A stretch of DNA of 64,000 nt, from contig NZ_FNUR01000004.1 in NCBI RefSeq assembly GCF_900108105.1, positions 1 to 64,000 of the forward strand, in the 5' to 3' direction. Positions 1-64,000 of the stretch are shown one piece after another; position 1 is the stretch's first letter, and every line of letters begins with the position of its first letter. The notes beneath the pieces are model-generated. The model saw nothing but the letters and a program-made list of their open reading frames with translations. It ran no database searches and was not told where the DNA came from. The DNA is from Butyrivibrio sp. Su6. GTDB taxonomy: Bacteria > Bacillota > Clostridia > Lachnospirales > Lachnospiraceae. Position numbers and translations under genes: made by a program.

Positions 1-243
<243 letters not shown>

Positions 244-484
244 AAAAGTTTGATCAGGCTAGAACTAAGCTTGGCTTTTGTTCTGTCCGTTATTTACTAA
301 ATCTTTGTTCTGAATAAATTCTCTTTTGCATTGGTCTTGCGAATTGCTTCGCAATGCTCATTGCTTTTTGGAATTTTTCAGGGTTGCATTACTGTTTATT
401 TGTCAAGGTGCATGAGCTTGAAATCCGCTCCAGTGCTGCATTTGCAGTGCCTTGTGTTTCGCGGCTGCATCAGCAACGAATACA

Positions 485-545
485 AATATATCACCCGGGT
501 ACTTAAGTGTCAACACCTTTTTTTAAATTTTTTTTGCCTTTTTTT
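485..545 (-). promoter_or_regulatory. rRNA operon promoter with UP element
   Basis: On the minus strand a perfect -35 box TTGACA (513-508) is followed by a 17-bp spacer and a -10 box TATATT (490-485). Immediately upstream (514-545) lie phased A/T tracts of the form AAAAAAATTTAAAAAAAGG, as in strong rRNA UP elements. Transcription would start near 478 and give a leader of about 235 nt before the 16S gene. The region 244-700 holds no protein gene; it contains this leader (with a small ATTGC-TTC-GCAAT hairpin near 338-355), the promoter, and the terminator at 613-648. Confidence 0.85.
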
Positions 546-612
546 GGCTTTGTCATTTTTACGTTTCACTTTAAAGAATATATGGAATATATATTGTTAA
601 AGTCAGCCTAGG

Positions 613-648
613 ACAAAAACAGAAACCAGCTAGTAAATAACTGGTTTC
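613..648 (-). terminator. intrinsic terminator after the 55-aa ORF
   Basis: Minus-strand hairpin GAAACCAG / CTGGTTTC (arms 641-648 and 622-629, 11-nt loop) followed by TGTTTTTG. It lies about 50 bp after the small ORF at 700-867 and separates that unit from the rRNA promoter. Confidence 0.7.
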
Positions 649-699
649 CGGCTTTGTTTTCCCACTACAGATTTTCAACCAGCTTTACTACTGAAAAAT

Positions 700-867
700 T
701 TATGCTTTAAAAACAGATTTTTTTATATTTTCCGGCTCACAGGTATTGCAATGTGCCTTTTCAAAGAAGAAAAGTGAATGATTTATACTTGAAAGTGCAT
801 CCAATTTCCCCTCGTTTATCATCATTTTTGTTTTTAAAATTTTCATTCCCATTTCCATAGCTGTCAT
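700..867 (-). CDS. small hypothetical protein, 55 aa
   Basis: An ATG-initiated ORF of 55 codons with a good Shine-Dalgarno (GAGAGGGGAACAG) 4-8 nt before the start at 867. The product begins MTAMEMGMKILKTKMM and ends with a HCNTCEPENIKKSVFKA tail holding a CxxC pair (Cys40, Cys43); it has no obvious membrane segment. It follows the C39-like gene by about 80 bp on the same strand and precedes a terminator, so the two may be co-transcribed. A longer TTG-initiated ORF in another frame overlaps it but has no comparable ribosome binding site. I do not recognise a family; function unknown. Confidence 0.55.
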   Translation of the reverse strand: MTAMEMGMKILKTKMMINEGKLDALSSINHSLFFFEKAHCNTCEPENIKKSVFKA

Positions 868-948
868 TTTCTGTTCCCCTCTCTAAATATATTTTCATCA
901 TACTTACAATTATTAATACGATGATACGGAACAGGTGGCAAAAAAATT

Positions 949-1620
949 TCAATTATTTTTCCGAACAGTGAAAATAGTATTCTTATCAAATAGGTCTATG
1001 GCAAATGCCATCTTGAAATAAAACGGCATATTATCATAAGCTTCAAAGCTGGTACGCTCCAAAAACTCTTCAACAGATATTTCTTCTATATATCCATAGG
1101 GATTAGCAACTGTTATATTATCATTCTGAATGTCCATGCCAATAAGAAGCGAATAGTGAAGAGTCCAATCATCTCCGTATTTAGCTGCCCACTCAAATGG
1201 TACCGGGATCCCCTCGGACAAAGTCTCATACGCAGCTTCGATCAATTCAGTATTAGTCAGATATCTGTGGATAGTAGTTGTATACCCTGGAAATCTTTTA
1301 TTCATCTCTTCTGCAAATTTAGGTCCGGTCGAAGTCACGACCTTCCCATATTCATTAAAAAGAGTCTCTTCGGTTATATCTCCTCCATCCCATTTGGAAA
1401 ACATCTCTATACATGCGTATCCGCACGATATCTTTTGAGTTATAACATCAATGCCTTCAATATAAACAGGCCTGTTGTACTTTGTATTTATATATATAGA
1501 AGAATAATCTTCACGAATATTGTTTGTCCTTATCCCCAGCCTTATAAATGCTCCTGCCAAAAAAACTACTACAACTATCAGTATTGCCGCTAAACATTGA
1601 ACTACTTTTTTCATATACAT
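949..1620 (-). CDS. membrane-anchored C39-like (papain-fold) protein
   Basis: 223 aa. Residues 4-28 form one hydrophobic segment, so the rest is probably extracytoplasmic. The body looks like a C39-like double-psi/papain-fold domain: QKISCGYACIEMF carries the candidate nucleophile Cys66, LHYSLLIGMD carries His155, and the usual Asp-Pro after the histidine appears here as Asn173-Pro (VANPYGY). Stand-alone members of this family are usually uncharacterised, and no ABC bacteriocin exporter domain is attached. The first ATG (1620) is chosen because GGGGATAAT precedes it; a second ATG is 6 nt on. Its own promoter is visible at 1644-1672. Confidence 0.8.
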   Translation of the reverse strand: MYMKKVVQCLAAILIVVVVFLAGAFIRLGIRTNNIREDYSSIYINTKYNRPVYIEGIDVITQKISCGYACIEMFSKWDGGDITEETLFNEYGKVVTSTGPKFAEEMNKRFPGYTTTIHRYLTNTELIEAAYETLSEGIPVPFEWAAKYGDDWTLHYSLLIGMDIQNDNITVANPYGYIEEISVEEFLERTSFEAYDNMPFYFKMAFAIDLFDKNTIFTVRKNN

Positions 1621-1643
1621 ATTATCCCCAACTTTTTCTCTAT

Positions 1644-1672
1644 ATTATATGAAGAAAGTAAACAACACACAA
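1644..1672 (-). promoter_or_regulatory. promoter of the C39-like gene
   Basis: Minus-strand -10 TATAAT (1649-1644) with a 17-bp spacer to TTGTGT (1672-1667). The start codon of the C39-like gene is about 24 bp downstream of the -10 box. Confidence 0.55.
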
Positions 1673-1716
1673 CCTAAATTGTATGCTATAAGCCATATTT
1701 ATCTGTAGCTTACGTT

Positions 1717-2886
1717 TCAAACATTAGATAGCTCAGGTTGCTTATAAAGATCCTTCTTTTTCAGACCATTTAACTTACCGCTTTTGGGCCAGCCTGAGTT
1801 GGCAGCAAGTATATACAAAAACCGCGGGAACTTAAATGCATCAGCATAGAAGTCTTCCATAGGTTTTGCTTCATTTATGGCATTGGCAAGATCACAAAGT
1901 CCAACAGCAATGTTGCGCGCAGGGCCCTTATCCATGTTAGGAGATGCCGTCATCATCCCCATCATCTCACCTGCACCTATGGCAAGACCTCCACAGTATG
2001 TAAATCCGCTTTCATCACACCAGCTCTTTACCATTGACATAAGATTTGTAAGCTGACTGCTCTCGTAAAATCCCATGTTGGCGATAACATATATCTTCTT
2101 AGCCCCTGCATTGTCGCTGCTTTCAAGCTTCTGCATAAGCCTCAGAACAGCTGATGGAACGCCATCAACATACAGCGGCATTCCAAGAACTATCTTTTTT
2201 GCAGGTAAAAGCTCTTTTACAAGCTCATCAATCTGCTCTGAATATGAGACAAGAGAAAGCATCTTAATTTCTCCTTCTAATGCAGGAGCAAGTTTACTAA
2301 GAAATCTCATGGTGTTTGACTTCTCGCCTCGGTAACTACAGTTTATCAGATAAGTTTTGGGCAAAAGAGCTGCTTCATCGCTGCTTCTGTCAGGTGAACC
2401 TGCTTTGCAAGAACTATCATCTTCAAATTGCACAGACTTTATTTCGCCGTGGAGATTAGTACAGACAGCCTTCACATATTTTCTGGCCTTTTCCTTATCT
2501 TCTTCTGAAATATTTCTTCCCCTGAAAATGAAAGTCATAGGTTTAGTCTCGGGATATCTTCTCTTGTGATGCATCTCGCCGTCAAAAATTTCAAAAAAAG
2601 GAAGCACATACCCTATGCTCCTGTCGAAGACATTCTTGATAAAGCTGCTAAATCCCCCATAGGTATATCTGCTCATAACAATTACTTCGTCGGCTTTGTG
2701 TATGAGCATTCCCATATGCTCATAGCCATCCTTGATGACACATTCTCCGGGAGTTTTAGTCCAACAGCCAAAACATCCAACGCAAGACTTTATCCTGCCA
2801 TTATCGGAGATAATCTCATAATCCCTGTATTTATCTGATATTTTGTCCCATTCGCTGTTACTGAGATCGTGAATAACTAACTTCAT
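1717..2886 (-). CDS. double flavodoxin-family NAD(P)H oxidoreductase
   Basis: 389 aa made of two flavodoxin-like / FMN-reductase modules. The first (about 1-155) has the CxxCxxCW cluster at 35-42 (CVGCFGCW) and FDRSIG near 87-92. The second (about 178-340) has GMPLYVDGVPS at 235-245 and CGGLAIGAGEMMG. Such proteins are expected to bind FMN and reduce small molecules or metals; the substrate is unknown. It follows the solute-binding lipoprotein gene by 30 bp and is probably its operon partner. The same two modules occur as two separate overlapping genes at 40307-40798 and 39558-40310. Confidence 0.8.
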   Translation of the reverse strand: MKLVIHDLSNSEWDKISDKYRDYEIISDNGRIKSCVGCFGCWTKTPGECVIKDGYEHMGMLIHKADEVIVMSRYTYGGFSSFIKNVFDRSIGYVLPFFEIFDGEMHHKRRYPETKPMTFIFRGRNISEEDKEKARKYVKAVCTNLHGEIKSVQFEDDSSCKAGSPDRSSDEAALLPKTYLINCSYRGEKSNTMRFLSKLAPALEGEIKMLSLVSYSEQIDELVKELLPAKKIVLGMPLYVDGVPSAVLRLMQKLESSDNAGAKKIYVIANMGFYESSQLTNLMSMVKSWCDESGFTYCGGLAIGAGEMMGMMTASPNMDKGPARNIAVGLCDLANAINEAKPMEDFYADAFKFPRFLYILAANSGWPKSGKLNGLKKKDLYKQPELSNV

Positions 2887-2915
2887 TGCGTTGTTTTTCC
2901 TTTCTTTATATTGAT

Positions 2916-4229
2916 TTATCGTATTGTTTCCTTAGATATTTTCTCAATCTGACTGGCGGCTTCCTCCGGCGTAATTTTACCTATCGCAAGTTCTTTTAGT
3001 TCATTACAAACAGCAAGACTTAAGTCCTCATACTTGATTCCTCTTGGTCCCGCTACATTGTTTTTGCCGTTTTCTATTATCACATTAAGATTTTTCTGAC
3101 CATCCTCACTAAGTCCCTGAACGTTTAGCTCCATATCAGCCCTTGATGGCATATACTCAAGATATTGATTGACTAAAAGATCCTGACCTTCGTTTACCAG
3201 ATAGTCCATAAAGCGGAAAGCCGCTTCTTTCTGCGTTGATTCAGGGTTCATGCAAAGGACTACATCAGGATTTGCAGTTACAGGGGCTATTTTTCCATCA
3301 CCATTCCAATCAATCAGAAATACATCATGGTCTGCGCCCTCTCTGTCAACAACAGCCCTGGTTCTCTCATCGCTTACTGTGTACATGTTCATAGCCCAGG
3401 AACCGTTTGTGATCATTGGTATCTTGCCGTCGCGCTGAAACATGTCATTTATAGTGTCATAAATAGGCATCTTTGTTGCTTTATCCTGAAATACTCCGCT
3501 TGTAAAGCAGTCCTGCCATATCCTGAAAGATTCTATTATAGGCTCTGATTCAAAGCTCGCCTTACCTTCTATAGCATCGTATAAGGCATCTTTGTCGCAA
3601 TCTGCAGCAATTGACATCCACATATCAAGATTCATCCATGAATCCTTGGCTCCAATTGCCAAAGGCATCTGTCCATTCTCGCGAAGTGTCTGACAGGTTT
3701 TCTTCATATCCAGGTAATTGGCCGGAACTTCGCATCCGTACTGCTTTAGCATATCTACGTCTGCCCACATATATCCGGCATAGGTTTGCCCCAAGGGAAG
3801 TCCATAAATCCTGCCTTTAGCATCACTCACGCTCTCCAGGCATGAGTCAAGGAATTTTTCCTTCCACTCTTCTCCCCATGCCCTTTCACAAAAGGGCGTT
3901 ATGTCTTCCTCAAAAATCCTGAAGGTATCAAAGGCCGAAGATCCAGAGCTTATTCCATATACGTCAGGACCATCACCATCTATCAGCTCTACCCTCATAT
4001 GCTCCTGATATGCGACTGATTTAGTAAAGACATATTCTACATGTATATCCGGATTCTCTTTTTCAAAAGAATCAATGATCTGGTAAATTGGGCTATCTGG
4101 CCCATAGTCAGCGGGATTCCAGGTTTGAAAGGTTATGGTCGTTTTCCCTTCCTGTATCTTGCCTCCACAGCCGTTAAGCAATCCCAGGCACAGGGCTAAG
4201 ATTAAAAAATATAAAACACCCTTTTTCAT
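2916..4229 (-). CDS. extracellular solute-binding lipoprotein (sugar ABC type)
   Basis: 437 aa. The N-terminus has a short positive region, a hydrophobic stretch and a lipobox LLNGC with Cys21, so the mature protein is a lipoprotein on the outer face of the membrane. The body has features of carbohydrate-binding family 1 proteins (TFQTWNPADYG near the start, DVYGISSG, GLPLGQTYAGYMW, MITNGSWAMNMY). No permease or ATPase genes lie nearby. It starts 18 bp after the histidine kinase gene and is followed by the flavodoxin gene, so it may be a sensory binding partner of the kinase rather than a transporter subunit. RBS GAGGGGAAG supports the start. Confidence 0.85.
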   Translation of the reverse strand: MKKGVLYFLILALCLGLLNGCGGKIQEGKTTITFQTWNPADYGPDSPIYQIIDSFEKENPDIHVEYVFTKSVAYQEHMRVELIDGDGPDVYGISSGSSAFDTFRIFEEDITPFCERAWGEEWKEKFLDSCLESVSDAKGRIYGLPLGQTYAGYMWADVDMLKQYGCEVPANYLDMKKTCQTLRENGQMPLAIGAKDSWMNLDMWMSIAADCDKDALYDAIEGKASFESEPIIESFRIWQDCFTSGVFQDKATKMPIYDTINDMFQRDGKIPMITNGSWAMNMYTVSDERTRAVVDREGADHDVFLIDWNGDGKIAPVTANPDVVLCMNPESTQKEAAFRFMDYLVNEGQDLLVNQYLEYMPSRADMELNVQGLSEDGQKNLNVIIENGKNNVAGPRGIKYEDLSLAVCNELKELAIGKITPEEAASQIEKISKETIR

Positions 4230-4246
4230 AAAAACTTCCCCTCATA

Positions 4247-5872
4247 CTATCCTATTAACATTTGTACTTTAAACTTATTGTCCCCTGTAATATATCTGAT
4301 CTCACTGCCGGTCTTTTTCACAAAGTCAAGAACGCTTCTGGTTCCGATTCCATGTCCTTCTTTTGAAGTTACAGGATGCCCGTCTTCATCAAGCATAACT
4401 TCTCCAATACAGGAATTAGATATTTCCAAAAGAAGCTGCTGCTTAAATTTACCGGTAACTTCAATGAATCGCTCATTCTCAGGAACCTTTTCACAAGCGT
4501 GGATCGCATTTTCTAGCAAATTGCTTATAGCAATAGCCAGTTGCATCTCATCAACACCAACATTATGAGGAATGTTGGCCGATACCTTTACCCTTATATT
4601 ATTCCTCTCAGCTATGGTCACATAATGCATAAGGGCAGCATTAACCGTTGTATTTTCACAGAAAGACCTGCTTCCCCGCGGCTCCTGTGACATTCGTTCC
4701 TCAAGGCATTTTTTTGCTTCATCCACCTTACCATCCTGGATAAGAGATAAAAGAAGTGCTTCGAAATGCCTCCTGTCATGTCGCATAGCCCTGTCCTGAC
4801 TAAGAAGCTCTTCTGTGGCATTGAGTCGCTCTTTCATACTGTTTGCAGCCATTTCCAAAATAGCCGCATCTGATTTTAGCTGGTACTCCCTCTGTTTAAG
4901 TACAGTTGAGTCAACCAATGCATAGAGCTTTCCGATAACTTCTCCATCTGCCGAAAGCTCTTTTTCCTCAGGTGTGTAATACTTATCGCCAATCTCAATG
5001 GTATCGCCTTTAATGATTGCTTCTCTTAAGGTATTAACGACACTCATTGGGTCTTTGGTAATATCAGGATAAAGCTCTTTTGCATGCTCATTGTAGTACT
5101 GAAGCTTGTCGTCAACATCAAGAGCAATAACTCCCTCTGATAACCTGTCCACAATATAATCTCTGGCCATATCAATAACCCCAAGAAGGTTATATCTGAA
5201 TATGGCAATGAACATGGAAATAGTGATCGCAACATTTCCAAAAACAGTTAAGTCAAAGTAATATGTAATAAAGAAAACATGTGCAATCTGGAACAAATAG
5301 AGAATTGACGCAATGAGAAATCCACCGATAATGATAAAGGCACGCCTTTTGGCAATTTTACCCTTGTGATATTTTATGGATCTGAACAGCATTGCTAAAA
5401 CGATCACAATGACAACAGCCTGATACTGCATAAACGCCTTATGTACAATACCGGCTCTCTGCAAAAGAACCGGAAACATACCGGTCTTGTCGTACCAGAT
5501 TTTGGAATAGTATAGATCATGGTTCTGAAATGTAAAAATGATGGCATAAACAAACACATCAATTAGAAGTAATGCTCTTACAAGGAGCTTCGGAATCGAA
5601 ATGTGACACAGCTCAGCAGAAACCATAATAATGGAAAATAAAATAAACGCTCTACCTGCATATGAGAACTTCAGGGCAGCAATATATCCTTCTTCAGTTT
5701 TTGAAAGAAGTTCCAGAAGATATCCGGTATTGTTGACCAGCATTGTGATGCAGTTGAGAAAAAGATATGCATGGAGCTTATTTTTGAGGTTTCTAAAAAC
5801 AACAAAGCCCTCAAAAAGCATAGCAAATATGCTCAGTATAATCGCGCCTAAAAGAAATTCCCTCATAGTCAT
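4247..5872 (-). CDS. 7TM sensor histidine kinase with AgrC-like GHKL domain
   Basis: 541 aa. Residues about 5-235 contain seven hydrophobic segments resembling the histidine-kinase N-terminal 7TM region. A PAS-like part follows (EGVIALDVDDKLQYYNEH), then a coiled region and the AgrC-type H-box RAMRHDRRHFEALL. The C-terminal ATPase has the N-box NLLENAIHACEKVP and the G-box EGHGIGTRSVLDFV. It is a close relative of the kinase at 16491-17819 and of the fragment at 23380-23664. No response regulator is adjacent; the nearest LytTR regulator is at 44849-45598. Its stop is 18 bp before the lipoprotein gene. RBS AAAGGACATAACA. Confidence 0.88.
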   Translation of the reverse strand: MTMREFLLGAIILSIFAMLFEGFVVFRNLKNKLHAYLFLNCITMLVNNTGYLLELLSKTEEGYIAALKFSYAGRAFILFSIIMVSAELCHISIPKLLVRALLLIDVFVYAIIFTFQNHDLYYSKIWYDKTGMFPVLLQRAGIVHKAFMQYQAVVIVIVLAMLFRSIKYHKGKIAKRRAFIIIGGFLIASILYLFQIAHVFFITYYFDLTVFGNVAITISMFIAIFRYNLLGVIDMARDYIVDRLSEGVIALDVDDKLQYYNEHAKELYPDITKDPMSVVNTLREAIIKGDTIEIGDKYYTPEEKELSADGEVIGKLYALVDSTVLKQREYQLKSDAAILEMAANSMKERLNATEELLSQDRAMRHDRRHFEALLLSLIQDGKVDEAKKCLEERMSQEPRGSRSFCENTTVNAALMHYVTIAERNNIRVKVSANIPHNVGVDEMQLAIAISNLLENAIHACEKVPENERFIEVTGKFKQQLLLEISNSCIGEVMLDEDGHPVTSKEGHGIGTRSVLDFVKKTGSEIRYITGDNKFKVQMLIG

Positions 5873-5891
5873 TGTTATGTCCTTTATTCAC

Positions 5892-5917
5892 AAATTGCTA
5901 CTTAATTATAGCAATTT
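5892..5917 (-). terminator. possible weak terminator hairpin
   Basis: Perfect 9-bp inverted repeat AAATTGCTA / TAGCAATTT with an 8-nt loop between the membrane protein stop and the kinase start. The U tract is short, so it may be weak. A TATAAT (5910-5905, minus strand) inside the hairpin could instead serve as a -10 box for the kinase operon. Confidence 0.4.
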
Positions 5918-5939
5918 CTTTTCCTAATAGTGTATATCT

Positions 5940-6590
5940 TTACAGGCATATCAAAGCCAGCGCCCCATATGCTGCAAGTCCAAGGCTTGCTGCGCAGCAG
6001 CTTGGTGCATCAATAAAGATATCCAGTTTAGTCGCTCTGAACAAAAAACCAACAAGCTGAAATACTACAGGATTTAGTAACACACACCATATTGGAGCAT
6101 GGATAAAGTCCATAATAATAAGTACTATGACCGCTATCGCAGGAATAATGACCAGCATTGAATACAGTGTAAAAAAAGGTACATAAATTTGTCTAAAAAC
6201 TGACTGAATCACATCTTCAGCAAGCTTCAAGTCGGTTTCTGCTATGATCTTTCTGTATATTGTCGGCTGTTGGCAAAGAAAGGTATGAATCATAAATCCT
6301 CCCATTGCTCCGATCAGGAATATGACCGAAAGAACTGTGGCGATCATTGAATGCTCCTCGTAGAGAGTCATCATCAAAGCAATAAATCCGCAGGAGTACA
6401 TAGGCACTGCAAACATCGCAAGGATGTCAGACCACACAAATCTCCAATGGGCCATATTTTTCCATTCGCTGTCAATTACGCCCATCTTTCCAAGTTTCTT
6501 ATTCTGCGGCCCTTTTAAATCCAACAAAAGATCTGCTGTAGCACATAGTAAGCCACCAATAATTCCAATTACTGCTAATAGAGTATTCAT
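5940..6590 (-). CDS. integral membrane protein, unknown function
   Basis: About 216 aa from the ATG at 6590, which has RBS GGGAGGAAAACAAAG. An upstream in-frame start at 6659 would overlap the MATE gene and lacks an RBS. Six or more hydrophobic stretches span the sequence (LLAVIGIIGGLLCATADLLL at the start, IATVLSVIFLIGAMGGFMIH, ALALICL at the end). It resembles DUF6796-type membrane proteins, but I am not sure of the family. It lies 23 bp after the MATE transporter and probably shares its transcript. Confidence 0.7.
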   Translation of the reverse strand: MNTLLAVIGIIGGLLCATADLLLDLKGPQNKKLGKMGVIDSEWKNMAHWRFVWSDILAMFAVPMYSCGFIALMMTLYEEHSMIATVLSVIFLIGAMGGFMIHTFLCQQPTIYRKIIAETDLKLAEDVIQSVFRQIYVPFFTLYSMLVIIPAIAVIVLIIMDFIHAPIWCVLLNPVVFQLVGFLFRATKLDIFIDAPSCCAASLGLAAYGALALICL

Positions 6591-6612
6591 CTTTGTTTTC
6601 CTCCCGAAAACT

Positions 6613-8025
6613 TCACAAAGCTTCCTGGACACGTGGCTCTGACTGATGCTCACATGCAAGATTATTTAGCCAGCGCTCTTTTTTCAGCCAAAAATGGAAT
6701 ATAAGGGTCCTGCCAATGTCCAGAAGTTTTACGCAAAGGTACATCTGTACAGGTCCAATATCAGTGTATCTTGCAAGCAGAAAAAGCATAGGAAGCATGA
6801 CCACTATTGTTATTCCAGCATCTGCATATGCGCCCATCTTCGTGTCGCCGCCGGATCTTGCGATTGCCTGCTGTGCATTTACAAGCACCCATACAGGCAT
6901 AAAAAATGCCATAAGTATTACCATACTCCTTGAAATTGTAATGGCACTTGGGCTTAGCTTTCCAAACACTATCGGAATGATAAGTGTTGTCGCAAATCCA
7001 ACAAAGGTCATGGCAACACCAAAAACGATAGATCCTGACAGGAGCCACGTTTTTTCTCTGCGGGCTTTTTCAAGATTGCCTTCTCCAAGAGTTTTCCCGA
7101 TTATTACGGTAGTTGCAGAATAGATTCCACCAAATGCCACAAAGAACAGATTAGCTATGGCAAAACTCGATGCCATTCCTGAAACAACATCTGCTCCGCC
7201 CCTTCCGTTATAAATAGCTGTCGTTAAGGTTTCGGAAAGAACCCAGGTCATCTCACAGAAAAGCATCAGAGCACCTTTCTTTAATATTTCCCTGAACAAC
7301 TTTCCATCTATTATGAATTCTCTGCTAAAGTGAACTGCAAAATCAGGCTTGGTCTTGAAATAGATAAATGCAAATATTGCAAACTCTACTGTTCTTGCTA
7401 TAACAGTAGCATAAGCAGCTCCTCGGACACCAAGTGCCGGCATTCCAAAATTCCCGTAAATAAGAAGATAATTGAATACGGTGTTTGTAAGAGTTGCTAT
7501 TACTGTTACGACCAGTGGCGTTTTAACTCTTCCCATATCTCTAAGTGAACTGGCGATACTCACAGAAATGATCATGGGGATTCCCACAACAGACATGATT
7601 CGTATATATGGAACTGCCTCATCAAGAATAAGAGCTGCCTGTGTGTTTCCCCTAACCATAAATGATAGGATTTCTCTCGGATATAATAAACATACCATAA
7701 GGTATGGAACGAGTGCTACAAATCCTGCAAGCAGTTTAAACATAAACGCCTGCTGCATTCCGCCACTGTCTTTTGCACCAAAAAACTGCGTAAGAAATAT
7801 CCCTCCGGTCATACAGATTGTGTTAATTAATACCATAAACACAAAAAGCACCTGACCGGCAACATTTACCCCTGACATTGATATATCGCCCAGTCCTGAT
7901 ACCATAAAATTATCTATCAGCGACACCATGCTCTGTATAAGCTGCTGAAGCATTATAGGGACTGCTATCGCCAGAACGTTTTTATAAAACTTTCCACTTC
8001 CGAAAATCGTATTCTCTTCTCTCAT
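6613..8025 (-). CDS. MATE family efflux transporter
   Basis: 470 aa with about twelve membrane segments in two repeats. The N-terminal VPIMLQQLIQSMVSLIDNFMVSGLG and the internal AIARSGGDTKMGAYADAG are typical of MATE proteins, which export cationic drugs or metabolites using Na+ or H+ gradients; the substrate cannot be read from sequence. The ribosome binding site before 8025 is weak. It is one of three MATE genes in the window (others at 21264 and 33954) and is followed by a small membrane protein gene. Confidence 0.9.
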   Translation of the reverse strand: MREENTIFGSGKFYKNVLAIAVPIMLQQLIQSMVSLIDNFMVSGLGDISMSGVNVAGQVLFVFMVLINTICMTGGIFLTQFFGAKDSGGMQQAFMFKLLAGFVALVPYLMVCLLYPREILSFMVRGNTQAALILDEAVPYIRIMSVVGIPMIISVSIASSLRDMGRVKTPLVVTVIATLTNTVFNYLLIYGNFGMPALGVRGAAYATVIARTVEFAIFAFIYFKTKPDFAVHFSREFIIDGKLFREILKKGALMLFCEMTWVLSETLTTAIYNGRGGADVVSGMASSFAIANLFFVAFGGIYSATTVIIGKTLGEGNLEKARREKTWLLSGSIVFGVAMTFVGFATTLIIPIVFGKLSPSAITISRSMVILMAFFMPVWVLVNAQQAIARSGGDTKMGAYADAGITIVVMLPMLFLLARYTDIGPVQMYLCVKLLDIGRTLIFHFWLKKERWLNNLACEHQSEPRVQEAL

Positions 8026-8129
8026 ACATTTAAAAGTCAGTAGCTATCTTCTACTGAAAACTCTCCTTCTGTCATCTTCCTTTATAAGCATACCGATTTC
8101 AGTACAATCATATATTTATCACAAAACAA

Positions 8130-8178
8130 AAAACAGCCTCAAATTTACACTCATTTGAAGCTGTTTTACACTGATATT
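8130..8178 (-). terminator. conserved hairpin element E1 (terminator-like)
   Basis: Copy 1 of a dispersed family. Arms AAAACAGC..CAAAT / ATTTG..GCTGTTTT surround a loop with TTACACTC, and the copy ends with ACACTGATATTT. On the minus strand the stem is followed by a run of U. It lies 14 bp after the stop of the MFS gene. Confidence 0.75.
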
Positions 8179-8191
8179 TAAATCAAAAGTA

Positions 8192-9469
8192 TCATTCAGA
8201 ATATTTATATCTCTTCATAATCTGGCCAGATATTATACAGATGGTCGTTCCTGTCACGCCAAGAATAAACATCATCATCGCTGCGCCTGCCCCCTTTCCA
8301 CTTCCGAAAAGAAAAGTCCAGAAGGGATCATCACTTTTAAGTACCATAAAGGGCTCGCAGATCTTGTCTACAAAGAGTCCTCCAAGGAAAAGACCAATGG
8401 GAATGGTAAAGAACTGCAGAGTATTCCTGCAAGCATATACTCTTCCCTGAAGCTCTATTGGAATGACATTGCGCATTATAACATTCTGGTTGGCTGCCAT
8501 AAGTGGTACGAACACCCATCCTATTATCTGGGCAACACACCATAATACCGGGTTTCTGGCAAAGGCCAGTAAAAAATTCTCTATCCCTAGCGCAAAAAGC
8601 ATCGTGAGATATATAACCTTTACTCTATCCTTGGGTTTTGGCAGGATCATTGGAAGAAAGCTTCCTGCTACCATAGCCAGCCCCGAGCATGCTGTTACAA
8701 TTCCATACACATTGTTACCTTTTTGAGGTATAACAAGGGCCGGAAGCACAGCATCAAAAGCTGAAGCTGTCAGGTTAACCCCCGCCATGAACAGTATTAC
8801 GGTAAGTATCAGTGGAGTATCTTTTAGGAACCTTAGCCCTTCCTTTGCAAGTTTGATAACATTTTCATCCTTGCCTGCTCCATCTTGAATCTCAGGCAAT
8901 TTTATATAGAACAATAATGCCACAAATGCAATGGCAAAAGTCAGAAGATCTATAGCAATAACCGTTTCAAGGCCAGCTAATCCATAAACCGCTGCAGCTA
9001 TGAGCGGGTTACCAATTGAAATGAGCGAACGTGACAATTGCTGAAAGCCACTGGTCTTCTGATAATGCTCTTTTGGAACAATAAGCGAATATGTCACTTC
9101 TGACGCAGGCTGCTGAACAGTGTTCATGAGACCTGAAAAGGCATTGATGGCGTATAAATGCCACATTGACAGAGTATCAGTTTTGTATAATACAAATACC
9201 GCAACAGTCGTAAGCGCCGCTAAAAAGTCACATATGAGCATGGTTTTCTTTTTATCAAATTTGTCTGTTATTGCTCCGGCAAAAATGCTCATAATTACAT
9301 ATGGTGCATATGTGCAGATTCTTAGCGCTGCTGTACTCAGCGCAGATCCTGTCTTTTCATACATCCACAGCGTCAGCGCGAATCCCGTTATTGCACTACC
9401 TAGCTGTGACAAACTCTGTGTGAGCCAGATTATGTAAAAATCTCTTAATTCCTTTATTCTGTTTTTCAT
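8192..9469 (-). CDS. MFS transporter (macrolide-efflux-like, MFS_3)
   Basis: 425 aa, about twelve membrane segments. FYIIWLTQSLSQLGSAITGF at the start, the loop DKFDKKKTMLICD after helix 2 and NTVQQPASEVTYSLIVP fit the MFS_3 group that includes Mef-type exporters and enterobactin exporters. It probably exports a small toxic compound. RBS GGAGGATAAATAACA precedes ATG 9469. A 15-bp palindromic operator at 9593-9607, shared with two other units including a marR operon, suggests MarR-type control. Confidence 0.85.
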   Translation of the reverse strand: MKNRIKELRDFYIIWLTQSLSQLGSAITGFALTLWMYEKTGSALSTAALRICTYAPYVIMSIFAGAITDKFDKKKTMLICDFLAALTTVAVFVLYKTDTLSMWHLYAINAFSGLMNTVQQPASEVTYSLIVPKEHYQKTSGFQQLSRSLISIGNPLIAAAVYGLAGLETVIAIDLLTFAIAFVALLFYIKLPEIQDGAGKDENVIKLAKEGLRFLKDTPLILTVILFMAGVNLTASAFDAVLPALVIPQKGNNVYGIVTACSGLAMVAGSFLPMILPKPKDRVKVIYLTMLFALGIENFLLAFARNPVLWCVAQIIGWVFVPLMAANQNVIMRNVIPIELQGRVYACRNTLQFFTIPIGLFLGGLFVDKICEPFMVLKSDDPFWTFLFGSGKGAGAAMMMFILGVTGTTICIISGQIMKRYKYSE

Positions 9470-9592
9470 TGTTATTTATCCTCCATACAAATAATTTTAT
9501 CTGCATGGAGCATATGCAATGCAATTGATCATGCCCTTCCTCTCTTCTTTGCTTCTATCATTCAAAAACATTTTTCCTTATTTTTATATGTT

Positions 9593-9607
9593 TTATAGTA
9601 ACTATAC
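9593..9607 (-). promoter_or_regulatory. MarR-type operator, site A
   Basis: TTATAGTAACTATAC, a 14/15 match to the perfect palindrome GTATAGTTACTATAC (either strand) seen at 20745-20759. It lies about 125 bp upstream of the MFS start, next to TTGCAA on the minus strand, which may belong to the promoter. Confidence 0.65.
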
Positions 9608-9620
9608 GCTTTGCAATATA

Positions 9621-9664
9621 AAAAAGACACCTTGCACTTATCTGGTGTCTTTTTACACAGATTC
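9621..9664 (-). terminator. conserved hairpin element E2 (terminator-like)
   Basis: Arms AAAAAGACACC / GGTGTCTTTTT, loop containing TGCACTTATCT, tail ACACAGATTC. U-runs exist on both strands. It lies 35 bp after the xpt stop and directly beside operator site A. Element plus operator resemble the block at 22641-22715 over about 60 bp. Confidence 0.75.
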
Positions 9665-9698
9665 TTACTATATTATTGTATATTATTATATGAAAATA

Positions 9699-10277
9699 TC
9701 AATCTCTGAAGATGATCTTACCTGTTACATGATCCATTCCATCGACAATTGCAAGAGATTCAAGTTTATAGCCTAAGTTTCTGATTATCTGTCCACCAGG
9801 CTGGAAGCCCTTCTCTATAGCAATACCGATGCCTGCCACAGTAGCGTTGGCATTATTTATTATGGATATCAGACCTTGCAAAGCACAGCCGTTTGCCAGG
9901 AAATCATCAATGATAAGAACCTTGTCATTCTCATCAAGGAACTTTTTGGATACGATCACTTGGTTCTTATTTTTGTGGGTAAAAGACTCCACTTCAGCAG
10001 TGTACATTTCCCCATCCAGATTGACACTCTGCGTTTTTTTTGCAAATACCACAGGAACATTAAAATGTCTTGCTGCCACGCAGGCAATACCTATACCTGA
10101 TGCTTCAATGGTCAGGATCTTATTTATCTCGACTCCTTCGAATCTTTTAGCCCATTCTGCACCCATCTTGTCGAAAAGCTCAACGTCCAATTGATGATTT
10201 AAGAAACTGTCCACTTTTAGTATGTTGCCCTCTTTAACAACACCGTCTTTCATAATTCTCTCTTCAAGAAAATTCAT
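9699..10277 (-). CDS. xpt: xanthine phosphoribosyltransferase
   Basis: 192 aa, the usual length for Xpt. The protein follows the family throughout: [33 protein letters not shown] and the PRPP-binding loop [11 protein letters not shown] at 120-130. It converts xanthine and PRPP to XMP in the cytoplasm. It is the last gene of the nucleoside uptake operon that starts at the purine riboswitch (15455-15530), so it is probably repressed by guanine. RBS AAGAAGGTAGAGAG. Element E2 lies just downstream. Confidence 0.95.
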
Positions 10278-10317
10278 CTCTCTACCTTCTTTGTTTTTAA
10301 TTCATATCAAATGTTAT

Positions 10318-11310
10318 TTATCTTTCTTCGCGGAAGTAATTGGTTCCAAGGCTCTTTGGAGGCTGATCTTCTTTTTTGTTTCTCATACTGGTAAAAACAA
10401 GCACCACAAGAGTTACGATATAAGGAATCATCTTATACAGCTCCTTGTATTCTGTGTGTGTTCCCGAGGGAAGATACAAGTATAAAATGTAGAGCCCTCC
10501 GAAAAGTATTGATGAAAAAATACCTACATCAGGTTTCCATATCGTAAAGATAACAAGTGCAATAGCAAGCCAGCCTCTGTCGCCGAAAGCATCATTGGAC
10601 CAAACACCACATGCATAATCCATTACATAGTATAAGCCGCCAAGTCCTGCTATCATACATCCAAGACATGTTGAAATGTATTTGTATTTTTTTACATTTA
10701 TTCCTGCAGCATCTGCAGCTGCAGGATCTTCTCCAACAGCGCGAAGGTGAAGTCCGACTCTTGTCTTCTTAAGCACATACGAACAGATCAAAGCAATAAT
10801 AATTGCAACATATGCCAAAAATCCGTATGAGAGGAACACTTTGCCAAACCATCCCGTTTTTGATGCAAAAGGCAGGGTCCTGCTAAAATAGGCAGAAGTA
10901 GCTGACAGTGAAATTGATGGAACATCAGCACCTGCAAGCTTTATCAAAGAGCCACCGAAGAAATTACCAAAACCTATACCGAACGTAGTCATGGCAAGAC
11001 CTGTAACATTCTGATTTGCCCTTAAGCTGACAGTCAGAAAGCAATATAACAATCCCATCAAAAGAGAACCTGTCAGTGCACAGATAAGAGGAATAAAAAT
11101 TGCAAGGAAACCATTTAACTCTCCTGACGCAACAGACTGTTCATAGAAAAAAGATCCTATTACACCGCTTATTGCACCGACGTACATGACACCGGGTATT
11201 CCCAAATTCAGATTTCCTGATTTTTCTGTGATCGTCTCACCTGTACTTCCAAGCAACAGAGGAACGCCCTGCTGTACAGCTCTTGGTATAAATGCAACCA
11301 GACTAAACAT
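10318..11310 (-). CDS. nucleoside ABC transporter permease (NupQ/YufQ-like)
   Basis: 330 aa with eight or more membrane segments. LGSTGETITEKSGNLNLGIPGVM near the start and AVGEDPAAADAAGINVKKYKY in the middle are hallmarks of BMP-dependent nucleoside permeases. The start overlaps the stop of the preceding permease gene (ATAATG), which indicates translational coupling. It forms the membrane channel with the 11310-12410 product. Confidence 0.93.
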   Translation of the reverse strand: MFSLVAFIPRAVQQGVPLLLGSTGETITEKSGNLNLGIPGVMYVGAISGVIGSFFYEQSVASGELNGFLAIFIPLICALTGSLLMGLLYCFLTVSLRANQNVTGLAMTTFGIGFGNFFGGSLIKLAGADVPSISLSATSAYFSRTLPFASKTGWFGKVFLSYGFLAYVAIIIALICSYVLKKTRVGLHLRAVGEDPAAADAAGINVKKYKYISTCLGCMIAGLGGLYYVMDYACGVWSNDAFGDRGWLAIALVIFTIWKPDVGIFSSILFGGLYILYLYLPSGTHTEYKELYKMIPYIVTLVVLVFTSMRNKKEDQPPKSLGTNYFREER

Positions 11311-12410
11311 TATGCGTTCTCCTTTCCCAAATCTTTACGTACAACGATTTTATATCTGATAAAAAACTCACATCCAATTATGAAGAACAGAATTATTCCG
11401 GTCAGAATATCTGCAAAACTCTGATTAAGTTCAAATGCAGTGGATATTTCACTGGCACCTCTGTCCATGAAAATAATAAGAAGGCTGGTAAAGATCATAG
11501 CAACCGGGTTAAACTTTGCAAGCCATGAAACCATAACACCTGTAAAGCCCTGTCCATCAGAAATTGTTGTTGTTATTGTGTGATTGATGCCTCCCACTAA
11601 AAGAAGACCCGCCAATCCGCAAATTGCGCCGGACAACAACATGGTTCTTATTATGACCTTCTCAACACTGATTCCTACATATCTGGCAGTGTTCTGACTT
11701 TCACCAACTACTTCTATCTCATATCCGTGCTTGGTATATTTCAAATAAATAAACATTCCAATAGTGACAACAGTAGCAGCAATAATACTTAAAAGATATT
11801 TATTACCAATGCTCGGAAGCCAGCCTATATTTGTATTTTGGTTGATAATACCAATTTTGCCTGATCCCTTAGGAACCTCCCAGACTATAGTAAAATACGC
11901 CACAAGCTGCGTAGCAATATAGTTCATCATCAGTGTTGAAAGCGTTTCATTAGTGTTCCACAAGGCTTTAAACAATGCCGGAATTACTCCCCAGACAGCC
12001 CCCGCCAATAAAGAAGTAACTATCATAAGAATAATTATGACACCATTCGGAAGCTTGTCTGATAGTGTTATCATACATGCTGCCGCTGCAAGACCACCTA
12101 TCAATACCTGTCCTTCACCACCGACATTCCAAAACTGCATTTTAAATGCAGGTGTTAATGCCAGAGAAATAATAAGAAGAATGGCAACATACTGCAGCGT
12201 TATCCAGGTTTTTCTCTGAGTGCCAAATGCACCTTTAAAAATTGTTGCAAATATTGATATTGGATTGTCACCTGTGCAGACCATAGTAATTAGTGCACAT
12301 AATGCCAAAGCAGCCAAAATTGCGATTATTCTGATAGTCCATGCTTCCCTGTTGCGGATGTCTGCCCTTTTTACTATATGAAAACGAGGCTCTTTTATCT
12401 TCTGTTCCAT
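11310..12410 (-). CDS. nucleoside ABC transporter permease (NupP/YufP-like)
   Basis: 366 aa, multiple membrane segments. It shows family features such as ITMVCTGDNPISIFATIFKGAFG, FWNVGGEGQVLIGGLAAAA and VVGESQNTARYVGISVEKVI. It pairs with the next permease in an importer for purine nucleosides. Start and stop codons overlap those of the ATPase gene upstream and the permease gene downstream, so the three form one translationally coupled set. Confidence 0.93.
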   Translation of the reverse strand: MEQKIKEPRFHIVKRADIRNREAWTIRIIAILAALALCALITMVCTGDNPISIFATIFKGAFGTQRKTWITLQYVAILLIISLALTPAFKMQFWNVGGEGQVLIGGLAAAACMITLSDKLPNGVIIILMIVTSLLAGAVWGVIPALFKALWNTNETLSTLMMNYIATQLVAYFTIVWEVPKGSGKIGIINQNTNIGWLPSIGNKYLLSIIAATVVTIGMFIYLKYTKHGYEIEVVGESQNTARYVGISVEKVIIRTMLLSGAICGLAGLLLVGGINHTITTTISDGQGFTGVMVSWLAKFNPVAMIFTSLLIIFMDRGASEISTAFELNQSFADILTGIILFFIIGCEFFIRYKIVVRKDLGKENA

Positions 12411-13945
12411 TATGAAGCCTCTCCTTTCTGTGTCATCATTGATCCCAAGGTGAATTTATCGGTATTCCTGCCATCTACAATTCCCGTAACTTTGCCACCG
12501 CAAAGAACAAGAATTCTGTCGCAGAGCTCAACAAGAACATCCAGATCTTCACCTACAAAAAGCACAGCAGCTCCTCGTTCTTTCTGCTTGTTGATAAGAT
12601 CGTATATCTGGTAGGAAGAACTGATATCAAGACCTCTTACCGCATATGCAGTCAGCAAAACCTTAGGTCTTGAGGATATCTCTCTTCCAACAAGAATCTT
12701 TTGTACATTTCCGCCGGAAAGCAGGCGTACAGGAGTGTCGATACTTGGAGTTGCCACCTGCAATTTATTTACAACTCTCTCCGCAAGCTTTCTAGGCTCT
12801 TTTTTCTCTGTGAAAAATCTCGACTTGCCACTTCTATAGGATCTGAGCATCATATTGTCAGCAAGATTCATATTGCCTACAAGTCCCATTCCAAGTCTGT
12901 CTTCAGGGACAAATGACAGCTTTACGCCAAGATCAGAGATTTCTCTCGGAGATTTACCAAGAAGGTCCTCCGTTCTTCCATCCTGGTGAACATATGTGAT
13001 CTTTCCATCTTTAATATTTTCGAGACCCGCAATTGCCCTAAGCAGTTCCTTCTGTCCACAGCCGGATATTCCGGCAATTCCCAGTATTTCTCCCGTATTG
13101 GCGGTAAAAGACACATCATCAAGCTTAACAATTCCCTCTTCATCAACAACAGTGAGATTTTCCACCACGATGCGCGGCTTGGGATCCACAGGCTCGGGTC
13201 TGTCGATATTAAGAGAGACTGAATGTCCCACCATCATATCTGTCATTTCCTGAGCATTGGTCTTGCTTGTCTTCATATCATCGATGAATTCTCCATGGCG
13301 CAGAACCGCAACTCTATCGGATATGCTCTGCACCTCGTTTAACTTGTGAGTAATAATAACTATGGATTTTCCATCTTTTTTCATATTGCGCATGACATTA
13401 AAAAGCTTCTCGGTTTCCTGAGGAGTCAGTACGGCTGTTGGTTCATCAAGTATTAAAATATCAGCGCCCCTATAAAGCACCTTAACAATCTCAACTGTTT
13501 GCTTTTCAGAGACGGACATATCATAAATTTTCTTATTTGTATTGATCTCAAATCCGTATTTGTCGCAGATTTCCCTGATTCTTTTTTCAGCCTCTTTTAT
13601 ATTAAGCCTTCCTTCAAGACCAAGAATTATATTCTCTGTCGCATTAAACACATCAATAAGCTTAAAATGCTGATGAACCATGCCTATTCCCAGATCAAAC
13701 GCATCCTTAGGAGAACGGATAACAGCCTCCTTGCCGTTTATGATTATCTGACCGGCATCAGGGTAATAGATTCCTGCAAGCATATTCATAAGAGTTGTTT
13801 TTCCACTTCCATTCTCACCAAGAAGAGATAATATTTCACCCTTATAAACATCGAGATTGACATTGCTATTTGCCGTTACATCACCAAAAGTCTTTGTAAT
13901 GCCACGAAGCGATATGGCTACTTCTTTGTTTTCCACGATTATCAC
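12410..13945 (-). CDS. nucleoside ABC transporter ATP-binding protein (NupO/YufO-like)
   Basis: 511 aa with two ATPase domains. Domain 1 has Walker A GENGSGKT (43-50), a signature-like MSVSEKQTVEIVK and Walker B ILILDEPTAVLTPQE. Domain 2 has a relaxed P-loop (GISGCGQKE), LSGGNVQK and VLLTAYAVRGLD, as is usual for ribose/nucleoside ATPases where the second site is degenerate. It energises the NupPQ-like permeases. A long hairpin (13975-14023) separates it from the binding-protein gene, which probably lowers its expression relative to that gene. Confidence 0.94.
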   Translation of the reverse strand: MIIVENKEVAISLRGITKTFGDVTANSNVNLDVYKGEILSLLGENGSGKTTLMNMLAGIYYPDAGQIIINGKEAVIRSPKDAFDLGIGMVHQHFKLIDVFNATENIILGLEGRLNIKEAEKRIREICDKYGFEINTNKKIYDMSVSEKQTVEIVKVLYRGADILILDEPTAVLTPQETEKLFNVMRNMKKDGKSIVIITHKLNEVQSISDRVAVLRHGEFIDDMKTSKTNAQEMTDMMVGHSVSLNIDRPEPVDPKPRIVVENLTVVDEEGIVKLDDVSFTANTGEILGIAGISGCGQKELLRAIAGLENIKDGKITYVHQDGRTEDLLGKSPREISDLGVKLSFVPEDRLGMGLVGNMNLADNMMLRSYRSGKSRFFTEKKEPRKLAERVVNKLQVATPSIDTPVRLLSGGNVQKILVGREISSRPKVLLTAYAVRGLDISSSYQIYDLINKQKERGAAVLFVGEDLDVLVELCDRILVLCGGKVTGIVDGRNTDKFTLGSMMTQKGEAS

Positions 13946-13974
13946 CTTTCAAAAATACAAAATAGATTAAAAAT

Positions 13975-14023
13975 AGGAAATCTTTGTTACAGCACAACTA
14001 ATTTGTGCTCACAAAGATTTCCT
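13975..14023 (-). terminator. long hairpin between binding protein and ATPase genes
   Basis: Two nested inverted repeats: outer AGGAAATCTTTGT / ACAAAGATTTCCT (13 bp) and inner AGCACAA / TTGTGCT, followed on the minus strand by ATTTTTAATC. It lies between the BMP lipoprotein stop and the ATPase start, a usual place for a partial terminator or mRNA-stabilising hairpin that makes the binding protein more abundant. Confidence 0.7.
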
Positions 14024-14043
14024 AAGATCACATTATGTTATGA

Positions 14044-15294
14044 TCAATATGCTGTATCAAGAAGTGAAATTCCATCAATCTGTAAGTCAAAGTAAGGAGC
14101 TGCACGGAATTCAGAACCTGATTCTGCAAAATAACCATCTGTGATAACTTCAGTATCAGCAGTATACTCAGCATCTGTATCTACATCAGCCATGTAGGAT
14201 GTAAGTGTCTCACCGTTAACAGTAAATGTTGTTGTATCAAATACATGAAGTGTTCCTGCATTCATAGCTTTTTCAGCCTCTGCTATAGCCTCAGCTGTTC
14301 CCTCTGCTGCAGCAGTTCCAAGGTCTGTAAGTACAACAGAACCTGTCTCAAGTGTTCCAACCCAGTCAGTAGCAATCTCTGTTCCATTTGCTACAGCGTC
14401 GATGATATATGCGAAATATGGTGTCCAATCAATTCTTGAAGAAACAATAAATGTGTTAGGGCAAGCGGATGCTGTGCTTCCGTTGTAGGACACGTCAGGT
14501 ACCCCAGCCTTTTCACATGCTGTAGGAGCACCCATTGAATCAGCATGCTGGGAAAGAAGAACACAGCCATCTTCGATAAGCTTGTTAGCGCCTTCTTTTT
14601 CAGCTGTCTCATCATACCAGGAACCTGTAAAAGTTACTTCCATTGTAGTTGAAGGGCATACAGAGCGGGCACCAAGGAAGAATGATGTGTAACCTGAGAT
14701 AACTTCTGCATATGTATATGCACCAACATAACCAATCTTAGCCTGGTCTTCAGTAATTTCTCCATTTGCGATCATCTCATTGAGCTTCATTCCTGCAGCA
14801 ATACCTGCAAGATAACGTCCCTCATAAATTGTAGCAAAAGCGTTGTGGTAATTGGAAAGGCCCTCTGTATGTGCCTTTGTACCTGTTGCATGACAGAACT
14901 GAACTTCAGGGTATTCTTTAGCTGCCTCAATCATGTAGTCTTCATGACCAAATGAATCTGCGAATACGATATCACAACCTGCATCTGCAAGTTCGCAAGC
15001 CGCCTCATAGCATTCCTGTCCTTCAGGAATATTTGTCTTGAGCATGTACTCAACACCGGCTGCTTCGCAAGCCTGTGTGGCACCATTGATGAAGTTCAGA
15101 TCGTATGTTGAATTCTCATCGTGTAAAAATATAAATCCAACCTTTACATCTGATGAAGCTGTCTGTGCAGCCTCTGTGCCAGTAACCTCTGATGTTGATG
15201 CTGTTTCTGCTTCAGTTGCGCTTCCGCAGGCAGATAATGCCATTACCATTGTTGCAGCAAGAACTGCTGACAACACTTTTTTGAATTTTTTCAT
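14044..15294 (-). CDS. BMP-family nucleoside-binding lipoprotein (NupN-like)
   Basis: 416 aa from ATG 15294, which has RBS GGGAGGAAGAC; an in-frame start 36 nt upstream has none. The signal peptide MKKFKKVLSAVLAATMVMA leads to the lipobox ALSAC. The body has BMP features: VGFIFLHDENSTYDLNFINGA near the mature N-terminus, HATGTKAHTEGLSNYHNAFA and VGAYTYAEVISGYTSFFLGA. It should capture purine nucleosides at the cell surface for the ATPase/permease genes downstream. It is the first gene after the purine riboswitch. Confidence 0.94.
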   Translation of the reverse strand: MKKFKKVLSAVLAATMVMALSACGSATEAETASTSEVTGTEAAQTASSDVKVGFIFLHDENSTYDLNFINGATQACEAAGVEYMLKTNIPEGQECYEAACELADAGCDIVFADSFGHEDYMIEAAKEYPEVQFCHATGTKAHTEGLSNYHNAFATIYEGRYLAGIAAGMKLNEMIANGEITEDQAKIGYVGAYTYAEVISGYTSFFLGARSVCPSTTMEVTFTGSWYDETAEKEGANKLIEDGCVLLSQHADSMGAPTACEKAGVPDVSYNGSTASACPNTFIVSSRIDWTPYFAYIIDAVANGTEIATDWVGTLETGSVVLTDLGTAAAEGTAEAIAEAEKAMNAGTLHVFDTTTFTVNGETLTSYMADVDTDAEYTADTEVITDGYFAESGSEFRAAPYFDLQIDGISLLDTAY

Positions 15295-15370
15295 GTCTTC
15301 CTCCCATTTTTTTAACCGATCACAGGTCATTTATAGGGATGGATTTTCTATGCTTTTCTTTGAAGCAAAA

Positions 15371-15402
15371 TAAAAAGGCGTAGAATCCGAGTTTCTACGC
15401 CT
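15371..15402 (-). terminator. riboswitch-associated intrinsic terminator
   Basis: Stem AGGCGTAGAA / TTCTACGCCT with a 7-nt loop followed on the minus strand by TTTTTA. It lies between the purine aptamer and the BMP gene and is the natural expression platform for transcription control. Confidence 0.9.
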
Positions 15403-15454
15403 ATCTGATTTGATATCATTAACAATTAATAGTATAAAACTGTTGTATATACAT

Positions 15455-15530
15455 CAAACACTCGATAGTCCGGTAATTTACGGTAACCGGGTAGAAACAT
15501 CAAATCCATATCATTTGACCTATATCGATA
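15455..15530 (-). promoter_or_regulatory. purine riboswitch aptamer (guanine class)
   Basis: The minus strand shows the purine aptamer layout: J1/2 ATATAGG, P2 CAAAT / ATTTG closed by loop GATATGG, J2/3 GTTTCTACC, P3 closed by loop CCGTAAA, and J3/1 GGACTAT. The specificity base (C74 in xpt numbering) is C, which fits guanine/hypoxanthine rather than adenine. The downstream terminator and the operon content (purine nucleoside uptake plus xpt) support an OFF switch driven by guanine. Confidence 0.92.
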
Positions 15531-15542
15531 AAATACCCGCTT

Positions 15543-15571
15543 ATATTAGCAAAGTAACATCAAGATTACAA
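15543..15571 (-). promoter_or_regulatory. promoter of the purine operon
   Basis: Minus-strand TTGTAA (15571-15566), 17-bp spacer, -10 TAATAT (15548-15543) with an upstream TG (extended -10). Transcription would begin about 6 bp before the aptamer, so the aptamer would be at the very 5' end of the mRNA. Confidence 0.55.
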
Positions 15572-15591
15572 GCTTTTTTTATCTTTTCTTT

Positions 15592-16380
15592 TTATAATTT
15601 TTCTGATCGCTCTCGTTTTTTGTTTTTCCAATATATCAGCGCAATTATCACAATATAAACTGCCGACAGAATAACATAAAACCATATATCAACCTGCAAG
15701 AAACAATATAGGAAATTAAAGCAAAAGTGTATCACTATGCCATAGATAAGGTTGTCATCCTTTTCCATGAAATAGTTCATGATAAAGCAGAGCCCCGTCA
15801 TTACGATGACGTTGGACAGAACATAGGGTATCATCTGAATCCCCATATAATCTGAATCAACAAACCACAGTATGGTATGCCAGAATGCCCATATAACACC
15901 CTGTATCACTGACGCTCGGAAAAAACTGTATTTTGCATTAAGGTATGGGCGAAGATACCCTCTCCAGCCTGATTCTTCTCCTGTCGGTCCCGTTGTGATC
16001 GAGAATAAAAAAGATGCCCAAAATGGATATACTCCAAGACTCCAATATGTTCCAAAGGCTCTGCCCTGGATCAGGGACAGCACAAAAACAGTGATCACAG
16101 TTGCTGCTATGGTAATAACCGCAGATGCAAATAACGACAGCAATGACATTCTCACGCCAAAAGCCTTTTTATAGAACCCTGTAATGGTCACTCCGGGACA
16201 AAAATACCTAAATCCCTTAAGGAGCACTATGGTCGGTGACCAGGCACATACATTGGACAATATGCGCATTACTACGGGCGGACAGTGAAATACCATACTT
16301 GCTGTTCCACATATTCCGAGAACCATACACCAAAACACAAGATAGCTTAAAACTACGTACTTTTTAATTTTCTTTTCCAT
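15592..16380 (-). CDS. CPBP family intramembrane protease
   Basis: 262 aa with about eight membrane segments. The CPBP/CAAX-protease motifs are present: EExxxR as EESGWR (135-140), FWHT at 167-170 and a late IHFCFNF. Members cleave or bind membrane proteins; in Firmicutes many are linked to bacteriocin immunity, but no bacteriocin gene is visible here. RBS GAGAGGAAAA precedes the start. The stop lies close to the purine operon promoter. Confidence 0.88.
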   Translation of the reverse strand: MEKKIKKYVVLSYLVFWCMVLGICGTASMVFHCPPVVMRILSNVCAWSPTIVLLKGFRYFCPGVTITGFYKKAFGVRMSLLSLFASAVITIAATVITVFVLSLIQGRAFGTYWSLGVYPFWASFLFSITTGPTGEESGWRGYLRPYLNAKYSFFRASVIQGVIWAFWHTILWFVDSDYMGIQMIPYVLSNVIVMTGLCFIMNYFMEKDDNLIYGIVIHFCFNFLYCFLQVDIWFYVILSAVYIVIIALIYWKNKKRERSEKL

Positions 16381-16440
16381 TTTTCCTCTCTATCTACCAC
16401 ATATCAAATACGAAATCCAACAATAATTTACAGCAAAATA

Positions 16441-16488
16441 AAACAGACCACCCCAGTTTCACTGATTTAGGTCTGTTTTACACTTATT
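16441..16488 (-). terminator. conserved hairpin element E3 (terminator-like)
   Basis: Arms AAACAGACC / GGTCTGTTT, loop containing TTTCACTGATTTA, tail TACACTTATTC. It lies 12 bp after the stop of the histidine kinase at 16491. Confidence 0.75.
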
Positions 16489-16490
16489 CT

Positions 16491-17819
16491 TTAATTTATC
16501 AGCATCCTGACCTTAAAAGTCTTCTCTTCTGCTATATATCTAATCTCGCTATCTGTCTGATTTATAAAGTTAAGAACACTTCTAGTTCCTATTCCATGCT
16601 CTTCCTCAGTATTAAACGGATATCCTTCCTCATCCAGCTTTACTTTCTCAGCGCATGAGTTCATGATCTCAAACAGAAGCTGACTTTTATACCTTGCAGT
16701 GATGTCAATCCGTCTCTCACTCTCAGGAACTTTTTCGCAAGCATGGATAGCATTCTCTATAAGGTTACTGATCACTATGGCAAGCTGCATCTCATCCACA
16801 TTCAGATTTGCAGGGATATTAGCAGATATATTTACCTTTATATTCTCTTTTTCGGCCATAGACAGGTAATGCGTGATTGCCGCATTAAGTGTAGTATTCT
16901 CGCAATATCTTTTTACAGAGTGGGGTTCCTGTTTGAGCCTCTCATTAAGACAATCCAGGGCTTCCTGCGTCTTGCCATCCTGTAAAAGAGTTTGAAGAAG
17001 AGCCTCAAAATGTCTTCTGTCATGACGCATGGCTCTGTCCTGCTGCATGATGCTCTCAGAAATAGCAAGTCGTTCCCTCATGGCTTTGGTTGCAATCTCC
17101 ATAATAACCGCATCTGATTGAAGCTTTAACTCATTTTGCCTTGCTTCCATCTCCATTTTCATGAGTCTTGTGTTTTTTTCAAGAAATCCAAAGACAAGTA
17201 TGTTAATAGCTACAAGAACCACCATAAGTTCAGTATATTGGGAAAGGTTATATTCCTCTCCTCTAAGATATCTGTTGCCATCAAGAACCAAAATAATGAT
17301 AGTAGCGATTGGCAGCACAACATATGGAAGAATTTCCTTATCAAGCCTCTTGTCCTTATCCTTATTTCCGAAAAGACAGATGACTCTGACCACAATAATC
17401 TGCAAAGACAAGATAATTCCATAGCTCTGAGGAGTCATAAAGTCATAGTTTATCTTAACCATATCCATACTCTGAACGCCTTGAACATAAATCGTGATGA
17501 TTACTTCAATTGCGCTCTGGGCAGCAATATAGAAAATGAAATATATTATGCCTCGAATATGATTAACTTTATAGCAAATGAATAATGGAATGAGGAATGC
17601 CAGGAATGATGCTATCAGATTTATATAAATCACTCCCAGCGTATTGGCGTAAAAGAAAGACAGCACAGTTAATGCATATATCATAAATACGAGAATCCTA
17701 TGCTTCTTAAAGAATTCTCGCATCACGTAAAAACTCATATGCATGGCATAGTACACAAAAAGAGCTACTATATCCCCTAATAGCAGCAATGTATATGGAT
17801 TGGACAAAAGGTCAGCCAT
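16491..17819 (-). CDS. AgrC-like sensor histidine kinase
   Basis: 442 aa. Six or seven membrane segments occupy about 10-215, followed by a coiled segment and the H-box RAMRHDRRHFEALL (His265/His270), the N-box NLIENAIHACEKVP and the G-box EEHGIGTRSVLNF. Such GHKL kinases usually signal to LytTR response regulators. None is adjacent; the LytTR regulator at 44849-45598 is the only one in the window. The C-terminal 200 residues closely match the kinase at 4247 and the fragment at 23380. RBS AAGGGGGGATTAG. Confidence 0.9.
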   Translation of the reverse strand: MADLLSNPYTLLLLGDIVALFVYYAMHMSFYVMREFFKKHRILVFMIYALTVLSFFYANTLGVIYINLIASFLAFLIPLFICYKVNHIRGIIYFIFYIAAQSAIEVIITIYVQGVQSMDMVKINYDFMTPQSYGIILSLQIIVVRVICLFGNKDKDKRLDKEILPYVVLPIATIIILVLDGNRYLRGEEYNLSQYTELMVVLVAINILVFGFLEKNTRLMKMEMEARQNELKLQSDAVIMEIATKAMRERLAISESIMQQDRAMRHDRRHFEALLQTLLQDGKTQEALDCLNERLKQEPHSVKRYCENTTLNAAITHYLSMAEKENIKVNISANIPANLNVDEMQLAIVISNLIENAIHACEKVPESERRIDITARYKSQLLFEIMNSCAEKVKLDEEGYPFNTEEEHGIGTRSVLNFINQTDSEIRYIAEEKTFKVRMLIN

Positions 17820-17890
17820 AACTAATCCCCCCTTGATACTATGTATTTCTAAATTATTATAGCATCGTTAATTTTTCCGGTCTTTCAGTC

Positions 17891-18793
17891 TCAATTTTTA
17901 TCATAATCTTTTTCGCCATCCTTCTTAAACCAAAATGAATAATGATACTTCTTTCTAAAGCCGAGCCTCTCATAGAATTCCATATCGGAAATGACGTAAG
18001 CTCTTTTCGCTCCAAGCTTTTTTGCCCTGCCCAGCGCTTCAAAGATAACAGCCTTAGCAACGCCTTTTCCTCTATATGAGGGAATAGTACATACAGGCTC
18101 AACATAAACATAGTCAGTACCTGCCATATACCATAGCAGACAGCATGCCACCATTTCTCCATTTTCATTCACAGCAGCAACACCTAAGTCCTTATTAAAA
18201 TGCTTCCTGACTCTTGGAACGATTTCTTCTTCACGCTCGAATACAGCTTTATCATCACCATGATCAAATCCCTGCCAGAAAAGCCATTGAAGTTCATAAG
18301 CATTTTCCATCGGATCCGGGCAAAAGAATTTAAGCCCGTCCGGAAGTTTCGCTTCAAGCGCATCAAAAAGACTCCTTTCCATGATGGTCTCATCCTGATC
18401 AGAGAGTGTAAATCCAAGGCTCTTTGCCATCTTTATTTCATCTGTATTCTCGTCACAGATAGCCAGTCCAAACCCTGAGTCATCCTTTAGTTCTTTATAA
18501 GCATATTCAACAACCGAAGAAAATAAATCTTTATACTCCGGAAGCACTCCGCAAAAGCCCTCTCCAAAATACATATCGTAAATTGCAGCACCAACAATTT
18601 TGTCATCCACTGTCCAAAGGCCAATGGAGTTCTTTAAGCTCTTATCAAATTCAGGATGTTCAATCATCCATTCAAGTCTCGCCCAGTTCCAGTTAATGTG
18701 GCTATCATCGTTCTCATTTAAAGCAATGAGAAAACCACATAATGCATCATACTCGTCATCTGTGTAGTTCTTGAATTTTATATCAGTTCTCAT
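17891..18793 (-). CDS. GNAT acetyltransferase, two GNAT-like halves
   Basis: 300 aa. The C-terminal half has the acetyl-CoA binding motif PSYRGKGVAKAVI followed by FYERLGFRKKYHYSFWFKK; the N-terminal half looks like a degenerate GNAT domain. It probably acetylates a small molecule or peptide; the substrate is unknown. RBS AAAAGGAGACAGC precedes ATG 18793. It opens the GNAT-rich island and is followed upstream by two more GNAT genes on the same strand with short gaps. Confidence 0.85.
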   Translation of the reverse strand: MRTDIKFKNYTDDEYDALCGFLIALNENDDSHINWNWARLEWMIEHPEFDKSLKNSIGLWTVDDKIVGAAIYDMYFGEGFCGVLPEYKDLFSSVVEYAYKELKDDSGFGLAICDENTDEIKMAKSLGFTLSDQDETIMERSLFDALEAKLPDGLKFFCPDPMENAYELQWLFWQGFDHGDDKAVFEREEEIVPRVRKHFNKDLGVAAVNENGEMVACCLLWYMAGTDYVYVEPVCTIPSYRGKGVAKAVIFEALGRAKKLGAKRAYVISDMEFYERLGFRKKYHYSFWFKKDGEKDYDKN

Positions 18794-18816
18794 TTATGCT
18801 GTCTCCTTTTAAGCTC

Positions 18817-19304
18817 TTACTTAATAATACATTCCATCTGAAGATCATATGGCTCATCTTCCGCATAGGATGAAATTGGGTCAGAACTGAGACGGAAACC
18901 CATAGCGGAATAGAAATTTATCGTTTCCTCAGAAGAACAACAGGATGCATACAAAGCATGCGCTCCTCTCTTTAGTGCTTCCTGTCTGGCAGCTTCAAGC
19001 AGGAATCTGCCAATTCCACGACGGCGGTAATCCGTGGACACGTGAAAGCTATCTATGATGAGTCGCCCTTTATTTAGCTGGGGGATCAGCATAATCTCGC
19101 CAACCACACAGTTTTCCTCAAACGCACAGTATCTGTCTTTTCTATCATCCACATAGCATACCAGTCCCACTGGTCTGGATGCGCAAGGCACCCATCAAGC
19201 ATTTCACCATATGCCTTCCTAAGTTCATCATCCTTTTCTGCCAGGATGCTGCTCTCCATCTGCTCTCTGCTGGCAGGATAAACCCTTATTCTATCTGTTT
19301 CCAT
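18817..19304 (-). pseudogene. GNAT acetyltransferase with a one-base frameshift
   Basis: Two overlapping reading frames together make one GNAT protein of about 162 aa. The first frame starts at ATG 19304 (RBS CAGGAGAATTAAG) and reads METDRIRVYPASREQM to WYAMWMIEK. The second frame continues DRYCAFEENCVVGEIML and holds the acetyl-CoA motif TDYRRRGIGRFLL. Joining them needs one extra A near the AAAA run at 19138-19141. Either the gene is inactivated, the sequence has an error, or slippage restores the frame. Confidence 0.75.
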
Positions 19305-19320
19305 CTTAATTCTCCTGTCA

Positions 19321-19944
19321 TCAATCAAAAATCTGTCCGGGAAGCTTTAATTTCTCCTTCGGAGGGAATGTCTTGTCAAACTCCTCAACATCTGAGTCGT
19401 CAACATAGTAACCCTTCGGTGTCTGATATACCCCTGTGATGCCATCAAGATATCCCGGAATCAGCTCTCTGCACAGGAAAAATGACGCATCTGCGCCCTC
19501 TGGAAGATCATGGTATCTAATCCCAAACTTGCTTGCATAGTCAAATCCGCAATGGCTGTAGAATCCGATATTCCCCTCAAAAAGAACTGCTCCAAATCCC
19601 ATCTCTGCAGCTTTTTCCAGAGAATAATCAAGAATTGCCTTTCCATAGCCTTTTCTCTTAAGTTCAGGTGTAATTCCAATGGGGCCCATGGTAAGCACAT
19701 CAATAATCCTTCCATCATCAGCCTCAATGACAGTTTTCATGAACATGTTCTGTCCGATCAGTTTCCCATCCTGCTCCATAACAAAGTCAAGCTCGGGGAT
19801 AAATGCTGGATCATCTCTGAGCACATGAATTACATAGTGTTCACTGCATCCAGGACGATAAACGTTCCAAAATGACTCTCTTACTAAATTTTCAACTTCT
19901 CTATAATCTTTCTTTTCTTCTAATCTAATTGTGTAATTACTCAT
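19321..19944 (-). CDS. GNAT acetyltransferase (YhbS-like)
   Basis: 207 aa. IRLEEKKDYREVENLVRESF at the start, the acetyl-CoA motif PELKRKGYGKAILDYSL and GFYSHCGFDYASKFGIRYHD fit the YhbS-like group. RBS AGAGGAGAAAACA. Its stop lies 17 bp before the start of the frameshifted GNAT gene. A broken copy of the same gene family is at 32725-32850 and keeps the first residues, a central piece and the 3' end. Confidence 0.88.
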   Translation of the reverse strand: MSNYTIRLEEKKDYREVENLVRESFWNVYRPGCSEHYVIHVLRDDPAFIPELDFVMEQDGKLIGQNMFMKTVIEADDGRIIDVLTMGPIGITPELKRKGYGKAILDYSLEKAAEMGFGAVLFEGNIGFYSHCGFDYASKFGIRYHDLPEGADASFFLCRELIPGYLDGITGVYQTPKGYYVDDSDVEEFDKTFPPKEKLKLPGQIFD

Positions 19945-19966
19945 TGTTTTCTCCTCTATTTCATCG

Positions 19967-20713
19967 TTAAGAAATTAAAAGCTCACCAATTTCTATATGT
20001 GGGTTCCTATATCTGGCGGAACTCTTCTCTCTATTATGGTGGATAGCATTCTTAGGGCAGTTCTGAATACAAGCTCCGCAGCTTATACAGCTCTTTGAAA
20101 AGAGAGGACGACCATTTTCAATATGTATATTTCCCATTGGACAAAGTCTTGTACATGTGCCACATCCCGTACATGCATCGTTCACGGTAACTTCTTCTGT
20201 AATACCAATTCCTATAGGAAACTCATACTTTTTCTTGTGACTACTTGTAATAAGTTTGCTTAAAAGCGAATTCCTTTTAACGTACTTTTTCTTTTCAACT
20301 ATATCGCCCACTATCTGGTCAATTGCGTCCTGCTGCTTTTTGCTATCGCCTTCCTGTTTTTTCATGTCAGCAAAAGTAATGCAGTTCTCGCCCATTAAAA
20401 CTGAATTAATATAGTCGAACTTTCTTCCATTTGCCAGAGTAATCTTGTTTACCTCGTTGCAAACAGATCCAGCAAAACATCCGTAAGTTGCTATGGCGAA
20501 GAGATAGTTGCACTCTACCTTCAGTTTCTGCAAAAAATCCTCAATATATGGTGGTATGCAAAGCCCGTAAACCGGAAATACTATACCTACAACATCATCT
20601 TTTATCTCATAGGTTCCCTGTTTGATCAGCTTGGGAATAGATAAACACTCTCCTCCCAAGCACTTGGCCACATACAAGCAATTTCCAGTTGAGCTGAAAT
20701 ACAAGGTTTTCAT
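19967..20713 (-). CDS. flavodoxin/ferredoxin fusion (EFR1 family)
   Basis: 248 aa. A flavodoxin-like N-terminal domain (LYFSSTGNCLYVAKCLGGE) is followed by two 4Fe-4S clusters near residues 180-225: CTGCGTCTRLCPMG and CISCGACIQNCPKNA. Members of this group are thought to carry electrons in the cytoplasm; the partner is unknown. RBS TTTGGAGGATATTGA. A perfect 15-bp palindromic operator lies 32 bp upstream and is shared with the MFS gene and the MATE-marR operon, so it probably responds to the same signal. Confidence 0.9.
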   Translation of the reverse strand: MKTLYFSSTGNCLYVAKCLGGECLSIPKLIKQGTYEIKDDVVGIVFPVYGLCIPPYIEDFLQKLKVECNYLFAIATYGCFAGSVCNEVNKITLANGRKFDYINSVLMGENCITFADMKKQEGDSKKQQDAIDQIVGDIVEKKKYVKRNSLLSKLITSSHKKKYEFPIGIGITEEVTVNDACTGCGTCTRLCPMGNIHIENGRPLFSKSCISCGACIQNCPKNAIHHNREKSSARYRNPHIEIGELLIS

Positions 20714-20744
20714 TCAATATCCTCCAAATGTGTAAACATAAACT

Positions 20745-20759
20745 GTATAGTAACTATAC
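20745..20759 (-). promoter_or_regulatory. MarR-type operator, site B
   Basis: GTATAGTAACTATAC, a perfect inverted repeat (GTATAGT / ACTATAC around one central base), 32 bp before the EFR1 gene start and 46 bp after the marR stop. Confidence 0.7.
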
Positions 20760-20773
20760 CCTTTGGAGAAAAT

Positions 20774-20816
20774 AAAACATGGATTACACTAATTATTTTG
20801 CTTTTTACACGGATTT
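20774..20816 (-). repeat. degenerate hairpin element, overlaps the marR stop
   Basis: Contains the family motifs GGATTACACTAATT and TTTTTACACGGATTTA but the stem arms are poor. Its right part encodes the last marR codons (Lys-Ser-Val-stop) on the minus strand. Confidence 0.5.
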
Positions 20817-21260
20817 ATCCAGATCATCAAGCGCCTTGTCAAAGGCTTCAAGGAACTGCCTCATGCTATCCAAAGTACTTTCAGGTATTTGGTCAAGTAT
20901 AGCTTCATACATAGTTCCCATGTTTTCATGCATCTTGCGGTGATCATCCCTTGCCGCTTTACCTTTTTTAGTAAGATACAGGCAAATCGCAGCATCTGAA
21001 TCGGGAGACACTCTCTTCTCCATAAGATCCCTGTCCACGAGCTTGTTGACCATCTGTGATACAGCGCCCTTAGTAATTCCGCGCACCTTGGCAAGCTGTG
21101 TGATGTTGATTCCCTCACTATCACCAACTATAGCTATTGTATGGATCTCAGGCTGAGTAAGGATTATATCCTTGCAGTAAACCTGAGGCTTTTTTTCATA
21201 CTGAATGTATTTATGGATGATTCGCTCCATTAACCAGGCAAGTTCCTTGTAGTGTTTCAT
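20805..21260 (-). CDS. MarR family transcriptional regulator
   Basis: 151 aa winged-helix protein. ITQLAKVRGITKGAVSQMVNKLVDRDLMEKRVSPDSDAAICLYLTKKGKA is the classical MarR recognition helix and wing region. RBS TTAGGAGCGTAAG overlaps the MATE stop, so it is the second gene of a MATE-marR operon. The palindromes at 22641-22655, 20745-20759 and 9593-9607 are its likely targets, giving autoregulation and control of the MFS pump and the EFR1 protein. The last three codons and the stop come from a conserved 3' repeat. Confidence 0.93.
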   Translation of the reverse strand: MKHYKELAWLMERIIHKYIQYEKKPQVYCKDIILTQPEIHTIAIVGDSEGINITQLAKVRGITKGAVSQMVNKLVDRDLMEKRVSPDSDAAICLYLTKKGKAARDDHRKMHENMGTMYEAILDQIPESTLDSMRQFLEAFDKALDDLDKSV

Positions 21261-21263
21261 ATC

Positions 21264-22610
21264 TTACGCTCCTAATTTGTGACAAATACGATACTCTGCT
21301 AAATATGTCTTTTGTATATAGGATACCATTGCAAAAGCCACTATCACAGATAAAATATGGCTTATCAAAAATGCAAACCATACTCCGTTTAAGCCAAAGA
21401 GCTGTTTAAAAATATAGGCAGTTGGAATTCTGAACACAATGTAATAAAGAATCAAAAGAACCATCGCCATTCCCGGCTTACCAACTCCCGTAATATATCC
21501 CTGCATACAACTTGTGAGCATGTACAGAACATAGCCAATACTGATTATTGAAAAGAACCTTGATACTACCTGTGCGACTTCTGCCCCCTGTCCAAAAACT
21601 GCTGTGAGCTGACCTGAAAAAAGGATCACTAGCACGCTTGTAATTGCAATAAGAGAGCCTCCTATGATCATGCTTGATTTCAAATAATCCATTGCCCTGT
21701 CATGCCTTTTTGCTCCAACACATTGTCCCACTATGGATGTCACTGCCATACACATTCCTGTAGTAGGCATAAACATTATAAGTTCAAGATTTCTGGCGAC
21801 TCCAAAGCCTGCTATAGTGTTCATTCCAAATGAGGAGATGAAAGAAATCATAAAAGCAGAACTAAGTGGAGGCATGATTGACTGTACTGTAGTTGGCACA
21901 GATAAACGGACCATGGTTATGGCATCATTCATATTGATCTTTTTAAAATCCATAGAAAACATCTTTTTCTTTTTGTGATAAATAATGGCGTAAACCAGGC
22001 ATAGAACTTCAGAAGCCACTGTAACAATTGCTGCGCCGGCTAATCCATAAGCTTTTATTGCAAAAGGATCAGCAACTGCATTAAACACTGCTGTGAGCAT
22101 CATACCTTTCATCTGAAACATTGGATCCCCAAATGCCCTAAAGATTGATGTAAACACCATGTAAATAAATAACGCTGCATTTCCCAACAAGTAAATTTTT
22201 AAATATGTTGCAGCATCAGAGAAAATAATTTCCGGTGTTCCCATAAGAGCCAGTAGCGGATCAACAAGTACTTCGCCTAAGATGAGAAGTACAACTGAAA
22301 AAAAGGTGGACATTGCTATAACGGTCCCTACTGCCCCCGGAATATGTTTCCTGTCATCTGCTCCGACAAGATTAGCTATCATAACGGAAATACCGTTACC
22401 AACACCCATTGAAATGGAATTTAAAAACAAAACAATCGCTGTTCCAGCGGTGAGCGCCGACATACCCTGTTCTCCAAGCAGGTTTCCGACCCACAGACCA
22501 TCCACCATGTTATAGATCATTAGCATGATCATCCCAACCATAAGTGGAGCAAACATCTTGATAAGTGACTTATTTGTTTCACCATTGATAAAATCTATTT
22601 TGCTATTCAT
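21264..22610 (-). CDS. MATE family efflux transporter
   Basis: 448 aa with about twelve membrane segments; MIYNMVDGLWVGNLLGEQGMSAL and NGISVMIANLVGADDRKH are MATE features. RBS AAAGGAGGAAAAA. It is the first gene of a two-gene operon with marR, and an operator lies 30 bp upstream of its start. That arrangement points to induction of the pump by a ligand of the MarR protein. Confidence 0.92.
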   Translation of the reverse strand: MNSKIDFINGETNKSLIKMFAPLMVGMIMLMIYNMVDGLWVGNLLGEQGMSALTAGTAIVLFLNSISMGVGNGISVMIANLVGADDRKHIPGAVGTVIAMSTFFSVVLLILGEVLVDPLLALMGTPEIIFSDAATYLKIYLLGNAALFIYMVFTSIFRAFGDPMFQMKGMMLTAVFNAVADPFAIKAYGLAGAAIVTVASEVLCLVYAIIYHKKKKMFSMDFKKINMNDAITMVRLSVPTTVQSIMPPLSSAFMISFISSFGMNTIAGFGVARNLELIMFMPTTGMCMAVTSIVGQCVGAKRHDRAMDYLKSSMIIGGSLIAITSVLVILFSGQLTAVFGQGAEVAQVVSRFFSIISIGYVLYMLTSCMQGYITGVGKPGMAMVLLILYYIVFRIPTAYIFKQLFGLNGVWFAFLISHILSVIVAFAMVSYIQKTYLAEYRICHKLGA

Positions 22611-22640
22611 TTTTTCCTCCTTTTGTATAGCTGCTATACT

Positions 22641-22655
22641 GTTTAGTAACTATAC
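22641..22655 (-). promoter_or_regulatory. MarR-type operator, site C
   Basis: GTTTAGTAACTATAC, 14/15 match to site B. It lies 30 bp before the MATE start and adjoins TTGCAA on the minus strand, exactly as at site A. Confidence 0.65.
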
Positions 22656-22667
22656 ACTTTGCAAAAT

Positions 22668-22714
22668 AAAAAAGACTCCTTACACTTATATGGAGTCTTT
22701 TTACACGGATTTTG
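22668..22714 (-). terminator. conserved hairpin element E4 (terminator-like)
   Basis: Arms AAAAAGACTCC / GGAGTCTTTTT, loop TTACACTTATAT, tail ACACGGATTTTG. It sits about 70 bp after the yjdF-like stop and next to operator site C. The arms differ from E2 by compensating changes in the stem while the loop and tail are kept. Confidence 0.75.
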
Positions 22715-22784
22715 CTCTATTGATCCATTTACTTTGACGCAAACTTAGGATTTTTCACCTTCTTTGATTACGACAAAATTCCCG

Positions 22785-23201
22785 TCAATGCCCTTTATGC
22801 TTTTCTCTTTTCTTTTCCTGTTTTAGTTCAAACAAACGCTGATTCTCAGCTTCTTTTTGTTCGCGGCTTCTGCATTTCCGTTCCAGTTTATTCTGCTCCT
22901 GTTGTAATTTGAGAGCTTGTTGCGATTTTGTACCTATGCCAGTCTCTAGTGTCTGCTTTTTCGCATCACGCTGCGCTCTCTTGGGATTCTTCTTAGTTTC
23001 CTTTACGGTCGTTTCAATCTCCGGACTAAAATGCAGATGATAATAGTTCCGATTAATAAGTTCCAGCACCTCTATGTCCTTAGGTTCAGCACCAAAAGTC
23101 ACTTTAGCTGCTGATAATTTTTTATCGATAACCCTCTCGAATATGCCCACCCAGAATGGGTCTTCAAAATACACGATCAGCCTGCCACTTACTCTATCCA
23201 T
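22785..23201 (-). CDS. YjdF-like protein (DUF2992)
   Basis: 138 aa. SGRLIVYFEDPFWVGIFE at the start, AKVTFGAEPKDIEVLELI and the Lys/Glu-rich coiled C-terminus ending KREKHKGH match the YjdF family, about 140 aa. In B. subtilis yjdF is controlled by an RNA that senses azaaromatic compounds, but the roughly 80 bp upstream here show no such motif and the ribosome binding site is poor. Function unknown; a role in sensing or resisting aromatic toxins is possible. Confidence 0.8.
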   Translation of the reverse strand: MDRVSGRLIVYFEDPFWVGIFERVIDKKLSAAKVTFGAEPKDIEVLELINRNYYHLHFSPEIETTVKETKKNPKRAQRDAKKQTLETGIGTKSQQALKLQQEQNKLERKCRSREQKEAENQRLFELKQEKKREKHKGH

Positions 23202-23286
23202 TGTTAATCATCTCTCGTATCAGGGCCTTCAATTTAGCCTCTGTACACTTATATGTAGTAGTGACCATACTTTATCATAGCAAAAG

Positions 23287-23334
23287 AAAACAGACTCAAA
23301 TCACACTGATTTCGGTCTGTTTTTCACTGATTTA
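23287..23334 (-). terminator. conserved hairpin element E5 (terminator-like)
   Basis: Arms AAAACAGAC / GTCTGTTTT, loop TCAAATCACACTGATTTCG, tail TCACTGATTTA. It lies about 45 bp after the kinase fragment stop, the position expected for the 3' end of the original kinase gene. Confidence 0.75.
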
Positions 23335-23379
23335 ATAGGAGTTCAGTGTCCTACATGTTTTGAATAAAACACAAACTCC

Positions 23380-23664
23380 TTAACTGACCAACATTCTGAC
23401 TTTGAAGGTCTTTTCTTCAGCTATATATCTTATCTCGCTATCAGTCTGATTTATGAAATTCAGAACACTTCTGGTTCCTATTCCATGATTCTCCTCATTA
23501 CTAAATGGGTGTCCTTCTGCATCCAGGACGATTTTATCTGCACATGAGTTGCTGATTTCTATCAAGAGCCGACTCTTATATCTGGCATTGATGTCGATTC
23601 TTCTCTCATTCTCCGGAACTTTTTCGCAGGCATGAATAGCGTTTTCAATAAGGTTGCTGATCAC
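23380..23664 (-). pseudogene. C-terminal fragment of an AgrC-like histidine kinase
   Basis: 94 residues nearly identical in pattern to the ends of the kinases at 4247 and 16491, beginning exactly at the N-box (VISNLIENAIHACEKVP) and including the G-box ENHGIGTRSVLNFI. The membrane region and H-box are missing. The first codon is GTG, overlapping the stop of the acetyltransferase gene (GTGA), so it could still be translated by coupling. I interpret it as a remnant left when the 5' part of a third kinase gene was replaced by the GNAT gene. Confidence 0.8.
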
Positions 23665-24128
23665 TTTTTCAGGCCTTTCAACATCATGTATTCTGTGATT
23701 CCAGGCCGGTACAGGTTTGGAATTTCTCCAACTTGCTGATAGCCGTTTCTTTCATAGAACCGCTTTGCTTCCGGATTATAATCCGCGACAACAAGGAAAA
23801 ACTTGTCTGCCATTTCATACGCAATATTTTCAGAAAAATCCAGCAGAGCCTTGCCGATTCCATTGTTCCTGTATTCTTCCTTCACGGCGATGATGTGCAG
23901 ATATGGAAAACTGTGAAACGCTCCTTTAGGAATGATATATGTAAAGCCAACGCATTCTTCACCGATGAACGCCACATACAAATTTTCTTGGCGAATCCCT
24001 TCAAGTATCGCGTCTTCCGCGCTCCCTGGCGAAGAAAAGTATTTTTCGCCAAGCGTTGACTGGCAGAGTGCGTCCCTGCAATCCCTCAGATGCTGTTCGC
24101 TTGCTTTTGTAAATGTTATCTCGTGCAT
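23661..24128 (-). CDS. GNAT acetyltransferase
   Basis: 155 aa from ATG 24128, which has RBS GTGGGGAGGATTAGA; the in-frame start 24 nt upstream has none. The fold signature is present: acetyl-CoA motif EEYRNNGIGKALLDF and the C-terminal RFYERNGYQQVGEIPNL. Substrate unknown. It directly follows a TetR-type regulator gene (stop at 24153) and is probably co-expressed with it. Its end is fused to a kinase fragment. Confidence 0.85.
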   Translation of the reverse strand: MHEITFTKASEQHLRDCRDALCQSTLGEKYFSSPGSAEDAILEGIRQENLYVAFIGEECVGFTYIIPKGAFHSFPYLHIIAVKEEYRNNGIGKALLDFSENIAYEMADKFFLVVADYNPEAKRFYERNGYQQVGEIPNLYRPGITEYMMLKGLKK

Positions 24129-24152
24129 TCTAATCCTCCCCACTATATTCAC

Positions 24153-24719
24153 TCATCGTCTATACTGTTCCATACCTGCTATCAGTACATTCATTGATAT
24201 CTCCAAGCTTTCATCTATAGAAATCGGATTGCCAAAAGAATTGTGGATCTGTAGCATAACAAACCCCTCAAGAAAAGCTCTGTAGGTTCTAAGTAAATGA
24301 TTAGCAACATCTCTTTCAATTCCCATGCCATCTGTCTGCCTAAAGAAAAATGCATACAAACCTTCGGTAGCTTCAAGTAAGGACTCATCCAAATACTTGT
24401 TATACCAAAGCATTGCCTCAAATACGCCTGGATTCTCCATGGCAAACTTATAAAATGCTCTTCCAAAATTTGCGATGTTCTCTTTTGGATCATCCGAATC
24501 AATTCCTGCCACAACCTCCTCGGAAACCTTCTTCCAGCCATAAATCATAAGTTTACGATGCACATCATCTATCGTCTTTACGTGGTTATATAAAGAGGGT
24601 TTTTTGATACCTAAATAATCCGAAAGCGTTGTAACGGTCAAATATGACAGTCCTTTCTCATTTGCTAATTTAGCAGCTTTTTCTATTATTTCTTCCTTAG
24701 ATAATCCTGTTCTTGGCAT
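24153..24719 (-). CDS. TetR/AcrR family transcriptional regulator
   Basis: 188 aa from ATG 24719 (RBS GGGATGGGAG). The N-terminal helix-turn-helix reads MPRTGLSKEEIIEKAAKLAN and LSDYLGIKKPSLYNHVKTIDD; the C-terminal ligand domain resembles the WHG/TetR_C_33 type (FYKFAMENPGVFEAML). A perfect 13-bp palindrome in its promoter (24742-24754) suggests autoregulation. It may control the downstream acetyltransferase. Confidence 0.9.
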   Translation of the reverse strand: MPRTGLSKEEIIEKAAKLANEKGLSYLTVTTLSDYLGIKKPSLYNHVKTIDDVHRKLMIYGWKKVSEEVVAGIDSDDPKENIANFGRAFYKFAMENPGVFEAMLWYNKYLDESLLEATEGLYAFFFRQTDGMGIERDVANHLLRTYRAFLEGFVMLQIHNSFGNPISIDESLEISMNVLIAGMEQYRR

Positions 24720-24741
24720 AATTACTCCCATCCCACATTTA

Positions 24742-24763
24742 CTAACATTGTTAGTTTTGTCAA
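24742..24763 (-). promoter_or_regulatory. TetR operator and promoter -35 box
   Basis: Perfect palindrome CTAACA-T-TGTTAG (24742-24754) lies just downstream of a minus-strand -35 TTGACA (24763-24758), that is, inside the spacer region. A repressor bound here would block its own promoter. Confidence 0.6.
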
Positions 24764-24834
24764 CTAAAAAAACAGCGTGCATAAGGATTTTTCTCCCTAT
24801 TCCCGCAGATCAAGTTTTAATTTGTCTTAGCCTA

Positions 24835-25239
24835 TCATCCAATATTTTTTATTACCATTGCTGAATAGTTTTCATATTGCTGAAAACCAAATTTCTCATA
24901 AAATGGTATTGTTTTCGGATCTGAAGGCATTACCTTTATATATAGGTATTTTTCAAAATATGCCAGAATTCTTTTCATCAATTCTCTTCCTATTGCATAG
25001 CCTTGATACTCAGGATCAACTAGCAGATAATGTAAAAATGCAACTGTCTCTCCATCATCCAATGCGCGAACCAGCCCCACCAAACGGTCACCATCCCATG
25101 CTGATACAACATGGGTCGAATTATGCATAGCTTTGACTAGTTTTTCTGGATAATGTCCGGACTCCCAGTTTACTGACAAAAACAACCTTTCAATATCTTT
25201 AGCTCTAAAATCTTTTGTATCTTTATATGTTATTTCCAT
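24835..25239 (-). CDS. GNAT acetyltransferase
   Basis: 134 aa, compact GNAT domain. Acetyl-CoA motif PEYQGYAIGRELMKRIL and the C-terminal PFYEKFGFQQYENYSAMVI are clear; LFLSVNWESGHYPEKL near the start fits small YpeA-like enzymes. RBS TTGGAGATGATAT. Substrate unknown. Confidence 0.88.
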   Translation of the reverse strand: MEITYKDTKDFRAKDIERLFLSVNWESGHYPEKLVKAMHNSTHVVSAWDGDRLVGLVRALDDGETVAFLHYLLVDPEYQGYAIGRELMKRILAYFEKYLYIKVMPSDPKTIPFYEKFGFQQYENYSAMVIKNIG

Positions 25240-25260
25240 ATATCATCTCCAATAGACCAT

Positions 25261-25696
25261 TTATTGTTCACAATACATACATATTGTTCCATTTGATAAC
25301 TTAAATCCGTTCTTTTCGTAAAATTTAGCCGCTGGTGCATACTCACTTGTATAAAGAACAATGCCTGCAAGTCCTTTTTCTTTACTGTAATCTTTAACTG
25401 CATTTAATAGTTGTTTACCTATTCCATGCCCTTGCCGTTCGGGAAGTACCGCCATCTCATTAATGTAAATTTCTTCTTTGCTTCCGGAAATTTTACAAAG
25501 CGCAAATATACAACCTAGCACTTCATCATTTTCTTCATAAACATATCCAACAAATCTTTTCTGTTCAAAAAAAATCGCGGAGATATTCTGTTGCATTTTC
25601 TGCAGTCCAATCTATTCCCCAATGTTCCATGGGGAATGCTTTTGCATAAATCATGCCACATTGTGCTAAGTCAATGTTCTCCATAAGTCTAATCAT
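25261..25696 (-). pseudogene. GNAT acetyltransferase with frameshift in a T8 tract
   Basis: The first frame starts at ATG 25696 (MIRLMENIDLAQCGMIYAKA) and ends at a stop right after RDFF; the second frame continues EQKRFVGYVYEENDEVLGC with the acetyl-CoA motif PERQGHGIGKQLL and ends FKLSNGTICMYCEQ. The break is in a run of eight T on the coding strand (25567-25574); seven would restore a protein of about 145 aa. The start overlaps the stop of the kinase-like gene upstream. Sequencing error, inactivation or slippage/phase variation are all possible. Confidence 0.75.
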
Positions 25697-26144
25697 TTTG
25701 CTGTCCCACCAAGATATGTTCTTGAAGCGACTTGCACAACGCCGTCGCATCTCCATTTACTCCATCAAATCTGTAATCCACTGATTCAGAATCAAACAAT
25801 CCATGTTTCCTCTCAAGCATCTGCTCAACAGGTGCCGGCAAGTTTCCATGCATTCTCTCCTTAAAACGTTCCTTTATAGTATCAATATCAGCTGTAACTA
25901 GCACCTTTACTGCTCCATCAGGCAGAAAACTGATGTGTTCCTGATCAGCTATAATATAAACAATATCTTCTTTGTTGATGGCACTACTAAGCTTTTCCTT
26001 AAAAAGAGCTATTGCTTCACTCTCGCTCTTGGCCATTCTGAGATAGTCTTTACCTGTTATCACCTCAGCTCCGATTGTTCTCTGTATTTCATTTGCAAGT
26101 GTGGATTTTCCACTGCAGTTTTCACCTATAATTCCTATGACCAT
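25689..26144 (-). CDS. P-loop nucleoside/nucleotide kinase-like protein
   Basis: 151 aa from ATG 26144, with RBS AAGGAGAGGACA directly in front. Walker A is GENCSGKST at 6-14; LANEIQRTIGAEVITGKDYLR and VLVTADIDTIKERFKERM resemble small AAA/shikimate-kinase-like proteins. A kinase role on a small molecule is likely but the substrate cannot be named. The stop overlaps the start of the frameshifted GNAT gene. Confidence 0.75.
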   Translation of the reverse strand: MVIGIIGENCSGKSTLANEIQRTIGAEVITGKDYLRMAKSESEAIALFKEKLSSAINKEDIVYIIADQEHISFLPDGAVKVLVTADIDTIKERFKERMHGNLPAPVEQMLERKHGLFDSESVDYRFDGVNGDATALCKSLQEHILVGQQND

Positions 26145-26176
26145 TGTCCTCTCCTTCTGTTCCTTCATCACTTCTG

Positions 26177-26363
26177 CTAAAGCATTTTCTTCAGTATTTC
26201 CCGCGTCCTTACTCCATCCTCATAGATAGGACTGTGGGCGCATCCTTCATATAAAAAGAACTCTTTTTCCGGTGCTTCGATCGTCTCGTAGTATTCCTTC
26301 TGCACCGATGTGGCGCATGTCATAGCTGTTATCCTCCCTGGTTGCTTATTAGCTATAAAGTGA
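26177..26363 (-). pseudogene. chimeric alpha/beta-hydrolase remnants
   Basis: Minus strand reads HFIANKQPGR followed in frame by a 48-residue piece starting MTCATSVQKEYYETIEAPEK and ending with a CAHSPIYEDG block. The first part (26333-26363) is 31 bp identical to the end of the hydrolase remnant at 40871-40901. The second part is the C-terminus of a different alpha/beta hydrolase with its catalytic-histidine region (AHSP). An upstream in-frame stop means no full enzyme is made. Confidence 0.65.
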
Positions 26364-26369
26364 AGCTAT

Positions 26370-26528
26370 TTACCTCCAAAATATTACTTTATATATAGGG
26401 ATGCAAATCGACTGAACAGGCACTACACCTGTATTCCTCTCAACCTTGTATCCCTGTTCTATCAAGTTATCCGCTCGTCTATCCATTTCTCTTTCGCTAG
26501 AACATATAATCTCATGTTTTCTTTTCAT
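26370..26528 (-). CDS. small hypothetical protein, 52 aa
   Basis: ATG 26528 with RBS AAAAGGAGTTACAA. The product begins MKRKHEIICSSEREMDRRAD and ends with an IPIYKVIFWR tail; it is mixed charge with no signal or membrane segment. I do not recognise the family. It lies downstream of the AraC gene and is bounded by hydrolase scraps on both outer sides of the AraC/small-gene pair (26333-26363 and 27650-27691). Confidence 0.65.
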   Translation of the reverse strand: MKRKHEIICSSEREMDRRADNLIEQGYKVERNTGVVPVQSICIPIYKVIFWR

Positions 26529-26617
26529 TTGTAACTCCTTTTCATCTTGCGAAACTGGTATCATGTTTGTTAATGAGAGAAGAATCGGTCACCCGATTCT
26601 TCTCTCCAAGACATGCA

Positions 26618-27520
26618 TCAGTTATTTCCATCTTTCTTCTTCACGGGGATCCAGATTGCACTGTGATAATCCTTATCCGTCATTTCGCCATTTACGCAGT
26701 CATACCATTCTGCAGATGCATTCCCGCAAAGTTCATAGTCCGGATTACCCGGAAGCCACTCATTGAAAATCTGTGTATTCAGGCTCTGCAGCGCCTCAGG
26801 GATAGGGCCGATGCAGTCAAATACTGCCCAGTCACCCATCGGAAACTCATAGACCACCATTCCTTCAGGAACTTCCCCTCCGGCATACTTCCCAGCCACA
26901 AGATACCTAAACTTTCCCTCTCCGATATCATCGATGCAGACTCCATACTCTCCAATGCAGTTCTCTACGATAGCCTTCTCATAAGGATTGGCCGGAGCAT
27001 TCCCGGCATAAACATTTGCTGCATACTTCTTGCAAATCTCGTCCCAGAACTTTGGAATCTCCTGATAAGCAGTATCATTATCAAATATCTTTTGAAAACC
27101 GATAACCTTAAACTGGAACATTTTTTTAATTTTACAATTTATTTGATTGCCTCCTTGAACCTGTAGTTTTACAGTCAGTGGAAGGAACGTCCTCACAGCC
27201 GCCCCATCACGGACCTGTGATGGTGTTACACCGTGAAAGCGAGAAAATGCCTTTGTGAAGCTCTCAGGCGTCTCATAGCAATAAGCGTATGCAATATCGA
27301 TTACCTTATCATCCGTATTCTTCAGATCCAATGCTGCCTGATACAGCCTGCGGTTTCTGATATACTCCCCGATTCCGTATCCGGTCATCAAGGAGAATCC
27401 CTTCTGAAGAAAGAACGGAGAAATATACACCTGATCTGCCACATCCTGCGCACTGATGTTGTCTTTCAGATGTTCTTCCATATAATCAATTGCTGTGCGA
27501 ATGCTGGTAAGCCACTCCAT
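26618..27520 (-). CDS. AraC family regulator with GyrI-like effector domain
   Basis: 300 aa from ATG 27520 (RBS GGAGATTGTATAAG). N-terminal AraC double helix-turn-helix: ISAQDVADQVYISPFFLQKGFSLMTG and VIDIAYAYCYETPESFTKAFSRFHGVTPSQVRDG. The C-terminal half (about 120-300) resembles GyrI/BmrR small-molecule binding domains (YLVAGKYAGGEVPEGMVVYEFP). Such proteins usually sense drugs or aromatic compounds. Target genes are not evident. Confidence 0.9.
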   Translation of the reverse strand: MEWLTSIRTAIDYMEEHLKDNISAQDVADQVYISPFFLQKGFSLMTGYGIGEYIRNRRLYQAALDLKNTDDKVIDIAYAYCYETPESFTKAFSRFHGVTPSQVRDGAAVRTFLPLTVKLQVQGGNQINCKIKKMFQFKVIGFQKIFDNDTAYQEIPKFWDEICKKYAANVYAGNAPANPYEKAIVENCIGEYGVCIDDIGEGKFRYLVAGKYAGGEVPEGMVVYEFPMGDWAVFDCIGPIPEALQSLNTQIFNEWLPGNPDYELCGNASAEWYDCVNGEMTDKDYHSAIWIPVKKKDGNN

Positions 27521-27649
27521 CTTATACAATCTCCTACTCCGTTCCGGCCGTTGCTAAACATACACCAACGACTCGAAACAGCCTTTCCTTTACCCTGACA
27601 CGATTAGTATATCTGGTCAGTAAGTACTCATCCTGTCATTTTCTGTTCA

Positions 27650-27691
27650 AATCTGTCCTATTTTCAGTCCGATTAACTTAAAATTGCTGAT
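27650..27691 (-). repeat. 42-bp repeat shared with the hydrolase remnant
   Basis: Identical over 42 bp to 41140-41181. On the minus strand in the hydrolase frame it reads SNFKLIGLKIGQI. Here it overlaps the 3' end of the GNAT gene at 27678 (QRNQQF-stop) and its downstream sequence. Confidence 0.85.
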
Positions 27692-28238
27692 TTCTTTGTG
27701 CCAAATAGAAACGGTATAGCTTTTCTTTTGCATCATTAATATCTCTGTACATTTTTTTCTCTGTCAGCGAAAAGCCTACTCTTTCTATCGTTTTCCAAGA
27801 TGGAAGATTGTCCTCACGGATAGTGGCAATTATCTCATTTTCATCATAATGCTCAAAGAAATAACAAACATACGCCTTTATTGCTTCTGAAGCGTATCCA
27901 TTATTTCGAAAATCTGCTCCGATAAAATAAGTAATGCCCACTTTCTCCAAATCTTCATAAAATGTACATCCGACAGCTCCGGCAGGCGAACCTGTTATTT
28001 TATCTTCAATCACATAAGCAAGATAATTCTTTCGAGGATCGTCCTCTCGCGCCAGATTTTGTGCTTCTATAATCCAGTCATCCATCCAGTAACTGCAATC
28101 TTTGCCAAAGCCTACATCATTCAAGCTACCATCCAAAGCCATATGAATAAACGCCTCTCCATCCGGCAGTTCTATATCTCTAATTATCAATCTATCAGTT
28201 TCTATTACCTTGCCGATCACTGAATTTCCTATTCTCAT
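27678..28238 (-). CDS. GNAT acetyltransferase (RimJ/RimL-like)
   Basis: 186 aa from ATG 28238 (RBS AGGGAGGATGTTGCA). IETDRLIIRDIELPDGEAFI, the acetyl-CoA motif ADFRNNGYASEAIKAYV and NLPSWKTIERVGFSLTEKKMY are typical of RimJ/RimL-like enzymes. A 3' remnant of a sister gene lies at 39471-39536 and a 16-bp piece of the 5' end lies at 41183-41199, so this gene has existed in several copies. Its last codons coincide with a 42-bp block found in a hydrolase remnant. Confidence 0.9.
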   Translation of the reverse strand: MRIGNSVIGKVIETDRLIIRDIELPDGEAFIHMALDGSLNDVGFGKDCSYWMDDWIIEAQNLAREDDPRKNYLAYVIEDKITGSPAGAVGCTFYEDLEKVGITYFIGADFRNNGYASEAIKAYVCYFFEHYDENEIIATIREDNLPSWKTIERVGFSLTEKKMYRDINDAKEKLYRFYLAQRNQQF

Positions 28239-28246
28239 TGCAACAT

Positions 28247-28488
28247 CCTCCCTGATCATTCAAACTAATCAATTATTTTATTTGGCCATTTGCAAATCCC
28301 CACTTCAAGAGCTCTTTCTTCCTTCAAATGAAAATCCGCATATTTACAATACCAGCAGCCTTTTAAACTTGGAATCGCATCATCTCTTGGGGTGTATGCA
28401 GGGCAGATATCTTCTGGCCACACACTTCCGTCTCTCTTGGGAATATCGTAATTGTTTGATTTATTATCCATTAAAAGTAACTCTCCTT
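28247..28488 (-). repeat. duplicated 242-bp cassette, copy A
   Basis: Nearly identical to 44533-44774 and of equal length. It carries the RBS and coding region of a 68-aa Cys-containing protein and ends with the RBS (CAGGGAGG) of the next GNAT gene. Similarity stops sharply after CTCTCCTT on the plus strand at 28488. Confidence 0.85.
28265..28471 (-). CDS. small cysteine-containing protein, 68 aa, copy A
   Basis: Starts MDNKSNNYDIPKRDGSVWPE at ATG 28471 with RBS AAGGAGAGTTACTTTTA; a longer in-frame start at 28534 lies in the truncated GyrI-like gene and is less likely. Cys residues: ICPAY, GCWYCKYADF and ICKWP, four in all, which suggests a metal site. The copy at 44551-44757 differs at only two visible residues (D/E at 14 and 30). 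Function unknown; both copies sit directly upstream of a GNAT gene. Confidence 0.8.
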   Translation of the reverse strand: MDNKSNNYDIPKRDGSVWPEDICPAYTPRDDAIPSLKGCWYCKYADFHLKEERALEVGICKWPNKIID

Positions 28489-28814
28489 CCTGATCGGATG
28501 ACGGATATCCACTTGAAATCTTCTTTATGAGCATAGTCGATACCGATTACTCCATTCTGCCACCAAAAACCTTCCAATGGCGGAACTACATAATCAAAAT
28601 ATCCGTCAATCTGATGATCACCTTTTTTACTCATCTTGATCGTAAATGCGATTCCATACAAAAGACCTATAGCCTGTTTATATTCGCCATCTTCATCATT
28701 TGGATTCCCACTGCCCCTAACCGCGATATAATTCATTTTCGGAACAGTAACGATAGATGGTGTGCCCTTCGGCATATAGAATTCTTTGTATTCCTTCTTG
28801 TAATCAAACGTCAT
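28464..28814 (-). pseudogene. truncated GyrI-like small-molecule binding protein
   Basis: The frame from ATG 28814 gives MTFDYKKEYKEFYMPKGTPS, VTVPKMNYIAVRGSGNPNDEDGEYKQA and ISVIRSGRRVTFNG. GyrI-like proteins of this type are about 200 aa; this one stops after about 116, where the sequence meets the duplicated 242-bp cassette (28488). The C-terminal half has therefore been replaced by the cassette. Confidence 0.75.
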
Positions 28815-28842
28815 ACCCTTTTTCTCCACTTCGTTTCGGTCG

Positions 28843-28875
28843 GTGCTAAACGATCGTCCACCGGACGATCAGCAC
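28843..28875 (-). other. strong hairpin between permease and GyrI-like genes
   Basis: GTGCT / AGCAC enclosing GATCGTCC / GGACGATC with a 3-nt loop. On the minus strand it follows TTGACGGAGGGG and precedes the GyrI-like start by about 30 bp. There is no U-run downstream, so it is not a standard terminator; it may be a leader structure. Confidence 0.5.
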
Positions 28876-28914
28876 CCCTCCGTCAAGTCTTTTTTTCATC
28901 TCAATTTTTTCCCC

Positions 28915-29670
28915 TTATATCGTATCTCTCTTTGTGAATACGAACGTTCCCATGACAGAGTATAATATCAGCCCTATCACAATAACCACGATTATATTCA
29001 CATAGGAAACAGATACTCCGCTAATTCCAAGGTCTTCAGTCTTAGTCACAATAAAGTTCCTTGAAAGACCATATTTATCCATAAAGCCCGCAAGGGCCGG
29101 GATCCTGGACACGAGCTTTGTTTCAAGAAAACTAATAAGCATTCCGTGAAGATTTGCTGAACCAAAGATAGTAATAATGGTTGGTATGATGGTATTTCTG
29201 GTAATTTCATAAAGAGCCATCATAGCGATGCCAAATACTGTATGAAGCATCACTTCGAATGTTATGAAGCTTATAAGTGAGCCAATACGGCCAAAGTAAA
29301 TACCCGGTGCCCAGAAAAGACTTCCAAACCATGATGCAACAAGTTCCCCCAGAAACATAAAAAGGGAGTACAGAAACACCACCGGGATCTTAGCCAAAAA
29401 AATGTTCTTCTTCCCGCTGCGGGTCGTCAGAAGGTTTTTCAAAAATCCGCTCTTTCTCTCTTCTTCTGAAAAAACAATTGCGAATACACCTACCATGATC
29501 AGAACGTATCCGGAAGATGCAAAGCTTGCATAGAACTCTCCGAAGGTTGAAGCAGACTCGGTTTCCATTCCTGCCAGAAGTCCGGTCAAAATTACAGTGG
29601 TTAAAAGCATCACATAAAAAACTCTTGTTTTAAATAATCTGTATAGGTTCATTTTTATAAGATTTAGCAT
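28915..29670 (-). CDS. ABC-2 type transporter permease
   Basis: 251 aa with six membrane segments: MNLYRLFKTRVFYVMLLTTV at the start, then paired helices to the C-terminal GLILYSVMGTFVFTKRD. Such permeases work with the adjacent ATPase (30386, coding regions overlap by 7 bp) in exporters related to bacitracin and lantibiotic immunity transporters. No peptide gene is visible nearby. Confidence 0.85.
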   Translation of the reverse strand: MLNLIKMNLYRLFKTRVFYVMLLTTVILTGLLAGMETESASTFGEFYASFASSGYVLIMVGVFAIVFSEEERKSGFLKNLLTTRSGKKNIFLAKIPVVFLYSLFMFLGELVASWFGSLFWAPGIYFGRIGSLISFITFEVMLHTVFGIAMMALYEITRNTIIPTIITIFGSANLHGMLISFLETKLVSRIPALAGFMDKYGLSRNFIVTKTEDLGISGVSVSYVNIIVVIVIGLILYSVMGTFVFTKRDTI

Positions 29671-30386
29671 GCCTTCTGTCCTTTCCTGATAATATCCAAA
29701 TAGAATTCTTCGAGAGAATCAGCCTCGCCAATATAGCTGTTCTTTAACTCCTCAGCAGTTACCTCTGTTAAAAGCTTTCCTTCTGAAATGATGCCAAATA
29801 CCGTCGCAACCTTCTGAAGTTCTCCAAGTATATGGCTTGATATCATAATCGTCATGTTCTTTTCTTCATTAAGCCTCTTTATAAGCTCTCTCATCTCGAT
29901 TATTCCCTGGGGGTCAAGTCCATTAATGGGTTCATCCAGTATGAGAAACTCAGGGTTTCCCAGTAGAGCCATGCCAATTCCAAGCCTCTGCTTCATGCCC
30001 AGGGAAAACTTTCCTGCCTTCTTTTTGGGTTCTCTTGACAATCCTACAAAATCAAGAATGTCCAGTATCTCTTTCTGGTCATGTAATCCCATTGAAATTG
30101 CTCTAAGTTTCATGTTGTCAAAAGCATTGAGATACCCGTATATTCCCGGACTCTCAATAAGACATCCGACCTTTGTAAGGTAATTATCGCCTGCAGCAAC
30201 TTCAATCTCTCCACTGGTCGGAGTTGCGAATCCGACCAGCATCTTCATAAGTGTTGTTTTTCCTGCTCCGTTGGGACCAATGAGACCGTAAATCTCACCT
30301 CTGTCAATGTGAATATTCATATCCTTAACAGCCTCAAAGGAACCGTATTGTTTAGTCAGATTTTTTGTTTCCAGATAACTTCTCAT
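29664..30386 (-). CDS. ABC transporter ATP-binding protein (BcrA-like)
   Basis: 240 aa from ATG 30386 (RBS GAAAGGAAGGAACAAA). Walker A GPNGAGKTT, signature FSLGMKQRLGIG and Walker B FLILDEPINGLDPQG are intact. C-terminal features fit the peptide-antibiotic resistance exporters. It pairs with the ABC-2 permease. Element E6 lies about 65 bp upstream and separates the pair from the PadR operon. Confidence 0.92.
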   Translation of the reverse strand: MRSYLETKNLTKQYGSFEAVKDMNIHIDRGEIYGLIGPNGAGKTTLMKMLVGFATPTSGEIEVAAGDNYLTKVGCLIESPGIYGYLNAFDNMKLRAISMGLHDQKEILDILDFVGLSREPKKKAGKFSLGMKQRLGIGMALLGNPEFLILDEPINGLDPQGIIEMRELIKRLNEEKNMTIMISSHILGELQKVATVFGIISEGKLLTEVTAEELKNSYIGEADSLEEFYLDIIRKGQKAC

Positions 30387-30450
30387 TTTGTTCCTTCCTT
30401 TCTCTGCGAAAACAGTCATTTCTTCATATGCCTACTCTAACACGCAAAGA

Positions 30451-30499
30451 AAAACAGGCCTTAGCGTACACCGCATTAGGCCTGTTTTACACTGAATTC
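30451..30499 (-). terminator. conserved hairpin element E6 (terminator-like)
   Basis: Arms AAAACAGGCCT / AGGCCTGTTTT, extended by GCG / CGC around the loop TACAC, tail ACACTGAATTC. It adjoins the stop of the 77-codon ORF at 30501. Confidence 0.8.
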
Positions 30500-30500
30500 A

Positions 30501-30734
30501 CTAATTCCGCGAGAATAGCATATCCGCTGTCTTTTCCAGTTCGCGTCTTTCCTGCGTATCATCGTATGATTTTTCCCTGTCATCAATGCCCTTAACCACA
30601 TCTATAGAAAAGAGTCCGTCTTTATTGCAGTAGAAAAAGATTTTCTTTATCCCGGAAACTTTAAAATCTGCCTCCTCATCAGTACATTTAAAACATCTAA
30701 TGTAATGATATATCGGAGCTTTCATTTTAACCAT
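30501..30734 (-). CDS. hypothetical protein, 77 aa or less, possibly 5'-frameshifted
   Basis: Contains MKAPIYHYIRCFKC, a CNKDGLFSIDV segment and an acidic C-terminus; function unknown. No clear RBS precedes ATG 30734. Immediately upstream a short frame MRQYVKFFSRSTLLSVDG (30735-30784 region) with AAAAGG before its ATG ends in a stop overlapping this start, and could be the real N-terminus separated by one frameshift. It directly follows the padR gene. Confidence 0.5.
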   Translation of the reverse strand: MVKMKAPIYHYIRCFKCTDEEADFKVSGIKKIFFYCNKDGLFSIDVVKGIDDREKSYDDTQERRELEKTADMLFSRN

Positions 30735-30791
30735 CTACGGAAAGTAGAGTACTGCGGCTAAAAAATTTCACATACTGCCTCATAATCCTTT

Positions 30792-31328
30792 TCATGCCAG
30801 AACCTTTCTTGCTTTGTTGCACCATTTCAAATATGCCTCATAGGTTTCTATTCCAAACAGTATCGTAAGATAGAAATAAACATGATCCTCTTCATCAAGT
30901 GCTTTTTCAATATTAGCCTTATATACCTGTAATACCTTAAGGTCAGCCTTTATCTGTTCTTCAAAGACTTCTATATTCCTAAGTGCTATCTCTTTACTTT
31001 CAACCCCTCCGAAAAACAGTTTCATCAAAGTCTCATATTTAAGATCGTTGCTTGCCTTCTCGTCTCTTACCCATGCTCTGAGTATTTCTTTTCCCTGACC
31101 GGTAATGCTGTAAATGATCTTCTCCCGGCCGCCACTGTCATTACCCTTAAGGCGCCTTACGCTGCCCTGTTTTTCCAGTTCCGCAAGAGCGGGATAAATG
31201 CTACCAAAGCTTCCCTTCCAGAAGAACCTTATACTTCCGTCGATCTGTTTTTTTATATCATATCCGGTCAGATCATCATGGGATAACAAGCCCAGAATCA
31301 CCATGTCTATCTTTCTGTCTTTGGCCAT
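30792..31328 (-). CDS. PadR family transcriptional regulator
   Basis: 178 aa from ATG 31328 (RBS TTGGAGGTGG). The winged helix is clear: MVILGLLSHDDLTGYDIKKQ, FWKGSFGSIYPALAELEKQG, IYSITGQGKEILRAWV; the C-terminal part is Vir_act_alpha-like. The start codon overlaps the end of the NapH-like gene, so both are one operon. AT-rich inverted repeats at 32075-32108 in front of the operon are its likely binding site. Confidence 0.92.
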   Translation of the reverse strand: MAKDRKIDMVILGLLSHDDLTGYDIKKQIDGSIRFFWKGSFGSIYPALAELEKQGSVRRLKGNDSGGREKIIYSITGQGKEILRAWVRDEKASNDLKYETLMKLFFGGVESKEIALRNIEVFEEQIKADLKVLQVYKANIEKALDEEDHVYFYLTILFGIETYEAYLKWCNKARKVLA

Positions 31329-32059
31329 TATTTCCACCTCCAACAGTATTTTAGAACTTTTTTCGGACATTCATCAACACAAGCTCCGCACAATATGCAC
31401 TCGGTGCACTTTGAACTGCTGCCTTCCTTTGCCATATGTGCGACGTCAAGCCCCATTGGACATGCCTTTGAACACCTGTTACATGAAATACAGTCCGCTG
31501 CAGATGCTTCAACATGAAGCTGGGGGACATGAAGAAAACGACCTATGCTGCTCCCAATCACCATAAATGGCGCCATCCAGCAAAGATAATGGCATGTTGC
31601 TCTCCTTCCATGTATCAGTGACGGAAGAACCAATATCAGAAGTACTCCGTAATAGATAATATAGTTATGTATTTCTGTCACTGAAATACCGTGATCTGTC
31701 ATGAAAAACGGATCTATGGTTACATGGTTTTTCCCGAGGATGAAAGTCACAACTATAGCGGAGATCCACAGTATCCAGATAACGTATTTAATCTTATTCC
31801 TCCAGCCCTGCTTCGCGGACTTATCATTGCATCTTGCTACACATTCCTGTAGCCCTCCTGCAGGACAGAGATATCCGCAAAAGGCACGTCCAAAGAACAC
31901 CGAAAAAATAAGCAAGCTCATAAAGACTATAAAGCTTCCGTTCATGATATGTTCTGATGCTGCCATGATTATCAGGTATGGTGAAAAATACCACGCTGTT
32001 ATTGGAAACAGCAGGAATGATATGAAAATAATCGTTCTTCTTATTGTCTGACGCTTCAT
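31328..32059 (-). CDS. NapH-like membrane 4Fe-4S protein
   Basis: 243 aa from ATG 32059 (RBS GAAGGAGTGTTCA). Five membrane segments; after the first pair comes FGRAFCGYLCPAGGLQEC, typical of NapH/CcoG-type proteins, and the C-terminus has two 4Fe-4S clusters: CISCNRCSKACPMG and CTECILCGACVDECPKK. It probably moves electrons at the membrane; the partner is unknown. It is co-transcribed with padR. Confidence 0.88.
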   Translation of the reverse strand: MKRQTIRRTIIFISFLLFPITAWYFSPYLIIMAASEHIMNGSFIVFMSLLIFSVFFGRAFCGYLCPAGGLQECVARCNDKSAKQGWRNKIKYVIWILWISAIVVTFILGKNHVTIDPFFMTDHGISVTEIHNYIIYYGVLLILVLPSLIHGRRATCHYLCWMAPFMVIGSSIGRFLHVPQLHVEASAADCISCNRCSKACPMGLDVAHMAKEGSSSKCTECILCGACVDECPKKVLKYCWRWK

Positions 32060-32074
32060 TGAACACTCCTTCAC

Positions 32075-32133
32075 ATATATCAATTAGATATATCATTTTG
32101 ATATATATTATACCTCAGAATACTTCATGTCAA
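32075..32133 (-). promoter_or_regulatory. promoter and PadR operator
   Basis: Minus-strand TTGACA (32133-32128) and TATAAT (32112-32107), spacer 15 bp (a TAATAT at 17 bp is also present). Just downstream is the perfect repeat ATATATC-N5-GATATAT (32075-32093) and a further GATATATAT half site (32100-32108). The place fits repression by the PadR protein encoded in the operon. Confidence 0.6.
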
Positions 32134-32701
32134 CAGATGTTTTTTCAATGGTATTAAGCTCCTTATAGTATTCCAAAAACTCCGGAGTTTTTGACCAGTA
32201 TTTTATTCCCCAGTTCTCGAAGTTCCACTCTTCCATATAATCATTGCACTCATAATCAATATAGAAAAGCTCTCCATCATGAACAACAAAATTCGTCGGG
32301 AAATAATCAATATTGGTCTTTGCAGGATATAGGAGTTCACACATTGCTTTTACCTGTCTTATATAATCAGGGTCCATCTGATCTCTGGCAACAAGCTCAT
32401 AGATAGTCTCACCGTCTATGTATTCCTTTACAATGCGTTCTTTATCAATGTCAGCATCAATTATTTTGGGCATTCTGATTCCAATCGCCGTCAGTCTTCT
32501 GTAATCATTTATTTCAGACTGGATCTTGTCACCAAACTGGTAATATGCACAAGGCTCGTGGTGTATCTGTTTTAAGACATACTCCTTACCATCCTTTACT
32601 GCCAGGTATGAATATCCTCCCTTACCCTTGCCAAGGAGCTGCTTAATTTTATAGCTGACTCCATTAACGCTATATGCTTCTCCATGACCTGTTTCAAACA
32701 T
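32108..32701 (-). CDS. protein kinase-like / phosphotransferase fold protein
   Basis: 197 aa. KIKQLLGKGKGGYSYLAVKDGKEYVLKQIHHE is a Gly-rich loop with catalytic Lys; IVKEYIDGETIYELV is the hinge; IDYFPTNFVVHDGELFYIDYECND replaces the usual HxDxxxxN...DFD with DYFPTN and DYE. It is shorter than true kinases, so activity is uncertain. RBS GGAAGGGAGTC. Its stop lies among the promoter elements of the NapH-padR operon. Confidence 0.75.
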   Translation of the reverse strand: MFETGHGEAYSVNGVSYKIKQLLGKGKGGYSYLAVKDGKEYVLKQIHHEPCAYYQFGDKIQSEINDYRRLTAIGIRMPKIIDADIDKERIVKEYIDGETIYELVARDQMDPDYIRQVKAMCELLYPAKTNIDYFPTNFVVHDGELFYIDYECNDYMEEWNFENWGIKYWSKTPEFLEYYKELNTIEKTSVDMKYSEV

Positions 32702-32724
32702 AAGACTCCCTTCCCTCTGTCATC

Positions 32725-32850
32725 AATCAAACAGCTTCAATAACAGTTTTCATAAACATGTTCTGACCGATAAGCATTCCGTCCTGTTCTGCGATAGAAT
32801 GACTCTCTTACAAGATTTTCAACATCTCTATAATCTTTCTGTTTTGTTCG
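32725..32850 (-). pseudogene. degraded copy of the YhbS-like GNAT gene
   Basis: On the minus strand one frame reads KDYRDVENLVRESF and another reads EQDGMLIGQNMFMKTVIEA; both match the intact gene at 19321-19944 (KDYREVENLVRESF and EQDGKLIGQNMFMKTVIEA). The segment between them and most of the C-terminus are deleted, while the 3' end TTTGATTGATGA is retained. It is a decayed paralogue. Confidence 0.75.
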
Positions 32851-32960
32851 CGAGGCTATATGAACCGTAACAAGAATCATGAGAAAACTAAAGAAACGCT
32901 TGGTGACATGTATGACACGATTAGTATCATCTGCATAAACAAGCCTATCACACAATAAAA

Positions 32961-33012
32961 ATAAGGTCGTCATCTACACGGATAACGACCTAAAAATCAC
33001 TGATATTATATT
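32961..33012 (-). terminator. conserved hairpin element E7 (divergent)
   Basis: Arms AGGTCGT / ACGACCT with ATC / GAT near the loop CTACACG, tail AATCACTGATATT. On the minus strand the stem is followed by TATTTTTATTG. It lies about 100 bp after the AraC stop; the bases 33013-33108 hold no recognisable feature. Confidence 0.6.
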
Positions 33013-33108
33013 TCTTGATTTCTCACTCTGTTGGAAGTGAGAGTGCTTTTTCATTAAACTCCATCACTGTGACATAGTTACAATATCATCCAAGCTGAGA
33101 ACAGTATG

Positions 33109-33981
33109 TCATGTTCCTGATTTCAACGGAAAACAGATATCTATCTCCATGTATCCATCTTCCCTCATATCCCTATACACATCAAAGATAGGCCTCTCAT
33201 CAAGCTCGTTACCGGTCCTTGAAAGCCATCTGCAGAATATCTCCTGGTACACCATATAGAGAAACTTTGGAAATCCCTTAAAATGATAAACTGCGTATTT
33301 TCCGCCATCAACTGAATGAGTAAGGATATCCGGATTCTCTTTTACCAGAGGGTTGTCAGCAGAAACAGTCTGACAAAGCTCATACATGCAGTTATTCTCA
33401 TCGGTTATAGAGGGATCATCTATGGTGCATTCTATATACGTTGTACTCTCATCTGCCAGATGCCGATACTTATCAATGAACTCGCACCACGCATTAGGAA
33501 AATCGTGATAATTCCCCCGCTTCCTTTCATAAATAACAGTAAAATCCGCTAGGTATTCCACGGTGATCTGCTTTTCTGCCTTAGCCAGATCGTCCAACGT
33601 AAGTCCATGAGAAAAAGAGCTTTCTTCTACCATCTGCTCACTGTTTTTCCGAAAGCTTGCCGGCGATACTCCAAGATGCTTTTTGAAGGCAGTAGCAAAA
33701 TTAGACGAGGAATATCCATAATCCTCGCCAATCTGCGTAATGCTCTTATCTTTTTCAACCTTCAGGCGCCATGCGCTTCTCTCAAGGCGAATCCTTTTGA
33801 TGAACTGATACAGCGCCTCATCCGTATCTTCCTTGAACATACGGGTGAGGTGGTATCTGGAATAAGCGCAATGTCTTGCCACATCATCAACAGTAATGTC
33901 ATCATCTATGTGGTCAAAGATATATGTGATCGCCTTATTGATCACTTCGCTCCTTATTGTAGAGCTTTCTCTGGTTTCCAC
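33109..33981 (-). CDS. AraC family regulator with GyrI-like domain
   Basis: About 290 aa if it starts at GTG 33981 (GAGGAAGGAAAACC upstream); another candidate is GTG 33945 after AAGGAGCGAA. The longest frame, from 34077, would run 124 bp into the MATE gene. AraC region: ITVDDVARHCAYSRYHLTRMFKEDTDEAL and ITQIGEDYGYSSSNFATAFKKHLGVSPASFR. The C-terminal half (YLADFTVIYERKRGNYHDFP onward) is GyrI-like and probably binds a ligand. It overlaps the 3' end of the MATE gene, suggesting co-expression. Confidence 0.85.
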   Translation of the reverse strand: METRESSTIRSEVINKAITYIFDHIDDDITVDDVARHCAYSRYHLTRMFKEDTDEALYQFIKRIRLERSAWRLKVEKDKSITQIGEDYGYSSSNFATAFKKHLGVSPASFRKNSEQMVEESSFSHGLTLDDLAKAEKQITVEYLADFTVIYERKRGNYHDFPNAWCEFIDKYRHLADESTTYIECTIDDPSITDENNCMYELCQTVSADNPLVKENPDILTHSVDGGKYAVYHFKGFPKFLYMVYQEIFCRWLSRTGNELDERPIFDVYRDMREDGYMEIDICFPLKSGT

Positions 33982-35312
33982 GCCGGTTTTCCTTCCTCTA
34001 GCGCAAGCCTTTGCCTGTTTATAAGGCAAAACGAAACTACTGCAGTCAAAATCTCCGCCCCTGGTCCTGCCATCCATATTCCCTTCATCCCAAAGATCAT
34101 AGGAAGAATGAACGTAAATGCAAGAAGCAGAACAATTCCTCTCAGTGATGATATCAGAGCCGAAGACTTGGCATCACCACAGCTTGTAAAGTACATTGAA
34201 TTGATTACATCATAACCCATAACCAGGAAAGTAGCCAAATAGAACCTAAATCCTGTCACCACCATGTCCACCACGATATCGCTGCATCCAAAGAGTCCGG
34301 CGTATGATCTTCCCATAAGTAAGAAAATCGCCGCGATTGCTACTCCGATTCCAAAGAGTATCTTGTTTGTGATCTTCCTTAATTCTATTGCTGTCTCAAA
34401 CTCTTTTGCGCCAAACATGAAACTTACAAGTGGCGTGAGCCCCTGCCCAAAGCCTATGCAGATCATGCTAAATCCATATACGACATAACCAAGGATGGTA
34501 AACGCCGCCACTCCTTCAGGCCCTGCGTACTTCATCAGTACGAAGTTGAAGACAAACATTGATATCGCACTGGCCATCTCTCCGATAAATTCGGAAAATC
34601 CGTTAAACATGATCTCCTTGTTGAGTGCCCTGTCAAATGCAAATCTGGTATAGGACAAGCCTGACGCTCTGGATAAGAAATATCCAGTCATAACCAGCGC
34701 TGTGATCGCCTGGACTGTAAGCGATCCTATAGCACTTCCAAACACGCCAAGACCTAAGCCGGCAACCAGCGCATAGTCCAAAACTGCGTTAAGCACGCAT
34801 CCCGTGATGGTTATGATCATACATACCTGCGGCTTGCCATCCACCCTTATGAACATCCCAAGCACTGTTGTCAGCACCATTAAGGGGTAGTTTAGCAGCA
34901 TGACTTTGTAGTATTCATTAAAAAATCCCGCCAGGGCCGCATCTGCCCCAAGCAGGTTCCTAACTGGCGCGAAAAGAACTGCCAAAAACGCAGATATTAC
35001 AACACAGGCCACAAGCGAAGTAACGATAGTCTGTGAAAGCACTTCGTTGGCTCTTTTCCCATCTTCTGCTCCAAGAAGCCGGCCACATATAACAGTTCCT
35101 CCGACACCCACGCAAAGCCCGATTCCTAAGTAAAAATACAAGATCGGAAGTCCAAGGTTGATAGCCGCCAAGGCTTTCTCCCCCACATAGTTTCCAGTGA
35201 AATAACCATCCGTCATGGTTATAACCGTTTCCAGAAGCATCGCGATAATGCTCGGGATCGAAAAACCAAGAATCATCTTGAGTTTGTTTTCTTTGATTTG
35301 TTCAGTATTCAT
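33954..35312 (-). CDS. MATE family efflux transporter
   Basis: 452 aa, about twelve membrane segments; MLLETVITMTDGYFTGNYVGEKALAAINL and VGGTVICGRLLGAEDGKRANEVLS mark it as MATE. RBS GGAGGATGAGAG. The AraC/GyrI regulator overlaps its 3' end, so pump and sensor are probably one unit. Substrate unknown. Confidence 0.92.
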   Translation of the reverse strand: MNTEQIKENKLKMILGFSIPSIIAMLLETVITMTDGYFTGNYVGEKALAAINLGLPILYFYLGIGLCVGVGGTVICGRLLGAEDGKRANEVLSQTIVTSLVACVVISAFLAVLFAPVRNLLGADAALAGFFNEYYKVMLLNYPLMVLTTVLGMFIRVDGKPQVCMIITITGCVLNAVLDYALVAGLGLGVFGSAIGSLTVQAITALVMTGYFLSRASGLSYTRFAFDRALNKEIMFNGFSEFIGEMASAISMFVFNFVLMKYAGPEGVAAFTILGYVVYGFSMICIGFGQGLTPLVSFMFGAKEFETAIELRKITNKILFGIGVAIAAIFLLMGRSYAGLFGCSDIVVDMVVTGFRFYLATFLVMGYDVINSMYFTSCGDAKSSALISSLRGIVLLLAFTFILPMIFGMKGIWMAGPGAEILTAVVSFCLINRQRLALEEGKPAWKPEKALQ

Positions 35313-35382
35313 CTCTCATCCTCCTTCACTGACCTACAGTATAAGGAGAATTAAAATTCAACACTTCTGAATTTGTGCGTAT

Positions 35383-36156
35383 CTACGATGAAAATTCCGG
35401 ATTTGCTTTACGTACCTCGTATTGCTCAAGAAGCTCGTCAAAGGCCTTTCGTACATCGGGCGGGATGTCCTCATGTGCAATATATCCCTTTCCTCTGGGG
35501 CCATAACCTTTTTCATCATCCATAAGCCTCGGAATCTCTCCCATGATAAGGCTGATATACCGATCCATATCCCACATGCCTTTTATGTCCGATGAAAAAG
35601 AAATATCTCCATTTTTCCGGACCACCTCCGCCCGGTAGGTTGCGTAATTGATGATCTGAAGCTCCGGTCTGTACTTTCTCATCACGGCAGACATCCTCCG
35701 CTGCATGGTCGCATCCTGCGAAAGGATAATGCTCTTGCATGGTATATTGTTTTTTTCGAGAAGCTCCAGCAGATTAGTGATATTATTACCACAGTTGGTT
35801 GACGCAGTTTCCAGATAATCTGCGCTAAGTCCGAATTTTCTATTCAGATAGATATTGAATAATTCCGCTTCCTGCATATTGTATGCATCAACATCCGGAA
35901 AAAGAGCTTTCATTGTTTCCTGCAGGGTAGAAGTGGTATGTCCAAAGCCTCCGACGATTATATATGTCTTAGCGACATTCTCCCTCATCGCCTCAGCCAT
36001 TACATCACCACCGCACAGGATGGTACCTCCAAACAGCGCCATCACATCAGCCTGATGGATATTGTATTTTCTGTAAAGTGCCTCTTCTGTAAGTTCCTCG
36101 ACATCGCGCACCCCACAGAAGGCGCCTATTATATTTATGTTCTCAGCTGTATTCAT
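35383..36156 (-). CDS. YdcF/ElyC-like DUF218 protein
   Basis: 257 aa from ATG 36156 (RBS AAAAAAGGAGAACTG). The DUF218 core is visible: ADVMALFGGTILCGGDVMAEAM, YIIVGGFGHTTSTLQETM, LETASTNCGNNI and SIILSQDATMQRRMSAVM. Related proteins bind nucleotides or act in envelope metabolism; the exact function is unknown. No signal peptide, so it is cytoplasmic. It stands alone between the MATE gene and a DUF3781 gene. Confidence 0.8.
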   Translation of the reverse strand: MNTAENINIIGAFCGVRDVEELTEEALYRKYNIHQADVMALFGGTILCGGDVMAEAMRENVAKTYIIVGGFGHTTSTLQETMKALFPDVDAYNMQEAELFNIYLNRKFGLSADYLETASTNCGNNITNLLELLEKNNIPCKSIILSQDATMQRRMSAVMRKYRPELQIINYATYRAEVVRKNGDISFSSDIKGMWDMDRYISLIMGEIPRLMDDEKGYGPRGKGYIAHEDIPPDVRKAFDELLEQYEVRKANPEFSS

Positions 36157-36278
36157 CAGTTCTCCTTTTTTTGTTGAGCAGAAACGGTTCGTAGATAAAA
36201 AGTTAAAGATTTTGTCATCCCACATTGTATTCGGATATAACGCTCCACTTTCTAGGGACTTTGAGCGGAAAACTGAAA

Positions 36279-36950
36279 TTAAATAGTGATACTATCCTTG
36301 TATTTTTCAAACAGCTCGTGTGAATATTCCTTCTTCATATCCGAGTCCCTTACGATACTCCAAAGAGACGCGGCTGCTTTCAGCCTTTCATCAAATATCT
36401 TCGTTGCATCATCCGCACAAAAATCTTTTACAAACTTATTCCAATGAAGTGCTGATTTATCATATTTGACGTATATCTTCTTCCCATAGTAGATATCCAG
36501 GAGATCTCCAAGCGTAAAAGATTCATCTCCATTTTCCTTTACAGCTTTAGCAGACGCAACCATGTCAACATTGAACTTGAACGGTCTTACTCCTGTCTGC
36601 TCCGCATAAAATACCCGAAATCTGTTGCCAAAAGTAAATCCACACTCTATAAGCCCTGTACTAAGAGTCAGTTCCTTTACCGTGATCTTTGTACTTTTTA
36701 TTCTTCTCTTTTCTTTATGGGCTGTAATAATTGTATAACTGCTGGCATTCACAGTGATAATGCATCCTTCGATACAAATATACCAATTCTTTCCCTGCTT
36801 GCTTATCTCCGCCTTTTTTGACATTATCTTTGACTTGCACCAATCGACAACATCGACTTCACCAAGCGAAAGATTCTTCTTTATCCGATCCACCCCCATG
36901 GCAGTTGTATGTATTCTATCAATGTTATCAAAGAGTATCTGTTTATCCAT
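36279..36950 (-). CDS. DUF3781 protein with unusual C-terminal extension
   Basis: 223 aa. Residues 1-82 (LFDNIDRIHTTAMGVDRIKKNL, WYICIEGCIITVNASSYTIITAHKEK) match small DUF3781 proteins of about 80 aa. Residues 83-223 are extra: TLSTGLIECGFTFGNRFRVFYAEQ and KFNVDMVASAKAVKENG recall DUF6434/SAP-type regions, less certain. This looks like a fusion of two small proteins. The upstream region is only about 30 bp from the truncated GNAT gene. Confidence 0.65.
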   Translation of the reverse strand: MDKQILFDNIDRIHTTAMGVDRIKKNLSLGEVDVVDWCKSKIMSKKAEISKQGKNWYICIEGCIITVNASSYTIITAHKEKRRIKSTKITVKELTLSTGLIECGFTFGNRFRVFYAEQTGVRPFKFNVDMVASAKAVKENGDESFTLGDLLDIYYGKKIYVKYDKSALHWNKFVKDFCADDATKIFDERLKAAASLWSIVRDSDMKKEYSHELFEKYKDSITI

Positions 36951-36987
36951 TTATATTCCTCGCTTATCCGGAAAATCAACTTTCGGT

Positions 36988-37240
36988 TTAAGGATGTAAA
37001 ACAAATACTTGATTGGGATACCCAAACTCCTCAGTCATTTCGCCCTCTTGAAATCCGAATTTTTTATACAAAGCTCTCGGAGCAATTCCTTTTTCATCAT
37101 TTTCACGAAACGTTGATACCGTGATTTCCCTACTTCTATCCAATTCAGCAAGCGCTTTTCTCAGAAGGATTGAAGCCAACCCTTGCTGCCTGTATTCAGG
37201 ATCCACAGCAAGACAACAGATCATATTTCTATTACGTGAA
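36988..37240 (-). pseudogene. N-terminally truncated GNAT acetyltransferase
   Basis: The frame reads GLGYELFSRNRNMICCLAVDPEYRQ with the acetyl-CoA motif PEYRQQGLASILLRKAL and ends LYKKFGFQEGEMTEEFGYPN. The expected N-terminal half of the domain is missing; the frame merges into the end of the GNAT gene at 37221. I read it as the 3' remnant of a second GNAT gene joined to the first. It could still be translated from inside the upstream gene. Confidence 0.65.
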
Positions 37241-37760
37241 AACAGCTCGTAGCCCAATCCTCTTTCTTTATTTCCATTTCGATGACATTCCATGGCTGTT
37301 TGCTCACTATTTCCTTATCTATAAATCCAACCTTCTTATAACATTTATGAGCCAACTCGTTGTTTTCAAAAACACCGATGGTTACAACATCAACGCCAAG
37401 AATCTCAAAGGCATATTTCAGACCAACCTGTAACATCTGGGTTCCATAACCTTTGCCACGAATAGAGTCATCTACAACCACCCATCCAAAACGAAGTATT
37501 TTATTATCTCCGTGCAAATATCTCATGATAAAATGTCCGAAAACCCCGTTTTCATCAAATGCTATCCATGGATAAAAGTTATCCGGTTCTTTACAGTCAC
37601 CATTATTCAGGCGGTATTTCTCATCAATAGTTTCTGCTGATATTGGAAACTCACCAAAGAGTTCTCCTCCCCATTTGAGGAATGCATCTTTATCTTTAAC
37701 CCATTCTGCTATCTTTACGGCGTCACTACTTTTGTATTGTCGTAACCTAACCATAATCAA
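37221..37760 (-). CDS. GNAT acetyltransferase (RimJ/RimL-like)
   Basis: 179 aa. VRLRQYKSSDAVKIAEWVKDKDAFLKW at the start, acetyl-CoA motif DSIRGKGYGTQMLQVGL and CYKKVGFIDKEIVSKQPWNVIEMEI. The last residues (ATSCFHVIEI) come from sequence of a neighbouring GNAT remnant, so the natural C-terminus may have been altered. No strong RBS is seen before 37760. Confidence 0.82.
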   Translation of the reverse strand: MIMVRLRQYKSSDAVKIAEWVKDKDAFLKWGGELFGEFPISAETIDEKYRLNNGDCKEPDNFYPWIAFDENGVFGHFIMRYLHGDNKILRFGWVVVDDSIRGKGYGTQMLQVGLKYAFEILGVDVVTIGVFENNELAHKCYKKVGFIDKEIVSKQPWNVIEMEIKKEDWATSCFHVIEI

Positions 37761-37809
37761 TTACCTCATCGAACGATAAACTGGAATTCAAAACTTATAC
37801 TTTATACAT

Positions 37810-38463
37810 TTATTTCAATTTATTCTTTATTCTCAGACATGCTTCAGTATGCATGATCCAATGTCTGGAAAACGGCATCTGTATAAGTCCTCGTAAATCT
37901 TTATTGCACCAGTAATCAATCAACCAAACAGCATTCTCATCCGAACTGACTACACTCAACGCTTTCAGTTCTTCCCTTCGTTCATTCATTACCTTGATTT
38001 TAAGATCATTAAATGTAAGATTGCGAATAATATTCTCCGTACTCTTTTTTACATCTGCTATATACGAATACAATTCATCGATATCCAACTGCTTTGTAAA
38101 ATCTGAAATCTGACCTTTAACAAGCTCATTTCCGGTTGTTATTATAGGAGAATTGATCCGGCTCTGATACTTTCCTGAAAACAATATTTCTTCATCTCCA
38201 CATACAAGAGTGTTGGCAACGATATCCTCTATCCTAAAAATATGCCATAAAGAATAAGCAATATTTTTACTGTGATAACCGTCAGCATTCATAAAAGGCA
38301 TAGCATCATAGTCTTCTCTGTCAAGATCAACCTTAAATGAAAGCATCGTATTCATCAGGTCGTTTCGCAATTCAAAAAGGACATCCTTACCCTCATTAAA
38401 TGTATCTGCCTTTTTGATCAGCGACTGCATTCTTTTATTCTGTTCAGACCACTCTTTATTCAT
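37810..38463 (-). CDS. DinB-like helical protein
   Basis: About 217 aa from ATG 38463 (GCGAGGAATAATAGC upstream); an in-frame start at 38532-38535 overlaps the GNAT stop and cannot be excluded. NKRMQSLIKKADTFNEGKDVL, IAYSLWHIFRIEDIVANTLV and SRHWIMHTEAC have the spacing of His residues seen in DinB/YfiT four-helix proteins, which bind a metal. Function unknown. Confidence 0.65.
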   Translation of the reverse strand: MNKEWSEQNKRMQSLIKKADTFNEGKDVLFELRNDLMNTMLSFKVDLDREDYDAMPFMNADGYHSKNIAYSLWHIFRIEDIVANTLVCGDEEILFSGKYQSRINSPIITTGNELVKGQISDFTKQLDIDELYSYIADVKKSTENIIRNLTFNDLKIKVMNERREELKALSVVSSDENAVWLIDYWCNKDLRGLIQMPFSRHWIMHTEACLRIKNKLK

Positions 38464-38531
38464 AGCTATTATTCCTCGCTGATATGATCCATTTGTCATC
38501 GTGCATTTAACTGAAAGATTCTTCTCCCTCA

Positions 38532-38981
38532 TCACTCACATTTCTTAATATAATAAATGAATTCATTATCCCGACTCACTTCCACATATCCCAGCTTGGT
38601 ATAAAAGGCGTTTGTTCTGACATTCCAAATGGGCGTATCTAATACAAATTCCTTTACATTTGAAAACATTGTCTCAATTTCCTGCATCATGTAGACTCCA
38701 TAGCCTTTGCGATAATGCTCTGGGCTTACAAAGATCCTTCCAATGTTCAACTTGTCTTTTTCCAAAAATAGAATCGCACCGCCAACAATTAGTCCATTGT
38801 CCGTGAGCATATACAAATGATTTGTTCTGGCCATCTTTGTGTGATAAGAAACAGACATATATCCAGGTGGCCCACCAGCTGACGGTGCTCCAACCTGAAC
38901 ATCGCTATCAAAAGCTCTTTTAGATATTCCATTAAGTGTCAAAGCATCAGAAGTGCTTGCTTTTACAAATTGTAGGCTCAT
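38532..38981 (-). CDS. GNAT acetyltransferase
   Basis: 149 aa. MSLQFVKASTSDALTLNGIS start, acetyl-CoA motif PEHYRKGYGVYMMQEIE, C-terminal NAFYTKLGYVEVSRDNEFIYYIKK. RBS AAGGGGGTAAAGAT. Substrate unknown. Close to the DinB-like gene downstream and probably co-transcribed with it. Confidence 0.88.
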   Translation of the reverse strand: MSLQFVKASTSDALTLNGISKRAFDSDVQVGAPSAGGPPGYMSVSYHTKMARTNHLYMLTDNGLIVGGAILFLEKDKLNIGRIFVSPEHYRKGYGVYMMQEIETMFSNVKEFVLDTPIWNVRTNAFYTKLGYVEVSRDNEFIYYIKKCE

Positions 38982-39069
38982 ATCTTTACCCCCTTCTTTT
39001 CATCATCAGATAGCAGTTAATCCCACTCATTCGAAATATTCCTTCCGTTGCCCCTTGCAAACTCTGATT

Positions 39070-39453
39070 CTACTCCGTTATCTCTATCTGATTGCCTTCG
39101 ATTACAACTATGCAACTTTCGTAATAATTATCACCAGTCGTACGCGGTCCACTTACAACCTCAAAACCGTCCTTTTTTAACCTTGTCGTTAGCTCATCAA
39201 CTTTCTCTGTGCTACCAGCGCTAAAAGCAACATGAGCATAACCTGTACGATTCAAGTTCTTTTCCATATCTACAAGTCCAGGTTTATTCATTATTTCCAG
39301 CCTTGAACCATCCCCAAAGCTGATAAAGTACGATCTAAATCCTGTATTCTTATTGTGATAACCGGCATTAGAACTACCATCTAAATATTTAATAAAGAAT
39401 TCTCTGGCTTCTTCTAGCTCATTTACATACAGGGCTACATGCTCTATTTTCAT
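39070..39453 (-). CDS. VOC family protein (glyoxalase-like)
   Basis: 127 aa, one VOC unit: IEHVALYVNELEEAREFFIKYL at the start, YAHVAFSAGSTEKVDEL in the middle and SCIVVIEGNQIEITE at the end. His5, His74-like and the final Glu are in the positions of metal ligands. Members are lyases, dioxygenases or drug-binding proteins; the substrate is unknown. RBS GGGAGAGTGATTA. Confidence 0.88.
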   Translation of the reverse strand: MKIEHVALYVNELEEAREFFIKYLDGSSNAGYHNKNTGFRSYFISFGDGSRLEIMNKPGLVDMEKNLNRTGYAHVAFSAGSTEKVDELTTRLKKDGFEVVSGPRTTGDNYYESCIVVIEGNQIEITE

Positions 39454-39470
39454 TAATCACTCTCCCGAAT

Positions 39471-39536
39471 TTATATTTGTTGGTTTCTTTGCGCCAAATA
39501 AAATCGATATAGTTCTTCATTTGCAGCATTTATACA
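39471..39536 (-). pseudogene. 3' remnant of a RimJ/RimL-like GNAT gene
   Basis: Minus strand reads INAANEELYRFYLAQRNQQI-stop, matching the C-terminus of the intact GNAT at 27678 (INDAKEKLYRFYLAQRNQQF). Everything upstream of it is lost; the flavodoxin-like gene follows within 25 bp. Confidence 0.7.
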
Positions 39537-39557
39537 TATGTCAAAGATCCACGGCAT

Positions 39558-40310
39558 TTACTTCATCCTCTCCTCCGGCTTTTTCTTTGAAAACCATCCA
39601 CGGAATATTCCACCCTTTACTATGGAAACCACTGTAAAGAATATATCCGCAGCCAGAATGAACAGGAACGAAGGCAGCATTATTCTCGTGTAATGCTTTC
39701 CATATTCCTTCCCTCGATTAATATAGGAGGCTATCCAGATGTCAAAGGTAATAATTCCACATCCAAAGAACAGAACCTCTGCTACATTCTTTAAAAAATT
39801 CAGCAAAACATTTCTGTCTAAAAAGTTTCCTGAATCAATCCCTGTAAGAATAAGGTTCAGTATCGTGACTGCAAAAACTACTACGATCATGATCCGCATC
39901 ACATTCATCATGACTCCGCCGCCTATTCCCAAGCCACCGCACCACTTAATTTTACTCCTTATACAGAAGTTCTCCATGATCTGCATAAGCGGCTCATTCT
40001 GTCTGCCTTCTATAAAGCCATTATTTGCAATTGTATATACCCTGATCTTCGGATTATTGCTTTTGCACCAGACTTCCATCTCCCTTAGAAAAGGAAGTAC
40101 GTGGGATGGGACGCCGTCCACATAAAGCGGCATTGCAAAAACAACTGCATCCGAATCCTCAAGTTCTATTAAGATATTCTCATAATCAGCCTTTGTACGG
40201 AGCTTCATTCTCTTTTTTGTTCCGGAAACAAAAATGCTTGTCATGTCGGCGATAAAACCTGATGCAGAAAGTCTCTTCTTGGGGCTGCAATCAATAAAAA
40301 CTGTCTTCAT
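39558..40310 (-). CDS. flavodoxin-like module with C-terminal membrane region
   Basis: 250 aa. Residues 1-130 match the second module of the fused protein at 1717 (VFAMPLYVDGVPSHVLPFLREM, IKWCGGLGIGGGVMM). From about 135 the flavodoxin fold gives way to four hydrophobic segments (MRIMIVVVFAVTILNLILTG to LFILAADIFFTVVSIV). The start overlaps the stop of the preceding gene by 4 nt (ATGA type), so the two modules are translated together and probably act as one enzyme. Confidence 0.75.
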   Translation of the reverse strand: MKTVFIDCSPKKRLSASGFIADMTSIFVSGTKKRMKLRTKADYENILIELEDSDAVVFAMPLYVDGVPSHVLPFLREMEVWCKSNNPKIRVYTIANNGFIEGRQNEPLMQIMENFCIRSKIKWCGGLGIGGGVMMNVMRIMIVVVFAVTILNLILTGIDSGNFLDRNVLLNFLKNVAEVLFFGCGIITFDIWIASYINRGKEYGKHYTRIMLPSFLFILAADIFFTVVSIVKGGIFRGWFSKKKPEERMK

Positions 40311-40798
40311 ATCTTCGATACCTCCAGGTCAGTGATATCATCCATAAATATAATTTCAGCAGACTGATATCCGTGGTTGATCCTATTTCTCTCCACCATC
40401 AATTCCCACGTACTCTTTTCATTATCACTAATATCACCGTAGACTATTACCTTCCATGTGCCCTTTCTTCCGTACCTTAAAGTATGATGCATCTCCCCTC
40501 CGCGATATGTGCTCATGGGAGTTGATGTCCCAATTGACCTGTCAAGAATGTTCTTAACCTCCGGGCTGTATCCGCCGTAGCAATTCTCAGTGATGATCAC
40601 AAGGTCATCAGCCTGTCCGATCACCCTGCACATTTGATGAAGAGAATCCATCATGCCACAGGTTGCCGGGTGTCTTGTCCAGCAGTCAAAGCACCCCTGG
40701 CAAGGTGCATACTTACCATCAGCCCATATCACATCCGAAAGCTTTGTGCTGACTTGCTTATGAAAACTCTCGTCAAGATCGTGAATTATCATCCTCAT
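40307..40798 (-). CDS. flavodoxin-family protein, first module
   Basis: 163 aa. MRMIIHDLDESFHKQV, the cluster CQGCFDCWTRHPATC and LDRSIGTSTPMSTYRGGEMHH match the first half of the fused protein at 1717-2886. Expected to bind FMN. It is coupled to the second module downstream. The pair is a split version of the fused gene. Confidence 0.8.
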   Translation of the reverse strand: MRMIIHDLDESFHKQVSTKLSDVIWADGKYAPCQGCFDCWTRHPATCGMMDSLHQMCRVIGQADDLVIITENCYGGYSPEVKNILDRSIGTSTPMSTYRGGEMHHTLRYGRKGTWKVIVYGDISDNEKSTWELMVERNRINHGYQSAEIIFMDDITDLEVSKI

Positions 40799-40834
40799 AT
40801 TTGTTCCTCCTTCACAACCTGATTATCTTCTGTT

Positions 40835-41183
40835 TTAACCTTTCAAAAATTCAAGAACAGCCTGATTAAACCTCCCTGGTTGCTTATTAGCTATAAAGTG
40901 ATTGCCCTTAATGAAAGCAAGCTCAGAACGAGGAATTCTCGAAGCAATCAGTCTTGTGTGTTCTTCTTTTATCACGTCCCTTGTACCGGCAATAACCAAG
41001 GTTTTTGCTTGTATTAGTGCCAGTTCTTCTGGCTTCACATTAGGATTGTTTACCATCAAGCCAAGCATTTCAGCATTTAATCTTGCAGATTCATTTTTTC
41101 TGCAAATCTCATTGCAATCTTATAGCCTATTTCTATGGGAATCTGTCCTATTTTCAGTCCGATTAACTTAAAATTGCTGATCA
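40835..41183 (-). pseudogene. alpha/beta-hydrolase C-terminal half, frameshifted
   Basis: The first part (SNFKLIGLKIGQIPIEIGYK, KIAMRFAEK) is in one frame; after a T6 tract (41094-41099) the reading shifts to NESARLNAEMLGLMVN, ALIQAKTLVIAGTRDVIKEEH and GNHFIANKQPGRFNQAVLEF. One missing base in the tract explains it. The acid residue (GTRD) and histidine (GNHF) of the triad are present, but the nucleophile half is gone. Two pieces of it recur at 26333-26363 and 27650-27691. Confidence 0.75.
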
Positions 41184-41207
41184 CTGAATTTCCTTTACCG
41201 AATGTTG

Positions 41208-41801
41208 TTACTTTCCGTATTCGTTCACATACTTGATCACATCATTCTTTTTATTAATTTTCTCAATTATTGACGTGTCCAATAAATTAAAAAAATCTTC
41301 AAACTGAATCTGCGAATTACTTCTTATTTTCTTAAGCATTTCAGTATCTTTCAGTTTTCTTTCCGCTTCGCTCCTAGGATATCCCTGCCCAAACGGTTCA
41401 GAAAAGAGCGCTTTTATTGTTTTATCAAAGTTTTCAACGCCTGCCCAAGTATAATCTTCGCCCAATGGAAGTGAAATAGCATTACCATTATTGATCTGTG
41501 CAAACAGATAAGCGTCCTTTGGAGTAGGCGCATATCCACAAATTACTCCAGGCATACTGTTACACGCCAGCATCATTCCCTGTCCGGATGAACAACCGGT
41601 AACAACAAAGTCAACTGCGCCGCTTGCAATTAGTATTCCAACAAGAACCGAAATATCTATATAGGAGTACTTTTCCTGCTCATCTAAAGTACAGCCAAAG
41701 TTTATGACTTCAGAATCTTTAGGGGCATATTTTTTTACAGTATTGAAAATAAGCTCATTTTTTTCAGCCTGAGAGCTCGCTTGAATTATTCCTATTCTCA
41801 T
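41208..41801 (-). CDS. RpiB/LacAB family sugar-phosphate isomerase
   Basis: 197 aa. SSQAEKNELIFNTVKKYA, SYIDISVLVGILIASGAVDFVV, the anion-binding GCSSGQGMMLACN and GVICGYAPTPKDAYLFAQIN fit RpiB-type isomerases, with a longer C-terminal tail than usual. Likely isomerises a pentose or hexose phosphate in the cytoplasm; specificity unknown. RBS TTAAGGATGACG. Confidence 0.85.
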   Translation of the reverse strand: MRIGIIQASSQAEKNELIFNTVKKYAPKDSEVINFGCTLDEQEKYSYIDISVLVGILIASGAVDFVVTGCSSGQGMMLACNSMPGVICGYAPTPKDAYLFAQINNGNAISLPLGEDYTWAGVENFDKTIKALFSEPFGQGYPRSEAERKLKDTEMLKKIRSNSQIQFEDFFNLLDTSIIEKINKKNDVIKYVNEYGK

Positions 41802-41811
41802 AACGTCATCC

Positions 41812-42231
41812 TTAATGTATTTTGTGTTTACTTTTTACCTGCAATTCTGCAACAGATACATAGTGTTTAACGTTGAATACTTCAGGAGCACTTTCATTCA
41901 GCATCTGCATGTGATCCTCATTCCATGCGTGGAGCTGAGTTTCATCCATTGCCGCTCCTACTCCTCTGCAGGCGCGCATACGACCATGCCAGCATTCTCT
42001 TGTAAATGGAATATCAGTTCCAATCCATTTTGCGCCGTACCGGTGCATGTTCCGAGGAAGGACGCCGGTTCCTGTTCCAATATCGAGGACCTTCTGACCA
42101 TCTTTGCACAAGCCCAGACCTAAAATGAATTGATAGAATTCATCGGGGTAAATATCTCTGTATTTCGCATAATCCTTTGAAGTATTGCCCCAGTCAAATG
42201 TCTTTCCATTATCAATATCTGAGAATTGCAT
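41812..42231 (-). pseudogene. SAM methyltransferase with internal deletion
   Basis: 139 aa. The N-terminal part (FDWGNTSKDYAKYRDIYPDEFY, LDIGTGTGVLPRNM with motif I, WIGTD) is joined to a C-terminal part (PFTRECWHGRMRACRGVGAAM) that in related methyltransferases lies about 100 residues further on. The missing centre includes motifs II-III, so activity is unlikely. The frame is kept, with RBS AAAGGATAGGGGGAC and ATG 42231. Confidence 0.7.
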
Positions 42232-42261
42232 ATTAAGTCCCCCTATCCTTTCTTAAGTATA

Positions 42262-42906
42262 TCAATTATTTAAGATATTGACGCTCTCTATAACTATTTC
42301 CGGTTCCGTCAGGTGAATATAATGAGTGCTTTTCTTAGCCTGGATCCATATTGCTCTTTTCGAATACCCTAAATACTCTTTCATGATCTCCTGCCACAGT
42401 TGTTCGATCCTGGCGGCAAAAGGCGGTGCCTGACACATCACTTTCTTTACAAAGCCTTTCATTCCAAGCTTAGTAAGCGTTTCTAAAAAAAAAAAGTTTT
42501 TACTCTTATCTACTCCGGATTTTTTAAACTCCTTCGCAGTTAATTCCTTCTTAAATCTATTATCTTCTGTAGTTAATGGGTCCAAAAGAATTAGTCCCTT
42601 TACCATCTCCGGATAGAGACCACAGAACTCGCTGGCATACAGTCCTCCCTGCGAATGTCCTATTATCACCAGCTTTTCATCATGCGGGATTTCATCTAGG
42701 AGATTCATTAATTCTTTAGCAATATTCGTAGGCGTTCTTTCTTTATCACTCTTATCACTGTGATTTATCCCGGCTCTTTCATAGACAAGCACACCGTGAT
42801 TCTCTCCAAGTTCTCTTGCAAGCGCTTCCCATTCAGCTATGCATGCTCCAAGGCCCATTTCTATTACGATATCTACAGTTTTACTTCCAAAAATCTTATA
42901 ATTCAT
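42262..42906 (-). CDS. alpha/beta-hydrolase, shortened
   Basis: 214 aa. The nucleophile elbow GHSQGGLYASEF, the acid region LILLDPLTTEDN and the histidine region KKSTHYIHLTEPE are present. The lid segment between QAPPF and IEQLWQEIMKEYLG is about 50 residues shorter than in relatives of 270-280 aa, so an internal deletion is likely. A run of eleven T in the coding strand (42485-42495) encodes FFF-Leu and is slip-prone. RBS AAAAGAGGAATGC. Confidence 0.75.
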   Translation of the reverse strand: MNYKIFGSKTVDIVIEMGLGACIAEWEALARELGENHGVLVYERAGINHSDKSDKERTPTNIAKELMNLLDEIPHDEKLVIIGHSQGGLYASEFCGLYPEMVKGLILLDPLTTEDNRFKKELTAKEFKKSGVDKSKNFFFLETLTKLGMKGFVKKVMCQAPPFAARIEQLWQEIMKEYLGYSKRAIWIQAKKSTHYIHLTEPEIVIESVNILNN

Positions 42907-42948
42907 GATAGCATTCCTCTTTTCGATTCATCCTATCATCCTCAAAAT

Positions 42949-42990
42949 AAAACAGACCCAAATACACTTATTTGAGCCTGTTCTGCACTT
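42949..42990 (-). terminator. conserved hairpin element E8 (terminator-like)
   Basis: Arms AACAG..CAAAT / ATTTG..CTGTT, loop ACACTT, tail GCACTTATAAT. It lies 25 bp after the phosphotransferase stop at 43015. Confidence 0.7.
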
Positions 42991-43014
42991 ATAATATTAT
43001 ATTTATTTCAACGT

Positions 43015-43989
43015 TTACAGAACACTAAATGCCATGTCATACATTTCTCCGGCATCATTGGTATTTCTAATATAATTTGGCTCATCCGGCTCATATCTGA
43101 CATATTTTTCAACTTCTTCAATAAGGGCCAGGTAACATATCGCTAATGCGTATCTGATCTCTGTCTCTCCAGAAAGAACCAGTTTTTCTTCGGCAGTCTC
43201 ATTATAGATATCAAGCTCTTTCTGTTTTGTTGACAACGGTGCTTTTTGCCCGGTACCAAGGGTTATGAAATCAGCTACAGGATCACCCCAAAAACCTCGC
43301 TCAGGATCAATCCAGCAGATCTTGCCATCGTGATAAAGGACATTACTGTCCCAAAGATCAAAATTCACCATTCGGCAAGGTACACTCTTAAGGAGCTCTG
43401 CATGTTTATCAATATATGAAATGAACTTCTCCCCATCCGGTGTCTCGTACCCAAGCTCCTTGCAATCCTTAACGAGATTCCCTGCCATGGACTTTAGTGC
43501 ATCATACCATGTATCGTGGAGTCCGGATTGCCTGTAACCAAACCTGTCATTTTTGATCCTGTGTATCTTGGTAAGCATTTCTATTTTCTGCTTCTGAACG
43601 TTTTTGTATTCATTATCCGAGAAGTTTACTGCCCACAAGGGTTCTCCTTCCATCATCTGCATGATAAAGCAATTACTCTTCACAATATCTTTTGAAAAAT
43701 CAGATACATACACTTCCGGGCAAAGAATATCTGTGTTCTCATGCATCATCCTATACCAGAACACTTCTGATTCCATCATGTTTTTCTCATATGAAAGAAC
43801 CGTAGCACCCTCCGGAGGAGCTATCTTGAGGGCAAAACTCTTTCCGTCATCAAGTATTACCTTATATGCAGAATTGAACTCTCCATTACCAAGTGGTGCT
43901 ATATCTGACACATTCCCAAGCTTATGGAATGCGAAAAGCTCCTTTATTTCTTCTAGGGTTGCTTCATATTTCGTTTTACTCTTTATCAT
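43015..43989 (-). CDS. aminoglycoside phosphotransferase-like (APH) protein
   Basis: 324 aa from ATG 43989 (RBS GAGAGGAGTCAGG). PLGNGEFNSAYKVILDDGKSFALKIA is the nucleotide loop with Lys; CRMVNFDLWDSNVLYHDGKICWIDPERG is the catalytic Brenner-type loop (NFDLWDSN) with the metal-binding DPE. It probably phosphorylates a small hydroxyl compound, possibly an antibiotic or choline-like metabolite. It overlaps the GNAT gene upstream by 14 bp. Confidence 0.85.
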   Translation of the reverse strand: MIKSKTKYEATLEEIKELFAFHKLGNVSDIAPLGNGEFNSAYKVILDDGKSFALKIAPPEGATVLSYEKNMMESEVFWYRMMHENTDILCPEVYVSDFSKDIVKSNCFIMQMMEGEPLWAVNFSDNEYKNVQKQKIEMLTKIHRIKNDRFGYRQSGLHDTWYDALKSMAGNLVKDCKELGYETPDGEKFISYIDKHAELLKSVPCRMVNFDLWDSNVLYHDGKICWIDPERGFWGDPVADFITLGTGQKAPLSTKQKELDIYNETAEEKLVLSGETEIRYALAICYLALIEEVEKYVRYEPDEPNYIRNTNDAGEMYDMAFSVL

Positions 43990-44527
43990 CCTGACTCCTC
44001 TCCTGCCCTTTCTCTTTTTCCCACTCCGTACGCGAAATTGCATACGCGTAAGATATTTCATTCTTGGGATCAGGGTATTCTTTCACTTTTTTCATACCAT
44101 TGCCCATAGCTGTTGAGTAGGAGCCAATATTGGTATACTTCATATAAGAGTAAATCTTATCATAATCTGTATTCTCAAATGCCCAGTCTCTGCATGCGCG
44201 CGCAGCTTCTTTTGCAAATCCCTGTCTCCAGAATTTCTTGTTAATGTGGTAGCCTATTTCTGGCAGCAATTCTCCGTCAATATTCTGGATAGTAATACCA
44301 CAATCGCCTATGAATTCTCCTGTCTTTTTAAGTGTGACTGCCCAAAGGCCGAATCCATAGGTTTTATAATTATCAAGATTCCAGGTTATCCATCCCATTG
44401 TCTTCTCTTTATCAAACGGGGCAGGATAATGCTGCATAGTCTCAGGATCGGATAATATTTCATACAAGGCATCAAAGTCATCTACAGTGAATTCTCTGAG
44501 GATCAATCTCTCCGTTTCTATTTTCAT
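43976..44527 (-). CDS. GNAT acetyltransferase (RimJ/RimL-like)
   Basis: 183 aa from ATG 44527 (RBS CAGGGAGGTTACT, shared with the duplicated cassette). ETERLILREFTVDDFDALYEIL, acetyl-CoA motif KKFWRQGFAKEAARAC, and DKIYSYMKYTNIGSYSTAMGNGMKK are typical. It lies downstream of the 68-aa Cys protein copy B and overlaps the phosphotransferase start. Confidence 0.9.
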   Translation of the reverse strand: MKIETERLILREFTVDDFDALYEILSDPETMQHYPAPFDKEKTMGWITWNLDNYKTYGFGLWAVTLKKTGEFIGDCGITIQNIDGELLPEIGYHINKKFWRQGFAKEAARACRDWAFENTDYDKIYSYMKYTNIGSYSTAMGNGMKKVKEYPDPKNEISYAYAISRTEWEKEKGQERSQDDKE

Positions 44528-44532
44528 AGTAA

Positions 44533-44774
44533 CCTCCCTGATCATTCAAACTAATCAATTATTTTGTTTGGCCATTTACAGATTCCCACCTCAAGTGCTC
44601 TTTCTTCCTTAAGATGAAAATCTGCATATTTACAGTACCAACAGCCTTTCAAGCTTGGAATCGCATCCTCTCTTGGGGTGTATGCAGGGCAGATATCCTC
44701 TGGCCATACACTTCCCTCTCTCTTGGGAATATCGTAATTGTTTGATTTATTATCCATTAAAAGTAACTCTCCTT
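44533..44774 (-). repeat. duplicated 242-bp cassette, copy B
   Basis: Same length and almost the same sequence as 28247-28488, with the same borders (CCTCCCTG at the left, CTCTCCTT at the right on the plus strand). Confidence 0.85.
44551..44757 (-). CDS. small cysteine-containing protein, 68 aa, copy B
   Basis: Starts MDNKSNNYDIPKREGSVWPE and has the same four Cys as copy A (28265-28471). RBS AAGGAGAGTTACTTTTA. Conservation of almost every residue between the copies argues for a recent duplication or selection. Function unknown. Confidence 0.8.
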   Translation of the reverse strand: MDNKSNNYDIPKREGSVWPEDICPAYTPREDAIPSLKGCWYCKYADFHLKEERALEVGICKWPNKIID

Positions 44775-44848
44775 ATAATGAACTTCCGCTCTCGCATTCG
44801 CTCGCCGGAAGACGCGCGAACCAAGCTCAAAAGTACTTCGCTAGGTTC

Positions 44849-45598
44849 TTACAGCCTAAAGTCCATATAACTATCCATAACTTCAGAATATCTGCTCTTT
44901 GTCACAGGTATCTGTTCCCCACCGCGAAGCGTAATATCTATCTTTGTCAATTTATCAATCGCTGCTATATTCACAGCTATTGATTCATGGCATCTTACAA
45001 AATCTTTGCTTGGATGGTTCTCTGAAAGATATTCAGCAAATCCTATCCTTAAAGTTGGGGTTGATATGATCTCACCATTATCCATGTGATATGAGACCAC
45101 GTGATTGCGATATTCTATATAAAGAATGTCACTAAGGTGCAGGGTCTGCATACCACCCTTGATCTTTATACAAACACTTTTATCACTACCAATATCCACG
45201 CGGGAAATTGCCAGATCAAGAGTTGAAAAGAACTTTTCCTTTTCAATCGGCTTCAAAATATAATTTATGGGATTTACATCAAAAGACTCCAGCGCATATG
45301 AGCTCTCAGAAGTTGCAAAAATGATCTGGGCATCCGGCTGATTCCACCGTAGTTCTCTGGCAGCCTGTATTCCTGTAACCATTGGCATAACTATATCCAA
45401 AATGTAAATATGGGGCCTGTAATGCTCGCACTCCTCTATAAGTGTGTCCGGGTGATCAAATACCCTGACATGTGCTTTTATAGATTTTTTCTTCAAATAG
45501 TCCTGAAGAAGGACATGTACCTTTTCCCGATCAGACTTGTCATCATCACATATAGCAATACGTAATTCAGAATCCTCAATAAAATCCTTATTTTCCAT
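44849..45598 (-). CDS. LytTR response regulator (orphan)
   Basis: 249 aa. Receiver domain 10-130: AICDDDKSD, the phosphoacceptor in YILDIVMPMVTG, conserved Lys in INYILKPIEKEK. LytTR DNA-binding domain 150-249: LSDILYIEYRNHVVSYHMDNG and FVRCHESIAVNIAAIDKL. No kinase is adjacent; the AgrC-like kinases at 4247 and 16491 are candidates. No clear RBS was identified before 45598. Confidence 0.92.
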   Translation of the reverse strand: MENKDFIEDSELRIAICDDDKSDREKVHVLLQDYLKKKSIKAHVRVFDHPDTLIEECEHYRPHIYILDIVMPMVTGIQAARELRWNQPDAQIIFATSESSYALESFDVNPINYILKPIEKEKFFSTLDLAISRVDIGSDKSVCIKIKGGMQTLHLSDILYIEYRNHVVSYHMDNGEIISTPTLRIGFAEYLSENHPSKDFVRCHESIAVNIAAIDKLTKIDITLRGGEQIPVTKSRYSEVMDSYMDFRL

Positions 45599-45667
45599 AT
45601 AACCCCCTGTAATAGTATGATTGACTATATCAAACCAATTATATCAGAGTTTTTCATTCTTAAAGTC

Positions 45668-46003
45668 TCATTTGCCCTCAAGTCTGCGTTTTGCATCAGA
45701 ATTAGTACTGATAATCTGGGAAAGCTTTGAGCATGCATTCATTTCATGGCAATCTCCACAAGTCTCAACTTTTCTTCCCAGTGCGCACTGTCTGATCTCG
45801 CACATGGACTGGCAATATGGGAACTTCACCCCCGTAAGCCTGCAGCCTACGCAGTTGATCATGTCGGGTGTTATTTCTACACCATTGAGCTTTGACCACT
45901 CTTTGGCCACTTTTGCTCTTAGATCGTTGTTGTCATTAACTGTTGCTATACGCGCTTCACACTGTTCACAATCAAGTCCGCAAAATGCGATATAATCTGT
46001 CAT
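45668..46003 (-). CDS. DUF3795 Cys-rich protein
   Basis: 111 aa. IAFCGLDCEQCEARIAT, INCVGCRLTGVKFPYCQSMCEIRQCA and ETCGDCHEMNACSKL give the typical DUF3795 cysteine pattern, which probably binds metal. RBS GGAAAAGGAGATTAGCC. Function unknown. Confidence 0.88.
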   Translation of the reverse strand: MTDYIAFCGLDCEQCEARIATVNDNNDLRAKVAKEWSKLNGVEITPDMINCVGCRLTGVKFPYCQSMCEIRQCALGRKVETCGDCHEMNACSKLSQIISTNSDAKRRLEGK

Positions 46004-46062
46004 GGCTAATCTCCTTTTCCAAATATGTTTTTCTCTTCCTGTTCTAACTTTATCACCAAATA

Positions 46063-46111
46063 AAAACAGACCTTATCACTTACACTAATAAAGGTCTGTT
46101 TTACACTTACT
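46063..46111 (-). terminator. conserved hairpin element E9 (terminator-like)
   Basis: Arms AAAACAGACCTT / AAGGTCTGTTTT, loop ATCACTTACACTAATA, tail ACACTTACT. It lies 22 bp after the DUF998 stop. Confidence 0.8.
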
Positions 46112-46132
46112 TTTATGCTTTTTGGGAGCTGC

Positions 46133-46756
46133 TTAGTCAAAGTTCTTTCCAAATTTTCCAAGTAGCAAAAACGTTCCCAGCACTGCATTGAAGGTTACTG
46201 CCGAAAAGGTGCTGAATCTCTCAAATAGCCCGAATACTGCCTTTGGCATGATTCCTGTCCCAATAGGTCCAAGCAGCATTGCAGCAAGGCACACACATGC
46301 CCAGATAAAAAGAGATTTCATCCCTTCTTTTTTTGCTCCAATTATTGACAGGATCAGCGCCGTCAGTGAAAAGATCACCACAAGGGCAGTCACTATAAGG
46401 TGCATCACGTTCTGAGGGTGACTACTGTCAGCATCTGCCACCCATGGAAAGAGTTTATAACCAACATCAGAAATCCATTCCATAGCTGCAAAGAAATATA
46501 TTCCCAGCCTCAAAATCTTAATCTTAAGATTCTGAGATGCCACGCAGACAGCCATGATAGAAACAAGTCCACAAGGTCCATACAAGGCATTCAGCTGCCC
46601 TGCAAGCTCCGCAGATGGAGCTCCAACAGCACTTAGATCACTTACCGCCATGCTGAGCCAGTCATACCCCGGATAGGCAAGAGGCGAAAACACAACCATT
46701 GCCGTGTATGAAAGCAAACTGATAATTCCACAAATACCAAGTTTTGATAATTTCAT
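46133..46756 (-). CDS. DUF998 integral membrane protein
   Basis: 207 aa with six membrane segments. YPGYDWLSMAVSDLSAVGAPSA after helix 1 and MLLGPIGTGIMPKAVFGLFERFSTFS near the end are DUF998 features. RBS CAAAAGGAGATACATTT. Function unknown. Confidence 0.82.
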   Translation of the reverse strand: MKLSKLGICGIISLLSYTAMVVFSPLAYPGYDWLSMAVSDLSAVGAPSAELAGQLNALYGPCGLVSIMAVCVASQNLKIKILRLGIYFFAAMEWISDVGYKLFPWVADADSSHPQNVMHLIVTALVVIFSLTALILSIIGAKKEGMKSLFIWACVCLAAMLLGPIGTGIMPKAVFGLFERFSTFSAVTFNAVLGTFLLLGKFGKNFD

Positions 46757-46801
46757 AAATGTATCTCCTTTTGGGGTCTTGCCTTAGTATGATGTGCCTT
46801 T

Positions 46802-47716
46802 TCAAGCATGTGTTATTGCCTGCATCATATATTCATCGCCGCGGCTATCCTCAAAGAACTTCCCTTGTACAAAGAACGTAGTGTCTTCCTCATGGAGCTC
46901 GCTCTTTACAAAGCCACTGGTATCCTTCGGTGTAAAGCAAAGAACAACTTTCTTTACCTGCGATCCAAATGCCCTGATAACCTCATCTACTGCCCCGGCA
47001 CCAATGATTGTGTGTAAGATCAGTGTGTCATCCTCCACTTCAGCAATAGCGTAGCTGTTGCACTCCTCAATATAGAACAGGTTCTCCGTCATGAACTGCG
47101 ACAGATAGAACATATACAATCCGGGATTATCGACCATATAAAGCTGAGCGTTCTGTTTTTTTGTATCTAAAATCTCTACAGTCCTGTCGAAATCAATCTT
47201 ATCCCTAAGCAGTACATTTTGTGCAGTGCATTCGCCAGATATTGTCACATCTTTTGTAAACTGATATTCTTTTGCTTCTCTAAACCCAAATTTTGGATAA
47301 AACTCAAGTACAGAATCATTGGCAAAAAGATATATCCCATCTACTTTTCCGTCATAATCTTTCATGACCTCTTCCATCAGGGCTCTTGCATACCCTTTTC
47401 CTCTGTAGTCATCATCTGTCATGATCGTTCCAAGTTGTATAAGCTTAACCAGCTTACCCTTATAGTTCATATTGCAGGCGTTGACTGAAACATTTGAAAC
47501 AACCTCTCCGTCTAACACCACCGAATATGGGATGTAGTTGTCCTTCCAAAATCCATTTCTATACCAGTTTTCGAAGTTAAGCCCAAAAGTCCTTTCCGCC
47601 AATCTGTTAAAAGATGCTCTAAGAGCTTCATTGTTTCTATAATTCTTTTCTATGCAAAAGTCCTTAGTCCCATCTGCTCTCTTCATAGCATTCTTAATTA
47701 TTGTATCTTGCATCAT
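46802..47716 (-). CDS. GNAT acetyltransferase (Eis-like)
   Basis: About 304 aa from ATG 47716 (GGAGGGGAAATAG upstream); the longest frame starts 102 nt earlier without RBS. GNAT motif DDYRGKGYARALMEEVM and FYPKFGFREAKEYQF sit in the first half. The second half has a C-terminal domain like Eis enzymes. Eis-type proteins can acetylate amine drugs; the real substrate here is unknown. Confidence 0.85.
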   Translation of the reverse strand: MMQDTIIKNAMKRADGTKDFCIEKNYRNNEALRASFNRLAERTFGLNFENWYRNGFWKDNYIPYSVVLDGEVVSNVSVNACNMNYKGKLVKLIQLGTIMTDDDYRGKGYARALMEEVMKDYDGKVDGIYLFANDSVLEFYPKFGFREAKEYQFTKDVTISGECTAQNVLLRDKIDFDRTVEILDTKKQNAQLYMVDNPGLYMFYLSQFMTENLFYIEECNSYAIAEVEDDTLILHTIIGAGAVDEVIRAFGSQVKKVVLCFTPKDTSGFVKSELHEEDTTFFVQGKFFEDSRGDEYMMQAITHA

Positions 47717-47735
47717 ACTATTTCCCCTCCAGTGC

Positions 47736-48017
47736 TCAATCACAGTCAAATATTGCCTTGCTCTCAAGTCTGTCTCCATAAGTATCCTTCCACTTCTTAT
47801 GCACCTCAGATGCATCAAAGCTATTTAGTCCTTCCGCTGACAGATTCATCTCTATCATGATGCTGTATCTGTTCTCTCTGGTACTGTTGGACTTATGTAT
47901 CACAAATGACTCCACACCTGGGATTTCCAACGTAGCGCCAAACAACTCCTGGATCTCTGGGAGTAATTTCTCCGTATCGCGCCTATCTTTAAACTTAACA
48001 ATTATGTAATGCTTCAT
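47736..48017 (-). CDS. Dabb (stress-responsive A/B barrel) protein
   Basis: 93 aa. IIVKFKDRRDTEKLLPEIQELF, VESFVIHKSNSTRENRYSIMIEM and FDASEVHKKWKDTYGDRLES fit a single Dabb domain, a dimeric barrel. RBS CAAAGGAGATTTGACTA. Function unknown. It precedes the Eis-like gene by 20 bp. Confidence 0.88.
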   Translation of the reverse strand: MKHYIIVKFKDRRDTEKLLPEIQELFGATLEIPGVESFVIHKSNSTRENRYSIMIEMNLSAEGLNSFDASEVHKKWKDTYGDRLESKAIFDCD

Positions 48018-48033
48018 TAGTCAAATCTCCTTT

Positions 48034-48054
48034 GGACTGTTTTGCACTGATTTA
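48034..48054 (-). repeat. half copy of the hairpin element
   Basis: GGACTGTTTTGCACTGATTTA resembles the right arm and tail of the element family, but no left arm is present. It lies about 57 bp after the ABC-F stop, so the original element may have been cut by the arrival of the Dabb gene. Confidence 0.5.
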
Positions 48055-48111
48055 CTTCTTTAGCAGCTTTTTTGCCTTGGCGCACCGCTTAAAGTACACT
48101 ACATGCTCCAA

Positions 48112-49578
48112 TCAAGCCAGTACAGGTATAATTTTTCCTGATTCTATACAATATCTATCTGTTGCTATCCTATCAACAAAGACCTTATCGTGAGACGTAA
48201 ACAAAAGCGTTCCCTCATACTCCATTAACATTTTCTCAAGAGCCTCTACCGACGGAATATCCAGGTAATTAGTAGGTTCATCAAATATCAACAGATTAAC
48301 ATCTGACACAAAAAGCATGGCAAAAGAGAGCTTCATGCGCTCGCCACCGGAAAGCTCAAATGCCTTTTTATTCATATCTCTTTCTGATAATAAGAGACGG
48401 GCAAGTACTATCCTGGAAAGGCTCTCGCTCTGGATACTGACTCTGCGCACATTTTCAAGCACTGTCTGTTCAAGATCAATCTGTGACATGTTCTGCCTGG
48501 CATATCCAATTTTCGCTCCGGGAACAATATGTATTCCCTCATACTTGTCACTTATCAACTCAAGAAGTGTTGTCTTTCCCACACCATTTCCACCGATAAG
48601 AGCTACCTTGCTGCCATTTCTGATAATAAAGTCAGCATCATCAAATATCATATGGTCATCATAATGAAAAGAAATATGCTCTCCTCTAATGACAATAGGA
48701 TTCCTTGGTGGATTGGTCAGTCTGAAATCCGGTCTTGCTGTGAGTTCTTCCTTCGGTTTCTCTTTAACCTCCATATGTTCAATGCGCCTGAGCACATTTG
48801 TGGCACTTTTTTCTATTCCTCGCGCTTTGTCTTCAGGCTTCCTGTTGCCGCATAAGCTGATGGCCTTTGCCTCGCTTGAAGTAAGATTCCTTGGTTTTTT
48901 CTCAACAGTTTTTGCCTTTGCTTTTTTCTGAGTATAAACCCTCTGAAGCCGCTTTTTCTCTGCCTGGTAGTTCTCATACTCTGACTGCATGGCTTTAAAC
49001 TGTTCTTCTTTTTGAATTACATAGTCATCATAATTACCCGAATAACAGTTAAGCTTTCCAAAAGAAATCTCTACTATACGGTCACATATATCATTCAGTA
49101 CCGATCTGTCATGACTGATCATTACCAGCGTTTCTATTTCTTTTAACCGCTTCTTTAGCATCTCCACGCCTTCATAATCAAGGTTTGATGTCGGCTCATC
49201 CAAAAAAGCTACTGCATGAGGACATGAAAATAACTGAGCAAGCCTGATCCTTGTGTCTTCACCGCCACTTACATTATCCTGCCAAAGCTTTTGGCTTACG
49301 CCCATTTTGCCCGCTTCGCTAAAGTCTGTCTCGTAGTATGCGTCGCTCCCGCCAAACTGTTCAAAACAGAAAGGCTCACAGTCTCTTGAAACGAAGCCTT
49401 TAGTTGGCTCTAATTCACCTGAAAGGATTTTAAGGAGCGTAGTCTTTCCAGCACCATTCATTCCAACAAGCCCAACTTTCTCGCCTTCATACAGGTAAAA
49501 TCTGTCAAAATCTAGAACTGTCTGCTCACCAAATGAATGTGCTATATTCTCTGCTTTAATCAGTAATCTCTTAGACAT
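48112..49578 (-). CDS. ABC-F ATPase (antibiotic resistance type)
   Basis: 488 aa from ATG 49578 (RBS GGGAGG, located in the loop of a small hairpin). Two ATPase domains: GMNGAGKTTLL, NVSGGEDTRIRLAQ and VAFLDEPTSNLDYEG; then GGNGVGKTTLL, FELSGGERMKLSFAML and LLIFDEPTNYLDIPS. A charged linker of about 75 residues joins them and there is no membrane domain. Such proteins act on ribosomes and often displace antibiotics. A 300-bp leader with an upstream ORF suggests attenuation control. Confidence 0.9.
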   Translation of the reverse strand: MSKRLLIKAENIAHSFGEQTVLDFDRFYLYEGEKVGLVGMNGAGKTTLLKILSGELEPTKGFVSRDCEPFCFEQFGGSDAYYETDFSEAGKMGVSQKLWQDNVSGGEDTRIRLAQLFSCPHAVAFLDEPTSNLDYEGVEMLKKRLKEIETLVMISHDRSVLNDICDRIVEISFGKLNCYSGNYDDYVIQKEEQFKAMQSEYENYQAEKKRLQRVYTQKKAKAKTVEKKPRNLTSSEAKAISLCGNRKPEDKARGIEKSATNVLRRIEHMEVKEKPKEELTARPDFRLTNPPRNPIVIRGEHISFHYDDHMIFDDADFIIRNGSKVALIGGNGVGKTTLLELISDKYEGIHIVPGAKIGYARQNMSQIDLEQTVLENVRRVSIQSESLSRIVLARLLLSERDMNKKAFELSGGERMKLSFAMLFVSDVNLLIFDEPTNYLDIPSVEALEKMLMEYEGTLLFTSHDKVFVDRIATDRYCIESGKIIPVLA

Positions 49579-49581
49579 ATA

Positions 49582-49600
49582 CAAGCCTCCCTTGTCGGCT
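49582..49600 (-). promoter_or_regulatory. RBS-sequestering hairpins of the ABC-F gene
   Basis: ACAAG-GGAGG-CTTGT forms a small stem with the Shine-Dalgarno in the loop. A second AT-rich stem (GGCT..TTTAGT / ACTAAA..AGCC) lies just upstream, at about 49595-49628. Confidence 0.45.
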
Positions 49601-49614
49601 TTTTAGTAAAAAAA

Positions 49615-49752
49615 CTAAATAAATAGCCTATCCTGCGTACGCAAAATAGACTCATACAAAAAAGACCTATATATGACAGGCTTAGAATGCATGATAATCC
49701 AATTTAAGCGTACACATAACACTGCTATCAGAAATAGCAGCAACATCAACAT
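49615..49752 (-). CDS. possible leader peptide upstream of the ABC-F gene, 45 aa
   Basis: ATG 49752 follows TTTAGGTGAAC. The product has a very hydrophobic start (MLMLLLFLIAVLCVRLNWII) and ends 36 nt before the ABC-F start. A 7-bp hairpin CTGCTAT / ATAGCAG overlaps its first codons and a GTACGC / GCGTAC pair could close a longer structure. ABC-F resistance genes are often controlled by ribosome stalling on leader ORFs; that role is inferred here. No other gene lies in 49579-49878. Confidence 0.4.
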   Translation of the reverse strand: MLMLLLFLIAVLCVRLNWIIMHSKPVIYRSFLYESILRTQDRLFI

Positions 49753-49848
49753 GTTCACCTAAATCAAATTATCTAATAATCATTCCTTCACCCTACGAAA
49801 AATCGCCCTTTCATTTATAAAAAGATGATAGCATATGCTCCAGCTCAG

Positions 49849-49890
49849 AACAAGCCTTTACACTGATTTAGGCTTGTTTTACACTGATTT
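49849..49890 (-). terminator. conserved hairpin element E10, overlaps GH95 stop
   Basis: Arms AACAAGCCT / AGGCTTGTT, loop TTACACTGATTT, tail TTACACTGATTT. The tail is an exact repeat of the loop and supplies the GH95 stop codon (49879-49881). Confidence 0.8.
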
Positions 49891-52035
49891 GCATTTACTC
49901 ATTATTTTTCCGTCTTTCCAGACTATATCTATAGTTTTATTCCCTTTTAGCTTAAGGCCTTTTATACTTCCGCTTTTCCATTCTTTTGGAAGTGCCGGAA
50001 GCACAACCGGTCCGTCTGAAGTGTCATGAAGCAACATATTGGCAATCGCTGCAGTAGCGCCAAAGTTACCATCAATCTGAAAAGGTGGATGATTATCAAA
50101 CAAGTTATTCAGAGTAGATTTGGTCAGAAGCATATTTAAGTGCTCAAGGGCCTTCTCTCCATCATGTAGCCTTGCATAGAAATTAATTATCCACGCCCTG
50201 CTCCATCCGGTATGTCCGCCGCCATTTTGGAGTCTTCTGTCAATTGTGACTCTTGCTGCATCTGCAAGCTCTTTTGTGGACTGAACTGAGATCTGATCTG
50301 AAGGGAAGAGACCATATAACTGTGAAATATGCCTGTGTCCCGGCTCTTCCTCCTGATAGTCTTTTGCCCATTCCATTATCTGACCATGCTTCCCGATATT
50401 TGTTGGACGCAGCCTGTCTTTGGCTTTTTGCATTTCATCAATTTCTTCATCATGCCTGCCAAGAACATCAGAAGCTGCAATACATTGTGTGAAAAGATCT
50501 CTTAAGATCATGTTGTCCATCGTTACACCATATCCATTGCAGCCTTTATGGAATGTGTCAATTATATATGTATTCTCAGGGGATACAGAAGGGCAGGTAA
50601 CAAGGTATCCGTCCTTATCTTCAATAAGGAAATCCAAAAAGAATCTGGCTGATTCAAGCATAAGATAATAATGTTTTTCCAAAAAAGCTTTGTCACAGGT
50701 ATACTCGTAGTGGTTCCAAATATGGGTGGACAGCCATGCAAAGCCCATTACCCAGTATGTCCCGGGAATCCATTGATCCTGAGGCGCAGTATCTCCCCAT
50801 ATATTTGTGTTGTGATGAGCAACTATTCCTCTGCAGCCGTACATTGAAGAAGCAGTTTCTTTTCCATGCTCATACATTCTTTCCATCAGATCAAACAGTG
50901 GAAGGTGACATTCGGAAAGATTACAGATTTCCGCCGGCCAGTAATTCATCTCAGCATTGATATTTATGGTATATTTACTGTCCCAGGCAGGTGTAAAACT
51001 GTCATTCCATATTCCCTGAAGATTTAGTGGCAGTGATCCGGGTCTGCTTCCGGAAATCATCAGATATCTTCCGAAATTGAAATATAGAACATAAATACCA
51101 AGATCTTTTACTTCATTCCCCTTATCAACGCATTCTCTTACAAGCTCAAGCCTTTTATCTGTCGGCATTTCTTCATAGCTTCTGTCATCTGAATCCAGAG
51201 AAAATGAGACTCTGTCAAAGAGCTTTCTGTAATCGGCTAAATGTCTTTTAATTAGCTCTTCATATGACAAATTGGATGCTAAGCTGCACTCTTCACAAAG
51301 CTCTTTTTCAAGCTCTTTATATCTGGATGTAGATCCACCGTCTATGGTCAAAAGCACTTCGTCTGCTTCTTTAACAACAAGACTCTCACCTATTACTGCA
51401 ACCTGACCTCCTACGGCATTTGCAGTAACTACTACTCCAAAGTCCATTCCATCACTGCCAAGTTTGCCATAAAGATAAATAGTATGGTCATTTATTTTCT
51501 TAACTGCCTGATACTCTCGTCCTCTTGTCAGTAATGCATCAAAAGATATACTGCCGCCTTCAGAAGCTGAGATACGCATAAACATGCACTTATTAGGATA
51601 ACTGGAAAACATTTCTCTCTTAAAAGCTATGTCTCCAACTTTAAACTCTGTAGTTGCAACTGCGTTTTCAATATCCAGAGATCTACAGTAATTTGTCATC
51701 TCACCATCTCTATAGTCAAAAGATATCTCGAGATTCCCCAATGTCTGATAAGGCTGCATGCTCTGAGGTATTCCGGAAAAAGCCCTTTTTAAAAGCTTTT
51801 CACCTTCTTTTATATTTCCATCCATCAAAAGTTTTCTTACTTTTGGAAGGTTCTTTAGTGCATCCGGATTATTCCTGTTTTTATAGCCTCCCAGCCAGAT
51901 GGAATCTTCATTCATCTGTATAAGCTCTTTTTCCACCCTGCCAAATATCATGGCTCCAAGCCTTCCATTCCCTACAGGCAAGGCTTCATTCCAATTTTCA
52001 GCCGGATGTTCATAGTATAATTTTGTATTCCCCAT
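49879..52035 (-). CDS. GH95 family alpha-L-fucosidase-like enzyme
   Basis: 718 aa from ATG 52035 (GGGGAG upstream inside the previous gene's end). Family marks: EALPVGNGRLGAMIFG near the start, NINAEMNYWPAE around 358, CPSVSPENTY around 485 and PFQIDGNFGATAAIANML around 652, which hold the catalytic Asn, Glu and Asp of GH95. It should cleave alpha-1,2-L-fucosyl (or alpha-L-galactosyl) residues. No signal peptide, so it acts in the cytoplasm on imported oligosaccharides. The final codons KSV-stop come from element E10. Confidence 0.92.
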   Translation of the reverse strand: MGNTKLYYEHPAENWNEALPVGNGRLGAMIFGRVEKELIQMNEDSIWLGGYKNRNNPDALKNLPKVRKLLMDGNIKEGEKLLKRAFSGIPQSMQPYQTLGNLEISFDYRDGEMTNYCRSLDIENAVATTEFKVGDIAFKREMFSSYPNKCMFMRISASEGGSISFDALLTRGREYQAVKKINDHTIYLYGKLGSDGMDFGVVVTANAVGGQVAVIGESLVVKEADEVLLTIDGGSTSRYKELEKELCEECSLASNLSYEELIKRHLADYRKLFDRVSFSLDSDDRSYEEMPTDKRLELVRECVDKGNEVKDLGIYVLYFNFGRYLMISGSRPGSLPLNLQGIWNDSFTPAWDSKYTININAEMNYWPAEICNLSECHLPLFDLMERMYEHGKETASSMYGCRGIVAHHNTNIWGDTAPQDQWIPGTYWVMGFAWLSTHIWNHYEYTCDKAFLEKHYYLMLESARFFLDFLIEDKDGYLVTCPSVSPENTYIIDTFHKGCNGYGVTMDNMILRDLFTQCIAASDVLGRHDEEIDEMQKAKDRLRPTNIGKHGQIMEWAKDYQEEEPGHRHISQLYGLFPSDQISVQSTKELADAARVTIDRRLQNGGGHTGWSRAWIINFYARLHDGEKALEHLNMLLTKSTLNNLFDNHPPFQIDGNFGATAAIANMLLHDTSDGPVVLPALPKEWKSGSIKGLKLKGNKTIDIVWKDGKIMSKCKSV

Positions 52036-52043
52036 TGTGACAT

Positions 52044-54005
52044 TTACTCCCCATTTTCTCTTAGAAAGGATTCGCATACATTCTCAAGGGCATCAGCTGC
52101 AGCCCAGAGATTATAACTAAACCATGAGCTATATGGCCTTCCATCGCTGTATCTCTCAACAGTAAGACCATCACTTGGACACCACCGCTCAGATAACACC
52201 CCGTACCTTCCATAACCTGTTTTTTCCGGATACAGTTCAAGAGTCTGCATGAGCCATGTGATGCCATCCTGTCCTCTTAGTCTATAATACTCATCATTCA
52301 GGCTGTTTCCAAGATACAATATATCTTCATTTACAATAGCTCCCATAGGATGAATATGAGGATTAGATACTGATGTCACGCTACCACCACAGCTGTTCCA
52401 ATCGCTATATTCTTTTTTTAATGGTGCAAAATCAGGTCTGGTCTTATATCCATATCTCCATAAAAACTCATAGTCTGCTCCATCCTTCAGATAATCAAGA
52501 TATTTATCCTTCCCTGTTAGTTCATGCATGATCCTGGATGCCCTGATAAAACTTAGATTTCCTTCTTCATCCACAGACTTCCAGGTATCCATAGGCGTGC
52601 CTGAGCAGCATAAATTACGCACATCCTTATAATAATAATCAAGTGCCTTATCTACTGATTCAAGATATTTTTCATCATGTGTCAGTTCATAGCAGTAAGC
52701 ACCCGCAGCAGCAAACCAGCACCCAGCAAAGCCATCCCAATCAAGAACTTTAGGCTTTTCAACACTGTAAGTATATCCATAATTCCCATCTTCCCTCTGA
52801 AGCGAGATTACAGTGTCCATCACTTTAAGTGCTGTTTCAAGCCATTTTTTATCATAGGGCTTCCCTTTTAGTTTTAAATATCTTATGGTCTTAAGAATAT
52901 AATGAAGCGCGCTTCCATTAGTGTATGAACAGTGACAGTCTTTGGTCAGCCCAAATCCTGACCACCAGCCATTAACGTTACTGCCATCAATTGGTGTCAT
53001 GATATCGTTGTACAATCCTGACTTTTCATTATAAGAATCTGTTATCCTGTCTATTATTTTCTCACCAGACATAGCTTCATTTAACAGCTCATCCGCCTCA
53101 TTTCCAAGGACTTCTCTTGTCAATACAAGTGGGTAAGCCAATACTCCTCCACCTGTCCACCCAATCTCTACAACGTTTCTCCATGGCTTAAGTTCCATAT
53201 CAAGCGGCGGTTTGCATTTTACATTGGTATATTCACCTTCTTCTTTATTCCAATTGACTTTTACAAAGGCTTCCAAGAGTCCTCTTGCAGCTTCCTTATA
53301 TGTTTTTTTATAGCAAGGTTCCTCATGCCTGTCTTCATATTCCATCCTAACTATTTCATGAATGAGCCTCCTGTCACTTCCCTCAAAGAAATAGATATAT
53401 CCGGAAGTTTCTGCTTTATTAGCTCTGTCATATGTAGAGGGAGTTGGTATTCTTTTGCAGGTAGCTGTGCAAGGATAGTTTGTATATCCGAGCGATACCC
53501 CAATATAATCAGGCAGCTCGGACATCAGCCCATTGTGGATATCTCCTGAATATGGTTCCACTGACATTCCCAAAACACCCTGTCCAGTACATATTGCAGA
53601 TATTGGCATAGCTGCTCTGTCTGCCCTAAATTCCCACTTTGGACTACAGAAAAAATATCTGTTGTTATCATTTGTTAAGAGAGGGAACTCCCCAGGAACC
53701 ACGAATGGCTCATTGTTATTTCCAAAAATATTGCATGGAATCACATGAAAAGCTTCCCCACTATTTTCAGCAAGTCTTAGTTTGAACCTCAAGGCTGTAG
53801 GATATTTTGCCTCAAAAGAAACACTATAGAATAGTCTTTTATCTCTTTTTTCAAGAACCAGGCTATAAATCCCCTGATTGTCATAGTCGCTGAAATGAAT
53901 CCCTGAGTACGCATCTCCTTGTGCCTCTTTTACCGGAATCCATACACTTTCCTTTACATATTCAAATTCAATTTCAATTCTAGTGTTTTTATACTCAAAC
54001 TGCAT
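52044..54005 (-). CDS. putative six-hairpin glycosidase, family not assigned
   Basis: 653 aa, no signal peptide. The N-terminal third looks beta-rich (IPCNIFGNNNEPFVVPGEFP, PKWEFRADRAAMPISAICTG). The rest is helical with repeated Trp/Gly/Tyr patterns of an (alpha/alpha)6 toroid: GWTGGGVLAYPLVLTREVLG, WWSGFGLTKDCHCSYTNG, DWDGFAGCWFAAAGAYCYEL, SDWNSCGGSVTSVSNPHIHP. Conserved acids in these could be catalytic. It lies 8 bp upstream of the GH95 gene and is probably part of the same degradation pathway. I cannot place it in a known GH family. RBS ACAAGGAGTTAAAAC. Confidence 0.7.
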   Translation of the reverse strand: MQFEYKNTRIEIEFEYVKESVWIPVKEAQGDAYSGIHFSDYDNQGIYSLVLEKRDKRLFYSVSFEAKYPTALRFKLRLAENSGEAFHVIPCNIFGNNNEPFVVPGEFPLLTNDNNRYFFCSPKWEFRADRAAMPISAICTGQGVLGMSVEPYSGDIHNGLMSELPDYIGVSLGYTNYPCTATCKRIPTPSTYDRANKAETSGYIYFFEGSDRRLIHEIVRMEYEDRHEEPCYKKTYKEAARGLLEAFVKVNWNKEEGEYTNVKCKPPLDMELKPWRNVVEIGWTGGGVLAYPLVLTREVLGNEADELLNEAMSGEKIIDRITDSYNEKSGLYNDIMTPIDGSNVNGWWSGFGLTKDCHCSYTNGSALHYILKTIRYLKLKGKPYDKKWLETALKVMDTVISLQREDGNYGYTYSVEKPKVLDWDGFAGCWFAAAGAYCYELTHDEKYLESVDKALDYYYKDVRNLCCSGTPMDTWKSVDEEGNLSFIRASRIMHELTGKDKYLDYLKDGADYEFLWRYGYKTRPDFAPLKKEYSDWNSCGGSVTSVSNPHIHPMGAIVNEDILYLGNSLNDEYYRLRGQDGITWLMQTLELYPEKTGYGRYGVLSERWCPSDGLTVERYSDGRPYSSWFSYNLWAAADALENVCESFLRENGE

Positions 54006-54064
54006 GTTTTAACTCCTTGTCTATGATAAAATGAATAATAGTTTTTAACTTGGGGGAATTTCTG

Positions 54065-54847
54065 ATGAGGCTTTACAAAATCGTTGTTGCTGATGACGAA
54101 TCAAAAATCAGAGAAGGACTTGTCAATCTTTTTCCGTGGAATAATCTGGGCTTTGAGGTAGTTGCTGATTTTTCAAATGGTCATGAAGTTCTGGATTATC
54201 TTGACATGCATAAAGATGTAGATGTGGTTCTTACTGATATTCAGATGCCTGACATCAATGGAATAGAGCTTTCTGAAGCTCTTCTTGAAAAAGATATCCG
54301 TGTAATATTCTTTTCAAGCTATCAGGATTTTGCTTACGCAAAGGCTGCTATTACCAATCATGTCTTTGAATACCTCACCAAGCCAATCAAATATGAAGAT
54401 CTGGTGTCATGCTTCAACAAACTACGGACTGTTCTTGACAAAGAAGCGGAATCAAAAGTTTTTTCCTCACAAAAAACAGAAGCATCCTTCGCACCTTCTA
54501 CTGACAAAATAGATCTTGTAAAAAAAGTCTTAAAGTATATTGAGAATAATTACAGAAAGTGTTCTCTTGAGGAAGCTGCTGGAGATGTCTTTATGTCGCC
54601 CAGCTATCTATCAACTGTTTTTAGCAAAGAGACCGGAATCACATTTAGTGAGTATCTGCAAAAAGTACGCATGGAACACGCTTGTGACATGCTAAAAGAC
54701 CCATCTGTCAAACAGTACCAAATTGCTTCGCTGGTTGGATATGATAATCCCAAGAACTTTTCTCGCGCTTTTAAAGCATATTTTGGCATATCTCCACAAG
54801 ACTATCGCGCCAAGCATTTTTCAAAAACAGAGGACAGTCCATTATGA
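54065..54847 (+). CDS. AraC-type response regulator (YesN-like)
   Basis: About 260 aa from ATG 54065 (RBS TTGGGGGAATTTC). Receiver domain: VVADDESKIREGL, phosphoacceptor in VVLTDIQMPDINGIEL, EYLTKPIKYEDL. C-terminal AraC domain: CSLEEAAGDVFMSPSYLSTVFSKETGITF and IASLVGYDNPKNFSRAFKAYFGISPQDYR. It is transcribed away from the glycosidase gene; only 59 bp separate the starts. It is translationally coupled to the kinase gene and should control the neighbouring transporter and glycosidases. Confidence 0.93.
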   Translation: MRLYKIVVADDESKIREGLVNLFPWNNLGFEVVADFSNGHEVLDYLDMHKDVDVVLTDIQMPDINGIELSEALLEKDIRVIFFSSYQDFAYAKAAITNHVFEYLTKPIKYEDLVSCFNKLRTVLDKEAESKVFSSQKTEASFAPSTDKIDLVKKVLKYIENNYRKCSLEEAAGDVFMSPSYLSTVFSKETGITFSEYLQKVRMEHACDMLKDPSVKQYQIASLVGYDNPKNFSRAFKAYFGISPQDYRAKHFSKTEDSPL

Positions 54848-56661
54848 TGCTTCGAAAGTTCTTCCTAAAGAGATTAAAAAAATATACTCTGATTCTGTTC
54901 CTTCCTTTATTTGCAGTTATGCTGGCAACACTATTTTTCTTTTCCAGAAATCAGATCAACTATATCAAAGTTGAATCTAAATCTTCAGCTGATCGACTTG
55001 AAACCAACATAGATCAGCTCTTTTCTGATGTCATATATCAGCAGAGCATCATAACCGGCAATCCCAGTATTATTCTTTCACTTAGAAAAATGCTTACTGA
55101 TATGACTATGGATTACAGCAACTATTCCATGTTTAATACCATGACCGGGCTTATACGCAGTGTCAACATGGCTAATCCTTATATCATTAGTATCTACTAC
55201 TATCAGGACGGATGCAGCAGAATATATAGCTCAGAAGATGGGATTGAAGAGATCAGCACTTTTCCAGACAGCACCTTCACCAATTATCTGGGGCGTGCCA
55301 ATTCGGGTAAAAACTACGTAACTACCAGAAAATACATAACTGATTCTTTTTCAAAGGAAAAAGAAATCCTGACCTTTTATATGTCAATGCCGACAATGAA
55401 AGGAACTGCTGTAATAAATATCTCCATGGACAACCTTATATCAAGAATGAACTCTCTTAGGGCCAATCCTTACGAGTCTCTTTTTGCACTAAATGACAAC
55501 GGAGAGATTCTTTTTTACTCCTCTGACAACGTACGTTTATCTGAAGATGACTTGTCTGTTATCACTAATAAAGCAGCAAACAACAAAAATCTCTCAAAAG
55601 AATGGATAAAACTTGGGTCGAAAAACTACTGGATCAGCACATACTACGGCCCCACAACAGACATTTTATATGTATCTCTTATCTCTTCTGATGTTATTTT
55701 GGCATCCATGAGAACCACTTTATTGGGATTCCTCATAATATTTGTCGCCGCTTTTGTTGCTGTATTTATTATTTCTTACAGAGTAACCAATGATTCCTTC
55801 TCACATATCCAAAAGATCATTGATACTTTTTCAGATGCCGAAAAGGGAATATACCCCGGTGAAATTGATCAAAAAATCAACGATGAGTACGATATTATCC
55901 TCATGAACATACTTAAGCTATTCCTTAATTCCACATTGCTAAAAAGTAATTTGGAAAGGCAACGATTCGAAAAGCAGGTTGTTGAACTTGCCGCACTTCA
56001 GCTACAGATCAATCCTCACTTTTTGTCTAATACTCTACAAACCCTTGATTTTGAATCGCGCAAGTTGTCGGGAGGAAAACCTACTCAGCTCAATCGTATC
56101 ATTACAGATTTGTCTGATATTTTGCGCTATTCATTAAGGCCATCAAACACTCTTGTCCCTCTAAAGGAAGAACTTGATGCACTGAAAAAGTATATAGACA
56201 TCCAACAATACCGCTTTGGGGACGCTTTGGTGTTTTATACAGAGATAGATGATGCAGCTCTAAACTTCTATGTTCCAAGGCTAATATTGCAGCCCATCGT
56301 TGAAAACAGCATATCGCACGGAATCCTGCCTTCTAACAGGACCGGATTTATAAAATTAAAAGCTCTTTCAAATGGCGAACGCCTTACAATTAGTGTAACG
56401 GACACAGGTGTAGGCATGAATCGTAATGAGCTGGTAAAGCTCCGCAAACAAATAAACTCTAGTAATAACAATAATATAGGTCTTTCTAATGTTAACCGCA
56501 GACTGATCCTCACATATGGTCCTGAATCCGCTCTTCACATCATCAGTAAAGAAAAATATGGGTGCAGCATTAGCTTTTCAGCCTTTCAATCCCTGAGTAG
56601 CAATGCCTTCAACAAAGTATTTTTGAGCACTGAAGAAGAGAATAATAAGCGGGATATTTGA
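54844..56661 (+). CDS. sensor histidine kinase (YesM-like)
   Basis: 605 aa. Two membrane segments (about 15-37 and 285-310) flank an extracellular sensor domain; a HAMP-like linker follows. The His_kinase box LQLQINPHFLSNTLQTLDFES holds the phosphorylated His, and the ATPase has LILQPIVENSISHGI and VTDTGVGMNRNEL. It phosphorylates the YesN-like regulator in response to a carbohydrate signal. The last 84 bp overlap the 3' end of the permease gene on the opposite strand. Confidence 0.93.
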   Translation: MMLRKFFLKRLKKYTLILFLPLFAVMLATLFFFSRNQINYIKVESKSSADRLETNIDQLFSDVIYQQSIITGNPSIILSLRKMLTDMTMDYSNYSMFNTMTGLIRSVNMANPYIISIYYYQDGCSRIYSSEDGIEEISTFPDSTFTNYLGRANSGKNYVTTRKYITDSFSKEKEILTFYMSMPTMKGTAVINISMDNLISRMNSLRANPYESLFALNDNGEILFYSSDNVRLSEDDLSVITNKAANNKNLSKEWIKLGSKNYWISTYYGPTTDILYVSLISSDVILASMRTTLLGFLIIFVAAFVAVFIISYRVTNDSFSHIQKIIDTFSDAEKGIYPGEIDQKINDEYDIILMNILKLFLNSTLLKSNLERQRFEKQVVELAALQLQINPHFLSNTLQTLDFESRKLSGGKPTQLNRIITDLSDILRYSLRPSNTLVPLKEELDALKKYIDIQQYRFGDALVFYTEIDDAALNFYVPRLILQPIVENSISHGILPSNRTGFIKLKALSNGERLTISVTDTGVGMNRNELVKLRKQINSSNNNNIGLSNVNRRLILTYGPESALHIISKEKYGCSISFSAFQSLSSNAFNKVFLSTEEENNKRDI

Positions 56662-57417
56662 AACAAATGCCATTGCCATTACCTTATTCCATGGTATTAC
56701 CGACTCAGCATCTATCGATAACTTAAGTGCCAATGAAATCGTGTATTTTTTAGCCGAGTTGATATACAAAAGGGGATTCAAATAGTCATTATAAGTCCAT
56801 ATGAACTGAAAGAGCCCTGCTGAAAATAAAGCCGGTTTCATCAGCGGAATTAGTATCTGTACAAAAGCTTGAAAAGATCCGCAACCATCGATATACGCGG
56901 ATTCATCAAGTTCTTTTGGCAATCCTCTCATGAACTGTACAAGCATAAACACAAAGAAAGGATATGTTCCAAGTACAGCCGGCGCATAAAAGGGCATGTA
57001 GGTATTGACCCAGCCAAAGCTATTAAAAAGCGCATATCTTGGTATCATTATTACTGCATTTGGCAGCATTAGAGTCGATATCAAAAGCATAAAGAGTGGT
57101 TTTTTTCCGGGAAACTTAAATCTGGCAAATCCATACGCAACCATTGAACATGATGCTACTGTAAAGATCACAACAGGAATGACGATAAGAAATGTATTTT
57201 TAAAATATGTTGAATATGTAATTCCTGCTGTTCCTTTCCAACCTTCGATATAACCGCTAAAATCAAATGAATTTGGTAACAGTTTAAGCGAGCCAAATAT
57301 TTCCTCATTTGTCTTAAATGTAGCAAGGAACATCCATAAAATCGGAAATAGCATTAAAACTCCCGCAACTGTAATAATAACATTAGCTACATAATGTCCT
57401 ATCTTATTTTTCTTCAT
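56578..57417 (-). CDS. carbohydrate ABC transporter permease (MalG type)
   Basis: 279 aa from ATG 57417, placed just after the stop of the other permease; an ATG at 57438 is also possible. Six membrane segments and the EAA loop FMRGLPKELDESAYIDGCGSFQAFVQILIPLMKPAL are clear. The C-terminal AQKYFVEGIATQGLKG is the usual end of MalG-like proteins and lies over the opposite-strand kinase gene. The importer ATPase is not in this window. Confidence 0.92.
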   Translation of the reverse strand: MKKNKIGHYVANVIITVAGVLMLFPILWMFLATFKTNEEIFGSLKLLPNSFDFSGYIEGWKGTAGITYSTYFKNTFLIVIPVVIFTVASCSMVAYGFARFKFPGKKPLFMLLISTLMLPNAVIMIPRYALFNSFGWVNTYMPFYAPAVLGTYPFFVFMLVQFMRGLPKELDESAYIDGCGSFQAFVQILIPLMKPALFSAGLFQFIWTYNDYLNPLLYINSAKKYTISLALKLSIDAESVIPWNKVMAMAFVSNIPLIILFFSAQKYFVEGIATQGLKG

Positions 57418-57421
57418 AATA

Positions 57422-58324
57422 TTAAAAATCTCCCGCATCTGAATAGTACACTTTTCCTGATGAATATCTGAACAGAAGTAAAGTCACCACCATGATTGTG
57501 GCGAAAATAACCCAGGATATAGCGCTTGCGTATCCCATTTTGTAATAAGAAAAAGCCTCCTGATATAGCTTCATTCCGAGAAGATAGGTCGATTTTAGAG
57601 GCCCTCCTTTTGTTATTACAAAAGCATTAGTAAATGCCTGAAGCGCATTGTTGGTCTGCATTATCACGTTAAAGAAAATAATTGGCGATATCTGGGGAAT
57701 AGTCACATTCTTAAACTTATCCCATGCGCCTGCTCCGTCTAGATCAGCTGCCTCATAAAGATCCTTGGGAACATTCTTAAGCGCAGCAAGCATCATAACC
57801 ATAGATGAACCAAACTGCCATATTTCCATCATGCATATGGTGGGAAGCGCTGTTTTTGTATTTCCAAGCCACTGTAGCTTGGGAAGTCCAAAAGCACCAA
57901 GAATCCCATTTATTACGCCAGTATCCATGAACATCAATCTCCAAAGAATACAGATAGCCACACTTCCTCCAAAGAGTGATGGTATGTAATATATTGTTCT
58001 AAGTCCATTAATGCCCTTCATATCGCGATTCATAAGCATTGCCACTATCAGGGCCATTATTATTTTTCCTGGTACTGTATAAAGCGTGTATATCCATGTA
58101 ACTTTAAATGAATTCCAAAACTCAGGATCAACAGTAAACAAAGTGATATAGTTCTTCAATCCAGAAAATTTGGGGCTGGACATTATGCTATAGTCCGTAA
58201 AAGAATAGTAAAAAGACTGAATAAAAGGTATCAGCTGAAGGACCAAAAAGCCAATAAGCCAAGGTAGGATGTAAATATATCCTTTCAGCTGTCTCCTGTC
58301 ATGACTGGATATTTTATTTTTCAT
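57422..58324 (-). CDS. carbohydrate ABC transporter permease (MalF type)
   Basis: 300 aa from ATG 58324 (RBS ACGGAGAAATTAAAA); the longer frame to 58480 runs into the binding-protein gene. GYIYILPWLIGFLVLQLIPF at the start and the EAA loop LKNVPKDLYEAADLDGAGAWDKFKNVTIPQISPI define the family. It forms the channel with the MalG-type permease for an oligosaccharide importer. Confidence 0.93.
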   Translation of the reverse strand: MKNKISSHDRRQLKGYIYILPWLIGFLVLQLIPFIQSFYYSFTDYSIMSSPKFSGLKNYITLFTVDPEFWNSFKVTWIYTLYTVPGKIIMALIVAMLMNRDMKGINGLRTIYYIPSLFGGSVAICILWRLMFMDTGVINGILGAFGLPKLQWLGNTKTALPTICMMEIWQFGSSMVMMLAALKNVPKDLYEAADLDGAGAWDKFKNVTIPQISPIIFFNVIMQTNNALQAFTNAFVITKGGPLKSTYLLGMKLYQEAFSYYKMGYASAISWVIFATIMVVTLLLFRYSSGKVYYSDAGDF

Positions 58325-58354
58325 TTTTAATTTCTCCGTGAATTTTATAAGAAA

Positions 58355-58378
58355 GGGGCTTCGGATTATTGAAGCCCC
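58355..58378 (-). terminator. hairpin between binding protein and permease genes
   Basis: GGGGCTTC / GAAGCCCC, 8 bp with an 8-nt loop, followed by TTTCTT on the minus strand. It would reduce permease expression relative to the binding protein or stabilise the upstream mRNA. Confidence 0.7.
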
Positions 58379-58397
58379 AAAAGAATACTGCAGAGTG

Positions 58398-59783
58398 TTA
58401 TTTTTTGCTATCCAGATAATTCTGGAATAAGATAATGGCATCATCAGCAGCTTTTTCAGGTGTTTTTTCTCCATAAGCAACCTGCATGATCATATCGCTC
58501 ATAATAGCCATCGGTTCCTCTTCTGTAGAAAGGCCCATTTCATATGTTCCATTATATTTTTGGCATACATCAACTGTCTCTTTTGCTATTCCATCAAGAA
58601 GTCCATTCTCTGCGCATACCTTCTGTCCAACTGATGTAGGTGGTACTGAACGAACTGTTCCAAGTATAGCGGCTGCTTCTTCATCATTATAGAAATAGTC
58701 AAGGAACATCATAGCTTCCTTTACATGTTCTGACTTTTTGCTCACAACAAGATACTGAGGGCAATTGCAGTAGAATCCATCGTCCTTGGCGCCTTCCATG
58801 ACAGGAAGATTTGCTGCTGCATAATTAAGTCCTGATGCCTTAACCGCAGGTTCTGCTGTAGATGTATAGCAAAACATTCCAAGATATGAGCCGTTAATCC
58901 AATTAGGATCTGTCTGAAGAGATTCATTGTAGGACTCTGTGCTTGATGCTGATGCTATAACTCCGTTGTCATAAAGCGATTTTATATATGACAATGTCTC
59001 AACCAACTGGTCTCTGGTAAATCCCATCTCACAGGTTTCATCAATAAAGAATGTATTTCCTGTAAGCTGTAATAAATATGGTCTTAAAACAGCTGTTGTC
59101 ATCATTGTTGAATCGATTGTAAGAAGGTATTTACTGCTATCAGCTTCGTGAACTTTTTTACCAATCTCAACAATTTTATTCCAATCAAGATCTCCAGCCA
59201 TATCTTCTGCAATGCCAAGCTCATTTGCAGCATCTGAATTATAAATAAGGGCTGTCCCCGCAAGACCTGTAGGAAGTCCATACTGATGTCCATCAAAATA
59301 TCCGTTATTCTCAAGGAACTCTGCCTCAAAATTTGATAGATCTATAACGTCTGAATAATCGTTAAAATCTTCAAAATAATCAGCTCCTGAGCTTACAAAA
59401 CCTGGCATCCAGCCAACACCCATCTGTATAATATCAGCTTCTGTTCCTGCCGATAGCTGAGCTGTAAGTTTCTCCTGGTATCCGTCTGATGAGCCATACT
59501 CCGGTTCAATCGTGATATATGGGTATTTTTCCTGAAACTTGTTGATAACTGCTATAGTAGCTTCTGCTCTTTCATCTCCACCCCACCACATAAATCTGAG
59601 CGTCACAGGGCTCTGGTCGACATTTTCAGTGCTCTGAGTTGCAGCATCATTTGCTGCAGTTACCTGAGATGTTGTACTTGTGTTCTGACTTTCATCAGTT
59701 GCAGCAGGAGTCCCTGTTCCACAAGCTGTTCCCATTGTTGCCAAAATTGATGCCATCAAAATTGAAACTATTTTTTTCTTCAT
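58398..59783 (-). CDS. carbohydrate-binding lipoprotein (ABC substrate-binding)
   Basis: 461 aa from ATG 59783 (RBS GGGAGGATGC). Signal MKKKIVSILMASILATMG with lipobox TAC (Cys21-like) and a Thr/Ser/Gln-rich spacer. Body: LRFMWWGGDERAEATIAVINKF, ADIIQMGVGWMPGF and YGLPTGLAGTALIYNSDA are typical for oligosaccharide-binding proteins. It delivers sugar to the MalF/MalG-like permeases that follow. Confidence 0.94.
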   Translation of the reverse strand: MKKKIVSILMASILATMGTACGTGTPAATDESQNTSTTSQVTAANDAATQSTENVDQSPVTLRFMWWGGDERAEATIAVINKFQEKYPYITIEPEYGSSDGYQEKLTAQLSAGTEADIIQMGVGWMPGFVSSGADYFEDFNDYSDVIDLSNFEAEFLENNGYFDGHQYGLPTGLAGTALIYNSDAANELGIAEDMAGDLDWNKIVEIGKKVHEADSSKYLLTIDSTMMTTAVLRPYLLQLTGNTFFIDETCEMGFTRDQLVETLSYIKSLYDNGVIASASSTESYNESLQTDPNWINGSYLGMFCYTSTAEPAVKASGLNYAAANLPVMEGAKDDGFYCNCPQYLVVSKKSEHVKEAMMFLDYFYNDEEAAAILGTVRSVPPTSVGQKVCAENGLLDGIAKETVDVCQKYNGTYEMGLSTEEEPMAIMSDMIMQVAYGEKTPEKAADDAIILFQNYLDSKK

Positions 59784-59887
59784 ATCTAGCATCCTCCCTT
59801 CTCTATGATCAAATTCTAAATCAGGCAGGCCTTGGTTTGAACTTCATAGAATTTTAATTGGGTATCCTAGTTTTCGAAATATTTAAT

Positions 59888-59931
59888 AAAAGGTATCATT
59901 TTATCAAATTTCAAATAAAATGATACCTTTT
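59888..59931 (-). terminator. intrinsic terminator of the GH2 gene
   Basis: Perfect 17-bp inverted repeat AAAAGGTATCATTTTAT / ATAAAATGATACCTTTT with a 10-nt loop, 19 bp after the GH2 stop, with U-runs on both strands. Confidence 0.9.
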
Positions 59932-59949
59932 GCAATTATTTATGTATCA

Positions 59950-62412
59950 CTAATGTACATCATAAACACTTCTTACTGTCAGACCATCTGGCTGCCCTCG
60001 CTTAACTTCTATGATCCTCTGTCCCGGGTTCATATCAAAGAAGTTATCTTCAAGGACAAGATCATCATTTTTGTTTCTGATTTCTACATTTTTCGCAAAA
60101 GTTTTTGCCTCAACCATCAACTCTTTTTCAGAAACAACTGTTATCTTAAGCTCAGGGTCTTCAAAGCGAAAATATTTTGCAGGAGCAAAAAAGGCCGTTC
60201 CTGCAGATAGAATCTTTCCTCTCTCTTTTATTCTGAAAGATACATAATTCGAGTATATGTCGATTCCTGGAAAGCTCACTTTTTCCAGCCAGATCGCAGA
60301 CAGAGCTGCAATCCTGATCTCTTTAGCATCCCTTGTTTTAATTTCCTGCCTTTCGGGACTAATCATCTTCCCGGCTGCATCCCTCAATTCCCATTCCAAA
60401 GTCAGCTCTTTGTCGCTCATTGTTTCATTTGAAATATTTAGTCTTATTGAAGGCGTAAAATCAGTTTTTTCTGAATTGACTAAAATCCCCTTGGATACAG
60501 TACTTGTCTCCTCACAGCTCACAAGTACCGGTGCAAAGAACCGCTTAGCATAGTAATGAAGCGCCTTCCATCTGCCATAATAATCTATTGAAGACCAGCT
60601 TATAACAGGCCAGCAATCGTTAAGCTGCCAATAGATGGCGCCCATACACCTTCCACGATTTCTCCTGAAGTGCTCAACTCCGTATCTAATTGCTTCTCCG
60701 GCCAAAAGCTGGGATGCATAGGTAAGAACATCAAAGTCACATGGATATTTAAAGGTTGACTGCATATACTGCATGATCTTGGCATTGGCAGAGCTGTTTC
60801 TCTGATGTTTTTCCATGTTATAGGAAAAGAGATTAAAATCTTCCTCCCTCTCCATGACTTTTTCTAACGTCTTCCTTGATGGAATTGACTGAAAACCAAA
60901 CTCTGAAAGATATCTGAAGAAATGCTTTCTAAATTCGGTAAATGGCTTGTTGCTGTGCCACACCTCCCAGTAATGGACATCGCCTCTGGTATCATCATTT
61001 GGGTTGTCGAAGGAACCTCCTGAAGAAGGGCTTGAAGGCCAATAAAAGGTATCAGGAGCATATTCATGAAGCCATTTTGGGAAAAGATATTCATACATCT
61101 TTATGTAGTCAGCCTTTTGTTTATGTGTCTTTACCCAGACACCTTCTTTTACAAACTGCTCCATCTCATTATTTCCACTGATAAGCCCAAGACAGGCATG
61201 GCCTTCGATACGCCTTACGTTATCTTTTATTTCCTGATGTATATTATTTTCAGAGTTCTCATTCAGATCATAAACAGCGCAGGCAAACATCAGATCCTGC
61301 CAAACGATAAGCCCAAACTCGTCGCATATATCATAGAACTCATCTCCGGGAAAAAATCCCCCTCCCCAGACTCTTATGGAATTAAAATTCGCTGTTTTGC
61401 AGTCTTCTAAAAGCTGTCTTGTCCTTTCCGGTGTAATTCTGGAAAGGTAGTTATCTTCCGGAATGTAATCGGCTCCTAGCGCAAAGATATCGACACCATT
61501 AACGCAGTGTGAAAAGCTCTCACCCCACTGGTCTTTTTTTCTGGTAATTGTCATAGTTCTAAGACCTATGCGCTTTGTTACTTCATCGGTAATCTTGTCT
61601 CCCACCCTTTGTATTACGGTAACAGTATAAAGATTCTGCTCTCCAAATCCATTGGGCCACCAAAGCATTGGCTTCTCAATAGGAATTATCTGGCCTTTAT
61701 AGCCATTTATTACTTTTTCATCCCCATCGGGTGAAGTAATTCTCACATCATAGCTGATGCCTGCATTATCAGAAATTACTTCATCATCTATAAACAGGCA
61801 CAGTTTCACTTCGCCTTCTGAATGCTGCTGATGGATCCTGACGTTCTCTATTCTCGCTTTTTCTATTCCGACCAGACTTACAGGTCTGAAAAGTCCGGCA
61901 TCTGGGATTCTTGGGCCCCAATCCCAGCCGAACATATAATGTGCCTTTCTTATGTTGGCAAAGCCCACCATTGCATCCTCAGAGCCGTCGCACTCGCACT
62001 CTTTATATGCTTCTCTTATATATTTTATTGGAGAATGGAAATAAACTTTAAGAGAGTTCTCTTTTTCCTTAAGGCTTTGTGTTACATCAAGCCTGTAAGT
62101 CCTGTGCATGTTTTCAGCATGCAAAAAAGTCTTATCATTTAAAATGATATCTGCAATAGTGTCTATCCCTTCAAATACCAGCTCAACTCTATCGGATGTC
62201 AGAAGCTGTATGTCGCAGTCAAATACTGTCTCATACTCAAAGTCTTCCTCCATCATTTCAAGGGCATATTTTTCATTATCACCCACAAACGGGTCAGGAA
62301 TAACGCTATTCTCCTGTAGTGTACTCAGTATACTTCCCGGTACTTTCGTGCTATATACTGCCTTGTCTTTTATCCTCCTGATTGTCCAATCAGAGAGTAC
62401 TATCTTTTTCAC
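59950..62412 (-). CDS. GH2 beta-mannosidase
   Basis: 820 aa, start codon GTG 62412 preceded by AAAAGG. Domains in order: N-terminal sugar-binding jelly roll (VFDCDIQLLTSDRVELVFEGIDT), immunoglobulin-like part, then the catalytic barrel. MFGWDWGPRIPDAGLFRPVSL is a beta-mannosidase hallmark. Acid/base Glu is in ISGNNEMEQF (near 414) and the nucleophile in SEFGFQSIPS (near 504). No signal peptide: it should remove beta-mannosyl units from imported oligosaccharides. Confidence 0.93.
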   Translation of the reverse strand: MKKIVLSDWTIRRIKDKAVYSTKVPGSILSTLQENSVIPDPFVGDNEKYALEMMEEDFEYETVFDCDIQLLTSDRVELVFEGIDTIADIILNDKTFLHAENMHRTYRLDVTQSLKEKENSLKVYFHSPIKYIREAYKECECDGSEDAMVGFANIRKAHYMFGWDWGPRIPDAGLFRPVSLVGIEKARIENVRIHQQHSEGEVKLCLFIDDEVISDNAGISYDVRITSPDGDEKVINGYKGQIIPIEKPMLWWPNGFGEQNLYTVTVIQRVGDKITDEVTKRIGLRTMTITRKKDQWGESFSHCVNGVDIFALGADYIPEDNYLSRITPERTRQLLEDCKTANFNSIRVWGGGFFPGDEFYDICDEFGLIVWQDLMFACAVYDLNENSENNIHQEIKDNVRRIEGHACLGLISGNNEMEQFVKEGVWVKTHKQKADYIKMYEYLFPKWLHEYAPDTFYWPSSPSSGGSFDNPNDDTRGDVHYWEVWHSNKPFTEFRKHFFRYLSEFGFQSIPSRKTLEKVMEREEDFNLFSYNMEKHQRNSSANAKIMQYMQSTFKYPCDFDVLTYASQLLAGEAIRYGVEHFRRNRGRCMGAIYWQLNDCWPVISWSSIDYYGRWKALHYYAKRFFAPVLVSCEETSTVSKGILVNSEKTDFTPSIRLNISNETMSDKELTLEWELRDAAGKMISPERQEIKTRDAKEIRIAALSAIWLEKVSFPGIDIYSNYVSFRIKERGKILSAGTAFFAPAKYFRFEDPELKITVVSEKELMVEAKTFAKNVEIRNKNDDLVLEDNFFDMNPGQRIIEVKRGQPDGLTVRSVYDVH

Positions 62413-62483
62413 GTGCCTTTTGTCCCCCTATCCAAGCGTTTGCCATAAATCCCAATACTCTGCCAAAATCCTATATCAGCAAA

Positions 62484-62492
62484 ATTATATCA
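62484..62492 (-). promoter_or_regulatory. extended -10 promoter of the GH2 gene
   Basis: TGATATAAT on the minus strand, an extended -10 box with consensus TATAAT, about 70 bp before the GTG start. No good -35 is seen. Confidence 0.5.
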
Positions 62493-62507
62493 CGTACTCA
62501 TTTTAAT

Positions 62508-62546
62508 AAAAAAGGAAACATACCATATTTGATATGCTCCCTTTAT
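62508..62546 (-). terminator. terminator of the GltD-like gene
   Basis: AAAGGA..CATAT / ATATG..CCCTTT imperfect hairpin with a T-rich run on the minus strand, directly after the oxidoreductase stop at 62550. Confidence 0.65.
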
Positions 62547-62549
62547 TAT

Positions 62550-63815
62550 TTATGCCTTACTTCTCATATATTTATCCATATCTTCAGCAATCTGCTTGGA
62601 TACTGCAACCGCAGCCACTACAGTCTTAGCTCCTGTAACCACATCTCCTGAAGCAAATACTCCGGGAAGTGAGGTTTCTCCTTTTGAATCTGTTGCAAGA
62701 TTACCCTTTTCATTAAATTTCAGGTCCTTATCGTGATTTACCAAACGATCCTGAGGCACCTGGGAAATAGCGATTATTATGCTGTCTGCAGGAATAAGAT
62801 GCTCCGAATTCGGAATAACTTTAAATGGAGTCTTTTTCAGTTCCTCTCCCTTAGCCTTGCTTGCTGCTATCTTTTCTTCATCGGGTTCCATATCGCTAAA
62901 TACTGCCCCATCGTCTTCTATTCTGACTATGGCTTTACGGAATTCAAACCTAACTCCGTCAACTTTGGCATATTCATACTCTGCTTCGGAAGCACCTACT
63001 GAGTCCCCTCTTACATACACTACAACCTCTTTTGATCCGTGTCTTATAGCGGTTCTGGCTACATCCATAGCCGCATTACCGGCACCTATTATTGCTACCC
63101 TGTCACCAAGCTCGTAAACATCAGGGTTATTTAAGTAGTTTATTGCATAGAATACATTACCAAAGGTCTCACCCGGAACTCCAAGCCTTTTTGGCTTCCA
63201 TGCACCGGTTCCAATAAATACGCTCTTGTAGCCGTCATCAAGAAGATCCTGTATTCCTGTAGAACCTCCAATGGAGAAATTAGGTCTGAACTTAATTCCC
63301 AGCTCACGCATTTTTTTATAATACCTGTCTAAAATTGATTTCGGCAATCTGAATTCCGGAATACCATATCGAAGGATTCCACCGATCTTATCATGTGTTT
63401 CAAAAACAGTTATGGAGTATCCCTTGAGGGCAAGAATAATAGCAATTGTTATTCCTGCCGGGCCTGCACCTATTACAGCTGCCTTCATACCATTTGAAGG
63501 AGCAGGATTTAGCTCTAATCTCTCAAAACAAGAGTCAGAAATATAATTCTCAATTGAAGATATATGTATTGGCTCTCCCTTAATACCTCTTACACAATTG
63601 CCTTCACATTGATTACCATGGTTACATACCAAAGAACACACCATTGAAAGCGGATTGTTCTCAAATAGCATCTGAGCAGCTTCCATCATACGATTTTCCT
63701 TAAAAAGACGTATCATTTCAGGAATGTTTGTATGAATAGGACATCCATTTTCCCTGCATCTGGGATTTGGACATTGTAAACAACGATTTGCTTCATCAAT
63801 AACGTGCACAGACAT
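62550..63815 (-). CDS. FAD/NAD(P) oxidoreductase, glutamate synthase small-subunit-like
   Basis: 421 aa from ATG 63815 (RBS ATGGAGGAGTATTAT). An N-terminal Cys-rich 4Fe-4S region (CLQCPNPRCRENGCPIH, CSLVCNHGNQCEGNC) is followed by an FAD Rossmann motif VIGAGPAGITIAIILALKG and a pyridine-nucleotide motif AIIGAGNAAMDVARTAIRHG; GVFASGDVVTGAKTVV is the second FAD contact. Members feed electrons from NAD(P)H to a partner (glutamate synthase, dihydropyrimidine dehydrogenase or others). No large subunit is nearby, so the partner is unknown. Confidence 0.9.
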   Translation of the reverse strand: MSVHVIDEANRCLQCPNPRCRENGCPIHTNIPEMIRLFKENRMMEAAQMLFENNPLSMVCSLVCNHGNQCEGNCVRGIKGEPIHISSIENYISDSCFERLELNPAPSNGMKAAVIGAGPAGITIAIILALKGYSITVFETHDKIGGILRYGIPEFRLPKSILDRYYKKMRELGIKFRPNFSIGGSTGIQDLLDDGYKSVFIGTGAWKPKRLGVPGETFGNVFYAINYLNNPDVYELGDRVAIIGAGNAAMDVARTAIRHGSKEVVVYVRGDSVGASEAEYEYAKVDGVRFEFRKAIVRIEDDGAVFSDMEPDEEKIAASKAKGEELKKTPFKVIPNSEHLIPADSIIIAISQVPQDRLVNHDKDLKFNEKGNLATDSKGETSLPGVFASGDVVTGAKTVVAAVAVSKQIAEDMDKYMRSKA

Positions 63816-63896
63816 ATAATACTCCTCCATTTTTTATCACTTTGTTCAAGTAATACATACGATTATGTTATGATAATTTATATCACTTGAACATAT

Positions 63897-63920
63897 GCTA
63901 GTGTAAGCGCTTACACTAGC
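63897..63920. promoter_or_regulatory. 24-bp perfect palindrome, cre/LacI-type operator
   Basis: The core TGTAAGCGCTTACA matches the CcpA cre consensus and LacI-family operators, and the symmetry extends to 24 bp (outer GCTAG / CTAGC). It lies about 80 bp upstream of the GltD-like start. A second inverted repeat GTTCAAGT / ACTTGAAC (63844-63851 and 63885-63892) lies between them. From 63921 to the window edge no gene is visible. Confidence 0.75.
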
Positions 63921-64000
63921 AAAAATGTGGAATATCATGAACATTAAAAGAATAGGAATAACCTAAAGAAAAATGACAATATCTGCAGGATTATAAACCA

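Follow-up and report, generated by a model that had tools for sequence, protein, structure and literature searches.

In Butyrivibrio sp. Su6, a single small repressor of the MarR family very probably controls a drug-type efflux pump, a redox protein and, as a recent addition, a second pump, by way of one shared DNA word. The genes lie in a 64,000-nucleotide stretch of contig NZ_FNUR01000004.1 (the window), where strains swap blocks that tend to open with a stop signal and switch of their own. The full explanation proposed here, which we regard as highly likely, is that the MarR regulon sits on modules of an accessory gene array and that the site before the second pump arose by copying. The regulon would thus have been caught while growing, a repressor operator and an insulating terminator having been copied before a second pump, with the copying intermediate, a hairpin, still visible in two relatives. 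The features concerned are collected in Table 1.

Table 1. Predicted genes, operators and word-hairpin elements of the window
Feature	Position	Strand	Remarks
MarR-family regulator, 151 aa	20805..21260	-	PF01047 38.5 bits (cut-off 24.6)
MATE efflux transporter, 448 aa	21264..22610	-	TIGR00797 188.7 bits (cut-off 147.4)
EFR1 family flavodoxin/ferredoxin protein, 248 aa	19967..20713	-	NF038196 188.5 bits (cut-off 75)
MFS exporter, 425 aa, Mef-like	8192..9469	-	below all NCBIfam cut-offs
MFS leader peptide frame MINCIAYAPCR	9497..9532	-	leader of such form in 25/25 orthologues
Hairpin pairing the leader-frame end with the MFS ribosome-binding site	9481..9510	-	MFE -23 kcal/mol, z -4.05
Operator A	9593..9607	-	GTATAGTTACTATAA, one change from GTATAGTTACTATAC; 123 nt upstream of MFS start codon
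Operator B	20745..20759	-	GTATAGTTACTATAC, perfect palindrome; 31 nt upstream of EFR1 start codon
Operator C	22641..22655	-	GTATAGTTACTAAAC, one change from GTATAGTTACTATAC; precedes MATE-marR
Operator D	22625..22639	-	GTATAGCAGCTATAC; tandem with C
Block A	9615..9667	-	word AATCTGTGTAA and terminator hairpin (GACACC..GGTGTC); model match E 0.02
Block B, EFR1 module start	20769..20819	-	word AATCCGTGTAA and degenerate hairpin; model match just E 0.054
Block C, MATE-marR module start	22663..22715	-	word AATCCGTGTAA and terminator hairpin (GACTCC..GGAGTC); E 1.6e-4
Accessory array with word-hairpin element	8124..49893	-	all elements on - strand
Array elements	8124, 9615, 16434, 20769, 22663, 23281, 30445, 42943, 46057, 49841	-	

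A pattern scan of the window located the palindrome GTATAGTTACTATAC in perfect form at 20745 and with one change at 9593 and 22641, as an earlier sequence-only reading had reported; a fourth site, at 22625, had been overlooked, and its centre lies 16 bp from that of site C. Annotation with protein models bore out the placement of the three sites upstream of an MFS gene, a gene for an EFR1 flavodoxin/ferredoxin protein and a MATE-marR pair. With up to three mismatches allowed, the window held 10 strand-matches against 1.17 expected, eight of the 10 being the four palindromes counted on both strands, and none of 100 shuffles reached 10. As the sites are also rare and clustered, a chance origin was rejected. 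The genome scan for the 15-mer that the same reading had proposed returned, at up to one mismatch, just one place beyond the three in the window (C19:218657), which falls inside a 564-aa reading frame. At up to two mismatches, 13 strand-matches were obtained compared with 26 for a reversed control pattern, and hence there is no genome-wide surplus outside the window sites. All five extra-window places found at this threshold (on C19, C16, C3, C4 and C23) fall within long open frames, as judged by simple ORF calling, and a wider regulon at this threshold was rejected on that ground. A sigma-70 scan at the operator sites gave no clear promoter.

Conservation of the sites was assessed in related genomes. 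A site with at most one mismatch precedes the MATE gene in all seven genomes of the genus that possess this MATE, and precedes EFR1 in 13 of the 14 readable cases; G024 carries EFR1 with neither the MarR gene nor the site. The sequence of site D, GTATAGCAGCTATAC, is retained in G008, G011 and G016, differs by one change in G019 and is degraded in G029, and a D-form site is also present in KH1P17. Outside the genus, the site adjoins a MarR-MATE pair of changed gene order in Oribacterium sp. C9 (MarR identity 65%) and in a Treponema MAG (55%). The letters that flank the palindrome are likewise conserved across 23 distinct sites, giving the extended form AAGNGTATAGTWACTATACAGTWTA. That MATE-marR and EFR1 share one predicted MarR-type operator is thus well supported. 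A reading of the palindromes as chance or general inverted repeats with no regulatory role is scarcely credible, given the shuffling result and the fact that sites before MATE and EFR1 are conserved between species and even genera.

The 151-aa MarR protein also scores above the cut-off of PF12802 (38.6 bits versus 27), and its relatives in the PDB are weak. In the mechanism proposed, the protein would bind GTATAGTTACTATAC, in the flanked form AAGNGTATAGTWACTATACAGTWTA, as a dimer, and would repress its own MATE-marR operon via the tandem sites C and D, EFR1 via site B and also, though just in a small clade, the MFS pump via site A, until some compound lifts the repression. That this compound might be redox-active or aromatic is hinted at in this analysis by nothing other than the presence of EFR1; the literature searched did not contain the phrase “EFR1 family ferrodoxin”.

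Five genomes (G009, G015, G017, G026 and G075, the last of these assemblies being just 79% complete) hold a perfect or one-change EFR1 site without a close MarR. This would fit a word whose main reader is some other regulator of wider distribution, with the local MarR protein as one of several readers. A MarR relative of 163 aa, weak in score (E about 6e-9), is indeed present in G000, G008, G009, G014 and G026, but at E ≤ 1e-6 it was not found in G015, G017 or G075, and the site accompanies the MarR-MATE pair into other genera; we consider this alternative improbable. In the 320 bp upstream of MarR paralogues with 63-65% identity and the same helix (in G014, G018 and G019), such a site is lacking, the best matches there having 5-6 mismatches.

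The regulator resembles MepR/MepA in type, and the novel part is the module array. In mepRAB of Staphylococcus aureus, a MarR-family repressor is likewise paired with a MATE pump. According to PMC3617543, MepR represses its own expression and may bind at mepA as two dimers, an arrangement resembling the tandem sites C and D. The two systems differ in that the MATE protein described here is not a MepA equivalog (NF000131, 67.3 bits versus a cut-off of 850), the MepR motif GTTAG given in PMC3617543 is absent from all four 15-mer operators, the gene order is MATE-marR, and the predicted regulon extends to EFR1 and also, within a single clade, to an MFS pump.

The best match of the MFS exporter among Mef models was to Mef(A), at 119.9 bits versus a cut-off of 675. 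Its operator occurs in just three of 25 orthologues (G000, G008 and G009), whereas the leader frame is found in all 25, and on this comparison the pump is a recent recruit to the putative MarR operator set and not a settled member. The earlier proposal of two exporters and a redox protein under one MarR regulator thus stands, at the level of conserved predicted operators, for MATE-marR and EFR1 and is weakened for the MFS pump. In all three orthologues folded (z -3.2 and -3.1 in the other two), the last part of the leader frame forms a stem with the ribosome-binding site of the pump gene, which is typical of translational attenuation and suggests that the pump may be regulated in this way. This Mef-like exporter resembles resistance genes of the erm and mef type, which are attenuated by leader peptides, in its short leader frame and in the pairing of that frame with the ribosome-binding site; the peptide here differs (M..C...AP..R/K), and attenuation is in this case predicted from its sequence. 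Attenuation at mef(E) itself is reportedly transcriptional (PMC4335068). The pump could then be governed by the leader peptide alone, with site A an idle passenger of a copied block. The distribution of site and leader frame favours such a reading, as does G009, which retains site A despite the absence of MATE-marR; on the other side, the three genomes with site A all have it in unchanged form, and the copied block retains no other promoter-proximal operator. An idle site A is possible, but we lean towards a functional one.

Blocks A and C share 86% identity over 77 nt, compared with 69% for block B. Alignment scores of block A were 96-111 with the six C-type blocks and, apart from further A copies, at most 51 with any other element, and no block A was found at xpt and MFS orthologues elsewhere. 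In G008 and G009, an intermediate hairpin, GACTCC..GGTGTC, is present. Downstream of the operator, A-C homology was not significant, the score being reached by 123 and 54 of 500 shuffles. As judged from these alignments, block A, with its word, hairpin and operator, was copied from block C, in agreement with the earlier suggestion that regulatory block and terminator were copied together. Copying of the MATE-marR 5′ end into the interval between xpt and the MFS gene would have yielded site A and placed MarR control onto a pump that already had a putative leader-peptide attenuator. In block B, the TAA of the word is the stop codon of marR, and the hairpin folds no better than shuffled sequences (z -0.40).

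MATE-marR and EFR1 may be viewed as adjacent modules of the accessory array. Array modules open with AATMAGTGTAA, in most cases with a terminator hairpin next to it, and each would have an operator-promoter of its own, so that a gene that moves would bring both insulation and a switch. A covariance model of the element was built from seven window copies with A, B and C left out; nine of its 12 genome matches at E ≤ 0.1 fall in the window, seven of the nine being the model's own training copies. The hairpin as a mere genome-wide terminator type was rejected on this clustering. No element was detected at E ≤ 0.1 in 16 control loci from elsewhere, chosen because they matched the operator by chance, at E ≤ 0.01 over the following 40 kb, or at E ≤ 0.001 with stricter filters in any of 24 genomes of other genera.

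The breakpoint profile leans towards the word because it was selected partly on hairpin identity, and reliance was therefore placed on a junction-pair test that scores flanks beyond the element itself. Of the 104 elements, 101 entered this test, the other three being dropped for their short flanks; pairs of intermediate flank identity were left out, and the pairs are not independent. The hairpin was common to 23 of 24 pairs with the same downstream flank and was not shared in 13 of 14 with the same upstream flank, although nine of those 13 hairpin pairs differ only to an intermediate degree (0.76-0.88 identity). Neighbours thus switch mostly at the word AATMAGTGTAA, and it is in most cases the downstream gene that the hairpin accompanies. 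The exceptions are the pair L055 and L196, which has the right flank but not the hairpin in common, and the pair L054 and L040, which has the left flank and hairpin in common. In the breakpoint profile, the HK terminator of G000 stays with the upstream gene in G016 and G019, with the switch after the hairpin, a case outside the informative classes of the junction-pair test.

Integron cassette arrays and CALIN elements resemble the array in having co-oriented accessory genes, a hairpin site that recurs where units meet, and units that come and go between otherwise unchanged neighbours. Here, by contrast, the hairpin is an intrinsic terminator. An integron cassette consists of an ORF plus its attC, according to PMC8618304. 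An attC at the 3′ end of the unit, moving with the upstream gene, was not encountered in the array, the attC core letters being judged informally. No integron integrase (TIGR02249) exceeded the cut-off in 79 genomes, weaker tyrosine-recombinase matches occurring in all 79 and likewise in 14 of 14 control genomes. On the lack of an integrase above cut-off and the travel of the hairpin with the downstream rather than the upstream gene, an integron was rejected.

We tentatively raise the idea, itself unlikely, that Butyrivibrio (with Oribacterium) carry an unrecognized cassette-type exchange system without an integron integrase. AATMAGTGTAA followed by the terminator hairpin would be the recombination site, modules would carry a 5′ insulator and operator, and regulons would grow by copying of 5′ ends, as at the MFS gene. 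If module starts were true recombination sites, rumen Clostridia would own a cassette system by which pumps, acetyltransferases and kinase genes spread already equipped with their regulation. No title on such module arrays appeared among the matches listed in literature searches, and the words “integron” and “terminator” were not found in the available portions of PMC8627218 and PMC6912079.

It is likely that no dedicated system is involved and that the junctions instead reflect ordinary recombination, homologous or at short repeats, between terminators that resemble each other, with hairpins of mixed origin lost by selection. Consistent with this are the integrase result and the lack of any recombinase among the 47 distinct window proteins scanned; less readily accommodated are the C-B junction, where shared identity is just about 16 bases, and the position of the switches, which lie at the word and seldom beyond the hairpin. 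The region is moreover plastic throughout, 106 of 123 element-free gaps also being broken in at least one relative. Enrichment of gene-order breaks at elements is real but modest, as all 55 gaps with an element were broken by the same measure (Fisher p 0.0018) and, at the level of pairs, which are not independent, 226 of 271 with an element were broken versus 324 of 444 without (p 0.0013).

The palindrome positions claimed in the sequence-only reading were borne out by a pattern search of the window. A whole-genome search allowing ≤1 mismatch placed the 15-bp palindrome in three intergenic places of the 3.7-Mb genome, all inside 13 kb, with one extra match within an open frame. A fourth operator (D), in tandem with operator C, lies between that site and the MATE start codon, and all operator sites and all genes concerned are on the minus strand. 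Conservation extended to the palindrome flanks, AAG on the 5' side and AGT on the 3' side (28 sites, 23 of them distinct). Upstream of the MATE gene of G014 (L049:2762-2970), half-operator-like units are repeated in tandem (GTATAGCTGTTTTCT with a period of 16; others with periods of 17 and 30).

Operators, array and leader in the window
Feature	Coordinates	Strand	Basis
Operator A, before MFS pump gene	9593	-	pattern search
Operator B, before EFR1 gene	20745	-	pattern search
Operator C, before MATE-marR	22641	-	pattern search
Operator D, tandem with C	22625	-	
Accessory array: acetyltransferases, pumps, kinases, regulators, co-oriented; ten word-hairpin elements	8124-49893	-	
Leader peptide MINCIAYAPCR and hairpin hiding MFS ribosome-binding site	9481-9532	-	frame search, folding

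Curated models or Pfam identified the EFR1 flavodoxin/ferredoxin, MATE and MarR proteins; the protein of the MFS gene resembles Mef, yet fell under every NCBIfam cut-off. The solved MarR relatives nearest in sequence were weak, namely a fatty acid biosynthesis regulator (6jbx, E 1.2e-8), Rv1404 (2nyx) and the multidrug operon repressors 1lnw and 3mex. Among 79 genus genomes, MarR was found in 8 (E≤1e-10), EFR1 in 15 (E≤1e-60), MATE in 7 (E≤1e-90) and MFS in 25 (E≤1e-120).

Sites were counted at ≤1 mismatch within 320 bp before the gene. By this rule, a site preceded EFR1 in 13 of 14 readable cases (G013, the 15th, has a fragment with an internal stop), MATE in 7 of 7 genomes (227 bp up in G014; the MATE of G019 is split into two frames) and MFS in 3 of 25 orthologues. 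G029 retains both sites, with its MATE, marR and EFR1 at 70, 75 and 67% identity. Outside the genus, Oribacterium sp. C9 carries a perfect palindrome between marR and MATE, a Treponema MAG has sites before marR and before MATE with one and two changes, and the sites of MAG RUG12474 and KH1P17 are weaker or of the D form, 2-3 changes off. In G029 (L060:7347-8468), an xpt gene is immediately followed by a more distant MarR (43%) whose recognition helix is similar. G016 carries a 3' copy of part of marR past four inserted frames (L050:11990-16428), and beside the split MATE of G019 only the end of marR remains (L054:10263-11608).

In our view, the MATE-marR operon would be repressed by its own MarR through the tandem sites, in the manner described for MepR at mepA (PMC3617543); EFR1 would be repressed by MarR through one site. 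Not everything fits control by a single regulator: five genomes (G009, G015, G017, G026 and G075, the last 79% complete) keep EFR1 with its operator and lack a close MarR, and the 320 bp upstream of the MarR paralogues (63-65%) of G014, G018 and G019 contain no such site. G009 and G026 encode a weak MarR relative of 163 aa, but a search at E≤1e-6 did not find it in G015, G017 or G075. We read the retained EFR1 operators and the site-less paralogues as modules, the exchanged gene units, assorting separately; that another protein reads the operator is less likely. The earlier proposal of three units under one MarR regulator stands as an observation of sites and, in part, as an interpretation. 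The regulator belongs to a known type; what is unusual is the copied block with its operator, together with the array of modules.

A leader frame stands before the MFS gene in each of the 25 orthologues, with 11 codons in 18 genomes and 13 in 7. The peptide takes the form M..C...AP (one with TP) with R or K as last residue, and 23-31 nt separate its stop from the MFS start codon. The end of the frame paired with the ribosome-binding site in all three sequences folded, and the same pairing is made by two different stem sequences. The leader appears to be the conserved control of the MFS pump, with site A added in three genomes. A purine riboswitch (window 15446-15547) was noted upstream of nucleoside-type binding protein and ABC genes leading to xpt.

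Blocks A, B and C each comprise the word AATMAGTGTAA and a terminator hairpin, degenerate in B, at the respective operator. When blocks were compared (those <70 nt dropped), the G009 copy of block A scored 96-111 against the six C-type blocks and ≤51 against all other elements apart from further A copies. Block A is not carried by xpt or MFS orthologues elsewhere. Its hairpin reads GACTCC..GGTGTC in G008 and G009, with one pair broken, and GACACC..GGTGTC in this genome, with pairing restored. In addition, G008 has, at an unrelated place (C52:11069; L167:11069-11121), a truncated C-type block that ends in the first operator half. The earlier suggestion that the terminator was copied along with the regulatory block is thus supported.

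The element (word, stem, word repeated in the loop, stem, T-run) has its two words exactly 21 nt apart in nine window copies by pattern search. A model built on seven window copies, A, B and C excluded, found block C (E 1.6e-4) and block A (E 0.02); block B, with its degenerate hairpin, matched only at E 0.054. Nine of the 12 genome matches fell in the window, all on the minus strand. The element was present in 17 of 37 genus genomes and in 0 of 24 genomes from other genera searched; Oribacterium sp. C9 has two. Among 101 elements with full flanks, pairs whose downstream DNA matched and whose upstream DNA differed had the hairpin in common in 23 of 24 cases; pairs that matched upstream and differed downstream had different hairpins in 13 of 14. 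Each module would carry a terminator and an operator at the 5' end, so that it would land insulated and regulated.

A similar accessory array is also found in relatives, and in module maps MATE-marR is there in some genomes and missing in others between like neighbours. The sequence that precedes C in G016 and G019 leads, in G026 and G075, to the B element, with the switch at the word; G009 is a third, weaker case. Element-bearing gaps were more often broken than other gaps, and the whole region is plastic. A scan of 47 distinct window proteins, covering part of the ORFs, showed no recombinase, and in 79 genomes no integron integrase scored above cut-off. The window also contains an exact 31-nt direct repeat (26333-26363 and 40871-40901, 14.5 kb apart), a 242-nt repeat (28247 and 44533, 93%) and a 52-nt repeat (27640 and 41130, 92%).
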